Positions 1 to 49,022 of a stretch of 49,022 nucleotides of DNA are shown piece by piece. Under the pieces are notes generated by a model. The model was not told the DNA's origin, did no database searches, and was given only the letters and a program-made list of their open reading frames with translations. This DNA comes from a virus, in IMG/VR virus record IMGVR_UViG_3300037189_002960, positions 1 through 49,022 of that record. The stretch is one strand, 5' to 3'. The translations under genes were made by a program, and so were the position numbers. Every line of letters begins with the position of its first letter. Position 1 is the first letter of the stretch.

Positions 1-1173
1 GACAAGCTGACGAATAAGACTGGTACCAGATTTAGCAAAAGCACCAACAAGGTGAATAAGGCCAAAAGCGTAGAAGCCAAAGCCCGGAACATACGAGTAG
101 TGTACGAAATGATTGCGCTTACGCTTATTGTCATCTTCAGGGTCCCAGTTACGACGGATGGATAGCACGGTCATCGACGATTTCTCGATGGTCACCACAT
201 AAGGAACAGCGATACCCGCTTTGTTCTCATCCTTGGCAAACTTGTCGTCCTCGATTTCGAGGTCCACGTGCATCTCAAGGAGCTTATAGCGGTCGTCGGT
301 CTCAGCCCGGAAGCCCATGCGCTCAGCAATGGCCTTCTCAACCTCGTCAAAGCTATCCTCAGGATCAGGAAGGTCAATGTCACGGTAGAACCCAGCAGCT
401 TGCAGCTTAGCAAGCTCGTTCGTAGTCTTCCGCATCACGTGGGTGACACGTCCAGCGACTTCCAAGCTGGACGCGCCGTAAGGCACAACGACATCTTCTG
501 CCGGGATATACATAGCCACCTGACGGCCCAGTGACGGGTCGTAGTAGACCTTCTTGAATGCGTTACCAGCCAGACCCAATCCCCACAGCATCCGCTCATG
601 CTCAGGGCGATACTCGACCATCACATCAGTAAGCTGGTGGTTCATGTCGTCCTCGACACGCGTAGCCGCCTCTTTCTTCTCAGGCGTCTCCTTACCGATA
701 AGCTCCGTCCGCACAGGCCCCTGAGCCGGGAACGTCTCCATCATGGTCTCAGCTTGGAACTTTACAAGAGCTTCGGAAAGTAGCGGATGGTATACACCGC
801 ACGCGCCGGGCCATGGCTCAGTGCGGTCATCGACCTTCATACCAAGAAGCTCAAGACCATCTACATAAGTCTGTATCCAGTCCTTGCGGGACCCGATGTC
901 CTCGTCATACTCGCCAACCAAGTCGCCAGCCAGTTCAGCAAGGGCGTCCTCGTCCATATCCTCTGCGAGGTTTGCGTTGAACTCTTGGTCCTCGTCCTCA
1001 GCATCAGGGTCGATGATGATCTCCATGTCACCGCTGCGAAGCGTTACCTCTTCCGGGTCCTCAATCTCGATCTCAAGATCGGGTTCGACAGTGTTTACCC
1101 CCGGCACTGCGCCGGAAGCTAGAGTAGCATCAAGCCCTAGTGGTGCTTGGTTAAGAGCTTTATCGACGGCCAT
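1..1173 (-). CDS. Portal protein, N-terminal part (runs off the left edge)
   Basis: The minus strand is open for 391 codons from the ATG at 1173 to the window edge. The N-terminus is strongly acidic (about residues 28-92). A conserved segment follows with EPWPGACGVYHPLLSEAL and then ETFPAQGPVRTE. This pattern is typical of portal proteins in podovirus-like environmental phages, where the portal forms the dodecameric ring for DNA entry and exit at one capsid vertex. The start overlaps the stop of the large terminase gene in a TAATG junction, so translation is probably coupled. The order small terminase, large terminase, portal supports the call. The C-terminal part lies outside the window, so length and clip-domain integrity cannot be judged. 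Confidence 0.85.
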   Translation of the reverse strand, partial: MAVDKALNQAPLGLDATLASGAVPGVNTVEPDLEIEIEDPEEVTLRSGDMEIIIDPDAEDEDQEFNANLAEDMDEDALAELAGDLVGEYDEDIGSRKDWIQTYVDGLELLGMKVDDRTEPWPGACGVYHPLLSEALVKFQAETMMETFPAQGPVRTELIGKETPEKKEAATRVEDDMNHQLTDVMVEYRPEHERMLWGLGLAGNAFKKVYYDPSLGRQVAMYIPAEDVVVPYGASSLEVAGRVTHVMRKTTNELAKLQAAGFYRDIDLPDPEDSFDEVEKAIAERMGFRAETDDRYKLLEMHVDLEIEDDKFAKDENKAGIAVPYVVTIEKSSMTVLSIRRNWDPEDDNKRKRNHFVHYSYVPGFGFYAFGLIHLVGAFAKSGTSLIRQLV

Positions 1174-2702
1174 TAGTAATACCCCTGATGTTTGCGGCTC
1201 TTGAAATACACAATATCGTCTGGTTCGTCGAGGTTAGTCGTAATGTATCCACCCCTACGGAACCTGTGCATTGCCATAGATACCGTATCGACATAGTCAT
1301 CGTGCGTACCGGCAGGAAATTCGGCTACTTCATCGATCACTTCTTCGGCCCACCGAGTAGCAGGCGTCCATACCCGTCCAGATGCAAATAAGTCGCTCAC
1401 AGCGTTCAAACGCGAAATCTTGTCGTTCCCCCTCGTCGGGGTAAATTCCTGCACCGGAATGCCCATCGCCCTCATTTCGTAAATCAAAGGCGCACCTGAA
1501 GCCTTCTTTTCGATTATCACGCTGTCTGGTTCCCACTCCCGGTACTCCTCGACTGCCACCTGCTTAAGTTCTGGGAACTCCATGCGGTCCCGGAAGGCGT
1601 TCAAGAGAATAATGTTAGCTTGGTCAACCCCATTATTGTCAGGATGGTAGAATACACCCCACGTAGTAAGTGCTGAATAGTCGGCACGCTGTGACTTCTC
1701 AAATGCTGTATCCCAACTTTGCAGGATAAAATCGCAAGCGGGAGGCCGGTCGCTCTCCCATGTCCTCCACCACTCGCGTTTGACGATAGCCGCAGACTCC
1801 GAGACCGGGTTCTGCATATACTGTGCCATCCACTTGGAATTAGGCACGTCGCGCTTGACTTTAAGAAGCTCTTCTACATCCCAGAACTCAGGCCATAGCG
1901 GGTTCCCAGACGGCAAAATCGCTGGAAATTCAATGACTTCCCACTCACCAATGCTATCATTAGTAGCGGCATCCTTAAGGATTTGCCCCGTCAGGTCTCG
2001 CTTCGACCACCGTGTCATGACGATGACGATAGCGCCCCCCGGTTGCAGACGCTGACGAGGCCCAGAAGTGTACCACTCGTAGGTCTTGTCGTAAATATCT
2101 GGGTTCACTTCCGCGATTGCGGCTTCCTGTTCCGAGTGCGGGTCATCGATGATGAGTAGGTCCGCGCCTTTCCCCGTGACCGCACCGCCAATACCGATAG
2201 CGAAATAGTCACCACCCTTGTTAGTGTTCCAGCGACCAGCGGCTTTGGAGTCCGATGCAAGTGCCAGATCAGGAAATATTTTATTGTAGGCGTCCGTATC
2301 GACAAGGTTACGGACTTTACGACCGAACCCGACTGCCAACTCAGCCGTATGGGAGCACTGAATGACCTTTTTATGCGGAAACTTCCCCAAAAACCACGCA
2401 GGAAGGAGGTAAGACGCGAACTCGCTCTTAGTATGGCGCGGCCCCATGTTGATAATGAGGCGCTTGCACTCCCCACGAGCCACGCGTTCAAACGCATCAG
2501 CCATTTTGGCATGGTGTCGTCCTCCAATGAACGTCGGCCAGACCTCATTCACAAACTTTAGGAACTTTTCCCCGGCTAACTTTTTAGTTTTAAGGTCTTC
2601 AAGCTTGTCCAGCTCAGCCAGCAGCTTCTCCTGCTCCGCAGGTGACAGCAAATGCAGGATTTTGGGGATATCCTTGATCGAAATGTTCTGCGGAGCGGCC
2701 AT
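1173..2702 (-). CDS. Terminase large subunit (packaging ATPase and nuclease)
   Basis: This 509-residue protein has the two-domain layout of a DNA packaging motor. The ATPase domain shows a Walker A-like loop GPRHTKSE (87-94) and Walker B LLIIDDPHSE (182-191). The C-terminal RNase H-like nuclease domain shows SWDTAFEKSQRADYSA with Asp331 and Asp341, then HDDYVD (467-472), the usual acidic catalytic cluster. The P-loop departs from the common PPRHGKS form of the family, with Thr in place of Gly before the Lys. Length is normal. It translocates genomic DNA into the prohead through the portal and cuts it. The start overlaps the small-terminase stop (TAATG) and its own stop overlaps the portal start. 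Confidence 0.93.
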   Translation of the reverse strand: MAAPQNISIKDIPKILHLLSPAEQEKLLAELDKLEDLKTKKLAGEKFLKFVNEVWPTFIGGRHHAKMADAFERVARGECKRLIINMGPRHTKSEFASYLLPAWFLGKFPHKKVIQCSHTAELAVGFGRKVRNLVDTDAYNKIFPDLALASDSKAAGRWNTNKGGDYFAIGIGGAVTGKGADLLIIDDPHSEQEAAIAEVNPDIYDKTYEWYTSGPRQRLQPGGAIVIVMTRWSKRDLTGQILKDAATNDSIGEWEVIEFPAILPSGNPLWPEFWDVEELLKVKRDVPNSKWMAQYMQNPVSESAAIVKREWWRTWESDRPPACDFILQSWDTAFEKSQRADYSALTTWGVFYHPDNNGVDQANIILLNAFRDRMEFPELKQVAVEEYREWEPDSVIIEKKASGAPLIYEMRAMGIPVQEFTPTRGNDKISRLNAVSDLFASGRVWTPATRWAEEVIDEVAEFPAGTHDDYVDTVSMAMHRFRRGGYITTNLDEPDDIVYFKSRKHQGYY

Positions 2703-3307
2703 TACTCGTCCTCACCGCCCTCTTCATCCGTGATTTCTTCAAAATCTGCGTCAAAAATGCCCAGTTCCTCGTCTAGGTCCATGCCCAGCGGCTTAATATC
2801 CACCACATCAGCACTGAGCAGGCGCTTGACGCGCTCCTTAATCGCTGTTTCGAGTGCCTCGGGGCTATTATAGTTAACGTTGATCTCACTACGGTTAGTG
2901 AACAGGCCGATGTCGCTGTGCTTGCCTAACAATTCAATGGCTTTAAGTTCGTACTTAGTCTCACCACAGTCGGCAATCTCAAGCAGCTTATATGTAAGTG
3001 CATTGCGCACTTGCCCCACATCGACCGCAGCCTGCTGCCCATAGGCACGTAGGAATGATGCAGCACCAAGCGCAGTGGGTAAGTTAGCTAAGGGCTTAGT
3101 CTTCTGATCCTTAAGCACGGCGTCAAGGAGTTTCTTCTCCTCAGACAGCGTGGTCGGGTCTACCTCTATGGGTGCACCGAGGGATTCTAGAAGTTCAGCA
3201 GTGCTTGCAGCGGACGCCAGTCGGTCAGCAAAAGAGTCGAGGTCCTCATCATCCGTGTCAAAGGGTACGGGAAATTCATCAGTAGGTTCGACTTTTACAA
3301 CAGGCAT
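2702..3307 (-). CDS. Probable terminase small subunit
   Basis: This 201-residue acidic protein lies directly upstream of the large terminase and overlaps it by TAATG, the standard place for the DNA-recognition subunit. The segment KAIELLGKHSDIGLFTNRSE (residues about 123-142) resembles the C-terminal part of small terminases, which often carry a 'LLGKH-LFT' stretch before the oligomerisation or TerL-contact tail. The N-terminal 40 residues and the last 25 are rich in Asp and Glu. No clear helix-turn-helix is visible by eye, so the DNA-binding mode is open. The call rests mainly on position and this short motif. Confidence 0.65.
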   Translation of the reverse strand: MPVVKVEPTDEFPVPFDTDDEDLDSFADRLASAASTAELLESLGAPIEVDPTTLSEEKKLLDAVLKDQKTKPLANLPTALGAASFLRAYGQQAAVDVGQVRNALTYKLLEIADCGETKYELKAIELLGKHSDIGLFTNRSEINVNYNSPEALETAIKERVKRLLSADVVDIKPLGMDLDEELGIFDADFEEITDEEGGEDE

Positions 3308-3376
3308 GTGGCGCAGCGTCCGGTTTGAGGGAGCAGGCGCGCTGTTTAGCAGCGTAGTGGTGGGGATGTAAAGGGA

Positions 3377-3748
3377 TTAACCTCGATGTTTGTGCCCTGC
3401 GTCCCTATAGGTCTTCTTCCTGTGGCAGTTGGCGCAGCGGACGTCGCACTTTTCTATCTCCAGCTTGACGCGTTTGAGTGATATTCCCAAGCTAGTGGCC
3501 TCCCCGATGTTGAACTCTTTGTCCCGGAAATGATCGAACTCAAGGATTATGGGATCGGTTTCGCCGCAGTCTAGGCACGGGTGGTTGAGCAGGTAGGCAT
3601 ATATCCACCCTCTGATCCTATTTCGCACGTCACGGGTGTGGGCTTTGGCCTTGGCTTTGACGACGTCTTTATTAGCTTCGTAATAACGACGCTTGGCTTC
3701 CTTCTGTTTGATAGGATCGCGGCCTGCCATAAGCGGCGCATATAGCAC
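3377..3748 (-). CDS. HNH endonuclease with zinc-knuckle cysteines
   Basis: The protein has a basic N-terminus followed by CLDCGETDPIILEFDHF and CDVRCANCHRKKT. The two CxxC pairs should bind structural zinc. The DH and the later CHRKKT supply the His and Asn/His-like residues of a beta-beta-alpha metal nuclease. Start choice is uncertain: GTG at 3748 gives 123 residues, ATG at 3730 (MAGRDP) gives 117. Neither has a strong Shine-Dalgarno sequence. It is the first gene of the leftward block, just before the small terminase. Phage HNH genes beside terminases are known either as homing endonucleases or as packaging cofactors, and the sequence does not tell which. Confidence 0.85.
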   Translation of the reverse strand: MLYAPLMAGRDPIKQKEAKRRYYEANKDVVKAKAKAHTRDVRNRIRGWIYAYLLNHPCLDCGETDPIILEFDHFRDKEFNIGEATSLGISLKRVKLEIEKCDVRCANCHRKKTYRDAGHKHRG

Positions 3749-3758
3749 AAATGCTATA
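3741..3758. promoter_or_regulatory. Operator-like palindrome between divergent units
   Basis: TATAGCA, a 4-base spacer, then TGCTATA makes a perfect 7+7 dyad. It overlaps the start of the leftward HNH gene and sits about 28 bases before the rightward mini-gene at 3786. That position suits a repressor site controlling both directions, but it could also be a hairpin in the HNH leader. No clear sigma70 pair was found around it. Confidence 0.4.
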
Positions 3759-3785
3759 GTTTGATGAAACGAAAAGGAGGTGTCT

Positions 3786-3902
3786 ATGTCTGCCCTGAAA
3801 GAGCGGAGAAAATATATACCCCCTGTATATACAATGTCAACGGGTCCCTTGACGGGGGGTGTTTCTAATATCGGCTTAGCCGGGTTAGCCCGATGGAAAT
3901 GA
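3786..3902 (+). CDS. Putative 38-residue small protein or leader peptide
   Basis: An ATG lies behind the best Shine-Dalgarno in the region, AAGGAGGTG at 3774-3782, with short spacing. It opens a frame of 38 codons ending in TGA at 3900-3902. The peptide begins MSALKERRKYIPPVY and has a Gly/Pro-rich second half. No family is recognised. The strong ribosome site is the main evidence; composition and length prove nothing. It may be a true small protein or a regulatory leader upstream of the 4182 gene, 280 bases away. Confidence 0.35.
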   Translation: MSALKERRKYIPPVYTMSTGPLTGGVSNIGLAGLARWK

Positions 3903-3990
3903 AGGGGGTGGGGGGTCGATTTTCAAATTTGCGTGATGGGATGTGCAAAATAGTATGTGTATAGGATGGACGGAGTCCCGCTGCTGCCTT

Positions 3991-4044
3991 GGGGGGTAGG
4001 GGGCGGGTAGGGGTAACAATGGTTACTTTTCAATCCCCCGCCCC
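3991..4044. other. G-tract cluster with inverted repeat around a GTAAC dyad
   Basis: The plus strand at 3991-4013 has four G runs of 6, 5, 3 and 4 separated by one or two bases, a textbook G-quadruplex pattern. GGGGCGGG at 4000-4007 can instead pair with CCCGCCCC at 4037-4044. The loop then exposes GTAACAATGGTTAC (4013-4026), a member of the dyad family seen in the downstream control region. More G runs lie at 3852-3857 and 3904-3915. No gene is seen in 3903-4181. Confidence 0.5.
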
Positions 4045-4138
4045 TGTTTTGACGTTCCAATCCCCTTGAAACCCGCAGAAATCCGCCATTTTTAATAAAT
4101 GTCTTGCGTTAAATGACAGGCTTAGGGGATAAGGAAAA

Positions 4139-4156
4139 CGTGGCAAGGACGCCACG
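4139..4156 (+). promoter_or_regulatory. Small hairpin in the leader of the 4182 gene
   Basis: CGTGGC and GCCACG form a perfect 6-bp stem with loop AAGGAC, ending 25 bases before the ATG at 4182. The following bases are CTTTAATT, too weak a T-tract for a good terminator. It may influence transcript stability or translation. Confidence 0.3.
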
Positions 4157-4181
4157 CTTTAATTGGAAAGTTAAATAACTC

Positions 4182-4772
4182 ATGGTTACTGTTACCTCGG
4201 CGAAAGCCACCAAATCCGCCGCCTCTTCCAATGCCAAGAAGAAGGCCCCTACTAAAACCGAAACCATGCGGAAGATTGGCGAACGCATGGCCGCTAAGGC
4301 TAAGGCTTCACCCCTTGTGCTTGACCTAGACAAAGCTCGCGCCAATTGCGTTTCTAAGACGGGTGAAAGCACTAGTGCGGCACGGGTTTATGCCCATGCC
4401 TTAATCGCCAAGTTTGGGCCTGATTACTATACGTTCACTACGGCCAATTGTCGCACCGACAATGAGAAGGCTCATTTGGCTGGCATTGAAGAGGAACGGA
4501 AGCGTTGCCAAGCCGACTATGCCGCTAAGTATGGCGCGGAAGGTCAGAATATGCCTTGGAGCCGTGCTAAGGCAATAGCCAAGGGATTGCGTGAAGGCAA
4601 TGAGCCTAGGGCTGGCAAGCCCTTGGACGTTACGCAACGGACGGTTCTCACAAGCCTCTATAAGAAGGCAATGAAAGAGGAACGTCCTACGGAAACGGAA
4701 TTGGCAGTCAATGACGCAATCGGACGATTGCTAATCAGCGCCTTTAAGATTGACCTATCGACACTAGGCTAA
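4182..4772 (+). CDS. Lone gene for a basic protein of unknown function
   Basis: This 196-residue protein is not recognised. The first 42 residues are rich in Lys, Ala, Ser and Thr, like a flexible nucleic-acid-binding tail. The rest is mixed charged and probably helical, without membrane segments. It is its own transcription unit: about 280 non-coding bases lie upstream and a strong terminator follows the stop directly. It sits alone between the late terminase block and the repeat-rich control region. That placement fits an early regulator, a DNA-bending protein or a host-takeover protein, but this is inference from position only. The ribosome site (GGAAAG, 13 bases upstream) is weak. Confidence 0.75.
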   Translation: MVTVTSAKATKSAASSNAKKKAPTKTETMRKIGERMAAKAKASPLVLDLDKARANCVSKTGESTSAARVYAHALIAKFGPDYYTFTTANCRTDNEKAHLAGIEEERKRCQADYAAKYGAEGQNMPWSRAKAIAKGLREGNEPRAGKPLDVTQRTVLTSLYKKAMKEERPTETELAVNDAIGRLLISAFKIDLSTLG

Positions 4773-4779
4773 GCGACTA

Positions 4780-4809
4780 GGGGAGGCTTTCGGGCCTCCC
4801 CTTTTTTTT
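4780..4809 (+). terminator. Rho-independent terminator after the 4182 gene
   Basis: GGGGAGGC and GCCTCCCC pair perfectly (8 bp) around loop TTTCGG, followed by eight T (4802-4809). It begins eight bases after the stop codon. Confidence 0.93.
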
Positions 4810-4830
4810 GTCCGCCGTTCCCCATGCCCG

Positions 4831-4858
4831 CCCGCCATTCGGCGCGGCGGGTTTTTTT
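4831..4858 (+). terminator. Second tandem terminator
   Basis: CCCGCC and GGCGGG pair around a 9-base loop and are followed by seven T (4852-4858). It lies only 22 bases after the first terminator. Tandem terminators would insulate the control region from upstream transcription. A further small dyad, TGTGTC-CGC-GACACA, follows at 4858-4872. Confidence 0.75.
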
Positions 4859-4901
4859 GTGTCCGCGACACAGGCCCGACCACGTGCGGGCGGCGCGGCC
4901 C

Positions 4902-5115
4902 TCCCCCTATGACAGATGTGTGAAGGGCATAAATGGCGCGCATGGCTACGTGCTTAGGCAGCGCATGGGTCGCGCATCGTGGAGTAACCACGGTTACATT
5001 GTTAGCTAACATTATCAAAGTTAGGTGAGGGTCTCAGGCGTCCGAAGTAACCACGGTTACGTTGTTAGCGAAGCCTTCCCCCTATGACAGATGTGTGAAG
5101 TGCATAAGCGGCGCG
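4902..5115 (+). repeat. 39-bp direct repeat, two copies
   Basis: Copies at 4902-4940 and 5077-5115 match at 36 of 39 positions and share the core CCCCCTATGACAGATGTGTG. They are 175 bp apart in non-coding DNA. The GTAACC dyads lie between and just after them, so the repeated block seems to be a composite unit. Confidence 0.85.
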
Positions 5116-5153
5116 TGTAACGATGGTTAGCGAAGTTGGCCTACATTGTTATT

Positions 5154-5171
5154 AAAGTTAGAACTAACTTT
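5154..5171. repeat. Perfect palindrome AAAGTTAG-AA-CTAACTTT
   Basis: The two 8-base arms match exactly around AA. The half-site AAAGTTAG recurs through the control region and again inside the promoter-like motif at 22589, so it may be a protein-binding half-site. Confidence 0.6.
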
Positions 5172-5195
5172 CTTACAAAGCGCAGAAATCCTAGG

Positions 5196-5341
5196 TAGTT
5201 AGAAAGTTATAAAGTTAAGAGATAGCGAAGGCGGATTTTGAAACTGAACAGTGCAACGAGTCTCCTCGCAGATGCACGAACCGCACACTCCAAGGGGGAC
5301 GTATACCTTTTTTTCTCTCTATCTTTCTAACTTTCTAACTA
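5196..5341. repeat. Long imperfect AT-rich inverted repeat
   Basis: The arm starting TAGTTAGAAAGTTATAAAG (5196-5225) is closely matched by the reverse complement of 5319-5341, which begins CTATCTTTCTAACTTTC. The arms are about 93 bases apart and the right arm runs into ATATATATA. The structure could extrude as a cruciform, ease strand opening, or simply hold several copies of the TTAGAAAGTTA element in both orientations. Confidence 0.6.
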
Positions 5342-5454
5342 TATATATACCAACCCACGCATTTCTGCCATTTACCGCGTAACCGCAGTTACGTTTAGAA
5401 TGTTAGCGTTTCAAATCCTCCCGACCAACTTTGGCTCACTTTCCTAACAATGAC

Positions 5455-5477
5455 TTTCGGGATGCCCATCCCCGAAA
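5455..5477. promoter_or_regulatory. Hairpin just upstream of promoter P1
   Basis: TTTCGGG and CCCGAAA form a perfect 7-bp dyad around ATGCCCATC, ending 13 bases before the -35 box at 5491. It may be an operator for P1. Confidence 0.4.
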
Positions 5478-5490
5478 CCGCTAACTTTGA

Positions 5491-5519
5491 TTGACTAAGG
5501 AGTATTATTGTGCTACATT
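5491..5519 (+). promoter_or_regulatory. Promoter P1 (sigma70-type, extended -10)
   Basis: TTGACT (5491-5496), a 17-base spacer, then TACATT (5514-5519) preceded by TG one base upstream (TGCTACATT). The same arrangement with nearly the same flanks (TGTGCTACATTAT, then TGAACAAT) recurs at 8359, which strengthens both. It would drive the small early genes from 5549. Confidence 0.75.
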
Positions 5520-5548
5520 ATATGAACAATGAAGAAAGGAATTGATCG

Positions 5549-5779
5549 ATGCCCACCCCGCGCACAGTCGCAGTCGCCGCAGACAAACCAGAGCGTTTGG
5601 ATGTAACCATGGTTACGGCACGTAACGAGATCACCGCAGCGTTTGGAGAACGCGCTGCATGGCAAGCCACCATTAACCGCTTAATCAAGAAGGAGAGCCA
5701 AGAGACCAACCCGCAGCGCAAGCGCCATATGCGTCTGATGCTGCTCAATGCCCAAACCCAGCTTGCACTGCTGGCCTAA
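5549..5779 (+). CDS. Small hypothetical early protein
   Basis: This 76-residue protein is the first gene after P1, behind AAGAAAGGAA. It is basic and mostly helical, with a KK-RKRH patch in the second half. No family is recognised. The exact dyad GTAACCATGGTTAC lies inside its coding sequence (5603-5616), so a regulator of the control region could also bind here, just downstream of P1. First genes after an early phage promoter often act on the host, but nothing in this protein shows that. Confidence 0.7.
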   Translation: MPTPRTVAVAADKPERLDVTMVTARNEITAAFGERAAWQATINRLIKKESQETNPQRKRHMRLMLLNAQTQLALLA

Positions 5780-5811
5780 TCACATAACCATCGTTACAGA
5801 GGAGAAAGCAA

Positions 5812-6237
5812 ATGATGGAGTTCATTGCATACGATAACATTATCACCGTCGAGGAGGATGACCTTGACTGCCTATCAATCGAAGCCCTGTTCGCAGAGTT
5901 CCTTATCGAGGACGAGACGGGCATGGTGCCCATGTGGGATGAGGGGGAATCAGCAAGGAGAGTAACAATGTCACCGATTAAGAGACGCATTAAGTGCGTA
6001 GATGGCTTTAGCATGTCCGTTCAGGCTGGCGCGTATCACTATTGTTCGCCACGTGTGGACGACTTGGGCTTCTACAACGCATACGAGGTTGGCTATCCAT
6101 CCGAAGAGGAGTCGCTGCTTATGCCGTATGCAGAGGATGAGGAACGCGCAACCGAGACGGTATATGGCTACGTGCCTGTGCAAGTCATTGCGGAGGTCAT
6201 CGCCAAGCATGGCGGTGTAGTAGGGGAGGACAAGTAA
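5812..6237 (+). CDS. Conserved small phage protein with possible extra N-terminal part
   Basis: The 141-residue frame starts at ATGATG behind AGAGGAGAAAGCAA. Residues from about 53 on (MSPIKRRIKCVDGFSMSVQA, then YHYCSPR and a Pro-Ser-Glu-Glu stretch) look like a conserved, uncharacterised phage protein that usually begins near this Met. That internal ATG at 5968 has its own Shine-Dalgarno, AAGGAGAG. The acidic first 52 residues may therefore be a fused upstream gene that lost its stop, or the two starts may yield two proteins. Function is unknown. Confidence 0.75.
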   Translation: MMEFIAYDNIITVEEDDLDCLSIEALFAEFLIEDETGMVPMWDEGESARRVTMSPIKRRIKCVDGFSMSVQAGAYHYCSPRVDDLGFYNAYEVGYPSEEESLLMPYAEDEERATETVYGYVPVQVIAEVIAKHGGVVGEDK

Positions 6238-6238
6238 C

Positions 6239-6379
6239 ATGAACGAGGAAGAATTGCTGGCGAGCATAGCCGCCATGACCAACTACAAAGAGACACGTGA
6301 CCGACTGGAACAGGAGATGCGTGAGCAAATGCCTTGGCTGGCACAGAAGATACGGGACGATATGAAGGAGGACAAGTAA
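6239..6379 (+). CDS. 46-residue hypothetical protein
   Basis: The frame starts at ATG 6239 with GGGGAGGA upstream and ends in TAA at 6377-6379. The product is acidic, rich in Glu and Met, and likely one long helix or coiled coil. It sits one base after the preceding stop and one base before the next start, so it belongs to the same polycistronic message. No family is recognised. Confidence 0.65.
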   Translation: MNEEELLASIAAMTNYKETRDRLEQEMREQMPWLAQKIRDDMKEDK

Positions 6380-6380
6380 C

Positions 6381-6743
6381 ATGGGTTACCGCAGCGATGT
6401 GACTTACGTGTTCTACACGATGAAGCCTGATGTTGTTCCCTTCCCCGTGCTTAAACTGTGGTTTGATGAGAACTACCCCAAGCATGACTTCTGCACTGTT
6501 GTTACGGGCAACGACTATATCATGGTAAGCTATGACCATGTGAAATGGTATGCGGGCTACCCCGAAGTGGTAGAGGCGGAAGCTGCCGTAACTAAATTCA
6601 TGGAGACCTTTGACACCGACGATACAGAAAACGTAGCCTGTGAGATGGCGCTGGTGGGCGAGGAGCTTAACGACATAGTTTATGAGGCTTCGCCCCATGC
6701 CATATACCGGCTGGGTGTGAACCGTGACATATATTTTCACTAA
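6381..6743 (+). CDS. Conserved hypothetical phage protein (MGYRSDV start)
   Basis: This 120-residue acidic soluble protein opens with MGYRSDVTYVFY. The MGYRSDV opening is seen in many uncharacterised phage and plasmid proteins. The middle holds several aromatic residues (YDHVKWYAGYPEVVEAE). No catalytic motif is evident. The ribosome site is AAGGAGGACAAG directly before the ATG. It is packed tightly between small genes of the P1 unit. Confidence 0.75.
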   Translation: MGYRSDVTYVFYTMKPDVVPFPVLKLWFDENYPKHDFCTVVTGNDYIMVSYDHVKWYAGYPEVVEAEAAVTKFMETFDTDDTENVACEMALVGEELNDIVYEASPHAIYRLGVNRDIYFH

Positions 6744-6754
6744 GGAGTAAGCCA

Positions 6755-6919
6755 ATGAACATCCAGCCGGATGACTGGAAACTGCTGTTCGACATACGTG
6801 ACGACCTCGAAGGCGAGGACAAGGTAGTGCTGCGTAACCTGATTAAATACGCAGAGCATATGGAGCGCACCATGAAGGCGATAGGCCGACTGGTGCATGG
6901 CAATAAAGGAGCCGATTGA
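6755..6919 (+). CDS. 54-residue hypothetical protein
   Basis: ATG 6755 follows TAAGGAGTAAGCCA, a close version of the module's standard ribosome site. The product is charged and helical, starting MNIQPDDWKLLFDIRDDL. Its TGA overlaps the next ATG (TGATG), implying coupled translation. No family is recognised. Confidence 0.7.
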   Translation: MNIQPDDWKLLFDIRDDLEGEDKVVLRNLIKYAEHMERTMKAIGRLVHGNKGAD

Positions 6920-7113
6920 TGGAGATCAATAAGAAGGAAGACCTGCGCACGGAGCACCTGCTGCGTAAGGTGGAGAAGATGCGCAAGGAACTGCGCTTGT
7001 TGGAAGCCGAGGTAACCAGAGCGTGTGTCGATTGGGGCAAGCGCAGGGGGATGTCGGCATACCGCGAGTGGTATGTGCGTAACGATTTGAAGAGGATCAA
7101 AGGCGATGTTTGA
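6919..7113 (+). CDS. 64-residue basic coiled-coil protein
   Basis: ATG 6919 overlaps the preceding stop and has AAAGGAG ten bases upstream. The N-terminal half (KVEKMRKELRLLEAEV) has heptad-like hydrophobics and looks like a short coiled coil. The C-terminal half is basic with Trp. It may be an adaptor or nucleic-acid binder; nothing more specific can be said. Confidence 0.65.
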   Translation: MEINKKEDLRTEHLLRKVEKMRKELRLLEAEVTRACVDWGKRRGMSAYREWYVRNDLKRIKGDV

Positions 7114-7177
7114 GATGGGTATCGTTATGCTGCTCGTGGCGTTCGCGCTGCTGTTAGTTATGTTGGAAGGAGAATAA
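7106..7177 (+). CDS. Putative 23-residue membrane peptide
   Basis: ATG 7106 overlaps the end of the preceding gene and opens 23 codons ending in TAA at 7175-7177. After MFEMG the peptide is almost wholly hydrophobic (IVMLLVAFALLLVMLEGE), a plausible single membrane helix. AAGAGG lies upstream. Its 3' end also carries GGAAGGAG, the ribosome site of the next gene, so the frame could be a by-product of that site. Confidence 0.4.
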   Translation: MFEMGIVMLLVAFALLLVMLEGE

Positions 7178-7178
7178 G

Positions 7179-7346
7179 ATGGACAACGAGTATAACCCGC
7201 TGAGAGACCGCACCTACTTCCGTATGTTGGACGACGAGGAACTGCTGGTGCTGGCTAAGTCGGTGAAGACCACGGAACTCGAACTGGTGCTGTCCGAGCG
7301 CCTGAGGAAGTCCAAGGACCGCGAACAATTATGCGACTGTTACTAA
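7179..7346 (+). CDS. 55-residue hypothetical protein
   Basis: ATG 7179 has GGAAGGAG at the right distance. The acidic-to-basic helical product starts MDNEYNPLRDRTYFR, and its second half (LAKSVKTTELELVLSERL) looks amphipathic. It ends with CDCY. No family is recognised. It is the last of the tiny genes before the larger 7370 gene. Confidence 0.65.
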   Translation: MDNEYNPLRDRTYFRMLDDEELLVLAKSVKTTELELVLSERLRKSKDREQLCDCY

Positions 7347-7369
7347 GCTAATCAAGAAGGAGCAAACAC

Positions 7370-8362
7370 ATGGCAATGGCATATAATACGCTGAGCGCGA
7401 TACCTCGTTTACTGTCATACGAGCAAGCCTCACGCTGGGAGCGAGACACCAAGCCGATACGTGGAGACGCGAACGGCACAAAGCCGCTGGGCAGGCGCAC
7501 ACAGAAATACATCCAGATCAAGCGTGAGGAGGACGACAACATTGCGCTCATCTACGGCAACCACGTGTTCGCACGTTACGAGCCTAGTGGGAATGTGATG
7601 CTGTATGACCAAGGTTACTCCGTCAAAGCAGCGGTCAACGAGTTGCTGGAGCGCGTGACTGGGCTACGCACGTGGACGGACAAGAACAAGTGCTGGGTGC
7701 GTGTCGATGGTAAGTCGTCATACCTGCGGTCCAATCCACGAGCGCGCTGGGTGTATGAGCAGAACGCACAAGGTGAGATGCGGCATCGTCGCATTGAGGA
7801 TAGCAATCCGTTACCTCGCAACATCTTCCGGCGCACGAAGGATGCGCGTGGCATGGAGCAGTGGACATACATCAACCCGCCAACTTTGGTTAAGCACGTA
7901 ATCAATCGTGCTGGTAAGAAGCGTGTGATGGAGACCTACGCGCCGTTCATGCGGTATCTGGATGCTATGACCAAGGTTATGGGGGACTCGCCTGCCCCTG
8001 AGCTTGACGAGTATGTGCGCGTGTTCGACGTCAACGTAGCGGAGGGAGATACGCAGTGGGCGGTGCGTAACAAGCTACCGCCATCCCCGTATAATCGCTG
8101 GTTCAACCACGAGCAGGCGGACAAGTTGGCTACGCTCATGGGATCGGACGACATCGCTCATCACTACAAAGCCATGCTGTGGCTGTGGGTGGGCATTGAG
8201 CGTCACCACAACGACCATCGCAAGAAAGTAATCAGCCACGCACATAAGGCTATAATGATGACGCACCACAACGAGGTGCTGACCAAGGTGGAGATCGAAA
8301 CCGAATCATCGACGGGTGACGCATATCTGTGGGCCATCCCCGTTTCCGTCGAGAACGCTTGA
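7370..8362 (+). CDS. Large hypothetical protein upstream of the MoxR cassette
   Basis: This 330-residue soluble, slightly basic protein has the standard AAGGAGCAAACAC ribosome site. Visible blocks are GRRTQKYIQIKREED (42-56), an aromatic beta-rich stretch (LIYGNHVFARYEPSGNVMLY) and a His-rich C-terminal part (ERHHNDHRKK). No known catalytic motif is recognised. Its stop lies within the -35 box of promoter P2, so it closes the P1 unit or reads through into the next. Similar proteins may occur in environmental phages, but no function is known to me. Confidence 0.75.
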   Translation: MAMAYNTLSAIPRLLSYEQASRWERDTKPIRGDANGTKPLGRRTQKYIQIKREEDDNIALIYGNHVFARYEPSGNVMLYDQGYSVKAAVNELLERVTGLRTWTDKNKCWVRVDGKSSYLRSNPRARWVYEQNAQGEMRHRRIEDSNPLPRNIFRRTKDARGMEQWTYINPPTLVKHVINRAGKKRVMETYAPFMRYLDAMTKVMGDSPAPELDEYVRVFDVNVAEGDTQWAVRNKLPPSPYNRWFNHEQADKLATLMGSDDIAHHYKAMLWLWVGIERHHNDHRKKVISHAHKAIMMTHHNEVLTKVEIETESSTGDAYLWAIPVSVENA

Positions 8363-8387
8363 CTAACTTAATATACTGTGCTACATT
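8359..8387 (+). promoter_or_regulatory. Promoter P2, near copy of P1
   Basis: TTGACT (8359-8364), 17 bases, TACATT (8382-8387) with the extended TGC in front. Flanks match P1: TGTGCTACATTAT(A/G)TGAACAAT(G/A)AAGAA. The 5' leader also has a small dyad GACCC/GGGTC around 8418-8437. It would give the MoxR/VWA cassette its own start signal. Confidence 0.75.
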
Positions 8388-8457
8388 ATGTGAACAATAA
8401 AGAACGACATCACCAACCGACCCATAGGATTACGGGTCACCATCAAGGAGCATAACA

Positions 8458-9528
8458 ATGGCTACAATCTCTTTCGGCACGACTGTTTCGCTTACCGAAG
8501 CGGCTACTCTTATCCGCACCTGCCGCACCAACCGCTTCTTCCTGCGCGGTGAGCCGGGCATCGGCAAGTCATCCATCATGGACTCGTTCGAGCAGTTCTT
8601 CGGTGACGCCTACGCCTACGCTTACTTTGACTGTGCGCAGAAGGACCTCGGTGACATCGCCATGCCAACCGTCAATCGTGAGCTGCGCGTAACCGAATAC
8701 TTCCCTAACGCAGTATTGCAGTTGCAGACGGGCAAGCCGGTCGTCATCATGCTTGACGAGTTTACCAAGGCTCCGCAGCCTGTGCAGAATATGCTGCATC
8801 CGTTGCTCGAAGCGCGCAACCCGCGCCTCGGTGACATCCCACTGCCTGAGGGTAGCATCGTGTTCCTGACTGGCAACATGGCTAGCGATGGCGTTGGCGA
8901 TAACATCAAGGCGCACACGCTCAATCGCGTAACCACTGTTACGGTGCGCAAGCCTACCGCAGAGGAGTGGCTGGCATGGGCAGTCAACCATGACGTTGAC
9001 CCTGTTATCATGGCGTGGGTCAATCAGTTCCCACACGCTATGTCATCCTATCTGGAGGGTGAGCAGGACAGCAACCCGTATATCTTCAACCCCAAGAAGA
9101 TGCAGGGATCATTCGTGTCGCCTCGCTCACTCAAGCTGGTTAGTGACGTAGTCAAGGAGCGTGAGCATCTTACCGCCAACGCAGCGCTGGCTGCTATGAT
9201 CGGCACCATCGGTGAGGCTGGCGCACGGGATATGCACGCTTACGTGGACTACCAAGATCAGTTGCCCACGTGGGACGAGATCACCAAGGACCCCAAGAAA
9301 GCCAAGCTTGCTGACTCCGCTGGTGCGTGTGCGGTTATGGTCTTCGGTGCTATCGCTAAGGTTGACCGCGCAACCATCACGCCGTTCATGGAGTATGTGG
9401 AGCGCATGGAGCCAGAGTGGCAGGCTGTGTTCGCCATCAACATCGTCAAGAATCCTGCCAAGGCGCAGATCGCCTTCACGTCCACCAAGTTCCGCGACTG
9501 GGCGCTCAAGAACGAGGACATCCTGTAA
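8458..9528 (+). CDS. MoxR-like AAA+ ATPase
   Basis: This 356-residue AAA+ protein has Walker A GEPGIGKSS (31-39), Walker B VVIMLDEF (95-102), and a sensor 1 Asn in VFLTGNMAS (135-143). The short N-terminus and the 'NMLHPLLEARNPRLGDI' segment after Walker B resemble MoxR/RavA-type ATPases, which remodel or activate partner proteins and usually pair with a VWA-domain protein. Such a partner is encoded two genes downstream. Comparable ATPase/VWA pairs are known in N4-like and other phages, with no settled role. The start is ATG after AAGGAGCATAACA, behind promoter P2. The stop overlaps the next ATG as TAATG. Confidence 0.88.
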   Translation: MATISFGTTVSLTEAATLIRTCRTNRFFLRGEPGIGKSSIMDSFEQFFGDAYAYAYFDCAQKDLGDIAMPTVNRELRVTEYFPNAVLQLQTGKPVVIMLDEFTKAPQPVQNMLHPLLEARNPRLGDIPLPEGSIVFLTGNMASDGVGDNIKAHTLNRVTTVTVRKPTAEEWLAWAVNHDVDPVIMAWVNQFPHAMSSYLEGEQDSNPYIFNPKKMQGSFVSPRSLKLVSDVVKEREHLTANAALAAMIGTIGEAGARDMHAYVDYQDQLPTWDEITKDPKKAKLADSAGACAVMVFGAIAKVDRATITPFMEYVERMEPEWQAVFAINIVKNPAKAQIAFTSTKFRDWALKNEDIL

Positions 9529-9692
9529 TGGATGAGGAGGTCGAGACCATCGAGTCGCTGACCGAAGCAGTATCGGGACTGATAGCCGCAGTTCAGGCTA
9601 ACGGTATCATGCTGCTGCGGGTCATCCGCACACTGGAGAGTTTGGGTATTACAATATCAGACTATGACCCCAAGCTACCCACACAACACTAA
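9528..9692 (+). CDS. 54-residue protein between the ATPase and VWA genes
   Basis: The ATG at 9528 overlaps the ATPase stop (TAATG), so translation is coupled. The product is acidic at the N-terminus with a hydrophobic middle (AVSGLIAAVQANGIMLLRVI) that is probably an amphipathic or buried helix rather than a membrane span. It may be a small subunit of the ATPase/VWA complex, judged only from its place. Confidence 0.65.
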   Translation: MDEEVETIESLTEAVSGLIAAVQANGIMLLRVIRTLESLGITISDYDPKLPTQH

Positions 9693-9703
9693 GGAGCAAA
9701 CCA

Positions 9704-10933
9704 ATGTCACAGACACCAGAGCGCAAGCTTAAGAAGGTCGTCATCGACCTGATGCGTAACCCCATCTTTGCCGATATGTCTGGCATCTTCATGCTGGGTA
9801 AGAAGTCGGTTATCGAAGGCTTCCCAACCGCAGGGACTAACGGACGTGACGAGATTTACGGCACGGAGTTCGTCAACACCCTGAGCGACAAGGAGTTGGC
9901 GTTTGTCGTGGTGCACGAGGCGTATCACAAGATGCTTCGTCACCTCACTACGTGGCGCAAGCTGCATGACGAGGACGCCAAGCTGGCTAACATGGCGTGT
10001 GACTACGTCATTAACCTAGCTATCGTAGACCGCGACCCTAGCGAGACCATCATTGCCATGCCCAAGCGTGAGGGCAAGATCATCGGTCTTATTGATCGTC
10101 GCTTCGCTAACATGAACGCCAAACAGGTGTTCGACATCCTTAAGAAGGAGAAAGAAGAAGGCGGCAACGGTCCGGACGGTAGCGGCAAGAAGCCCGCTGA
10201 TGGCGAGGGTAACGGTGGTGACGGCGCTGGGTTCGACGAGCATGACTGGGACGGTGCCAAGGCGCTGACCGAGGAGGAGAAGGAGACGCTGGCTAAGGAG
10301 GTAGACCAAGCTATCCGCCAAGGTCAGATCACCGCGCAGAAGATGCACGGCAAGGGTGGTGGCAACATGACCCGCGAGTTGCTTGACCTGCTCAACCCCA
10401 AGATCGACTGGCGTGAGGTGCTGCGCGAGTTCGTCACCGCTGTGTGTAATGGTCGTGACTATTCGTCGTGGCGCAAGCCCAACCGTCGCTTCCTGTCCGA
10501 GGATATCGTCATGCCTAGCCTCGTAGGTGAGCGTGTCGGTCACATGGTCGTCGGCATCGATACGTCTGGCTCTATCGCTGGGCCGGAGTTGGCGCGGTTC
10601 CTTACCGAGGTCGTGGCTGTTGCCGAGCAGGTCAATCCTGACAAGGTGGACTTGATCTACTGGGACGCTGCTGTCGCTGGGCATGAGGTCTACAATGACG
10701 CAACACTGGCTACGCTAGTAGACAGCACCAAGCCCAAGGGTGGTGGCGGCACTGACCCGCGCTGTGTCCCTGAGTATCTCGCCAAGCACGGCATCAAGCC
10801 TGAGTGCGTCCTCATGCTAACCGATGGTTACGTCTATAGCTGGGGTGACTGGGACGTGCCTGTGCTGTGGTGCGTGTGCGGTGGCAACAAGGTCGTCGCG
10901 CCTGTCGGCAAGACCGTTCACATCGAAGACTAA
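9704..10933 (+). CDS. Metallopeptidase-like domain plus VWA domain protein
   Basis: This 409-residue protein has two parts. Residues about 60-110 carry VVVHEAYHKMLRHL, with HExxH at 71-75, a zinc-peptidase signature. Residues 150-185 form a Gly/Asp/Lys-rich linker. Residues 280-405 form a von Willebrand A-like domain whose MIDAS motif DTSGS is at 286-290, with LTDG further on. This is the layout of the DUF2201 family (metallopeptidase-like N-terminus, VWA-like C-terminus). With the MoxR ATPase it should form a chaperone- or protease-like system, with the VWA domain as the metal-dependent adaptor. Substrate and effect on infection are unknown. The ribosome site is AAGGAGCAAACCA. Confidence 0.85.
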   Translation: MSQTPERKLKKVVIDLMRNPIFADMSGIFMLGKKSVIEGFPTAGTNGRDEIYGTEFVNTLSDKELAFVVVHEAYHKMLRHLTTWRKLHDEDAKLANMACDYVINLAIVDRDPSETIIAMPKREGKIIGLIDRRFANMNAKQVFDILKKEKEEGGNGPDGSGKKPADGEGNGGDGAGFDEHDWDGAKALTEEEKETLAKEVDQAIRQGQITAQKMHGKGGGNMTRELLDLLNPKIDWREVLREFVTAVCNGRDYSSWRKPNRRFLSEDIVMPSLVGERVGHMVVGIDTSGSIAGPELARFLTEVVAVAEQVNPDKVDLIYWDAAVAGHEVYNDATLATLVDSTKPKGGGGTDPRCVPEYLAKHGIKPECVLMLTDGYVYSWGDWDVPVLWCVCGGNKVVAPVGKTVHIED

Positions 10934-10957
10934 ACCAAACCAAGAAGGAGCAAACAA

Positions 10958-11809
10958 ATGTCTATCTCATCATCTGCAATGCTGGTCGAAATGAATATCT
11001 CTGTGTGGACCGCAGCAATCACTGACCGTAACGCAACCGCCAAGGTTACTGACGAAGCCAAGGCAACCGCTGACGCTGGGCAGTTCAAGAAGAACCTGAT
11101 GGCTGGCACGACCCTGCGTAAGGACATCGCTGACTATGCCGCACTGTGTCGCACGTGGCACAACGGACGCACGTTGCCGTGGTCTGACAAGGGTGTGCGC
11201 TTGCTGCCTACGTCTATGTTCCTCGACTACAAGCAAGAGGTCAACTCGCGTAGGAACTACTTTGACTCGAAGGTAGCTAAGTTCGTAGCTGAGTATCCGC
11301 AGTTAGTTAACGCTGCGGAGCAGAACCTTGGCGACCTGTTCAATGCAGCCGACTATCCAAGTGTCGATGAGGTTGCGTCCAAGTTCGCGTTCCGCCTTGT
11401 CTTCTCTCCGGTGCCTGAGGCTGGCGATTTCCGCCTGACCGCTAGCGATGCAGACATGGCTGAACTTAAGGCGCAGTATGAGTCGGCATATACTGACCGT
11501 GTGGGTGACGCCATGAAGACCACGTGGGACAAGCTGCACTCCACACTGCTGACCATGAGCGAGAAGCTGACTGTGCCTGAGGGTGAGAGCACCAAGCAGT
11601 TCCGGTCTACGTTCATAACCAACGTCAAGGATATGTGCTCGCTACTTACGCACCTTAATATCACCAAGGACCCGCAGCTTGAGATGGCGCGTCTTGATCT
11701 GGAGCGCGCTGTTAGCAGCGTAGACGTTGACGACATTCGTTCAGACATTGGCGCACGTAACGATCTTAAGGCGCAGGTCGATGCGGTGCTAGGCAAGTTC
11801 GACTGGTGA
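10958..11809 (+). CDS. Cassette partner protein, possibly DUF3150-like
   Basis: This 283-residue mostly helical protein follows the VWA gene behind AAGAAGGAGCAAACAA. Near the N-terminus it has ISVWTA, then LPWSDKGVRLLP, a long helical part, LGDLFNAADYPS and a Pro-Glu-rich PVPEAGDFRLT. This order recalls DUF3150-type proteins that sit beside phage AAA ATPases, but I cannot verify the match without a profile search. No catalytic residues are evident. Position makes it a likely third component of the MoxR/VWA system. Confidence 0.6.
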   Translation: MSISSSAMLVEMNISVWTAAITDRNATAKVTDEAKATADAGQFKKNLMAGTTLRKDIADYAALCRTWHNGRTLPWSDKGVRLLPTSMFLDYKQEVNSRRNYFDSKVAKFVAEYPQLVNAAEQNLGDLFNAADYPSVDEVASKFAFRLVFSPVPEAGDFRLTASDADMAELKAQYESAYTDRVGDAMKTTWDKLHSTLLTMSEKLTVPEGESTKQFRSTFITNVKDMCSLLTHLNITKDPQLEMARLDLERAVSSVDVDDIRSDIGARNDLKAQVDAVLGKFDW

Positions 11810-11982
11810 CGGACAAGCCCGTTATCACTTCGGTGGAATACGCATGGACGGACATGGGTAAGAAGATGTTCAACGTCTATTTCACCCGTGCGGATGGCTC
11901 AAAGTGGACGCTGCGCGACTGGGCGCGGGATGAGTTGGACGCCTACACTAAGGCAATGAAGAAACTAGAAGGAGCAGACTAA
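11806..11982 (+). CDS. 58-residue hypothetical protein (GTG start)
   Basis: GTG at 11806 overlaps the preceding TGA (GTGA), and the TAA overlaps the next ATG (TAATG). Both junctions imply translational coupling within the cassette. The product holds a beta-hairpin-like stretch (MFNVYFTRADGSKWTLRDW) and a helical C-terminus. No family is recognised. Confidence 0.65.
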   Translation: MTDKPVITSVEYAWTDMGKKMFNVYFTRADGSKWTLRDWARDELDAYTKAMKKLEGAD

Positions 11983-12851
11983 TGGCTAATACAGTGGTTA
12001 AGCTTAACGTGCACAACACGTTCAAGGAATGCACCGAGATGGATGCTGATCGTTTCCAGAAGGCTATCGTGCAGCCTGTGGTGGAGACGCTTATCGACAA
12101 GCTATCCCGCAAGAACCCTAGCTGGGAGTTCTATGCTGTTGGTTACGGCAGCACCACCTCTGCTGGCGTTCATTATTTCTCGCGGTTCAAGATCAAGGAC
12201 TTCGGGGAAGAGTTGGGGTGGATTGACTACGAAACCCACTGGCGTGACGCTGATAAGAACACTTACACGTTCGATGGTCCGCGCCTTGAGGCCAAGCGCT
12301 CACGTGGTTCTGCGTCGAAGGCTCGTAACGTGGACAAGGCGGCTAAGCTAATCTGCGCTAACATCTCCAGTATGACGCTAGCTGAGCGTATGCTTAAAGC
12401 CCGGCACCGCGCACATGAAGCTATCGGCACTCTCAGTAGCAGGGCTTCCTACCGGTATCGTCAGACCCGTGAGACGCTTAGCGACACGTTTGCTACGTTC
12501 GCCCTAGCCCGCTGGGAAGAGTTCGAGGCGCACATCGTGGGCACTATGCCTACCGTCCAGTCTGCCGCTAGCATTTTGCTGGATGACTATACTAATATGC
12601 AGGTAGCAATTCGCATCTCCGCTATGCGCATCAGCGACAAGGGGGCGACTGTCCACATCAACAAGGACGATTACCACGTTACCTATGATGACGCTCCAGA
12701 CGTTATCCACACGTTCAAACCGGACACTGTGCCGACAGGCATCAAGACGAGTATCGCTCTGCTCAAGCTGGTAGAGACTGGTAAGCACATCGACAACGTA
12801 GGTATCCGCGTCGATGACGGGTTGTTCTACGCTATTAAAGGAGACGCATAA
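11982..12851 (+). CDS. Hypothetical protein closing the MoxR/VWA cassette
   Basis: This 289-residue protein is not recognised. It begins MANTVVKLNVHNTF; a middle segment (110-180) is rich in Arg, Ala and Ser and helical, and the C-terminal 80 residues look beta-rich (GATVHINKDDYHVTYDD). GGAGCAGACTA lies before the ATG. Overlap with the gene before and tight spacing to the gene after place it in the same transcript. It may be a virion-independent effector, but there is no direct evidence. Confidence 0.7.
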   Translation: MANTVVKLNVHNTFKECTEMDADRFQKAIVQPVVETLIDKLSRKNPSWEFYAVGYGSTTSAGVHYFSRFKIKDFGEELGWIDYETHWRDADKNTYTFDGPRLEAKRSRGSASKARNVDKAAKLICANISSMTLAERMLKARHRAHEAIGTLSSRASYRYRQTRETLSDTFATFALARWEEFEAHIVGTMPTVQSAASILLDDYTNMQVAIRISAMRISDKGATVHINKDDYHVTYDDAPDVIHTFKPDTVPTGIKTSIALLKLVETGKHIDNVGIRVDDGLFYAIKGDA

Positions 12852-12852
12852 C

Positions 12853-13032
12853 ATGGCACGAGGTCGTCCGTTCCTGCCAGAAGGAACACAGATGGTTAGC
12901 ATCAGCATCCGCATCCCTGCGGAGATGCGAGACTTTTATAAATCTAAGGGGGATATGTCCTACCGGATGCGCATTGCGCTGGAGGAATATCAGAAAAAAG
13001 ATATGTCTACGGTTGACACTGTTAAAGGTTAG
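12853..13032 (+). CDS. Small probable ribbon-helix-helix DNA-binding protein
   Basis: ATG 12853 follows TTAAAGGAGACGCATAAC. The 59-residue product has a beta-strand-like MVSISIRIPAEM followed by two predicted helices (RDFYKSKG, SYRMRIALEEYQK), the layout of Arc/CopG-type dimeric repressors. It could be an autoregulator or bind the dyads of the control region, but that pairing is a guess. Its 3' end overlaps the promoter-like motif P3. Confidence 0.5.
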   Translation: MARGRPFLPEGTQMVSISIRIPAEMRDFYKSKGDMSYRMRIALEEYQKKDMSTVDTVKG

Positions 13033-13041
13033 TCGTTACAC
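13013..13041 (+). promoter_or_regulatory. Promoter-like motif P3
   Basis: TTGACA (13013-13018), 17 bases, TTACAC (13036-13041). The -35 box and spacer start, TTGACACTGTTAAAGGTTAG, recur almost exactly at 22589. The -10 is poor, so the repeat is the stronger evidence. It would serve the VRR-NUC and polymerase genes. Confidence 0.45.
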
Positions 13042-13064
13042 AAGAGCAAAAGAGGAGCAAATCA

Positions 13065-13385
13065 ATGGCAAAGACACCTGAGAAGGTTGTCAAGGATAAG
13101 GTCGTGTCTGTCCTCAAGAGTGAGGTCGTCTACTACTTCTTTCCTGCAACCCACGGTTATGGGCGCAGTGGCGTCCCCGACATCATCGCCTGTGTGAATG
13201 GTCACTTCCTCGCCATTGAGTGCAAGGCTGGGGGTAACAAGCCGACCGCCCTACAACTACGTGAGATTGAGCATATCCATAGCTGTGGCGGCGTAGCCGT
13301 AGTGGTCGATGAGAATAACTGGGACACGGTGCGCGACCTAGTGCGTAAGCTCAAGGCGGTTACTGTCATAGGAGAAATAATATGA
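13065..13385 (+). CDS. VRR-NUC domain nuclease
   Basis: This 106-residue single-domain protein shows GRSGVPDIIACVNGHFLAIE followed by CKAG. The Asp39 in PD and the ExK pair (Glu52, Lys54), with Gln64 downstream, make the PD-(D/E)XK core of VRR-NUC nucleases. In phages these small enzymes cut branched DNA such as flaps or Holliday junctions during replication and packaging. Length is typical. The ribosome site is GAGGAGCAAATCA. The stop overlaps the next ATG (ATGA). Confidence 0.88.
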   Translation: MAKTPEKVVKDKVVSVLKSEVVYYFFPATHGYGRSGVPDIIACVNGHFLAIECKAGGNKPTALQLREIEHIHSCGGVAVVVDENNWDTVRDLVRKLKAVTVIGEII

Positions 13386-13513
13386 AGAAATGGATTGCAG
13401 AACGCCTGATCATGCTGGCGCTTTGGTTTGACGCTATTACGGTTGCCAATGCATCAATCGACATGGTCAAGGCGTTGCTGGACGCAGTTAAAAAGGGGGA
13501 AGATGATGCCTGA
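13382..13513 (+). CDS. 43-residue hydrophobic small protein
   Basis: ATG 13382 overlaps the VRR-NUC stop. The peptide MKKWIAERLIMLALWFDAIT, then a second mostly nonpolar part and a Lys/Glu tail, suggests one or two membrane-associated helices with a positive N-terminus. No family is recognised. It overlaps the next small membrane frame by 11 bases. Confidence 0.55.
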   Translation: MKKWIAERLIMLALWFDAITVANASIDMVKALLDAVKKGEDDA

Positions 13514-13601
13514 CCTACCACTGTTCTTCGTAATCATCGCGCTGCTGGTTACGACCGTATACCTGATCATCACGAATGGAGATGCAAATGACCGACATTG
13601 A
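13503..13601 (+). CDS. Putative 32-residue single-span membrane peptide
   Basis: Two adjacent ATG codons (13503, 13506) follow AAAGGGGGAAG. The peptide has one hydrophobic helix (LPLFFVIIALLVTTVYLII) and a short polar tail. It ends inside the next gene. Size and overlap make it a weak gene call, but the ribosome site is good. Confidence 0.45.
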   Translation: MMPDLPLFFVIIALLVTTVYLIITNGDANDRH

Positions 13602-13797
13602 GAACAAACTACGGAACGTGGAGTATTGCTTGATGAAGCCCGATTATGAAGGGGATTCCTTACGATCAAACTGGAGCCTTGCACTTAAAGCTGCACGGCT
13701 AATCAAACGGCAGCGCAAAGAGATACAAGAACTGCTGGGTGAACTGGCTTATCACGGGGTTTACCCGCGCCCCTTAGCAGGAAAGGCAGAGCAATGA
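13588..13797 (+). CDS. 69-residue hypothetical protein
   Basis: I choose ATG 13588, with GGAG six bases upstream, over the in-frame ATG at 13576, which has no ribosome site. The product is charged and helical with a RLIKRQRKEIQELLGEL segment that may coil. Its last codons give the LAGKA ending seen also in the next gene (PRPLAGKAEQ, then AALAGKAPK), an odd local similarity. No family is recognised. Confidence 0.6.
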   Translation: MTDIENKLRNVEYCLMKPDYEGDSLRSNWSLALKAARLIKRQRKEIQELLGELAYHGVYPRPLAGKAEQ

Positions 13798-14132
13798 GCG
13801 ACGATCTGGTGTCAGTTGAAGAACTGCGCAAGCTGCAAAAGAACTGCGGCACACCTAAGTTGCCTACGCAACTAACCTACCAACTGCGGATGGCTGTCAG
13901 CGGCCACAAGGCCGACGAGATGTTTTCGCATGGCTACCAGTGGGCGGACAAGCCTCATCGCCTTGTCTACACGGCTTGCGCCGAAATCGAAGAGCAAGCC
14001 GACCGCATCGAAGCCCAAGCGGCAGAGATTGAGCGGCTGCGTGAGGCGCTTACAAATATTTGCTGGACGACAATAGCTCCGAAAGCACACAAAATTGCTC
14101 AAGCAGCCCTAGCAGGAAAGGCACCGAAATGA
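13794..14132 (+). CDS. Hypothetical protein with a coiled-coil segment
   Basis: The 112-residue product overlaps its neighbours by four bases on both sides (ATGA). Residues about 64-84 (EEQADRIEAQAAEIERLREA) form a clear short coiled coil of a type common in accessory phage proteins. The N-terminal part has GHKADEMFSHGYQWADK. No catalytic motif is visible. Confidence 0.65.
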   Translation: MSDDLVSVEELRKLQKNCGTPKLPTQLTYQLRMAVSGHKADEMFSHGYQWADKPHRLVYTACAEIEEQADRIEAQAAEIERLREALTNICWTTIAPKAHKIAQAALAGKAPK

Positions 14133-14302
14133 GCATCTACTCAGAATGCGGCCATGAATACCACGGAAACCACTGCGCCAAGTGTGCGAGGGAAGCGGGT
14201 GCCATAGAAGAGCGCGCCAAGATCGTGGCGTGGCTGCGGGCTGATCTTAGGGACACCTTTACCGCCGCTGATCTAGTCGAAGCAAAGGAGCATTTGAAAT
14301 GA
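14129..14302 (+). CDS. 57-residue probable zinc-binding protein
   Basis: ATG 14129 overlaps the preceding TGA. The N-terminus MSIYSECGHEYHGNHCAKCA has three Cys and two His in a compact knuckle suited to one zinc ion, followed by a helical AREAGAIEERAKIVAWLR. Proteins of this sort occur as host- or nucleic-acid-binding adaptors. No family is recognised. Confidence 0.6.
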   Translation: MSIYSECGHEYHGNHCAKCAREAGAIEERAKIVAWLRADLRDTFTAADLVEAKEHLK

Positions 14303-14481
14303 TGATCGACATCGACCCAGCAGGTCTGGACGCGCTTGTCCGCGCATGGTTGAAGGACTCACTTAAGCTATTAGAGGCGAACCTTGCCCGCGAGTACGTC
14401 CACCCAGAGGACAAAGAGACATGCGAAAAGGACATCGAGGCCATTAAGCGGGTGTTGGATTATGTAGGTGAAGCGATATGA
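14299..14481 (+). CDS. 60-residue acidic helical protein
   Basis: ATG 14299 overlaps the previous stop, and the TGA overlaps the polymerase ATG, so it is coupled to DNA polymerase translation. The product is acidic and helical (LVRAWLKDSLKLLEANLARE). It could be a polymerase accessory factor, judged only by coupling. Confidence 0.6.
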   Translation: MMIDIDPAGLDALVRAWLKDSLKLLEANLAREYVHPEDKETCEKDIEAIKRVLDYVGEAI

Positions 14482-16298
14482 ACGTCATCACCATTGACTT
14501 CGAAACCTATTACGATCAGCAATATAGCCTGTCGAAGATCACAACCGAAGAGTATATCCGTGATCCACGCTTTGAGACTATCGGCGTAGCGGTCAAGGTC
14601 AACAACGAGGAGACGCAGTGGTTTAGTGGGACCAAGGCGCAGACGAAGCGCTGGCTGGAGCAGTTCGACTGGGATAACAGCGTAGCTGTGGCACACAACG
14701 CCATGTTCGACATGGCTATCCTCAACTGGCAGTTTGACATCCGGCCTAAGCGCATTGCTGATACACTCTCTATGCTGCGGGCTATCGACGGACCTGACGC
14801 GGGTAACAGCCTAGCCAAAGCCGCTGAGCGCTACGGGTTGGGCGTCAAGGGTAACGAGGTTATCAACGCGCTGGGCAAGCGCCGACTGGACTTCTCGCCC
14901 GATGAACTACGCAGCTATGGGGAGTACTGCGTCAACGATGTAGAACTTACCTACTCATTGTTGAAGGCGATAACGCCGCTTGTGCCTTCGCTGGAGACGC
15001 GCCTCATTGACCTGACCATTCGCATGTTCAGTGAACCCGTGCTGACGCTCGACGAGGAAGTCCTCACAAACCACCTGTCTAATGTGAAGGAGAAGAAAGC
15101 TGCACTGATGGCGGCTGTAAAGGCTGACAAAGAAAGCTTGATGAGTAACCCTAAGCTGGCGGACCTACTGCTATCTTTGGGGGTACTCCCTCCGATGAAG
15201 ATCAGCCCTGCCACGGGCAAGGTGACTCATGCCTTTGCCAAGAACGACGAGGCGTTCAAAGCCCTGCTTGACCACCATGACCCACGTGTGCAAGCTATCG
15301 TCGCTGCGCGTATGGGCGTGAAGTCTACGTTGGAGGAGACACGCACCGAGCGGTTCATCAAGATTGCTGAACGCGGTACGTTACCCGTTCCCCTACGTTA
15401 CTACGCTGCACATACTGGGCGTTGGGGAGGGGATGATAAGGTCAACCTACAGAATTTACCTTCGCGTGGTAATAATACCATCAAGAAGGCAATCATGGCT
15501 CCCGAAGGCTATGTGTTTATCGACTGCGACAGCAGTCAGATTGAAGCGCGAACCTTGGCGTGGCTGGCTGGTCAGGATGATCTAGTTGGAGCATTCGATA
15601 GGGGGGAAGATGTGTACAAGATCATGGCGTCCGCTATCTATGGCAAGCCGGTCGATAACGTATCGGACAGCGAACGGTTCGTGGGTAAGACCACCATCCT
15701 TGGCGCTGGTTATGGTATGGGCGCACCTAAGTTTCGAGCGCAGCTAAAGGCGATGGGCGTGGATTTGGACATCGTGCAATGCGACTACATTATTAACGTA
15801 TACCGCAAGACATACCCTCACATACCAAGGCTGTGGCAGCAAGGTAACAGAGCGTTACAGGCACTTATGATCCAAAAATCGGCTAAGCTTGGACGCAAAG
15901 ATGTGTTGCAGGTTGATTTGTTTGGCATACGCCTACCTAACGGCATGTACATTCGTTACCCCAACCTGCAAGAAGTCCAGACAAGTGAGGGAATAGAGTT
16001 CACCTACGACACTAAGAAAGGTCGCGCTGTTATCCCTACCCGCATCTACGGTGGGAAGCTTATCGAGAATGTCTGTCAGGCATTAGCCCGCATAATCATA
16101 GGTGAGCAGATGCTGATGATTGCGCGGCGCTATCGCGTGGTGATGACGGTGCATGACGCCGTGGGGGTACTTGTGCCTACGGAGCAAGCCGAAGAGGGTC
16201 GCGCTTTCGTGGAGACCTGTATGCGTATCCGCCCGAAGTGGGCAATGGGATTGCCGCTGAACTGTGAAAGCAAAATGGGAGCAAGTTATGGTGGATGA
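14478..16298 (+). CDS. Family A DNA polymerase with 3'-5' exonuclease
   Basis: The 606-residue protein replicates the phage genome. The exonuclease domain has ITIDFETYYD (Asp7, Glu9), HNAMFDMA (73-80) and YCVNDVEL (150-157). Polymerase motif A is FIDCDSSQIEAR (Asp351, Glu356). Motif B is RFVGKTTILGAGYGMG (400-415), with Arg400, Lys404 and Tyr412. Motif C is TVHDA (557-561). Leu408 occupies the position of E. coli Phe762. Motif C ends HDA rather than HDE. There is no 5' nuclease domain, as expected for phage enzymes. The start overlaps the previous stop. ADP-type or tyrosine variants at 762 are known to change nucleotide selection; Leu variants are reported from environmental phages. Confidence 0.95.
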   Translation: MNVITIDFETYYDQQYSLSKITTEEYIRDPRFETIGVAVKVNNEETQWFSGTKAQTKRWLEQFDWDNSVAVAHNAMFDMAILNWQFDIRPKRIADTLSMLRAIDGPDAGNSLAKAAERYGLGVKGNEVINALGKRRLDFSPDELRSYGEYCVNDVELTYSLLKAITPLVPSLETRLIDLTIRMFSEPVLTLDEEVLTNHLSNVKEKKAALMAAVKADKESLMSNPKLADLLLSLGVLPPMKISPATGKVTHAFAKNDEAFKALLDHHDPRVQAIVAARMGVKSTLEETRTERFIKIAERGTLPVPLRYYAAHTGRWGGDDKVNLQNLPSRGNNTIKKAIMAPEGYVFIDCDSSQIEARTLAWLAGQDDLVGAFDRGEDVYKIMASAIYGKPVDNVSDSERFVGKTTILGAGYGMGAPKFRAQLKAMGVDLDIVQCDYIINVYRKTYPHIPRLWQQGNRALQALMIQKSAKLGRKDVLQVDLFGIRLPNGMYIRYPNLQEVQTSEGIEFTYDTKKGRAVIPTRIYGGKLIENVCQALARIIIGEQMLMIARRYRVVMTVHDAVGVLVPTEQAEEGRAFVETCMRIRPKWAMGLPLNCESKMGASYGG

Positions 16299-16536
16299 GA
16301 TACATCCGGTAATCCAGCTACTTGTAGCACGGATGAAGAGCCACCCAAAAGAGTTTGGGTTTAATGCAGGCGGTAGCCTAGCTGTTACTGGTCGCTGGGA
16401 GACATGGATTGCCCAACTTGGTTGGCACATGAACGAAGCTGAGAAGGCACTGATCTATGGTAAAGCCAAAGAGGTAATCTTCCGACGTGTCCACGAAGAA
16501 GTAATGTATGCTATGCTAGAAGGAGTAGACCCATGA
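16288..16536 (+). CDS. Small hypothetical protein, paralogue A
   Basis: I choose ATG 16288 (GGGAGC upstream) over the GTG at 16264, so the gene starts within the polymerase 3' end. The 82-residue product has IQLLVARMKSHPKEFGFN, closely like VKLLVARMESHPEEFSLN in the next gene. The two are therefore paralogues from a tandem duplication. The family, a short helical protein with 'RM-SHP-EF', is uncharacterised as far as I know. Confidence 0.65.
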   Translation: MVDEIHPVIQLLVARMKSHPKEFGFNAGGSLAVTGRWETWIAQLGWHMNEAEKALIYGKAKEVIFRRVHEEVMYAMLEGVDP

Positions 16537-16889
16537 GCGAACCACATGATGTAGTTAAGCTATTGGTCGCACGGATGGAGAGCCATCCGGAAGAGTTTAG
16601 CTTGAATAGCCGCTGGTATGAAATCATAGGCGAAATAAGAACATGGGGTAACGAGGCCGACAAGGCTGCAATCGACGTAAGCCTGCGTGAAATCCGACTT
16701 AAAGAAGCCCATGAAGATGCGATGGACGAACTACTCAACGGCCCTGATCGTCGTCGCAAGGAAGCGGAAGAAGCTGAGTACGAGCTTAAGATGATACGGC
16801 AGCAAGCGCAGCAGGTCCTACGGAACACCACACAGACGGCAGGGACGTTCATTCCGGGCCTTCCTGCTACGAAGATAGGGAATTTTTAG
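16533..16889 (+). CDS. Small hypothetical protein, paralogue B
   Basis: This 118-residue protein overlaps paralogue A by four bases. Its N-terminal 75 residues align with A (LLVARM-SHP-EF, then W and a helical NEADKAA stretch). It adds a charged coiled part (RRRKEAEEAEYELKMIRQQA) and a Thr/Gly/Pro-rich tail. It is the longer and probably ancestral copy. Function is unknown. Confidence 0.65.
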   Translation: MSEPHDVVKLLVARMESHPEEFSLNSRWYEIIGEIRTWGNEADKAAIDVSLREIRLKEAHEDAMDELLNGPDRRRKEAEEAEYELKMIRQQAQQVLRNTTQTAGTFIPGLPATKIGNF

Positions 16890-16892
16890 GTT

Positions 16893-17051
16893 ATGGGAAA
16901 AAGTAAGAAGGCAAAGACCGCCGCTGGGCAGGTCAAGGCACTGCCGAAGCGGGCACCGTTCCGCAAGGTGTGCACCACCTGTCGCTCAAGCTGGCTGGGG
17001 GACCTTGTATACGATTGTGGTCATGATACCCTCATCGAACAAGACATCTAA
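16893..17051 (+). CDS. 52-residue basic zinc-ribbon-like protein
   Basis: ATG 16893 opens a frame ending in TAA at 17049-17051. The N-terminal half is Lys-rich. The C-terminal half has VCTTCRSSWLGDLVYDCGHD, with CxxC and a later CGH that could hold zinc. Such small basic zinc proteins often bind nucleic acid. The ribosome site is weak. Confidence 0.55.
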   Translation: MGKSKKAKTAAGQVKALPKRAPFRKVCTTCRSSWLGDLVYDCGHDTLIEQDI

Positions 17052-17071
17052 CAACAATTGAGGAGCAAACT

Positions 17072-17710
17072 ATGGAACCGACACACACCTACAAATATGG
17101 TGAACGGGGCCGCTCATTCAGTGCAGACGGACGGACGGGGGTAAAGACTGCCCGTATCGCTTGCAAGGAATGCGACTTCGTGGGGAGCATGACCGTGAAG
17201 GCTCTGCCCCCACCAGAATTGATGGATAAGAAATTCGTACAGAAGGGCTGGGAACTTGACCCGAATGTGTGCCCTAACTGCGTTATCAAGAGGAAACTAG
17301 CTAAGGCTGCAACCAAGAAGGAGCAACAGGATATGAATATGAACACCAAGCCAAACGGCGCACTGGCCGAAAACCCCGTCCTCAAGGCTGTAAGCGCCGA
17401 CACCCACAAGGCTCAGGCCAAGATGCACCAACTGCTTACCATGCACTTTGATGGGGATGAAGGCATCTACCTAGACGGGTGGAACGATGAGCGCATCTCG
17501 AAGGAGAGCGGTATCTCAGTTACGCACGTGGGTGAAGTCCGCGCTATTGCTTACGGAGATATTAAGGAGCCGCAGGAAATCACTAAGCTGCGCGCCGACA
17601 TCGAAAAGGTGGAGAAGGACCTGACTGAGATGTTGGCGATGGCACAGAAGGAAATTTACGACCTGCGAAAGCAACTTGCGGACCTGACCAAAAAGCTGGG
17701 GGTCAAATAA
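17072..17710 (+). CDS. Zinc-knuckle, HTH-like and coiled-coil protein
   Basis: The 212-residue protein begins with a two-part Cys site, ACKECDF (31-37) and VCPNCVIKRK (residues about 66-75), probably binding one zinc. A Lys/Ala linker follows. A segment ERISKESGISVTHVGEVRAI has the rhythm of a helix-turn-helix. The last 55 residues form a heptad-rich coiled coil (KLRADIEKVEKDLTEMLAMA). A DNA-binding or assembly role is likely, but the target is unknown. The start follows TGAGGAGCAAACT, the module's standard site. Confidence 0.65.
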   Translation: MEPTHTYKYGERGRSFSADGRTGVKTARIACKECDFVGSMTVKALPPPELMDKKFVQKGWELDPNVCPNCVIKRKLAKAATKKEQQDMNMNTKPNGALAENPVLKAVSADTHKAQAKMHQLLTMHFDGDEGIYLDGWNDERISKESGISVTHVGEVRAIAYGDIKEPQEITKLRADIEKVEKDLTEMLAMAQKEIYDLRKQLADLTKKLGVK

Positions 17711-17711
17711 A

Positions 17712-17888
17712 ATGCCGTTGGTCAAAAAGGGTGTGTTCAAGTGGACGCCCGAACTGGAAGCAAAACTTATGGGCTTGTTTGGCTACGGCCTGAGGGCCGC
17801 TGACGTAGCTGAGGAAATGGGTATCTCCATCTGCGCTGCCGAAGCACGGTATCGCAAACTGAAAAAGGCACAGAAAAATGACGGATGA
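17712..17888 (+). CDS. Small helix-turn-helix protein, GcrA/SANT-like
   Basis: The 58-residue protein has FKWTPELEAKLMGLFGYGLR followed by ADVAEEMGISICAAEARYRK. The W-x-E-x-E opening and the DVAEEMGIS helix-turn-helix resemble GcrA-type and Myb/SANT-like small DNA binders. It overlaps the glycosyltransferase start by 11 bases. It may be a phage transcription regulator. Confidence 0.6.
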   Translation: MPLVKKGVFKWTPELEAKLMGLFGYGLRAADVAEEMGISICAAEARYRKLKKAQKNDG

Positions 17889-18636
17889 AATTAAACGCCC
17901 CAAGATCATGATCGCCACACCCATGTATGGTGGGATGTGCACGGGGATGTACACGTTGGGCTTGCTTGTCACCATGAACAAGATGCGTGAACTGGGCATC
18001 GAAGTGCGCTGGGCGCACCTAACCAATGAGAGCCTTATCACTCGTGGCCGTAATGAATTGGTACGTTTTTTCTTGGAGACGGACTGCGATTATCTGATGT
18101 TCATCGACGCGGACATTGGCTTTGATGGTGAGGCATTGGCCCACCTGCTGGCCGTGGATGATGATATCGTATGCGGTATCTATCCCAAGAAGGAAGTGAA
18201 CTGGGATAGCGTGAAGCGCGCTGCACTCGCAGGCAAGGAAGACCTGCAAGATCATGGGGGTGCCTTCGTGTTCAACATGGTAGGCGACCAGCACGTCGAG
18301 ACTGACGAGCGCGGCGTTATTGAAGTGCGGCATGGCGGCACGGGCTTCATGCTTATCAAGCGGGGGGTATTCGATCACCTTGCGCCGCATGTACCGACCT
18401 ATCGTACATCGTCGTTTATAAACGACAAAGGTGAGTATGATAAGCCGCTGACCTATGAGTTCTTCGCTACCAGCATCGACGAGAGCGGTGCGCTGCTGTC
18501 AGAAGATTACCACTTTTGCGAATTGTTTCGCAAGCACGGGGGAAAAATCTACGCCCATCCCTTCGTGAAACTCGACCACGTTGGGACCTATGTTTACAAC
18601 GGGGACATTCTGAAATCGGGCGGCAATCTAAAGTAA
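17878..18636 (+). CDS. Glycosyltransferase, GT-A fold
   Basis: The 252-residue protein opens with PKIMIATPMYGGM, typical of nucleotide-sugar binding. DYLMFIDADIGFD carries the DxD metal site (DAD, 77-79). Later comes GTGFMLIKR and a C-terminal HPFVKLDHVG with His residues that may complete the active site. It should transfer a sugar from a nucleotide donor. The acceptor is unknown: options are modified DNA bases, a virion protein, or a host surface sugar. It lies in the replication module, not with the fibres, which favours DNA or host modification. No base hydroxymethylase was seen in the window. Confidence 0.85.
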   Translation: MTDEIKRPKIMIATPMYGGMCTGMYTLGLLVTMNKMRELGIEVRWAHLTNESLITRGRNELVRFFLETDCDYLMFIDADIGFDGEALAHLLAVDDDIVCGIYPKKEVNWDSVKRAALAGKEDLQDHGGAFVFNMVGDQHVETDERGVIEVRHGGTGFMLIKRGVFDHLAPHVPTYRTSSFINDKGEYDKPLTYEFFATSIDESGALLSEDYHFCELFRKHGGKIYAHPFVKLDHVGTYVYNGDILKSGGNLK

Positions 18637-18646
18637 GGAGCAAACT

Positions 18647-19183
18647 ATGAAGAAGGAACTGGGATACGGCCAAAAGGCCGCACGGATTATGGAGTTGCTG
18701 AACTCCTCTGATTGGACAGACCACCAGATCGCTTATGCGGTTGGGTGTCATGTAACCTACGTTAAGCAACTGCGCCGCAAGATGGCGCATAAGGCGGAGG
18801 ATAACCATCAAGAAGTGCCGGTGTCGGCAGAATTTGAAAAGATTCTCTCCGAGTGGAGGAACGATACTGAGGTTGAGACTGAGGTTGAGACTGAGGTTGA
18901 GACTGAGGTTGAGACTGAGGTTGATAAAATTCTTGCTGAGCGTGGTTCGCGTTACGGTACGTATGTCAAACAGGCGTATATTTCGCAGCGTATCAAAGCG
19001 GTTATGTCTGATACTCCGAACTGGATATCGCTGGATGACGACATGGTGGAGTCGCTGGAAATGATTTCCAGTAAGCTTGGCCGGATTCTCAATGGTGACT
19101 TCAACTACGCAGATAGCTGGGTTGATATCGCTGGTTACGCACAGCTTGTTGCTGACCGCCTGCAAGGGAAGGACTTGGTATGA
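18647..19183 (+). CDS. HTH plus DUF6378-like protein with a repeat linker
   Basis: The 178-residue protein has an N-terminal helix-turn-helix-like part (TDHQIAYAVGCHVTYVKQLR). A repetitive Thr-Glu-Val-Glu linker follows (about residues 74-93). The C-terminal domain has ILAERGSRYGTY, SLEMISSKLGRILNG and NYADSWVDIAGYAQLV, a pattern like the phage DUF6378 family of unknown function. The linker is encoded by a perfect 12-bp tandem repeat, so its length may vary between close relatives. The ribosome site is TAAGGAGCAAACT. Confidence 0.7.
   Translation: MKKELGYGQKAARIMELLNSSDWTDHQIAYAVGCHVTYVKQLRRKMAHKAEDNHQEVPVSAEFEKILSEWRNDTEVETEVETEVETEVETEVDKILAERGSRYGTYVKQAYISQRIKAVMSDTPNWISLDDDMVESLEMISSKLGRILNGDFNYADSWVDIAGYAQLVADRLQGKDLV
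18866..18925 (+). repeat. 12-bp tandem repeat, five units, inside a gene
   Basis: The unit ACTGAGGTTGAG repeats five times without a break; only the last base of the last unit differs. It adds TEVE four residues at a time in frame, so gain or loss of units keeps the reading frame. Confidence 0.95.
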
Positions 19184-19440
19184 TTACTGCCTATGAAGCA
19201 ATGGAGCAGGCTCACGCAACTGCGCGTAAGTACGCTTACGAAGGTATTAAAGCCTTTGAAGGTCTGACAGGTCTGGACCCTAAGAAGAACCCTCAGGCAC
19301 TTGCCACATTTGTGGCTGGCTTCATGCAAGCGGCGTCTATCGACTTTGCAGCATGGGCTATCCAGAACCAGATGGAAGGGTTTCGTAACGACTTTCAGCG
19401 CGTCAACGATGAATGGCAGGATATTAAACGGGAGAGCTAA
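19180..19440 (+). CDS. 86-residue hypothetical protein
   Basis: ATG 19180 overlaps the preceding stop by four bases. The product is helical and mildly acidic (EAMEQAHATARKYAYEGIKA), with a Gly-Leu-Thr-Gly turn and a hydrophobic FVAGFMQAASIDFAAWAI stretch that is too mixed to be a sure membrane span. No family is recognised. Confidence 0.65.
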   Translation: MITAYEAMEQAHATARKYAYEGIKAFEGLTGLDPKKNPQALATFVAGFMQAASIDFAAWAIQNQMEGFRNDFQRVNDEWQDIKRES

Positions 19441-19441
19441 G

Positions 19442-19573
19442 ATGGTAGGTGCAATTTTCGTAGTGTGTGGTTTGGCTATCGGAGCCGTGTGTTATGCTGT
19501 AGGCTTCATTGAAGGCCAGAAACAGGCACAGCCGAAGCGTGACAAGCACGGACGCTTCATTAAAGAGGACTAA
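19442..19573 (+). CDS. 43-residue single-span membrane protein
   Basis: ATG 19442 starts two bases after the previous stop region. The N-terminal hydrophobic helix (GAIFVVCGLAIGAVCYAVGF) is followed by a basic tail (QPKRDKHGRFIKED). Topology would place the tail in the cytoplasm. KHGRFIK-type tails occur in small phage proteins. Function is unknown. Confidence 0.6.
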   Translation: MVGAIFVVCGLAIGAVCYAVGFIEGQKQAQPKRDKHGRFIKED

Positions 19574-19579
19574 ACATCT

Positions 19580-20251
19580 ATGGTTGCGTGGTCGTACAGC
19601 AGCATCAAGACGTTCGAGCAATGCCCGAAAAAATACTACCACCTTAAGGTAGTAAAGGACGTCAAAGATGATCCGGGCGAAGCCGCTGACTACGGCACTG
19701 CCGTACACCTCGCAGCCGAAGAGTTTATCCGCGATGGCAAGCCCATCCCTGAGAAGTTTGCCTACATCCGCCCCATCGTGGAGCGCCTTGCCGCTCTATC
19801 GGGGGAGAAACACGCTGAACTTAAACTGGGTGTGCGCAAGAGTAACGATGGTTACGAGCCGTGCGGCTTCTTTGATAAGAACGTGTGGTGGCGTGGCATC
19901 GCTGACTTGCTGGTTATCGACGGTAAGCGCGCATGGTGCGTAGACTACAAGACCGGAAAGAACGCACGTTACGCTGATACTAAACAGCTAGACCTGCTGG
20001 CGGGTGCGGTGTTCACTCACTTCCCGCAAGTAGAGAAGATCAAGTCCTCGCTCATCTACGTGGTTAGCGGGGACCTGATACCTACTAAGCACCATGTCAT
20101 GCACCGCGACCAGTACCTATCGGTGTTTGATACGCAGCTAGATCAGTTGGAAGCTGCCATGGATAATGGTATATGGAACGCCAAGACTTCTGGCTTGTGT
20201 TCGTACTGTCCTGTGGTAGACTGTGAACATTGGAAGCCACGGAGGCGGTAG
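19580..20251 (+). CDS. PD-(D/E)XK nuclease, RecB/Cas4-like, with probable Fe-S cysteines
   Basis: This 223-residue protein starts SYSSIKTFEQCPKKYY, the usual opening of RecB/Cas4-type nucleases. YGTAVHLAAEEF supplies the helix-one His. RGIADLLVIDGKRAWCVDYK with TGK supplies the catalytic Asp and Asp-x-Lys. Cys15 at the front and Cys207, Cys210 and Cys215 at the end match the four-cysteine arrangement that holds a 4Fe-4S cluster in AddB, Cas4 and Dna2. It would process DNA ends, probably for recombination-dependent replication. Length is typical for the phage form. The ribosome site (AGAGG) is modest. Confidence 0.88.
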   Translation: MVAWSYSSIKTFEQCPKKYYHLKVVKDVKDDPGEAADYGTAVHLAAEEFIRDGKPIPEKFAYIRPIVERLAALSGEKHAELKLGVRKSNDGYEPCGFFDKNVWWRGIADLLVIDGKRAWCVDYKTGKNARYADTKQLDLLAGAVFTHFPQVEKIKSSLIYVVSGDLIPTKHHVMHRDQYLSVFDTQLDQLEAAMDNGIWNAKTSGLCSYCPVVDCEHWKPRRR

Positions 20252-20253
20252 TA

Positions 20254-20751
20254 GTGGGTAAGTTCAAAGACCTTGCGGGGCAGAGGTTTGGGCGGCTAGT
20301 AGCAACGAGCTACATCCCAGATCGTCGTCGTACAGGAGGCCCAGAAGGGGCATGGATTGTACAATGCGACTGTGGAACATACAAAGCAGTGCGCCCCTAT
20401 CTTCTCACTAGCGGACAGCAGGTAAGCTGCGGGTGCCTTGCACGAGAACAGGCGTCCACACGGCTTCGCACACACGGTAAAACTAATACATTTGAGTTCA
20501 ACGTATGGACCGCAATGCGTAAGCGGTGCCAGTACCCGAAACACCCTAAGTACCATTTGTATGGCGGGCGTGGTATTAGCATATGCCCTCAGTGGAGTAC
20601 GTTTGAAGCATTCTACGCAGACATGGGTGAGTGCCCGTTCCCTAAAGGCTCGATTGAACGCCTAGATAATGATAAGGGGTACGAACCCGTTAACTGTATA
20701 TGGTTGCCCAAGGTAGAGCAATCGAAGAACCGCAGGACAAGGAAACGATAA
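20254..20751 (+). CDS. AP2/HNH-type homing endonuclease-like protein
   Basis: I choose GTG 20254, twelve bases after GGAGG, giving 165 residues; an upstream TTG would add eight. The N-terminal zinc part has VQCDCGTYKAV and SCGCLAREQ. The C-terminal part has NVWTAMRKRCQYP, YGGRGISICPQW and GSIERLDNDKGYEPVNCIWL. This combination is common in phage proteins annotated as AP2- or HNH-type, many of which are mobile homing endonucleases. It lies beside a second HNH-like gene and overlaps it in TAATG. Confidence 0.75.
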   Translation: MGKFKDLAGQRFGRLVATSYIPDRRRTGGPEGAWIVQCDCGTYKAVRPYLLTSGQQVSCGCLAREQASTRLRTHGKTNTFEFNVWTAMRKRCQYPKHPKYHLYGGRGISICPQWSTFEAFYADMGECPFPKGSIERLDNDKGYEPVNCIWLPKVEQSKNRRTRKR

Positions 20752-21026
20752 TGGCCCGCGATTACAAGAAGGAAAACAAGTACGAATCCAAGCCTGAGCA
20801 GGTGAAGAACCGCGTGGCCCGCAACGCTGCCCGTCGTAAGATGATGCGCGAAGGCAAGGTCCACAAAGGCGATGGCAAGGATGTTGCCCACGTAGTCGCT
20901 CTCGACAAGGGTGGCACTAACAAACAGGGCTTGCGCGTACAAAGTAAGTCTGCCAATCGTTCATTCCTCCGCGATAAGAAGGGTAACCTCGTGTCGGAGA
21001 TCAGCAAGCGGGAACGCAAGAAGTAA
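20751..21026 (+). CDS. Small HNH-like protein
   Basis: ATG 20751 overlaps the previous stop. The 91-residue, highly basic product has KDVAHVVALDKGGTNKQGLR and later NRSFLRDK. The H-x-x-A-L-x-x-G-G-T-N-x-x-x-N/G-L and NRSF pattern is that of compact phage HNH proteins; the first His sits in AHVVA. The fold looks minimal and may be a nicking or DNA-binding enzyme. It precedes the helicase. Confidence 0.7.
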   Translation: MARDYKKENKYESKPEQVKNRVARNAARRKMMREGKVHKGDGKDVAHVVALDKGGTNKQGLRVQSKSANRSFLRDKKGNLVSEISKRERKK

Positions 21027-21043
21027 GCGCCAGAGGAGCAAAC

Positions 21044-22582
21044 GTGCGTATCATTGATAACAAGGCGCTGCTGGTGAAAGCGCCCGACCCATCTGTCATA
21101 ACCTCCAATATCGCCAAGAGCGCAGTGGTTGAAAACAACTTCGTCGCCGTGCGCTGGGGGCTGAAAGAAAGCCAGACCTTGGCTTCGCTGGGGTTTGATG
21201 CGCCGTCGCCCATGCTGCGTGACTATAAGTGGACGGGTAAGCATACGCCGTTCGAACACCAGAAAACCACAGCCTCGTTTCTCTCGCTACGTAAGCGCGC
21301 CTTCTGCTTCAACGAGCAAGGCACGGGTAAGACGGCATCCGTTATCTGGACGGCTGACTACCTCATGAAGCGTGGCTTGGTTAGCCGCGTACTGGTTCTC
21401 TGTCCGCTCTCGATCATGAAGTCCGCATGGCAGAAAGACCTGTTCACCTTTGCTATGCACCGTTCGTGCAGCGTGGCTCATGGCACCAGTGCGCAGCGCA
21501 AAAAGATTATCAACGCAGGGGCCGAGTTCGTCATCATTAACTTTGACGGGCTGGCAGTTGTGGCGGACGAAATCATGAACGGGGGCTTCGACCTGATCGT
21601 GGTGGACGAGGCCAACGCCTATAAGAACGCACAGACCAACCGCTGGAAGGTCTTCAACAAAATCCTCAAGGCTACCGACCCGCGCCTATGGATGCTTACG
21701 GGCACACCCGCTGCGCAGTCTCCGGTAGATGCCTATGGTCTCGCCAAGATGGTTAACCCCGAAGGGTGTCCTCGCAGCTTCACGGACTTCCGCGCCGCTG
21801 TGCTAACCAAGGTTACCAACTTCAAGTGGGTTCCCAAGCCTACTTCACCTGCTTACGTGCATAACCTACTCCAACCTGCAATCCGGTTTGAAAAGAAAGA
21901 TTGCCTCGACCTACCCGAGGTTACTTACATCGACCGTGACGCTCCACTAACAGCGCAGCAGGCTAAGTATTACAAGCAGCTCAAGACTGAGATGTTGCTT
22001 GAGGCAGACGGCGAAGAGGTCAGCGCGGTTAACGCAGCGACCAAGATCAATAAGTTACTCCAGATCAGCGGGGGCGCAGTCTATACAGATACGGGTGAAG
22101 TTCTAGAATTTGATGTGTCCAACCGCCTGAACGCAGTGATGGAGGTTATCGAAGAAGCCAGTAAAAAAGTGCTGGTCTTTGTGCCGTTCACGCACACCAT
22201 CGCGCTACTCAGGGACCGCCTAGAACAAGAGGGTGTTAGCTGCGGGGTCATCAACGGCAGCGTATCGGTCAACAAGCGTAGTGAGTTAGTCGATCAGTTC
22301 CAAGACAAGAAGACGCCCCATGTGCTTATCATCCAGCCGCAGGCTGCATCACACGGGCTTACGCTTACGGCAGCGGACACAATCATCTGGTATGCGCCGG
22401 TTACGTCAGTAGAGACTTACCTCCAAGCCAACGCCCGCATCAACCGTCCGGGCCAAAAGAACGCGATGACCATTGTGCACATCTGTGGCAGCGACGTGGA
22501 AGCCAAGCTGTATACGATGCTACAAAACAACATCGCCCACCACGAAAAAATTATTGATCTTTACCGTGAAGTTATAGTTTAA
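21044..22582 (+). CDS. SNF2-like superfamily 2 helicase/ATPase
   Basis: The 512-residue protein has motif I NEQGTGKTASV (90-100), motif II LIVVDEANAYKN (DEAN at 188-191), motif III MLTGTPAAQSP (218-227), and a C-terminal lobe ending in QAASHGLTLT, then QANARINRPGQKN (motifs V and VI). The order and the RINRPGQ motif mark a compact SNF2-type DNA translocase. In phages such proteins probably remodel replication or recombination intermediates. GTG start after AGAGGAGCAAAC. The gene closes the nuclease group and ends just before promoter-like motif P4. Confidence 0.92.
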   Translation: MRIIDNKALLVKAPDPSVITSNIAKSAVVENNFVAVRWGLKESQTLASLGFDAPSPMLRDYKWTGKHTPFEHQKTTASFLSLRKRAFCFNEQGTGKTASVIWTADYLMKRGLVSRVLVLCPLSIMKSAWQKDLFTFAMHRSCSVAHGTSAQRKKIINAGAEFVIINFDGLAVVADEIMNGGFDLIVVDEANAYKNAQTNRWKVFNKILKATDPRLWMLTGTPAAQSPVDAYGLAKMVNPEGCPRSFTDFRAAVLTKVTNFKWVPKPTSPAYVHNLLQPAIRFEKKDCLDLPEVTYIDRDAPLTAQQAKYYKQLKTEMLLEADGEEVSAVNAATKINKLLQISGGAVYTDTGEVLEFDVSNRLNAVMEVIEEASKKVLVFVPFTHTIALLRDRLEQEGVSCGVINGSVSVNKRSELVDQFQDKKTPHVLIIQPQAASHGLTLTAADTIIWYAPVTSVETYLQANARINRPGQKNAMTIVHICGSDVEAKLYTMLQNNIAHHEKIIDLYREVIV

Positions 22583-22588
22583 CAGGAC

Positions 22589-22617
22589 TTGACACTGTTA
22601 AAAGTTAGGCATACCTA
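22589..22617 (+). promoter_or_regulatory. Promoter-like motif P4, near copy of P3
   Basis: TTGACA (22589-22594), 17 bases, TACCTA (22612-22617). TTGACACTGTTAAAAGTTAG matches P3 at 19 of 20 bases. TTAGG-CATA-CCTAA forms a small dyad over the -10. It starts seven bases after the helicase stop and would drive the ssDNA-binding and primase genes. Confidence 0.6.
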
Positions 22618-22643
22618 AGTCCGACAACCATAAGGAGCAAACT

Positions 22644-23051
22644 ATGGACGAACCCGCACTGCCTGCGGACAAGCTTGTTTTGATATACCGGAAAATCCGC
22701 GATGTCATTAACGAGAAGGAAGAGGCCCACAAGACTGAAATCACAGCGCTCAAGGACCAACTGGATACCGTGAGCGCGAAGCTGCTCGACATTTGCAATG
22801 AGCAGAACATGGATAGCCTGCGTACTCCAGCAGGCACGGTTACGCGCCGCACAACGACGCGCTACTGGACGAGTGACTGGGAGTCGATGTATAACTTCAT
22901 CAAAGAGCACGATGCGCATCATCTGCTCGAACAGCGCATCCACAACGGTAACATGAAAACTTACCTTGAGGAGAACCCCGATACGTTACCTATCGGCCTC
23001 AACGCGGACACCAAGTACGCGGTCACGGTTCGCAAACCTACAGCTAAGTGA
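22644..23051 (+). CDS. Hypothetical protein upstream of the ssDNA-binding gene
   Basis: The 135-residue protein has a coiled first third (INEKEEAHKTEITALKDQLD), then SLRTPAGTVTRRTTTRYWTS, and an acidic-aromatic second half (WESMYNFIKEHDAHHLLEQR). The pairing of a coiled coil with the following SSB-like gene recalls host-nuclease inhibitors of the Gam or Gp157 sort, but I cannot confirm it. The ribosome site is ATAAGGAGCAAACT. It is translationally close to the next gene. Confidence 0.65.
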   Translation: MDEPALPADKLVLIYRKIRDVINEKEEAHKTEITALKDQLDTVSAKLLDICNEQNMDSLRTPAGTVTRRTTTRYWTSDWESMYNFIKEHDAHHLLEQRIHNGNMKTYLEENPDTLPIGLNADTKYAVTVRKPTAK

Positions 23052-23059
23052 GAGATAAT

Positions 23060-24016
23060 ATGAGCAACCTTACTATTTTCAAGAATCCCAACGCAGTCGC
23101 ATCCGCTGCACTACCTGCTTCGGCTCTCGGCCAGCAGATCGCTGCTACAATGGGCGGCTTCAACCGCATCCAGACCAACACCAACGGCACCTTCAAGCGC
23201 ATCGTTAACGGTGAGCAGGTCGGCAAAGCCATCCGTGGCGAGTTCAACGCTATTATCGTAGCCATGTTGGCTAAGCCCGGTCGTGAGTTTTACGGCTCGG
23301 ACTATGATCCCGATGCTAAGGCAACGCTGCCTGACTGCTACTCTAACCTTGGTGACAAGCCAGAAGCTTCGTCTAAGAACCGCCAAGCGGCTAACTGCAC
23401 AACCTGCTCCAACAACATCGACGGTTCGGGCAAGAACGGTAAGGGTAAAGCCTGCCGCTTCAAGCGTAAGATCGCAATCCTCCTTGAGGGTGACGAGTCC
23501 GGTGAAGTCTACCAGTTCAACGTGCCTGCCAAGTCGCTCTTCGGTAAGGGCAGCGGTAACACTCACCCATACGAAGCTTACTGCCGTTTCCTCGCCGCCA
23601 ACGGCACGGGGCCAGACCGCGTAGTCACTACAATTGCCTATAACCTTGATGCAGAGACGATGGAGATTAACTTCACCGCTGACCGCTTCATTACCCCAGA
23701 GGAACTTGAGATCGTTCAGTCGGCTCAGGATAACCCTGCTACGCAGCGTCTCATTCAGATCACTGCTGGTGAAGCTGATGGTGCCAAGCCTGCTGTTAAG
23801 GCAGAGGAAGAAGCTCCGAAGTCCGCAATCAAGCCAGCCTCCAAAGTGAAGGTTAAGAAGTTGTCATTTTTGGACGACGATGAAGACGAGGAAGAGGCCG
23901 AAGTCGAAGCCCCCAAGGCCAAGCGCACTGCCAAGAAGGAAGAGCCTGTGAAGGCATCCGGTGATTTGGCTTCCATTGTTGACGCATGGGCTGACGACGA
24001 GGACGAGGAAGACTAA
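23060..24016 (+). CDS. Probable single-stranded DNA-binding protein
   Basis: I use ATG 23060; a GTG at 23048 would add four residues. The 318-residue protein has a soluble N-terminal domain, Cys residues (CTTCSNNIDG and ACRFKR) that may bind zinc, and a long low-complexity Lys/Glu region ending in a strongly acidic tail (WADDEDEED). An acidic C-terminal tail that recruits partners is the hallmark of phage and bacterial ssDNA-binding proteins. Neighbours (helicase upstream, primase downstream) agree. The core fold is not a clear OB match by eye, so the call is moderate. Confidence 0.6.
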   Translation: MSNLTIFKNPNAVASAALPASALGQQIAATMGGFNRIQTNTNGTFKRIVNGEQVGKAIRGEFNAIIVAMLAKPGREFYGSDYDPDAKATLPDCYSNLGDKPEASSKNRQAANCTTCSNNIDGSGKNGKGKACRFKRKIAILLEGDESGEVYQFNVPAKSLFGKGSGNTHPYEAYCRFLAANGTGPDRVVTTIAYNLDAETMEINFTADRFITPEELEIVQSAQDNPATQRLIQITAGEADGAKPAVKAEEEAPKSAIKPASKVKVKKLSFLDDDEDEEEAEVEAPKAKRTAKKEEPVKASGDLASIVDAWADDEDEED

Positions 24017-24258
24017 TGAGCAACGGCTATAGCCTCCGACTCCGCGACTTGAACAAGAAAGCAGATAAGCGCAAGCTAGGGGTTCGCCTCGGTAAGCTGT
24101 GCATCAAGCATGACGTCCCCGTTGCGGTAGTTGCGAAGCGTTTAGGCGTGTCACGTACGACGGTATACAACTGGTTCTGCGGGGTTTCGGCCCCGCAGAG
24201 TTCAGCCGCCGGATTGCTTGAGTCCTACATCGCTAGTTTGGAGGGTGCCACTGCTTAA
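24016..24258 (+). CDS. Small Cro/Xre-like helix-turn-helix protein
   Basis: ATG 24016 overlaps the preceding stop (TAATG). The 80-residue protein has VPVAVVAKRLGVSRTTVYNW, a clear helix-turn-helix, with a basic first half. It is likely to be a DNA-binding regulator and a candidate to bind the dyads of the control region or P3/P4, although no sequence evidence ties it to either. The 3' end of the gene forms part of a hairpin. Confidence 0.7.
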   Translation: MSNGYSLRLRDLNKKADKRKLGVRLGKLCIKHDVPVAVVAKRLGVSRTTVYNWFCGVSAPQSSAAGLLESYIASLEGATA

Positions 24259-24306
24259 GGCAGTGTGCATCTTGGGTATTTTTGGGGGGTAAGTGCGCTT
24301 ACCCCC
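24249..24306 (+). promoter_or_regulatory. Two hairpins before the primase gene
   Basis: CACTGC-TTAAG-GCAGTG (24249-24265) overlaps the HTH stop. GGGGGTAAG-TGCG-CTTACCCCC (24285-24306) has a perfect 9-bp stem. Neither is followed by a T-run, so they are not typical terminators. The second ends 19 bases before ATG 24326 and could control primase translation; it also buries the alternative GTG at 24293. Confidence 0.55.
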
Positions 24307-24325
24307 GTGGGGTGGTGTCTGCGCA

Positions 24326-27127
24326 ATGAGCCAGTTCGATCTTCTAGACGCAGTGCAGCCAGCAGATGGCTGGTACGCTGTCGTAGGTATTAAGGGGGAC
24401 AGCAAGCAACAGGAGATCGTCGAAACTCGTAAGGAAGCCGACGACTGGATTGCCCACTTTGTGCGCCGTAAGCGCAACGTGTTCTTCGGGGTAGCCAAGT
24501 ACAAGGATGGCTCCTCACGTTCTAAACCCAACGTCCATGCGTTGAAGGCGTTCTGGCTCGACATCGACTGCGGACCAGAGAAAGACTACCCTACGCAAGG
24601 AGAGGGTCTCGCTGCACTCAAGCAGTTCTGCAAAGCTGTCGGGCTACCTAAACCTATCCTCGTTAACTCAGGGCGCGGGCTGCACGTATACTGGCCGCTT
24701 ACCGAAGAGATAACCCGTGCAAAGTGGGAACCTGTCTGCACCCGCCTCAAGGAAGTCTGCGCTACCCAAGGGCTGCGCGTGGATAACAGTTGTTTCGAAG
24801 CTGCGCGCATCCTGCGCGTACCGGACACATTCAACTTCAAGGGCGATGCACCTGTCCCCGTAACCGTTATGCACGTGGGTAACCCAGTTACCTATGAGTT
24901 TATGCGCGACCTGCTTGGCGCTAAACCTCCAGCGACTTCATTCCTTGACGGCCCCCGTGCGCCGCTTAGCCCGCTGGGCCAGCTTATCCAGTCTAACATT
25001 GAGAACAGCTTCACCAAGATTATGAAGCGCGGTGCAGATGGCTGTGCGCAACTTAACGCCTGTTACGCAGACCGTGCTAACCTGTCTGAGCCTCGCTGGT
25101 TCAGTGCGCTGTCCGTTGCTAAGTTTTGCGAAGACCGTGACAAAGCTATTCACCGCATGTCTGCCGATCACCCAGACTATGATCCAGTGCGCACCGAGCA
25201 GAAGATTGCGCACATCTTGGGGCCGCATACGTGCTTAGAGTTTGAGAAGAATAACCCCGGCCTGTGTGCGGCTTGCCCGCATTTTAACAAGATCAAGTCA
25301 CCCATCACGCTGGGTAAGACGGTAGTGGAAGCTACCGAAGAGGACAACTTTGTCGAGGTTGAAGCAGATACCGGAGCCACCACGACATACCATATACCTG
25401 AGTTTCCCTTCCCCTATGTCCGCGCCAAGAACGGTGGCATCTACCGCAAGGCTGTTGGTGAAGAAGAGGAAGATACCCTAGTCTACCCGTACGACTTTTA
25501 TATCGTGAAGCGTATGGAAGACCCACAGGAGGGCGGCGTTGTGCTTATGCGCCTCCACACACCCAAGGACGGCATTAAGGAGTTTGTGGTCGCCAATTCC
25601 AAAGTGATGGATGGCGTCGAGTTACGCAAGCTTCTCGCAGCCAAGGGCGTCATGTCAGGGAAAAAGCAGTACGAACTTATTGTGGACTACGTAATTAAAT
25701 CATTCCTACAACTATTTGATAACCAGAAGGCAGAGCAAATGCGCAATCAATTTGGATGGGTCGATAACGACAGCAAGTTTATCGTGGGTGACCGCGAGAT
25801 CAGCGTGGAAGGGACGTACCATAGCCCTCCATCATCAGTAACCCGCGTTATCGCGGACCACATGGTGCCCGCAGGCACATTCGAGAAGTGGAAGGAAGTC
25901 TTTGATCTCTATGGGCGTCCGGGCCTTGAGGCACACGCGTTCGCTGCGGCTACTGCTTTCGGCGCTCCATTGCTGCGCTTCTCCGGTCAGCGTGGCGCAA
26001 TCATGAACGTCATCCACCCCAACTCAGGCACAGGTAAGACGACCATCCTGCATATGTGCAACAGCGTTTGGGGTAGTCCAGAGAAGCTGTGCGCTAAGAA
26101 GGACGACACGTTCAACTCCAAGGTTTTCAAGGTGGGGGTGCACTGCAACCTGCCAATCACGTTCGATGAAATGTCGAACACGGAACCTAAGCAACTGAGT
26201 GAGCTTGCCTACCTAATTACTCAGGGCACCGGCAAGGACCGTATGAAGGCGTCCTCGAACGAACTGCGCATGAACCTCACATCGTGGCAGACTATCGCTC
26301 TATGCTCGTCTAACCACTCGTTTTACGAAAAGCTTGAGGACCTCAAGAACACCCCGCAGGGTGAGATGATGCGCATCATTGAGTATAGCATCGACTATTC
26401 CAACGCCATCGACACGCAGCTTGGCAAGGATATGTTCGACCACCAGTTGTTGGAGAACTACGGCCACGCAGGCGATATCTATGCGCGCTATATCATCGCT
26501 GAATATGATGAGGTAAAGAAGCTATACAACACCATCCAGCAGAAGCTGGATAAGAAGCTTAAGCTCACGCAGCGCGAACGTTTCTGGTCTGCTACCGTCG
26601 CAGCTAACATCACAGGCATCTACATCGCTATCCGCCTTGGCCTGTGCAACTGGGACGTAGCCCGCATCTTTAAGTGGGCTTGCCGCATGATCCTCAGCCT
26701 ACGCACCACCCTTACACCCCCACCAGAAGGAGATCGCCAAGTGCTTGGTGAATTTATTATCGGACGTATGAGCAACATCCTGATCGTCAATGACGGTGTA
26801 GATCGCCGCAGCAAGATGCAGGAAATCCCGCAACTGGAACCCAAGCAGGACCTGATGATCCGTTACGAGCCTGACACCTCACGGGTATTTATCACAGCTA
26901 ATTCATTCCGTCAGTTCTGCGCTGCACGTAACATCGGTTACCGTGCGATGCTTGCTAAGATGAAAGATAACGGCATCTTTATCGAGTCGGTCAACAAGCG
27001 CATGTCTAAGGGTATGAGCATTAACACGCCGGGTGTGCAGGCACTTGTCTTCGACGCTAACCATCCGGACTTTGTATCGCTTGCAGAGCTTGTCCCCGAC
27101 AGCGCAGAGGAAGCTACAGAGGAGTGA
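24326..27127 (+). CDS. Primase-helicase
   Basis: I use ATG 24326 (933 residues); GTG 24293 would add eleven but lies in a hairpin. The N-terminal part has FWLDIDCG (DxD, Asp79 and Asp81) and SGRGLHVYWPL (115-125), then ARILRVPDTFNFK (160-172), the signature of archaeo-eukaryotic-type primases. HTCLEF (301-306) and CAACPHF (314-320) may bind zinc. The C-terminal ATPase has Walker A NSGTGKTT (566-573) and later TFDEMS. It should both prime synthesis and unwind DNA, giving the phage its own replisome with the polymerase. The stop overlaps the next gene (GTGA). Confidence 0.92.
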   Translation: MSQFDLLDAVQPADGWYAVVGIKGDSKQQEIVETRKEADDWIAHFVRRKRNVFFGVAKYKDGSSRSKPNVHALKAFWLDIDCGPEKDYPTQGEGLAALKQFCKAVGLPKPILVNSGRGLHVYWPLTEEITRAKWEPVCTRLKEVCATQGLRVDNSCFEAARILRVPDTFNFKGDAPVPVTVMHVGNPVTYEFMRDLLGAKPPATSFLDGPRAPLSPLGQLIQSNIENSFTKIMKRGADGCAQLNACYADRANLSEPRWFSALSVAKFCEDRDKAIHRMSADHPDYDPVRTEQKIAHILGPHTCLEFEKNNPGLCAACPHFNKIKSPITLGKTVVEATEEDNFVEVEADTGATTTYHIPEFPFPYVRAKNGGIYRKAVGEEEEDTLVYPYDFYIVKRMEDPQEGGVVLMRLHTPKDGIKEFVVANSKVMDGVELRKLLAAKGVMSGKKQYELIVDYVIKSFLQLFDNQKAEQMRNQFGWVDNDSKFIVGDREISVEGTYHSPPSSVTRVIADHMVPAGTFEKWKEVFDLYGRPGLEAHAFAAATAFGAPLLRFSGQRGAIMNVIHPNSGTGKTTILHMCNSVWGSPEKLCAKKDDTFNSKVFKVGVHCNLPITFDEMSNTEPKQLSELAYLITQGTGKDRMKASSNELRMNLTSWQTIALCSSNHSFYEKLEDLKNTPQGEMMRIIEYSIDYSNAIDTQLGKDMFDHQLLENYGHAGDIYARYIIAEYDEVKKLYNTIQQKLDKKLKLTQRERFWSATVAANITGIYIAIRLGLCNWDVARIFKWACRMILSLRTTLTPPPEGDRQVLGEFIIGRMSNILIVNDGVDRRSKMQEIPQLEPKQDLMIRYEPDTSRVFITANSFRQFCAARNIGYRAMLAKMKDNGIFIESVNKRMSKGMSINTPGVQALVFDANHPDFVSLAELVPDSAEEATEE

Positions 27128-27324
27128 TTGTCGCTGGGGTCAGCTACGAGATTAACTGGCGTACCTTTACCAAAGGTAAGTCCATATTTTTTCCGTGCCT
27201 TGACCCCAAGCAGGCATGGCGTGAAGTGCGCCCCACGGTGCGTCGGCTAAAGCTAAATGTAGTCCACAAGGCAGTAGTAGACCCTATATCTGGTATAAGG
27301 GGTTTACGAATCTGGCGCATGTGA
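27124..27324 (+). CDS. Small conserved protein after the primase
   Basis: GTG 27124 overlaps the primase stop, so this 66-residue gene is probably translated by coupling; its own ribosome site is poorly spaced. The basic product has VSYEINWRTF, FFPCLDPKQAWRE and GIRGLRIWR. It looks like a small single-domain protein often kept next to a phage primase, with unknown function. It is the last gene of the rightward module. Confidence 0.65.
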   Translation: MIVAGVSYEINWRTFTKGKSIFFPCLDPKQAWREVRPTVRRLKLNVVHKAVVDPISGIRGLRIWRM

Positions 27325-27366
27325 TATTAGGGAGTCGAGAGTTTGCTCCTCTCATGGTGACCTCCG

Positions 27367-27398
27367 CCCCCGCTAGTTAATTCTGGCGGGGGTTTTTT
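27367..27398 (+). terminator. Terminator of the rightward module
   Basis: CCCCCGC (27367-27373) and GCGGGGG (27386-27392) pair perfectly, followed by six T (27393-27398). It lies between the convergent primase and polyvalent units. The complement has no T-run, so it stops only the plus-strand transcript. It overlaps the stop codon of the leftward gene. Confidence 0.9.
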
Positions 27399-30300
27399 AC
27401 TGCTTAAGGTCCTTCTCCACCGTGTTATAGCTACGGTTGAACTCCTTATAGACCGTGTTCTGCTTCTTGCGGTAGAAATCCACAATCATCTGGCGCTGCT
27501 TGGCATCTTTCAGACCCAGTAGTTCCTCGCGGCGGTCACGACCGATATCGTCCAGTTCCTTCTTAGCATCCTTGTATGCGGCCATGATGCGCCAGTCGGT
27601 CTCTACAGGGAACTTTTCTCGGCTCTTTCGGAAGTCCTCCGGCTCATATTCTTCCTGACGGACCAATGCACCCATGCCCGGATGGCCGTAGAACGGAGCG
27701 CTTTCAGTCCGCATAAAGTACTTGTTCATCGGGATGTATTCGCCACCCTTGCCGACATAGGCACGGACGATTGGTAGGCGCTGTGCAAGGGTCTTATCAC
27801 CCTTGTTATCCCCAGCGATGAACTTGTAGGTATCCTCAGCAGTGCGGTAGCCGCCGCCCAGATACGACTCGAAGATGTGCCGGTACCATTCGGGCTGGCG
27901 GTCAAAGCCGCCACTGACAGACTCAGAGCCACCCGTCATGTTGTTCATGCTGCGGGCAATCCACTTCCACACCCGCTCGGTATCTTCACGGCCCAGCGAG
28001 GAAGCAGCGCGGTCGGCATCAAACTTCTTAGTGTAGATGGGTGAGCCGAAGCTATTGAGGTTGGACTCCGCCTCAACAACGGGCTTAGTCAGGCTCGGTG
28101 CTACAGATGCGATAAGCCCAGAAACTTCTGCGCCACGAGGCTTAACTGGAGACAGCGTGTTTACCGCTGCCGCACCAATTGACTTCGCTGCATCCATGAT
28201 GCTGACTGTTCCAGCGCCGGGGGAAATAGCACCCATCGCTACTTCGCCAAGTTTCTGACCTACGTAAGTTGGGAACCCGAGCATAAAGCCAAGCGGAATA
28301 GCGACGTAGTCATCAACCTTTGGCCCGGTCATGAGAACCAAGCTACCCTGTTGCACAGCATCAGGCAGGTCCAAGTAGTTAGGGACTTTGTCACGGTCAT
28401 CATCACCGCCACCCTTGTAAGCATTCCACGCTAGGGAAAGCACGCCGATAGCCATTTGGGCGAGGATAATCTTGCGGCCATTGCTGCTGTTAAACGCCAA
28501 GCGCTTAAGACGACGCGCCGACTCCGCCGAAGGACTCCAGAAGAAGAACAGGCTGTCCAGCACCTGTGCCCACTCGCCGCGACGGGTAAGGTTAAGGGAC
28601 GAGTTAAGTGCCAGACGCGCCGCACCTTCGCGGTCGATGCCTTCTTCCAACGCAGCTATGTACGTAGCGAAGCGCGCTTTATAGTCGATCATCTGTGATG
28701 TAGCGTCAAGGAATTTAGGCACCGCAAGCGCTGCTTCCTTAGCAAACGCAGTTGGGTTCTTATCCTTAAGCGCCTTAAGACGCTTGAGAGACTTCGAAGC
28801 ATCGGCAGTGAGAAGTTCGATGTCATGGATAACAGCGTGACCCGGAGAACCCCCGTCCTCAATAAACTGGTCGAACAGGAGAAGCATCTCAGCCTGCTCC
28901 GCTGTTTTCGGCTCCAGCCCATTGATGTAGCGGAACATCGTGCCGTTTATCGCCCGGCCCGTGGGAGTAAGCGCAGAACAGTACGCAGCTACCTTAGCGC
29001 CAAGCTTCTTACCAAAAGCAGGGCTATATTTTTCAGTCTGCGCAGCAACTGCGTTAACCACAGCATCCATCGGATCGCGGATAAATGCGCGGGGGAGATA
29101 CGGAGGGCTGAACCGCGTCAACTGCGACTTCATGAAGTTGGCGCTCTTTATCCACGCCTTCATAAACCCGTTAAGCTGCTTAGGCGTCATGTTATCGAAG
29201 GCGCGCTTCATCGCCTGCCCAGCAGGGGTGTTCGTAAACTCGACATAGTACGGCACGCCATCCTTCTTGACGACGAGGTACTTCTTAGCTTCTGCCTTCA
29301 TGTTAACGTTTACGGGCGTACCATCAGGGTACTCAACATTTTCACTGGGCTTTACACGAACTTTGGGGTCCGAGTCTGTGTAGTACGTAGCTACATCAGC
29401 GTTCGCTTCCGGATCATTAATCAGGTTCTCAAGGAACTGCTGCCCCACACGGTTAACCGAGGCGCGCTGGATCAGATGCTTAGCGTCAGCGAAGAGCATA
29501 TAGAGCGGATTAAACGGCATGGACTTGCGCCCTTCCGACTTCATATACTCTGAGCGACGGATACCAAGACGCTTCTGGTATTCTGTATCGTTATGGGCTT
29601 CTTCATCACCCAGCGTCTGCATATCGCCCGCAGCCGCAAAGCCCTTTAGCGGCGTATAGAAAGGCTGCATCTTGCGCGCCATGTCCGCTTGCTGGCGAGT
29701 GAGAAGCCCTTCCTTAACCCGCGTGTTGAGCATGAAGTCCACGAGGCGGTCGTGCATCTTGGCGATTTCTTTGAGCTTCGGCTCCAGCCCGCGCAGTGCA
29801 AACTCCTTAAGGATCGCCTCTGCTTCGGCATCGGTCATACCCGAGCCACCCTCAGGGTAAGCCTTGTTACGCTCACGCACCAGTGCGTTACGATCCTTGG
29901 CACCGCGTGCCCACAGGTACATGCCGATATCCTGCTCTTCGACGCCAAGCTCGACCATTTTGCGGAGGATCGGCTGGATGAAGTTACGCTCAAGCGATAT
30001 TTGGCGACCGCTGCGCGAAGCATTAAGAAGCTCAGTTTTGTGCGAGACAGCCATGTTATCAGGCAGTTGCTCAATGCCGTACATAGCCGCAAGCTGCTTG
30101 TCATAATCAACGATGTCTTGGTAGCTGTAGTTCAACTTACGGATGATGGCAGACTGTGCCTTGGAGAACTGCTTAAGCAGACCCTGTAGCCGGGCCATGA
30201 TACCCGCACGATCTTCGCGGGACACGTTAGGGTTAGGCTCCAAGCCCAAGTCCGTTGGGTCCAGCATCTCGTCAGGGTACATGGCGTTACGCCCACCAAG

Positions 30301-33300
30301 CGACATCGAAGCACCGCCCGGGAGTTTACGTGTGACGATATAGTCATCGGGCGCGATAGCTTGCTCTTCATACGGGGTAAGGTCAGAGCGTTCCGCAGCG
30401 CTAAGGGTACGCCGGTCAGCAGATGAACGTGCTTCCACCTCACCAAACAACGCTAGATACGCTTCACGCGCTGCGCGGGTCTCCTTCAGGATAGCGATGA
30501 TATCGTCACGGGATTGAACCGTTTCCAATGCCGTTACCGTGTAGGTATCTTTCTCGATGGCATCTTCGAACTTCTTGTACCGCTCGTTGATCCTGTCGGG
30601 GTTTGCATCGGCTACAGAAAGCAAATCAGTGATCGCAACGCGCTGCTCAGGTGACAACTCGCTGTATTTGGTTACGCCGAAAACCGCTTCGTATATTTTC
30701 TTTTGGGCGTCGTCTTTTGCTTTGACGGCAGCAGTGCGTTCGGGCGTGCCAACTTCAAACTTGTCCCGCGCTTCCTTAAGCGCACGCGATGCCTGCATAT
30801 ATTTTTCGAACAGGCCGGGGCCTGCGTTCATAGCAGAGTCCCATATCGCTAGGGTAGCTGCATTACGCTCAATCTTTGCGGTCAGGCGCGATACCTCATT
30901 GCGCACATAGCGCGCTAGCTGCTCATCAGAAGCCTTAGAGAGCGCGGTCTGTGTGTTACCCCCACGAGCAAAATCTTCCTGCCCCTGAATCCAGTGCTGG
31001 ATTTCATGCACAATCGTGCCGATAGGGTCCTTCGCATAGGGCGTTATAACAAGCTCGTTCTTTTGCTCGTTATACCAGCCCTGAGTAGACCCCGAAAAAT
31101 CCAAGATGTCGTTCTGGCGCTTGATCTTGATGTTCTTGGCAGCGGGGTAGTACTTATACAGCAGGGGGTGATCCAGAACCTCCCCGAGCGTGGTTACGTG
31201 CTGTTCCTTGAGCAGTTTGGACTGCGGCAGGTTAGCCCAGTTATCCGTAAAGCTTGCACCTTCATCGGAGAACTCAAAGCGCCAGTCACCATCCGGTGCC
31301 TTGAACCAACCCGTCTGCTTGTGCACGTCGCTATTGGGGCCGGATGGATTGCCCATGCCGTCAAGCATACGAGCAGTGTCGTATTGGGTTACCTCGTTGA
31401 ACCGCAACTTAGCGTTGTCACGGCCACCATACATGAAGGCAGGGCCTTCGTTACCCACAATGATGCGTTCGCTCTTTGAATGGCCCGTAGTATTGGCAAG
31501 CTGATTTAGCTGACGGATAACTGGTGAGCGTGTAGGCAGGCCGACAAACGAGCCGAGATGCGATGCAAACTCTTTCAGCCACTGCTTGATGCGCGCAATT
31601 ACGCTGTCTTTAACGTCGTAGCGCTGGCGCAGGATATCGGTAGCATTCTCAGCCCAGAACTCGGAAGGGGAAAAGTACTGGTAAAACCCCTGCTTTGATA
31701 CGTCGCTATCAGGGTCAGAAAGCAGCATCCGTGCAAATTGCAGGTTACGGACGTCTCCGCTTCCAAAATAGTAATCATGGATAAGGTTGAGATACCGCTT
31801 TGCGTCACCGTCAACTAGGCGGCGTTTGATATTTAACCGCGTCTCCCACAGGTCATATATAGCGTCCTGTGCGCTTTCGGGCATCAAACGCTCTGCATGG
31901 TGCAGTACTTCATGGACGGTAGTGGCACTGGGTGCACCAGCGACAATTTCAATCAGACGCTCAAGGGGAGTGTACTGACCAGCGTAACCTTGTCCGTTAT
32001 AGTTGCTAACAAATAGGCTAACATAACGCGTGAGGTTCGGATTGTTCTCCAATACCCACGTAGCGAAGTCCGCATGGTCCTGCGTCATCTTGCCATCAGC
32101 AACAGCCTGCTGAAGAGCAGCGAGGATTTGTTCGGTACCTTCTGCAACATTAACCGCTTCAGTCAGGTCCAAAGTACCTATATCAGCCTGCGGATTAGTA
32201 AGCAGTTCCGAAGCGGCATCCTCCCGCATACTAAGCACGGTACCCATAGCAGGCTGCACACGCAGCGCACGGAGAGCCGTGTCGCGGTCAGCTTTGCTGA
32301 TCTGCTTGGTCTTGTACGCTTCTTCAATAAGGCGGATGTCAGCCTGACGCTTGGTTACCCGTGCCATAGCCTCACGGCCTGCGGCATTAGCAATACCACC
32401 GCGCATCTCATCAAGCTGCTCGTTCAGGACCTTAAGAGCGGCCTTGATCTTTGCTTTCTGCTTGGGGTTAGGTGTGTTGTTCAGTTCTTCTGAGCGCTGG
32501 TTAATCAGAAGCTGCTGGTTGATAGCTGCTTCCCAACGCTTCCGCTGCGACTCAGGCAGTGCATCAAAGTCAGCCTTGGTGGTCGGCACGCGCATCATGC
32601 GCAGAACATCGCCAACGTCCTTGTCAGAAAGACGGTTGTTATTGCGAAGCACAGCCAAGCGCTCGGTAAGAAGCTGCTCATTCTGCATACCCGGAGTAAG
32701 TTCAGCAGCGCCTTCAACAGGGCGACCCTGCTGGGTGCCCATCATACCACGACGGGTTTCCTTAAGTCCTCCCGCATCGCCCGGAGCAACCTTGGTTACC
32801 GGAACACCTTTAAGGTTGTCAGGGATCAGGTCCTCAGGGACTACTTCTGGTTCCCCTTGTGTACCTGCTTCGTACTCGTTTTCAGCCTGCATGAACGCAG
32901 CAAGCTCTTCATCCGAGGGTTCCCCCTCTGTGGTACGTTCGTATTCACCGCCCGGCCCAAATACATCCGCAGCGCGAACACGGCGCTGGATGCGTGCAAC
33001 CTCATCCTCAGTCAGCGGTTCCTGACGAGCCTGAAGCAGGTCAGCGTTGATCTTACTGATCTTCTGCTCGGCATCATAATTACGACGGCCAACCGTATCC
33101 TCAACGATACCTGCACGCTCTACCTGCTGGGTCTTGAGGCTCTGCGTTTCGCTTTCGCCAGCAGCAGTCTCGAACGCGGACTCCATCCGCATAATGTCAA
33201 GCAGCGTAGCGTGTTCGCTATCTGTAGACCCATCAAGCCCATGACCGGCGAGTGCTTCATCAAATGCGGCGTGCTTGTCTACGATATTAGGGTCCATGGC

Positions 33301-35229
33301 GACCTGCGTGAGCAGTTCGTAACGCATCGGTCCTTCCTGCTGCCGCAACCGTTCATTAGCCACCAACATGTCAGTAAGGGACACAGGTGGCGTAGGAGTG
33401 CCAGCGACTGCACCGGGCTGCGCCTGAGCTTTGCCGTACTCAACACGGTAGTCATTGAGGATTGACTTAGCTTCGTACAGTACGCGTAGCGTGGGGTCCG
33501 TAATAGCCGACGTGCCTTGAGTAGCTGCTTCCTGATTAGCCTGCGCACGGCGCGCACGTGAGAAACGCCCTTCAAGCGAAGAGATGTAATCAGCCGCAGC
33601 TTGCGGACGGTTCAGTGCAAGATCGTTGGAGAGTTTAAGGTTGAGTGAGTTAACAAAAGACGTGACCTGCCCGTTGGGCTTTTCACCCGCAGCATTAGCC
33701 AAGCGTCCGCTAATCATTTCCTTAGTAAAGATACCTGCTGGCACGCCTTCTTCGGTCGGTGCACGCATCGACTCCAGCGTATCCATGCTCATGCGGACAA
33801 GCCGCCCATCAGCGTGACGGACAACTACGTTACCGTCAGCATCAGGTGCACTAAGGATATCCAGCTTTTGGCGTGTAATGATGTTGGGGTCTTTGGGGTC
33901 AGGAATAGCAGCGTCGATGGACTCCAACGCCTTCTGCTTGCGCAGCGCTTCACGTGCAGCATTATAATCTTCCTTGCCGCCCGGAAATAGCTTCTGGACT
34001 GCATCAGACCCTGCGCGGACGCCACCACCCACAATGAAGCCCGCTGCGGCATTAGCAGCTACATCTTCGCTAAGCTGCTTGTCTTTGTTATAAGCCAACC
34101 GTTCTTGTGCGTTCTGAGCAAATTGCGATAGCGCTTCCTGACCTGCCTCTTCAAAGCCGCGCATAGCAATGCGGCCCGCAGCCATAGACTCGATTTCATG
34201 GATCGTGGCTTTAATCGCAGCCTTAGCTTCAGCAGGTACAATCACACCCATACCTGCCTTGGAAGCAATGTTCATCAGCTTGGCAGTAGCAGTTGTCCGC
34301 AGGTTCTGCGGCAGGCGTGCAATAAGACCCTCGGTAACACCCAACTCAGATAGGCCAATAGCAGAACCACCTAGAGTGACGAGTTGCCGCGTTATTGGGC
34401 CTACTTTTTCACCGGTCTTCTTTTCGTAAGCGTCCATCTGCTCACGAGCCTGAGTAGCACCTTGGCCTGAAGCCACTGCACCGAGGAAGAGATTAGACGC
34501 ACCGCGTACTGCTTTAGGTATAAAGCCTACGCCCTTAGCTGTGGCTTTAGCTGCACCGCCAACCAGATATGGCGCAATGCTACCAGCACCTCCGCTGAGA
34601 AACTCAACGTTCTGCATCGTGGGATCAAACTGAAGAGCTTCGGTTACTTCAGCAGGCTGGGCAAGACCAATGTTAGCAGCAAGATTTTTAGCCCCACTTT
34701 GGATGCTGCGACCGATGTTTTCGCCCGTCTGCCCAAAGATACCCAGCGCACCGCCAAGCTCCCCAGTAGACTCAACAGCGGTGCGGGCCGCAGTGCGGAA
34801 AGGATCAACGATCTTCTCGCCAAGGGTCAATTCGTGCGGTGCACGGCCCTTCTCAGCAATGAACTGTTCCTTACCTCCAAGCGCCTTAAGCTCTGCCTGA
34901 AGCTTACGCTCACGTATCTCATACTGGTTCAGCCACGAGCGATACTGAGAGTCGTTGCTCTTGTTACGCGCACCCAGCCGCTGCTCCAATTGGGCAGTGG
35001 CGGTAGCTTTCTTAGCGGCGTTTTCCTGTAACTGCTTAGTGTAATCAGCGCGCTGCTTAGCAATATCCGTAATGGCTTGCTGTGCATCAGGAGTAGGCGC
35101 TGCTTTAGGGGCAGCGGGAGCAGGAGCTTTAGGCTTCAGATTGTCCGGGATCATATCCATCGGAACAACGTTACTCTGGCGGGGCTTAAGGTTGTCCGGG
35201 ATCAGATTAAGCGGAACAGGGGTAGCCAT
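27397..35229 (-). CDS. Giant polyvalent internal virion protein
   Basis: At 2610 residues this is the largest gene. It fits the phage polyvalent proteins that travel in the capsid and enter the cell with the DNA. IPDNLK occurs at 10-15, 27-32 and 802-807. Residues about 1100-1115 carry VHEVLHHAERL (HExxH at 1106-1110). Residues about 1340-1430 resemble the LPD23 domain and end in IVHEIQHWIQG (HExxH at 1408-1412). The C-terminal third has LFFFWSPSAESARRL and an LPD38-like tail. Two zinc-peptidase signatures suggest cleavage of host or virion proteins after injection. The gene ends the leftward late operon and follows the transglycosylase, as T7 gp16 follows gp15. Start ATG after AAGGAAGTAAAGC. 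Confidence 0.82.
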   Translation of the reverse strand: MATPVPLNLIPDNLKPRQSNVVPMDMIPDNLKPKAPAPAAPKAAPTPDAQQAITDIAKQRADYTKQLQENAAKKATATAQLEQRLGARNKSNDSQYRSWLNQYEIRERKLQAELKALGGKEQFIAEKGRAPHELTLGEKIVDPFRTAARTAVESTGELGGALGIFGQTGENIGRSIQSGAKNLAANIGLAQPAEVTEALQFDPTMQNVEFLSGGAGSIAPYLVGGAAKATAKGVGFIPKAVRGASNLFLGAVASGQGATQAREQMDAYEKKTGEKVGPITRQLVTLGGSAIGLSELGVTEGLIARLPQNLRTTATAKLMNIASKAGMGVIVPAEAKAAIKATIHEIESMAAGRIAMRGFEEAGQEALSQFAQNAQERLAYNKDKQLSEDVAANAAAGFIVGGGVRAGSDAVQKLFPGGKEDYNAAREALRKQKALESIDAAIPDPKDPNIITRQKLDILSAPDADGNVVVRHADGRLVRMSMDTLESMRAPTEEGVPAGIFTKEMISGRLANAAGEKPNGQVTSFVNSLNLKLSNDLALNRPQAAADYISSLEGRFSRARRAQANQEAATQGTSAITDPTLRVLYEAKSILNDYRVEYGKAQAQPGAVAGTPTPPVSLTDMLVANERLRQQEGPMRYELLTQVAMDPNIVDKHAAFDEALAGHGLDGSTDSEHATLLDIMRMESAFETAAGESETQSLKTQQVERAGIVEDTVGRRNYDAEQKISKINADLLQARQEPLTEDEVARIQRRVRAADVFGPGGEYERTTEGEPSDEELAAFMQAENEYEAGTQGEPEVVPEDLIPDNLKGVPVTKVAPGDAGGLKETRRGMMGTQQGRPVEGAAELTPGMQNEQLLTERLAVLRNNNRLSDKDVGDVLRMMRVPTTKADFDALPESQRKRWEAAINQQLLINQRSEELNNTPNPKQKAKIKAALKVLNEQLDEMRGGIANAAGREAMARVTKRQADIRLIEEAYKTKQISKADRDTALRALRVQPAMGTVLSMREDAASELLTNPQADIGTLDLTEAVNVAEGTEQILAALQQAVADGKMTQDHADFATWVLENNPNLTRYVSLFVSNYNGQGYAGQYTPLERLIEIVAGAPSATTVHEVLHHAERLMPESAQDAIYDLWETRLNIKRRLVDGDAKRYLNLIHDYYFGSGDVRNLQFARMLLSDPDSDVSKQGFYQYFSPSEFWAENATDILRQRYDVKDSVIARIKQWLKEFASHLGSFVGLPTRSPVIRQLNQLANTTGHSKSERIIVGNEGPAFMYGGRDNAKLRFNEVTQYDTARMLDGMGNPSGPNSDVHKQTGWFKAPDGDWRFEFSDEGASFTDNWANLPQSKLLKEQHVTTLGEVLDHPLLYKYYPAAKNIKIKRQNDILDFSGSTQGWYNEQKNELVITPYAKDPIGTIVHEIQHWIQGQEDFARGGNTQTALSKASDEQLARYVRNEVSRLTAKIERNAATLAIWDSAMNAGPGLFEKYMQASRALKEARDKFEVGTPERTAAVKAKDDAQKKIYEAVFGVTKYSELSPEQRVAITDLLSVADANPDRINERYKKFEDAIEKDTYTVTALETVQSRDDIIAILKETRAAREAYLALFGEVEARSSADRRTLSAAERSDLTPYEEQAIAPDDYIVTRKLPGGASMSLGGRNAMYPDEMLDPTDLGLEPNPNVSREDRAGIMARLQGLLKQFSKAQSAIIRKLNYSYQDIVDYDKQLAAMYGIEQLPDNMAVSHKTELLNASRSGRQISLERNFIQPILRKMVELGVEEQDIGMYLWARGAKDRNALVRERNKAYPEGGSGMTDAEAEAILKEFALRGLEPKLKEIAKMHDRLVDFMLNTRVKEGLLTRQQADMARKMQPFYTPLKGFAAAGDMQTLGDEEAHNDTEYQKRLGIRRSEYMKSEGRKSMPFNPLYMLFADAKHLIQRASVNRVGQQFLENLINDPEANADVATYYTDSDPKVRVKPSENVEYPDGTPVNVNMKAEAKKYLVVKKDGVPYYVEFTNTPAGQAMKRAFDNMTPKQLNGFMKAWIKSANFMKSQLTRFSPPYLPRAFIRDPMDAVVNAVAAQTEKYSPAFGKKLGAKVAAYCSALTPTGRAINGTMFRYINGLEPKTAEQAEMLLLFDQFIEDGGSPGHAVIHDIELLTADASKSLKRLKALKDKNPTAFAKEAALAVPKFLDATSQMIDYKARFATYIAALEEGIDREGAARLALNSSLNLTRRGEWAQVLDSLFFFWSPSAESARRLKRLAFNSSNGRKIILAQMAIGVLSLAWNAYKGGGDDDRDKVPNYLDLPDAVQQGSLVLMTGPKVDDYVAIPLGFMLGFPTYVGQKLGEVAMGAISPGAGTVSIMDAAKSIGAAAVNTLSPVKPRGAEVSGLIASVAPSLTKPVVEAESNLNSFGSPIYTKKFDADRAASSLGREDTERVWKWIARSMNNMTGGSESVSGGFDRQPEWYRHIFESYLGGGYRTAEDTYKFIAGDNKGDKTLAQRLPIVRAYVGKGGEYIPMNKYFMRTESAPFYGHPGMGALVRQEEYEPEDFRKSREKFPVETDWRIMAAYKDAKKELDDIGRDRREELLGLKDAKQRQMIVDFYRKKQNTVYKEFNRSYNTVEKDLKQ

Positions 35230-35241
35230 GCTTTACTTCCT

Positions 35242-36996
35242 TTAGCTCGTATACACCCACCGTCCGCCTTGAAAAACCATACTGCGTCCGTTTGCCGCTT
35301 TGCCCGTATCCCCTTCTTTGGGTCCTTGGTTAGCAGCAGGCTTGCCTGCATTACCAGATGCAGGGGGCTTAATGCTAGGAAGATTTTCACCGGTCACTTC
35401 AAAGTAGTAGTCATTTGCTAGCTGTTTCAAAATGCGGTTCATTTCCGCAGTGTTGCCCGCATCACGTGCCGTTATATATTCAGGGCTATTAACCGAACGG
35501 GCACGGGCTTCCTCGGGGGCCTTGAGTGCAGCCTGTTTCTTAAGCTGCTCATTCTGCTGAATGCCGTAGTTCTTGTAGCTATCAGCGTTAGTTTGAGCAA
35601 CATCACGCTGCGCCTCGCCCTGCATACCTGTACGTTTGGTTTCTTCACTCTGCTGGTAGACCGTCTGCTGCTGAGTGAACTTACGACCGATATCCTTATC
35701 GGAGATTTCAAGTTTCTGGTTAGCAACTTCACGGATGTAGTTGGCCTTGTCCAGAGCCTGCTTGTAAGTGATGCCTTCGGCTTCAGCGAGGTCACGGATA
35801 GCCTGACGCTTATCGGCTTCGCGTTCTTTCTTGGCAGCGCGTGCACCGGGCAATGCGGCAGCGGCAGCTTGACCCACAGCCTGCAACAGATACGGTGAGT
35901 TAGTACCGGCCATGTTAAAGCCGATCTCAGCCAGCGCCATCCACTTATCTTCATTGCGGCGCTTCTTCTGCTCCGCAGGATCAAGGGTTTTGCGTGCCTC
36001 TGCCGTAAGTGCAGATAGCCCCTCGTTCTTCGGGGCTGGGATATTCTTGGTATAGAAGTCTTCTGCGTACTTATACGCGCCGGGAACCTTCGACTCCAAA
36101 CTTTCTGCCCAAGGTGCATTAGGTCCAGCGCTCGGAGTAGCGCCCGGTTGGGCCGTACCGCCCATGACTTTTTTGACGTAGTTTAGTGTTTCTTTGGGTA
36201 CCTTATTCATATTAGCGCCGGAAGCTAGCCACTTGTCCATGTTGCCCGGACCCCAGTTGTAAGCCATGAGCGCATGAGTTTTGTTGCCATACTTGCGAAG
36301 CATAGCGTCGAGATATTTTTGCCCTGCTTGACGGTTTGCTTGTTCCGCACTTAGCCCCTTGGCCATAAGTTCAGCTACAGTTGGCACGCCAAAACCCGGA
36401 TTACGCATAGTGCCCGGCATAAGCTGCATAACACCGCTAGCACCTTTAGGGCTTACAGCATTCTGATTGCCGCCACTTTCAGCCATTTCAACATCATCAT
36501 ACAGGTCGGTCATACCGCCATCAGCAAACGCAATAATGCCGCCGCCAGCATAACCACCGTTATCTGGTTCATCAAACATACCTGCTGGAATAGGCGCATC
36601 GGTAAGACCACCAGCAGCCATATAAGGCGGATTATAGTCGCCACCTACCATACCGCCTTCAGCCATACCTTGCGGGGGCGTACCCATCGGCGCAGAAGCA
36701 CTGGGCGGAGCAGCTTGCGGTGTAGCGCCAAGGCCAGCGGGGGCACCTTGCGGAGCTTGCTGCGGCTGCTGTGGTTGTTGAGGCGGAGCGCCGCCTAGCA
36801 CCTGCTGAGCAATAGTCTGCTGGGGTACAGCTTCAGTCTGTGCAGCGGCGCGCATCTTGTCGATGAACATACCAGCAAGCACAGCGGCAGTCGGGTCCAC
36901 AATGCCCATCTGCGCAGCTTCCGCAATTTTCTGCTTGTTACCGCCGTACTCTTTGGCAACCTGCTCGGGAGCCTGAATGCTGAATGGTTTAACCAC
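35242..36996 (-). CDS. Internal virion lytic transglycosylase
   Basis: The 584-residue protein has a soluble N-terminal domain (QVAKEYGGNKQKIAEAAQMG) and a Pro/Gln-rich linker. Residues about 165-260 form an SLT lytic transglycosylase domain with catalytic Glu173 in AESGGNQNA, GVMQLMPGT (188-196) and AYNWGPGN (245-252). A long C-terminal coiled, Gln/Glu-rich part follows. It would cut peptidoglycan as the ejectosome crosses the cell wall during DNA entry. GTG start after AAGGAGG. The next gene downstream is the polyvalent protein, 12 bases away. Confidence 0.88.
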   Translation of the reverse strand: MVKPFSIQAPEQVAKEYGGNKQKIAEAAQMGIVDPTAAVLAGMFIDKMRAAAQTEAVPQQTIAQQVLGGAPPQQPQQPQQAPQGAPAGLGATPQAAPPSASAPMGTPPQGMAEGGMVGGDYNPPYMAAGGLTDAPIPAGMFDEPDNGGYAGGGIIAFADGGMTDLYDDVEMAESGGNQNAVSPKGASGVMQLMPGTMRNPGFGVPTVAELMAKGLSAEQANRQAGQKYLDAMLRKYGNKTHALMAYNWGPGNMDKWLASGANMNKVPKETLNYVKKVMGGTAQPGATPSAGPNAPWAESLESKVPGAYKYAEDFYTKNIPAPKNEGLSALTAEARKTLDPAEQKKRRNEDKWMALAEIGFNMAGTNSPYLLQAVGQAAAAALPGARAAKKEREADKRQAIRDLAEAEGITYKQALDKANYIREVANQKLEISDKDIGRKFTQQQTVYQQSEETKRTGMQGEAQRDVAQTNADSYKNYGIQQNEQLKKQAALKAPEEARARSVNSPEYITARDAGNTAEMNRILKQLANDYYFEVTGENLPSIKPPASGNAGKPAANQGPKEGDTGKAANGRSMVFQGGRWVYTS

Positions 36997-37006
36997 CTAA
37001 ACCTCC

Positions 37007-38737
37007 TTAAACGCCGCCCGAGAGAGTCTTGTACATGCCGAGCGCACCAAGCCCTGTACCCATAATCTGAGAAGCCAATGACGGCGCAGGGGCCGAATAG
37101 CTGGTGTTCGTGTTCGGTGAGACCGGCACGTTATTAAGCATACCGCTATACTGGCGCAGCATCTCCAACGGATAATCGCGCTGGGTCAGGAAGTCCTGAT
37201 ACTGCTGGGTCATGCGCTGCTGCTCAAGGGCTTGCTGCTGTGCCGCAGTGTTTTGCTGCAAACCAAGGCGCTGGGCATCCGCCTGCTGCTGTGCCGAACC
37301 AATGTTTGAAAGTGTCTGGCCCATCTGACCAGCCTGCTGCAAGCCCTGAAGACCGAGGTTGGCACCGAACTGACGAGACTGTTCACCAAGACGCTGGGCT
37401 TCCAGCGCTGCCTGCTGGTTTGACTGAAGCGCAGCAAGACCTGTCTGGGCACCGAGCTGCTGAGTTTGCAGTGCAGCATTGAGGTTCTGCTGGCCAACAT
37501 TGAAACCCATCTGCTGGTTGGCGAGAGCCGCCTGCAACGCCTGCTGCTGGTTAAGCCCCTGCTGCTGAAGCTGAGCCGCTTGGTTCTGGACGTTAGCCTG
37601 CTGCGCCGAGGACAAGTTAGCCAATGCAGACTGAAGACCTGTCTGAGTGCCAAGCTGCTGAACACCAAGTGCCGCACTGAGGTTTTGCTGGCCGGTGGTA
37701 AGCCCTGCCTGCTGATTAGCCAGTGCAGCCTGCATGGCCTGCTGAGCGTTAAGCCCCTGAGCTTGGAACTGCTGAGCCTGATTATTGACCCGTGCCTGCT
37801 GCTCGTTGGACAAGTTAGAAAGGGCAACCTGCGTACCATACTGCGCGCCAAGGCCCTGTACACCAAGCGCTGCATTAAGGTTCTGCTGGTTAGCCTGCTG
37901 TTGCGCAGCTTGTTCCGTGTTGAACTGCTGCTGGGCGTTTTGGAACGCCTGCTGCTGCCCTTGCGCCTGAATGTTCCCAAGCTGGGTACCAAGGTTACGC
38001 TCACGCTCAAGTCCAGCCAATAGCTGGCGGCTACCACCATAAGTACCCTGTCGTGCGGCACCAAGGTCCTGAACTAATTGGCCCTTTTTAGCATCGCGGA
38101 TCGCTTCGTTCTTCTGGATATCAATGACGCTCTGCATGTACGGCGACATGTACTGCTGAGCTTGAGTAGAGCCAAAGCTACCCGGACCCTGCATCTGGAA
38201 GTAGTTTAGGTTAGGCCGATACCCAGTCTGTGCCGACTGCATATCCTGTGCCTGCACATTGTTGCCCTGCACATTACCGGGCTGCTGCATCTGGAAGTAA
38301 TTGAGTTCTGGGTTATATCCAGTCTGAGCAGTGGCCATCTGGGGCGCACCCTGCATCATCGGGCGCACATTACGCGGAGCCTGCATTGAGTATTGGTTAA
38401 GACTGGGTTGGCCAATTTGCTGGGCATTAAACTCGTTAGGGCTATACTGGCCCGCTTGGAGCGCACCAAGCCCTGCGGCTGCCGCAAGGTTAGATGCCTG
38501 ACCAAACTGACCCGGTGTCTGAAGACCCGCTATTTCATTCTGAACATTCTGCTGCTGATTAGTAAAGCCTGCAATGCGCTCAATGGGGTTACCGCTGGCA
38601 TCCTGATACGGTTGGTATGGACGATTAACCATCGTGCTCATACGGCTCATGACGTCTTGGTAATACGGCTGAGCATACGCCGGTAGCGACGTAGTCTGGT
38701 TTACATTTTGAGTCTGCTGAGTGCCACCCTTAGCCAT
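37007..38737 (-). CDS. Glutamine-rich internal virion or tail protein
   Basis: About a quarter of the 576 residues are Gln. The N-terminus (TSLPAYAQPYYQDVMSRM) and AARQGTYGGSRQLLAGLERE are segments kept in podovirus-like internal proteins. Residues about 290-450 hold three imperfect repeats of roughly 67 residues, with NLNAALGVQ, then LGAQ-G, and QAALANQQ. A second pair, QTGYNPELNYFQMQ and QTGYRPNLNYFQMQ, lies near 140-180. The DNA repeats are visible in 37440-37900. It likely forms a long helical assembly inside the particle with the transglycosylase. No enzyme motif is seen. Confidence 0.7.
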   Translation of the reverse strand: MAKGGTQQTQNVNQTTSLPAYAQPYYQDVMSRMSTMVNRPYQPYQDASGNPIERIAGFTNQQQNVQNEIAGLQTPGQFGQASNLAAAAGLGALQAGQYSPNEFNAQQIGQPSLNQYSMQAPRNVRPMMQGAPQMATAQTGYNPELNYFQMQQPGNVQGNNVQAQDMQSAQTGYRPNLNYFQMQGPGSFGSTQAQQYMSPYMQSVIDIQKNEAIRDAKKGQLVQDLGAARQGTYGGSRQLLAGLERERNLGTQLGNIQAQGQQQAFQNAQQQFNTEQAAQQQANQQNLNAALGVQGLGAQYGTQVALSNLSNEQQARVNNQAQQFQAQGLNAQQAMQAALANQQAGLTTGQQNLSAALGVQQLGTQTGLQSALANLSSAQQANVQNQAAQLQQQGLNQQQALQAALANQQMGFNVGQQNLNAALQTQQLGAQTGLAALQSNQQAALEAQRLGEQSRQFGANLGLQGLQQAGQMGQTLSNIGSAQQQADAQRLGLQQNTAAQQQALEQQRMTQQYQDFLTQRDYPLEMLRQYSGMLNNVPVSPNTNTSYSAPAPSLASQIMGTGLGALGMYKTLSGGV

Positions 38738-38738
38738 A

Positions 38739-39179
38739 TTAACCTCCGACCCCTTCTGTCACTACGGGGAGTTCATATACTTGCCACAACAATTTGTAAC
38801 CATCATCCTTGAACGCACGAGCAAAACCGGGGCGTCCCGAAGACTCAATCACTTCGCATCCGCTGTCCCGTGCCCACCGCTGTAGCATAGCCAGCATCGG
38901 GTCTTTCCAGCTAAATCCTTCATCACCACCGATGAATACCATATCCAAACATTTTTTACGAGGGTACTGCCAAAAACGAGTGATGGTTACGCCAGTAATG
39001 GTTTCATCCTTAAGCGCTACCCACAAATGAGCGTGGCCGCTACGGACAAATTCAAGAATGTCCTCAGGCTCATACCGCCCAAAAGTGTACTCCGCTGCCT
39101 TCTCAACATGCGGATAAGCAAGGGACCAGACGACATCAATTGCCGCAGGGGGAACTAAGCTGATGGTATACTCACTCAC
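38739..39179 (-). CDS. GNAT-type acetyltransferase-like virion protein
   Basis: The 146-residue protein has a GNAT-like layout: LWVALKDETITGVTITRF and WARDSGCEVIESSGRPGF, ending in KDDGYKLLWQVYELPV. A protein of this size and fold stands in the same place, next to the internal virion genes, in T7-type phages (gp13-like). Whether it still acetylates anything is unclear. GTG start overlaps the upstream gene's TGA (GTGA), so it is coupled to it. Virion assembly or DNA-ejection help is likely. Confidence 0.72.
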   Translation of the reverse strand: MSEYTISLVPPAAIDVVWSLAYPHVEKAAEYTFGRYEPEDILEFVRSGHAHLWVALKDETITGVTITRFWQYPRKKCLDMVFIGGDEGFSWKDPMLAMLQRWARDSGCEVIESSGRPGFARAFKDDGYKLLWQVYELPVVTEGVGG

Positions 39180-40681
39180 AAAGCACCGAGGCCTTTAGCG
39201 ATTGAAGAGTTCTGGCCGCGCTTATGCGCTCGGTGTGCGCGGTCTACTAGAGCATACAGTTTCTTGGCACCGCCTGCCCTGCGCACCGCTTCCGGTGGCA
39301 TGTAGACTTCACCTGCGGCTACACGTGCCCGCTGACTACCAATACGAGCGGGGATATCATCACTTACGCCATCGCCTTTACCGCGCAGTGGGATACCACC
39401 CATCTTGGCAAAGCGTTCAAAGCCTGCATCAGTGTAGCCATTGCCAGCCTCAGCAACTGCACGGGCAGGGATAACAAAGCCACCTTCATCCATATGAAGC
39501 TCACCGCCCGCAGCATAGCCGGTCTGGGAAGGAACGCCGCCCATATAAGGAACCCCAGTATATGTATACATTGGCTCCCCCTTCTTGGCGTTGGGGTTGA
39601 GGATCGGGCGCATAATTATAGTACCCTGCGCAGTGTTTGAACCCGGCTGTACCATCTGGCCCATAGTGTTAAAGATGGCAGGCTGCGAGACATCGAACCA
39701 GTTACGCTCACCAGACTTAGTCTTAAGCTCTTCAGTCGTGGGTGAGGCAATAACCTTGCGAGGTTCAGCGTAGTACGGCCCCGTGTAGGAGTTATCAATC
39801 TGCCCGCCCGAAGTAGCAGTGCCGGTGCTGGGTGTCATAGCACCGCTAATCCCGCTCGTAAGCCCAGAAGTAGCAAGCATCGGAGCAGCGTTACGGATGA
39901 TGTTTGGAGTACCCGCAGGGAGGCCAGCCTTAGCGGCAGCGCCGAAACGAGCAATAAGCCCCGGTGCTTTAGGTACAAACTGCCCCCCAGCTTTAGTAAG
40001 GAACGAAGCTTCAGTACCTGTTATAGAAGGCGCGGCGGCAGCAAGACCCGCAGATGAACCGACAGCAGGAACAGCAGTGCCGCCAGCCTGCGTCAAAAAC
40101 GCATGTTCTGCGGATGTAATACCTGCGTTAGCCCCACCACTAGTAGCAAGACCGCCTAGACCCTTAGCAGCATTAGCTGCCTGACCAATACCAAACGAAC
40201 CTGCATTAAGGCCAAGTGCACCGCCCAGCGAAGCACCGCCATAAGCTTGAAGGCCAGCCATCAGACCTTTCTTAAGGCTACCGGTAGCAATACCTGTACC
40301 TGCACCGATCAAAGCGCTAGCCGTAAGTGGATTAATAAGACCCCCAGTAAGCGGCGTAGCAATAGCGCCGAGGATCGTCGGGAGTAGTTTGCCAAGCCAG
40401 CCAGCTTCGACGAGACCAGTGTGTGGATTGATCGTCAGCGAACCACCATGCGCCATAGCCAGACCCTGAAGGCTGTTAACCTCGTTGGGTGTCATATGGA
40501 CAAGCATGGTATCTTCGCCGCGACCCTGCGACTGTAGCTGCTGCGCCAATGGGTTACCGAGCACAGACAGACCGCTCTGCGCCGGAGACGTATTTGACGT
40601 AACAGGGTTATCTGCACCCAGCATAGGTGGGTTACCTGTCGGCGCATCCTGAGGGTGCTGCATCTGCTGAAGGTCCATCAT
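39176..40681 (-). CDS. Gly/Ala-rich internal or tail-associated protein
   Basis: The 501-residue protein has MLVHMTPNEVNSLQGLAMAH near the start, then a hydrophobic Ala/Gly-rich middle (95-300) that could enter membranes, then a conserved C-terminal part: GKGDGVSDDIPARI and AAGEVYMPPEAVRRAG. That last motif is common in phage tail or internal proteins with a self-processing or assembly role. A membrane-channel part of the ejectosome is a reasonable inference. The start may be either of two adjacent ATG codons. Its end overlaps the GNAT gene. Confidence 0.65.
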   Translation of the reverse strand: MMDLQQMQHPQDAPTGNPPMLGADNPVTSNTSPAQSGLSVLGNPLAQQLQSQGRGEDTMLVHMTPNEVNSLQGLAMAHGGSLTINPHTGLVEAGWLGKLLPTILGAIATPLTGGLINPLTASALIGAGTGIATGSLKKGLMAGLQAYGGASLGGALGLNAGSFGIGQAANAAKGLGGLATSGGANAGITSAEHAFLTQAGGTAVPAVGSSAGLAAAAPSITGTEASFLTKAGGQFVPKAPGLIARFGAAAKAGLPAGTPNIIRNAAPMLATSGLTSGISGAMTPSTGTATSGGQIDNSYTGPYYAEPRKVIASPTTEELKTKSGERNWFDVSQPAIFNTMGQMVQPGSNTAQGTIIMRPILNPNAKKGEPMYTYTGVPYMGGVPSQTGYAAGGELHMDEGGFVIPARAVAEAGNGYTDAGFERFAKMGGIPLRGKGDGVSDDIPARIGSQRARVAAGEVYMPPEAVRRAGGAKKLYALVDRAHRAHKRGQNSSIAKGLGAL

Positions 40682-40687
40682 TATTCC

Positions 40688-40993
40688 CTAGGTCGAAGTC
40701 ACGGTCTGCCAACCAGACGCTGTATATACACAAAGTTTACCCAACGTAGTATCAAAAACAACCCATCCCGCGCTAGGGGTAAGCGCGTTCTTCTCCACTG
40801 TAGTTACATTCTTTGTGGCAAAAATACCCCCCACAAAAAGGTCTGCTGTGTATTGCTGCGCGTTGTTAGGGGTACGAGAGTCAAGCTGCGAGAAGTAGTT
40901 TTCCAACACACGGATGACCTGCCGCATATACTGCGGGTCCCATTCTGCTGGGGGTCCGGGTAGTGGAGATGCACGAAACCTATCAAGAGCCAT
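40688..40993 (-). CDS. Small tail-associated protein
   Basis: ATG 40993 overlaps the stop of the 640-residue tail gene (TAATG). The 101-residue product has WDPQYMRQVIRVLENYFSQL in its first half and a small beta part with VYTASGWQTV at the end. The WDP-Y-RQ-R-LE-YF-QLDS pattern recurs in tail regions of podovirus-like phages. It may be a small adaptor between tail hub and fibre. Confidence 0.7.
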   Translation of the reverse strand: MALDRFRASPLPGPPAEWDPQYMRQVIRVLENYFSQLDSRTPNNAQQYTADLFVGGIFATKNVTTVEKNALTPSAGWVVFDTTLGKLCVYTASGWQTVTST

Positions 40994-42915
40994 TAGCGAG
41001 TACCATCCTGACGAGCATCTAGACGTGGCGCACCAAGCTGCCACTGGACACCAAGCTCAGTGGACCTAATTTTAAACGCCATCTGACGGGCACGGGCACG
41101 CATGAAGACCTGATCGGTGTACTGGTTAGTCGTAGTTTGAATTACGCGCTGGCTATCCGCAGCATCAGATTGAGCCGAGCCGCCGGGAAAATTGCGTGGG
41201 ATAACCGTAAGCGTAGCTGTCGCGTTCGTTGCCGTCGAAGTGTTAAAACTAACATCAGGGATAATACGGCGGATCAGCATAAAGTTGTCGCCATCCCCAA
41301 TATCAAAGGGTGACGACTGGATGTAGCTATCAATTGGAAGCGTATCGTCGTCAATGCCATTCTCATGGTCATAGAGGTAGCCGCTACCCGTGGTTACCGT
41401 ATTGCCACTAACGGTGATTGTAGTGTTTGCAGCCTGTGGATAATGGCGCAAAGGTGTGTCGAGCCAAGCTGTCCGATCAATGCTGCCATAATACCAGATG
41501 CGCTCTAGGTGGTTATAGACGACATAGGCGTTGTTATAGTTGCTATCTGCTGTGGGGTAGAACCACCAGATTTCATTCCACTGCTCGTTGGTACCGCAGA
41601 TAATCTGATCGGATTGACCAAAATTAATGTTGTTAAATACATGGTCACGCAGGGTGCAGGGCAGCGTCTCAACGCGACCGGTATAGGCATAGAACTTATC
41701 CTGCCCCATCCAGTAGACAACGTTGGCTGCGGATGCCATGCACCGAGGAGAAGCAACGGAGATGTTATCCGCATACTCCTGAAGCCCAAACACGTCGGTC
41801 GTACCAAGGAACTGTAAGGTGTAGAGGTTGGTATCGGTCCAAACCAAAATTTCCTGACGGGTCGGCAAGGCGCGTACAATCCGGGAACCGCGAGAAACAC
41901 GCAGGTCACCGGCAGAATTGGTTGTGCTGGGGGTCCAGTCGCCGGGAGTATCTTGGTCAGCCCAGCGAATCAGGAGTGGGTCAAAGTCAACCGTGCTGGT
42001 TGAGCCAAAAGGCACTGCGCCAAAAGCGATAAGATGCTTGTCCTGCTGAGATACCAGCAACTGCATGATCTGCACAGGTACGGAACTCGCTGTAAACCCT
42101 TCTGCTGTTGCGTAGTCTGGGAGCGTTATCGCATGTGTAGCCAACGCAGTAGAGGGGTCGTCCGTGGTGCCACGCACCCACCAATAGCCCGCGCCGTTGC
42201 GGATGTTCATCACAAGGTCGTTGTCAAAGTTGTCAAACCACCAATCACGTTGTGGAAGATTGACGCCGCCAGTGGTTGAACCAAGACCCCAAGAAGCACG
42301 GCCCCAAGTACCCGTACCCCAGCCAAGGCCAACAATCGAGATGGCGTTGCCCGGTTCGATTTCAGTTTGTACTGTATAGCCCGCGCCGCTTACGGACGCA
42401 TTAGATGTAGCTGCTGTCGTTGTAGTGAACGTAAAACTGTTGGCCCCAGTTACCGTAACCGTGCGAACCCCATTAAGCTCAGTGATTGGGATGCCGCCAA
42501 GCGCCGCAGCAAACCCAGCAATATTCACTGGTTCGCCGGTACCAAGCCATGAAGGCAGTGCAGTGGTCGTGGTTACCGTAACGAGCTTCTGGGTGTTAAT
42601 TACAGCAAAAGTATTAGACCCCACCAATGCAGTGGCAAACGGGGTGATGTCGTTAAAATAGCCGCCGTTCTCGATATAGGCTTTATCGTTCGTGCCGAGC
42701 GCAAGGAAGTTATCTTGGTATGACGTGATCCAGTTCCACATCTGGCGGCACACACCATCAAATGCTGTAGGTGTAGACTTTACCCAGCCGCCAATCTTCT
42801 GTGGGTAGCCCGAGCGAAACCTGATCTTGTCACACTCGTACCAGCCGCCCTCGTTGGAGTAGTCGGTCTGGTCGCGGTTCACACCGGGCTTAAACTGGAG
42901 CTTGATAAAAGGCAC
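40993..42915 (-). CDS. Beta-rich tail hub or stabilisation protein
   Basis: The 640-residue protein starts with GTG after AAGGAGTCG. It opens FKPGVNRDQTDYSNEGGWYE and CDKIRFRSGYPQKIGGW, close in layout to the packaged-DNA stabilisation or tail tubular proteins of podoviruses (P22 gp10-like or T7 gp12-like). Long beta-rich repeats follow, with Trp-rich strands (RDWWFDNF, GYWWVRGT) of a probable beta-propeller. No enzyme motif. It should plug or extend the portal. It is coupled to the genes on both sides. Confidence 0.7.
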   Translation of the reverse strand: MPFIKLQFKPGVNRDQTDYSNEGGWYECDKIRFRSGYPQKIGGWVKSTPTAFDGVCRQMWNWITSYQDNFLALGTNDKAYIENGGYFNDITPFATALVGSNTFAVINTQKLVTVTTTTALPSWLGTGEPVNIAGFAAALGGIPITELNGVRTVTVTGANSFTFTTTTAATSNASVSGAGYTVQTEIEPGNAISIVGLGWGTGTWGRASWGLGSTTGGVNLPQRDWWFDNFDNDLVMNIRNGAGYWWVRGTTDDPSTALATHAITLPDYATAEGFTASSVPVQIMQLLVSQQDKHLIAFGAVPFGSTSTVDFDPLLIRWADQDTPGDWTPSTTNSAGDLRVSRGSRIVRALPTRQEILVWTDTNLYTLQFLGTTDVFGLQEYADNISVASPRCMASAANVVYWMGQDKFYAYTGRVETLPCTLRDHVFNNINFGQSDQIICGTNEQWNEIWWFYPTADSNYNNAYVVYNHLERIWYYGSIDRTAWLDTPLRHYPQAANTTITVSGNTVTTGSGYLYDHENGIDDDTLPIDSYIQSSPFDIGDGDNFMLIRRIIPDVSFNTSTATNATATLTVIPRNFPGGSAQSDAADSQRVIQTTTNQYTDQVFMRARARQMAFKIRSTELGVQWQLGAPRLDARQDGTR

Positions 42916-42926
42916 CCAACGACTCC

Positions 42927-43550
42927 TTAAGTATATGCAAATCGGGCGCGACCAGCAGCACCACTTTCTCCAGAGACATCAAAAATAGAGAGGACAAGGC
43001 CACCACCACCGCCACCACCCGGAGCAGTACCCGGCGTATTATAAGACACATCGGCCCCTCCATTTGGCGAACCGCGCCCAGTTGTAGTGACTCCACCCCC
43101 ACCATTGCCGGGCGTATTAGTCCCGCCTGTTGCGGTGCCTCCGGTACCTTGGGTGCCAGTTGTAGCACCATCACCACCACCGCCACCACCCCCTGCGTTT
43201 AATGCTCCGCTGGCAAATGTCCCACTTGCAATTGTGGTTGCAGTACCTGCGGCCCCAGTCCCGCCACCACCTGTACCACCCGGACCAACGGTATATGTAA
43301 TGGTTTGGCCCCAGTTGGAAGAGATAAGAGTGTAAGTTTTAGTAACATACCCACCCGAGCCACCACCACCACCACTAGTGCCAGAAACGCGGCCAGTACC
43401 ACCTGCTCCACCACCACCCCATACGGTTATGATAAGCTGAGTTGCACCCGATGGAATGGTTTCGGTTGCGGCAGTGCCGGAGTTATAGGTATTGGTGACT
43501 GGGATGAAGGCTCCACCAGACCCCAGCAGTGCCATCTGGATACCGCTCAT
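42927..43550 (-). CDS. Glycine-rich adhesin-like tail protein
   Basis: ATG 43550 overlaps the stop of the upstream fibre gene (TAATG); an earlier frame start at 43598 has no better site. The 207-residue protein has a short fold, then many Gly runs (GGGGAGGTG, GGGGGSGG, GGGGGGGD) between short Thr/Ser strands. Runs like these form polyglycine-II sandwiches in phage tip adhesins such as T-even gp38. It probably sits at the fibre end and decides receptor binding. The C-terminus closes with VSGESGAAGRARFAYT. Confidence 0.7.
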   Translation of the reverse strand: MSGIQMALLGSGGAFIPVTNTYNSGTAATETIPSGATQLIITVWGGGGAGGTGRVSGTSGGGGGSGGYVTKTYTLISSNWGQTITYTVGPGGTGGGGTGAAGTATTIASGTFASGALNAGGGGGGGDGATTGTQGTGGTATGGTNTPGNGGGGVTTTGRGSPNGGADVSYNTPGTAPGGGGGGGLVLSIFDVSGESGAAGRARFAYT

Positions 43551-45481
43551 TAGGTGAGGCCCCCGCCCGAAATGACCCCGTCGCTGGCGCTGTTGCACCA
43601 GATTGTAGCGATGCCACGCTGAGCCAATGTGCGATTACCCGTCGTGGCCGTACCCGCTAGATATAGAGTAAAGCCTGTGCCCTGCGTAATCGTGACCGAC
43701 GCAGTGCTGTTGTTGTAGATTGAGATGACATCACCCGCAGCAAAGGTAGCATTTGGGAATGTAATACCTGCGGAAACAGCAATGCACTTACCTACATCGG
43801 ACACGTTGGCTGTAGTTGTTGTCGTGGAGCGCGGGATGTTCCGGTAGCCAATAACAACGCTGTTGATCGTAGTTGAGGCATTTAGAGAAGTTATGTCGGT
43901 ATTGGCACCTGAAGCGGCTGCACCAATTTCTGTAAGAGACCACGATACACTAGCTGACCCATCAAACGTCTTACCAGTCGAACCAATGGTAAGTGTGCGG
44001 GCCGTAGTCAGGGTAGCAGCGCTGCCTGTGGTGTTCTGGTTGAGCGTTGGGAATGTACAGCCTGTCAGGTTGCCACTTGATGGCGTGCCCAGTGCGCCGC
44101 CGTTGACGACAAAAGCACCAGCAGTACCAGTATTGACACCGAGGGCTGTAACAACGCCAGTTCCTGTCGTGACCGTAGCAGGAGCAGTGCCAGCACCGCC
44201 GCCAACCACAAGGGAGTTTGCAGCAAGCGCGGCAGATGTCGCCCACGTCGATGCGCTTGAGAAGTAGGGGATACCGCCAGATGTCCCAGCAACCGTGAAT
44301 GCAGGTGTGGTTGTAGATGTAGCAACGGTGATAACCCCACCAGTAAAGCTGACATTGGTAACGGTGCCACTACCAATCGCAGTGCGGAAGGTGGCTGCAT
44401 CAAGTGCGCTTACGGTGTTGTCTGCATTGATACGTGGGAACGTAATCGCAGAAGGGTTGGTCAGTGTGAAGAAGTTGCCGCCGACTGTCGTTGCGCCGAT
44501 GCCTGTGCGCGCAGCCGCTGCTGTATTAGCCCCCGTACCACCTTGGGCAATGCTAAGCGCAGTAGTCAGGCCAGTCAGTGATGTGATGTCGCCGTTAGCA
44601 CCAGAAACCGCAGCGCTGAGCGCCGTACGTGCAGCCGGTGCGGTATTAGCCCCAGTACCGCCAGAAGTCACGGGAAGCGTTCCGGTCGTTAGCGCACTTG
44701 TTGAGGTGGCGTAGACTGCCCCGCCAGAAGTGAATGAGGTAAGGCCCGTGCCGCCAGCCGTAGAGGGTAGAGTCCCTGTGGTCAGCACGCTCGTCGATGT
44801 CGCATATACCGCACCGCCTGATGTAAATGAAGTAAGGTTCGTCCCGCCGTTTGCAGTTGGCAAGGTGCCAGAAACATGCGTTGTCAGGCCGATCTTGCCC
44901 CATGATGGAGCAACACCAACGCCACCAGAAATTAGTGAGTTGCCTGTGGCGACATCAGCCAGCTTGCTAAGTGCCGTTGTGGTCGAAGCGTAGAGTAGAT
45001 CGCCCACTGCATAGCTAGATTGCCCGGTGCCACCAGAAGTAGCAGAGAGTGCCGTACCGAGCGTTAGTGACGTCAGATGGGTGATTGCATCAACGACATT
45101 AGTACCATCGTTGTAGACCCACATGGTCTTGCCCGTAGGTACGGCGATGCCGGAGCCAGTAGCGTTCTTGACTGTGATCGTGCCATCGGTGCCGTTATTG
45201 ATAATGTAGGGTTTGCCATCTCCAATTGCAGGGACGACAAGGTTATACCCAGCGGTAGCAGTACCAGTGAGATTGAGGCGAAGGAAACGCGCATCCTGCG
45301 GGGCGTTAGTATCCGTCCAAGTGAGAGTCTGGCTGGCGTTGGCGTATGTAATGGTCTTCGAGCTAGCAATAGCCGACCCTAGTGCCGCACCAATATTGAC
45401 ATTGGTGATATCGCCCCACGTGGTTGAGTTCTCCCCCGTGGCCATCAACTGGATTTTAAGGTTGCTGTACGTGCTTGCCAT
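43550..45481 (-). CDS. Tail fibre protein with Ser/Thr/Gly repeats
   Basis: The 643-residue protein has an N-terminal virion-binding part (NLKIQLMATGENSTTWGDI) and a long repetitive shaft. GTL-P-(S/T)-xGGT and LTSFTSGGAVYATSTS recur two or three times near residues 200-300, and GGTGANTA(A/P)AART recurs twice further on. It is beta-rich with few charged residues, as expected for a trimeric fibre. The C-terminus is distinct (ITQGTGFTLYL). The Gly-rich adhesin follows by a TAATG overlap, so fibre and tip are coupled. Confidence 0.8.
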   Translation of the reverse strand: MASTYSNLKIQLMATGENSTTWGDITNVNIGAALGSAIASSKTITYANASQTLTWTDTNAPQDARFLRLNLTGTATAGYNLVVPAIGDGKPYIINNGTDGTITVKNATGSGIAVPTGKTMWVYNDGTNVVDAITHLTSLTLGTALSATSGGTGQSSYAVGDLLYASTTTALSKLADVATGNSLISGGVGVAPSWGKIGLTTHVSGTLPTANGGTNLTSFTSGGAVYATSTSVLTTGTLPSTAGGTGLTSFTSGGAVYATSTSALTTGTLPVTSGGTGANTAPAARTALSAAVSGANGDITSLTGLTTALSIAQGGTGANTAAAARTGIGATTVGGNFFTLTNPSAITFPRINADNTVSALDAATFRTAIGSGTVTNVSFTGGVITVATSTTTPAFTVAGTSGGIPYFSSASTWATSAALAANSLVVGGGAGTAPATVTTGTGVVTALGVNTGTAGAFVVNGGALGTPSSGNLTGCTFPTLNQNTTGSAATLTTARTLTIGSTGKTFDGSASVSWSLTEIGAAASGANTDITSLNASTTINSVVIGYRNIPRSTTTTTANVSDVGKCIAVSAGITFPNATFAAGDVISIYNNSTASVTITQGTGFTLYLAGTATTGNRTLAQRGIATIWCNSASDGVISGGGLT

Positions 45482-45490
45482 CTTTGTTCC

Positions 45491-48400
45491 TTACGTCGGG
45501 ATTTGTACCCAAGTCACTGTATTACCGTCGTTAACTTGTGTCCACGTTACAGTTTGGCTATCGTTAACAATTGCCCAGTTGGGCGTTTGCGCGTCGTTTA
45601 TAGCAGACCAAGTTACACTTTGCGAGTCATCAATCGTCTGCCAGTTGGGTGTCTGATTGTCATTGATTACGCCCCAGACAAGGGCCGGACCGATATACCC
45701 TGTGGCCTGTACGCCAGTTACAGACACCCTAGCGCCAGCAGAAATAGTTACATTGCCAAGCGTAACAGTAGCCGAAACACCTGTAACAAGATACCCAACT
45801 ACAGGATTAACCGTACCAACAGCACCGGAAGCTTCTACCCCCGCTACAGAGACGTTTGCCTTAGCCGCAACTGTTACGTCGCCAACAGCACCGGAAGCCG
45901 AAACCCCAGTGACGTTAACTTGGATCGGGTTAGAAATTGCAACAGTTACATCGCCAACAGCACCGGAAGCCGAAACCCCAGTGACGTTGTAGCTAGACTG
46001 GGTAGTTACCGAACCAACAGTACCAGAAGCTTGGACGCCTGTTAGGGAGACGTTTGCCTTAGCTGCGACATCCGCAGTGCCTACTGAACCAGTGGCTTGT
46101 ACCCCAGTAACATTAACCGATACGGGCGTAGCCAGAGAGACGGTAACCGTACCAACAGCACCGGAAGCTTCTACCCCCGCTACAGAGACGTTTGCCTTAG
46201 CCGCAACTGTTACGTCGCCAACTGAACCAGTGGCTTGGACACCTGTAAGGGAAACGTTAGCATTAGCTGCGACTGTAGAGTCGCCAACTGAACCAGTGGC
46301 TTCTACCCCGGTCGGGGGTGCGTTAGCATTAGCAACGACGGTACCTACACCAACAGAGCAGACACCTTCAACACCCGTGACGTTAACGGTTACACTCGTA
46401 CTCCCGGTAAAATTCCAGCCGGTGTTATTGCCGTTGTTTACGTTTCCGTTGCTTGTGAATGCGTTCCACGTTGCGCCGCCGGTTGCTGCGATGTCTTGGA
46501 TTGTCAGGTAAGAGACGCTTACTGTTCCAGATGTTTTGGAAATTGTAGCACGGACACCAGACCCACCCGACCTCAAGGTGACTTGGGCGGTCGATGTTCC
46601 AGACAACGTGAAATTGGTGAACGTCGTTGTGGCAAGCTGCTGCAACTCAATAATGGTAGCAGAAGTTACCGTCGATTTAAGAGTAAGATCATCAAGCGCG
46701 TAGCCTGTGCCAGTCCCATCATCCGCCAATGTCAATGTGCCGACACCAGCTTGTTCTACAGTTGGCAACGTGCGGCCAGCAGGCCCGATATATTTAGGTA
46801 ATGCGGAATCGCAGGATATGGTTCCGCTACCCACAAACGTAGTATTATCCGTCGTGTCCCATACATATGTGTAACTAGACGTATGCGCGTTATCACCAGT
46901 AAGTTTAATCGTCCCGCTGGACATGGTAATTGTTGGTGTGTTGCCGCCTGAAAGCAGCCCGTAACCAAATTGTGCAGTGAGAGTTTTACCGTTCAAATCC
47001 AGCGCGGCGTTACCTAGTAAGGCAATTTGCATTGATAAGGTAACATCTGCATTCAGTTTATAGTTTGCGGCTGCGTTAATAACAATTGAGGTAAACGAAG
47101 GGAATGTTGTTGTAGCACTAAGATTGAACTGCGTTGCAGACCCATATAGGGTCAATGTGCGTGTCGAAGTTCCGGTTACGGTATTGCTGTTGAAATTTAG
47201 ACTGCCATAGGTGTTGATGTTTCCACCAAAATTCATTGTTCCGCCAAAGTTGTCGGTGCTTAAATTGCGTAGTGTAGCAACGCCTGAGAACGATACAGTG
47301 TCGGCTGCTGCGCCAGAAAACTCTAGTGAAAATCCGCCGGTTCCGAAATTGGAGATGATACGGCTTCCCGCGCTGCCCGTGGAGGTCAGTCTGATTGGTA
47401 CGTCAGTAGATGCGCCAGCCGATAGGTTTACGACGGTAGTAGCGTTTCCGGTAACTTCGAACCGACCGCCGTTTGCAACCGCAGAACCGCCAGTGGATAC
47501 CAGCGTAGTTGCGGTGATTACAAACCCGTTCAGGTCAAAGATGCCGCTCGTCCACGTATATGTGTTGAGCGTGGTGGCTCGTGCAAACTTAAATGTAGAG
47601 CCAAGCCCGTTGAAAATCAGCGGGAAGCCCAAAGCCGTTTTGTTCGCAAGGTCTATGCTACGTATAGTTGCCGCTGTTGATGCGGTCAGCGTCCATGCGT
47701 TCGCGCCGCCAGTAAAAGTAGCCGCGTCGGCTAATATTACATCACCGTAAATTGTCTGCGCCGCGTTGCTAACAGTACCTGTAAAACCGGTAAAACTTAT
47801 GTTGTTTTTTGCGCCAAAAGTAAGCGTAAGTGTATAGCTACCGCTTATAAACGCAAAATTTAACGAATTGGTATCGGGATTTGCGCTAGGTACGCCGGAA
47901 GCAATTGTTGTCGCAGAACCAGTATTATTGTCTACGGTAACATTGCGCGATCCCGACGACGTAAAACTTGTAGCTGTAGAAGTTGTCCACAGTGTTCCGC
48001 CGTTACCATTAACGGTAATATTACCGGAAGCGCCAAAAGCAATTGTACGTGCATTGCTATTAGAGCTACTAAAAAAACCGCACGTAAGTTTGTAGCTTGC
48101 AAGGTTTATAGTGCCGCTGGTAAGAGTAACAGTTCTGGTGGGGCCAATAGTTACGTTACTTGCTAGGGTCCATGTTAATGTGGTGCCAGTAAATGTTAAG
48201 TTTGAATTTAGCGTCACCCCCGCCGTGTTTATTGTGCCACCGGCGGTAAGGAAGTTAATACCCAAACTGTTAGTGGGTATGTTCCAAGCAACAAATGACG
48301 TTAGAGTAAAGCTGCCCCCACTGACGCTTAATGTGTTTGCCCCACTGGATAAAAACGTAACTAAACCAGAACTGGCCGTTACGGTAAAATTAGCACAGTT

Positions 48401-48553
48401 TACCAAACCATTGATGGTAACAGTGTACGTTCCGCTAGGAAAGATTACATTTTCGGTAGAGTTAGGTACAACCCCAGTGTCCCAGCTAGTAGTGGCTGTC
48501 CAGTTCCCGCTGCCGGGAGCACTTGTAGTGCCGCTGCCTTTCCATGTAGCCAC
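45491..48553 (-). CDS. Large beta-helical fibre or tailspike-like protein
   Basis: The 1020-residue protein starts with GTG 48553 after CCGGAGGC. The first 650 residues are Ser/Thr/Gly/Asn-rich beta-strands, like a right-handed beta-helix. Near residues 700-920 comes a set of about ten 24-residue repeats around TGVxA-G-VG-VTVAA-ANVS. The last 60 residues are 10-residue repeats ending in W-x-x-I/V with ND-Q-(T/S) (INDAQTPNWAIVNDSQTVTW). No catalytic residues of a depolymerase are obvious. It may bind or cleave a host surface glycan. Confidence 0.75.
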   Translation of the reverse strand: MATWKGSGTTSAPGSGNWTATTSWDTGVVPNSTENVIFPSGTYTVTINGLVNCANFTVTASSGLVTFLSSGANTLSVSGGSFTLTSFVAWNIPTNSLGINFLTAGGTINTAGVTLNSNLTFTGTTLTWTLASNVTIGPTRTVTLTSGTINLASYKLTCGFFSSSNSNARTIAFGASGNITVNGNGGTLWTTSTATSFTSSGSRNVTVDNNTGSATTIASGVPSANPDTNSLNFAFISGSYTLTLTFGAKNNISFTGFTGTVSNAAQTIYGDVILADAATFTGGANAWTLTASTAATIRSIDLANKTALGFPLIFNGLGSTFKFARATTLNTYTWTSGIFDLNGFVITATTLVSTGGSAVANGGRFEVTGNATTVVNLSAGASTDVPIRLTSTGSAGSRIISNFGTGGFSLEFSGAAADTVSFSGVATLRNLSTDNFGGTMNFGGNINTYGSLNFNSNTVTGTSTRTLTLYGSATQFNLSATTTFPSFTSIVINAAANYKLNADVTLSMQIALLGNAALDLNGKTLTAQFGYGLLSGGNTPTITMSSGTIKLTGDNAHTSSYTYVWDTTDNTTFVGSGTISCDSALPKYIGPAGRTLPTVEQAGVGTLTLADDGTGTGYALDDLTLKSTVTSATIIELQQLATTTFTNFTLSGTSTAQVTLRSGGSGVRATISKTSGTVSVSYLTIQDIAATGGATWNAFTSNGNVNNGNNTGWNFTGSTSVTVNVTGVEGVCSVGVGTVVANANAPPTGVEATGSVGDSTVAANANVSLTGVQATGSVGDVTVAAKANVSVAGVEASGAVGTVTVSLATPVSVNVTGVQATGSVGTADVAAKANVSLTGVQASGTVGSVTTQSSYNVTGVSASGAVGDVTVAISNPIQVNVTGVSASGAVGDVTVAAKANVSVAGVEASGAVGTVNPVVGYLVTGVSATVTLGNVTISAGARVSVTGVQATGYIGPALVWGVINDNQTPNWQTIDDSQSVTWSAINDAQTPNWAIVNDSQTVTWTQVNDGNTVTWVQIPT
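45808..46222 (-). repeat. Exact 79-bp direct repeat inside the fibre gene
   Basis: 45808-45886 and 46144-46222 are identical over 79 bases and 336 bases apart (112 codons), so recombination between them would keep the frame. Shorter copies of the 72-base unit (24 codons) lie between and around. The identity at DNA level is more than the protein repeat needs. Confidence 0.85.
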
Positions 48554-48556
48554 GGC

Positions 48557-48724
48557 TTATGCCTCCGGTTCGGGGGGCGTCTCAATGAAGGCAATCCACG
48601 CATCGGCGCGGCGCTGCTTTTCGGCCTCAATCTCTTCGTCGGTCATAGGGGCTTCATCGGGAAAAAGGATCGTATCCATATAATCACCTTGCCGAGTGGC
48701 AATTATGAAATCAATCCTAGCCAT
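48557..48724 (-). CDS. 55-residue hypothetical protein
   Basis: ATG 48724 on the minus strand gives a product starting MARIDFIIATRQGDYMDTIL and ending acidic (TPPEPEA). The GGAGG in its last codons serves as the ribosome site of the large fibre gene four bases later. It has no signal or membrane segment. It may be a small chaperone of fibre assembly, judged by position. Confidence 0.6.
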   Translation of the reverse strand: MARIDFIIATRQGDYMDTILFPDEAPMTDEEIEAEKQRRADAWIAFIETPPEPEA

Positions 48725-48737
48725 ACCAACCCCTTCC

Positions 48738-49010
48738 CTACTTTACAGCTACTGCGTCTTCCCATGCTTTAACCGTTAAGCGATGCTTTACACTACAGTC
48801 GGTATACTTTGCAATGATATCAGCTTCCCAGAGTGCCCGTTCAGGGTCGATCATTAGCAGTGGTGGGTTTTGGAGCATCGGACACTTCGACGCTAGGTTT
48901 GCCGGTGGCAGCGGCATTGGCGTCACTGACACTGCTTTCGAGCAGCCTGCGCACAGAGTCAGGAGCAGAGCAATCAGCAACAGGGGCAGGAGCCGTTTTA
49001 TATATTTCAC
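48738..49010 (-). CDS. Lipoprotein, probable Rz1-like outer-membrane spanin
   Basis: The 90-residue protein has a basic start and hydrophobic signal (LLPLLLIALLLTLCAGC) with a lipobox ending in Cys23. A Pro-rich part follows (VTPMPLPPANLASKCPML) and a C-terminal DIIAKYTDCSVKHRLTVKAW, similar to the Rz/Rz1-type ending A-xx-Y-xx-C-x-x-H. It should be lipid-anchored in the outer membrane and fuse the membranes at lysis with an inner-membrane partner. That partner, an endolysin and a holin would lie beyond the right edge. Only 12 bases remain to the edge. Confidence 0.65.
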   Translation of the reverse strand: MKYIKRLLPLLLIALLLTLCAGCSKAVSVTPMPLPPANLASKCPMLQNPPLLMIDPERALWEADIIAKYTDCSVKHRLTVKAWEDAVAVK

Positions 49011-49022
49011 GTATGGTGTTAA

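Follow-up and report, generated by a model that had tools for sequence, protein, structure and literature searches.

Cluster O mycobacteriophages (Corndog) carry a 17-bp dyad, TGTTCGG-N3-CCGAACA, in more than 30 copies genome-wide (34 reported), the function of which is unknown and most sites of which, according to the Corndog authors, do not lie near promoters (PMC4351075). The stoperators of the temperate cluster A phages (L5) are asymmetric 13-bp sites that are oriented with transcription, bound by the repressor, and variable between genomes (PMC6550527). Start-associated sequences of cluster K phages (TM4) are also asymmetric and lie 3 to 7 bp from the start (PMC3203893). Dispersed symmetric phage repeats have been known since 2015, from cluster O, without a function; here, we describe them in dozens of related genomes. 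The DNA analyzed (the window) is a 49,022-base IMG/VR virus contig whose first 25 kb have no near DNA match among INPHARED phages. A gene-free stretch of this window joins a probable replication start with the head of a set of scattered palindromic sites that probably switch early genes. A control center with two functions, dyad regulation and origin, is the best explanation of the region, with a probability of roughly 60%.

Gene order and limits of the gene-free region

The genes for the terminase large subunit (terL) and for a protein that weakly matches SU10-type portals are read leftward, and those for an AAA ATPase, a VWA/metallopeptidase-like protein, DNA polymerase A, an SNF2 helicase, and a DUF927 protein are read rightward. 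The interval 4859-5548 is gene-free, as stated in a preliminary description of this DNA, and is flanked by ORF 4182-4772 and ORF 5549-5779. It had also been placed at the hinge between packaging and replication genes, but ORF 4182-4772 separates the packaging genes from the interval and, because it runs rightward, sets the switch of transcription at about 3.75 to 4.18 kb, to the left of the interval. An HNH endonuclease gene (3377-3748, minus strand) lies between the terminase genes and the gene-free region and is present in some relatives only, where it is 47 to 90% identical. Elsewhere in the window, 27397-35229 (minus strand) encodes a protein of 2610 aa that has LPD38 and LPD23 domains and whose N-terminal part weakly matches the virion RNA polymerase family phrog_2206.

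Features at the left side of the interval are as follows:

4182..4772, plus strand, ORF for a 196-aa all-helical protein that evolves fast and has no assigned family; candidate for the cognate dyad regulator
4779..4808, plus strand, rightward intrinsic terminator, from a terminator scan
4831..4858, plus strand, second terminator-like hairpin, CCCGCC...GGCGGG and then seven T, from reading of the sequence
4893..4940, plus strand, copy 1 of a 48-bp repeat, core TATGACAG...GTGTGAAG
5000..5011, unstranded, perfect 12-bp palindrome TGTTAGCTAACA
5068..5115, plus strand, copy 2 of the 48-bp repeat

The tandem terminators reported for one side of the interval were recovered at 4779-4808 by the scan and at about 4831-4858 by eye, the 9-nt loop of the latter being beyond the limits of the scan. 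An Rfam search returned only a subthreshold match, over the terminator. The two-copy repeat, described as 39 bp long, is real and measures 48 bp, with 88% identity and an identical 21-bp core. The exact core had no match in IMG/VR. Related ATGAYAGT...GTGTG repeats (core TATGAYAGT...GTGTG) occur two or three times at the same place in four relatives (L240, L247, L026, and L202). A perfect 18-bp palindrome is absent; the longest perfect palindrome in the interval is the 12-bp TGTTAGCTAACA, which is probably what had been called the 18-bp one. Likewise, the claim that no other stretch of the window is so dense in symmetry holds for short dyads, which peak here (21 in the 700-bp segment at 4951, against a mean of 5.9 and a standard deviation of 3.3), but not for direct repeats, which are denser at 45.5 to 46.5 kb. 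The densest direct repeats of the window (45551-46600) lie in a late leftward gene region. As a whole, the earlier observation was partly confirmed and its interpretation partly supported: the repeats are real and conserved but are split among at least two overlapping systems.

Dispersed dyads in the window and its relatives

The cluster of 14-bp dyads noted in the interval consists of GTAAC-N4-GTTAC at 4984, 5047, and 5379 and of a copy with one mismatch at 5117. These dyads are members of a wider set that extends over the early genes and is tied to early promoters and gene starts; they are not parts of an origin. The whole window contains 19 sites with at most one mismatch (1.15 expected; no more than 4 in 100 shuffles), and six of the nine exact copies fall within 4013-6389. 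The promoter P1 described for the interval was confirmed at 5491-5519. Dyads and promoters are located as follows:

4013..4026, unstranded, dyad GTAACAATGGTTAC, 155 bp upstream of ORF 4182
4984..4997, unstranded, dyad GTAACCACGGTTAC
5047..5060, unstranded, dyad GTAACCACGGTTAC
5117..5130, unstranded, dyad GTAACGATGGTTAG, one mismatch
5379..5392, unstranded, dyad GTAACCGCAGTTAC, upstream of P1
5491..5519, plus strand, sigma70-like promoter P1, TTGACT-17-TACATT with a TGTG extended -10
5603..5616, unstranded, dyad GTAACCATGGTTAC, 84 bp downstream of the P1 -10
5784..5797, unstranded, dyad ATAACCATCGTTAC, one mismatch, directly before the ribosome-binding site of ORF 5812
6376..6389, unstranded, dyad GTAACATGGGTTAC, overlapping the start codon of ORF 6381
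8359..8387, plus strand, promoter P2, a near copy of P1, preceding the AAA ATPase gene
8929..8942, unstranded, dyad GTAACCACTGTTAC, within the ATPase gene; distance downstream of P2, 542 bp (543 bp in L247)

The P1 element is present in 59 loci, and its general form, TTGA-N13..15-TGTGnTAY, was counted 95 times on the forward strand and twice on the reverse strand, with 9 occurrences in reversed sequence. At 71 of 82 promoters, the dyad that follows starts 30 to 85 bp past the -10. Not every promoter has a nearby dyad, since the nearest one downstream of P2 in the window is 542 bp off. Self-comparison of the window aligned P1 and P2 (5491-5536 and 8359-8404) over about 30 bp in common, including the transcribed start TGTGCTACATTATnTGAACAAT.

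Relatives were collected as 80 loci via the terminase and 80 via the VWA protein, and repeated palindromes were tallied in them without presetting any sequence. Many relatives have a palindrome of their own in many copies, whereas shuffles gave at most two; such a palindrome reached at least four copies in 81 of 165 fragments, a count that, like the others drawn from these IMG/VR fragments, includes close relatives and overstates their independence. At least 15 palindrome sequences occur at equivalent places across the relatives, among them GTAACC, CTAACA (with even and odd spacing), CTTAACT, CTCAC, CTTAC, CTGACAA, GTACGGC, AACCTACA, and TCCTAG; for instance, the dyad of L059 is CCTAACAATGTTAGG, compared with GTAACCACGGTTAC in the window. 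When relatives were compared, as the preliminary description had suggested, the layout proved to be conserved in L240, L247, L026, L202, and L203. As far as the contigs reach, the order in the first four, which are the nearest relatives, is a dyad, the ORF 4182 homolog, a terminator, ATGAYAGT repeats with dyads, AT-rich repeats, the core, the promoter, and the first early gene, and this general order is kept with different palindromes in L203, L039, and L006. In complete relatives with dyads, these are spread over the gene-free region and roughly the first 9 kb of early genes, and in G018, G005, and G019 they are limited to one block of about 9 to 10 kb. The complete relative G006 (including L021) has the AT-rich region but no dyads, ORF 4182 family gene, or detected ATPase match.

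The dyads occupy preferred positions. They were found at the starts of the ATPase (56/62), VWA (39/67), and o10958 (32/56) genes; for the ORF 4182 family gene, 31 of 33 loci had an adjacent dyad (12.1 expected). Dyads were rare or absent at the starts of terL (0/36), portal (0/17), TerS (3/38), and polymerase (5/40) genes. Together with the two conserved promoters and one variable gene, these positions yield a concrete hypothesis for function and binder. It is quite likely that the dyads are protein-binding operators for early transcription.

A cultured distant relative, Planktothrix phage Pag-Yong1 (L222, OL906435.1; TerL at about 50%, with VWA and ATPase genes), carries 19 copies of its own dyad, GGTTCAGnCTGAACC, mostly 10 to 38 nt before start codons; it differs from the window in having dyads also in late genes and a tighter linkage to start codons. 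Since this phage is in culture, the dyad question can be tested in the laboratory. The papers searched contain no description of its dyad. One Pag-Yong1 gene is annotated as the anti-CRISPR AcrVA2. In the cultured relatives HTVC023P, HTVC027P, 023Pt_psg01, and DSL-LC04, the regions examined were free of such dyads. A paired-dyad scan of IMG/VR returned mostly unrelated codon repeats and other phages. Another phage group (L084, L088, L091, and other isolate-derived loci) has a fixed trio of GTAAC-N4-GTTAC sites, GTAACAAGAGTTAC, GTAACCAATGTTAC, and GTAACTATTGTTAC, at constant spacing.

Placement before genes could alternatively mean that the dyads act in RNA: placed like start-associated sequences, they would form small hairpins ahead of ribosome-binding sites and regulate translation or mRNA cleavage. 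Indeed, 29% of the dyads end 10 to 40 nt before a start with a ribosome-binding site, compared with 10% of random positions, and the Pag-Yong1 sites mostly precede annotated starts. Many sites, however, are intragenic or precede P1 in the gene-free region, and some palindromes have one spacer base or none (CCTAACATGTTAGG in L044) and would therefore form weak hairpins, which leaves a role in RNA unlikely.

The AT-rich segment as a candidate replication origin

Between the dyads and P1, the interval contains an AT-rich segment with its own repeats:

5151..5350, unstranded, 200-bp segment with the lowest GC in the window (38%), a candidate for the unwinding region
5154..5217, plus strand, left array of iteron-like AAAGTTA(G) units, at 5154, 5203, and 5211, with an extra copy at 5017
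5234..5280, plus strand, core, flanked by the two arrays, ATTTTGA...CAGTGC...TCTCCTCGCAGATGCACG; diverged versions recur in relatives
5320..5341, minus strand, right array, made of inverted AAAGTTAG/AGTTAGAA units and forming the other arm of the long inverted repeat
5340..5349, unstranded, TATATATATA run

Both the AT-rich long inverted repeat of the preliminary description (5196-5217/5320-5341, 22 nt, 91% complementary) and its run (TATATATATA at 5340-5349) are present. The AAAGTTA(G) units occur seven times in 4772-5515 and four times in the rest of the window. The short repeats vary by lineage (AAAGTTAG, AATGTTAT, TGTAAGAA, TAACAATA, and others), cluster in the AT-rich region, and are rare elsewhere in most genomes; 8-mer arrays exceeded shuffles in 16 of 25 loci. 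A single strand switch around the core accommodates 91 of 99 copies (80 expected; 0 of 2,000 permutations), and the core, with TTTTGA and CTCnGCAnnTGCA, recurs among relatives. A conserved RNA structure in the core was ruled out, as the folds differ between genomes.

The equivalent region, between the dyads and P1, is the lowest-GC segment in six of six complete relatives. Consistently with the predicted skew change, the cumulative GC skew has a minimum at or near the AT-rich region in the window, G005, G006, G018, G019, and G026 (in some only a local one), although it is unclear in G008 and is confounded throughout by the gene-strand switch. The lowest GC in the six relatives and the skew minimum in most of them make an origin plausible at about 5017-5349, and on balance the AT-rich element is probably one, judged from its base composition and repeat architecture. 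This part of the original origin proposal is supported, whereas the 14-bp dyads that it included belong to the wider set instead. We found no studied member of this phage group, for which the conserved element makes a good candidate origin.

Could the whole region nevertheless be one single origin, with dyads, short repeats, and the AT-rich run all serving as initiator-binding or unwinding sites? The AT-rich minimum, the strand-switching short repeats, and the skew minimum would fit, as would the dyads adjoining the short repeats. Yet the dyads reach about 9 kb into the early genes, following promoters and gene starts, and dyad and short repeat differ in sequence in several genomes; a single origin is accordingly improbable.

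Candidate binder, proposed mechanism, and known systems

The preliminary description had singled out three helix-turn-helix (HTH) proteins as possible binders. Those at 12853 and 17712 were found in 0 and 1 of six complete relatives, respectively, and the recognition helix of the third is nearly constant across genomes with differing dyads, which rules it out as the dyad reader:

24016..24258, plus strand, HTH protein, beside the DUF927 gene; conserved in six of six complete relatives

As a speculation, HTH 24016 might bind the origin rather than the dyads. The ORF 4182 protein had no significant match in Pfam, PHROG, PDB, or BFVD, and a single-sequence search of bacterial genomes, with a reach of close relatives only, returned no relative. 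AlphaFold2 models of the family are all or mostly helical (pLDDT of 82.5 for the window protein and 77.8), and structure searches matched no solved or virus-predicted fold and no known DNA-binding fold. The family is far more variable than the terminase, and it occurs together with dyads in the window and five complete relatives, with both absent in the sixth (G006). Identity in ORF 4182 predicted the dyad class with an AUC of about 0.87 to 0.91, compared with 0.61 for terL. Similar predictive values were obtained for the ATPase (0.95) and VWA protein (0.86), so that the dyad is associated with the entire early block rather than with ORF 4182 only. The ORF 4182 product is the best candidate for the binder, but a tentative one, to which we give somewhat less than even odds.

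With the binder at candidate level, and with P1 and P2 resembling host sigma70 promoters, the dyads might instead be sites of a host regulator, their lineage differences mirroring different hosts. That 31 of 33 loci have sites next to one particular phage gene, and that this gene and the dyads are both absent from G006, favors a phage factor, and we rate a host regulator about as improbable as a single origin. An attachment site (opposed short-repeat arms around a core, as in attP) or partition centromere (dispersed palindromes, as in parS) is dismissed as very improbable, because no tyrosine integrase (PF00589), ParA-type ATPase (PF13614), or serine resolvase (PF00239) domain was found in 13 to 17 contigs, some of them incomplete, in searches whose controls gave matches.

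Under the two-function reading, a phage-encoded dimeric DNA-binding protein, most likely the ORF 4182-4772 product, would bind the 14-bp dyads in its own promoter region, in the gene-free region, downstream of the host-type P1, and within the next early genes or at their starts. Occupancy of sites in transcribed stretches would block or stall RNA polymerase, and the early block, regulator included, would be turned down once enough protein had been made. Control of early transcription by a dimeric phage regulator is likely; we infer repression rather than activation. The AT-rich stretch 5017-5349, with strand-switching short repeats around its core and the ATATATATA run, would be the site of DNA unwinding for replication, an initiator binding its short repeats. 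More tentatively still, the palindromes, at least 15 in number, at equivalent positions in this large, apparently virulent, uncultured phage group may be read by the undescribed all-helical ORF 4182 family. The lineage palindromes would then offer a natural series of changed specificities, with a protein and all its sites changing together.

The closest precedents are the dyads of cluster O and the stoperators of cluster A. Cluster O dyads share with those described here a perfect dyad with a short spacer, many copies, mostly intergenic with some intragenic sites, arms that are constant within a genome, and a genome without integrase or parAB. Here, however, the sequence is another one, with nine exact copies concentrated in the early block, and relatives carry at least 15 palindromes at equivalent places, confined to that block and tied to promoters. 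Cluster A stoperators are similar in being dispersed, in having a site upstream of the regulator's own gene (here a candidate), and in a motif that differs between genomes; they differ in that our sites are symmetric palindromes instead of asymmetric, oriented 13-bp ones, and in that no lysogeny gene was found here (PF00589, PF13614, and PF00239 in the 13 to 17 contigs). Like the start-associated sequences of cluster K, the dyads are limited to nonstructural genes and some lie just before start codons, but they are symmetric, 10 to 40 nt from the start, and only a fraction is start linked. The AT-rich element, in turn, resembles iteron-type origins (e.g., the lambdoid ori) in its clustered short repeats, adjacent AT-rich segment, and control region near early genes, and it differs in having 7- to 9-bp repeats in two opposite-strand arrays whose sequence drifts between relatives. 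Collectively, the dyad system resembles cluster O dyads, cluster A stoperators, and cluster K start-associated sequences and, by the features tested, is a member of none; if the ORF 4182 family does read the lineage palindromes, it would represent a stoperator-like specificity system outside temperate phages.
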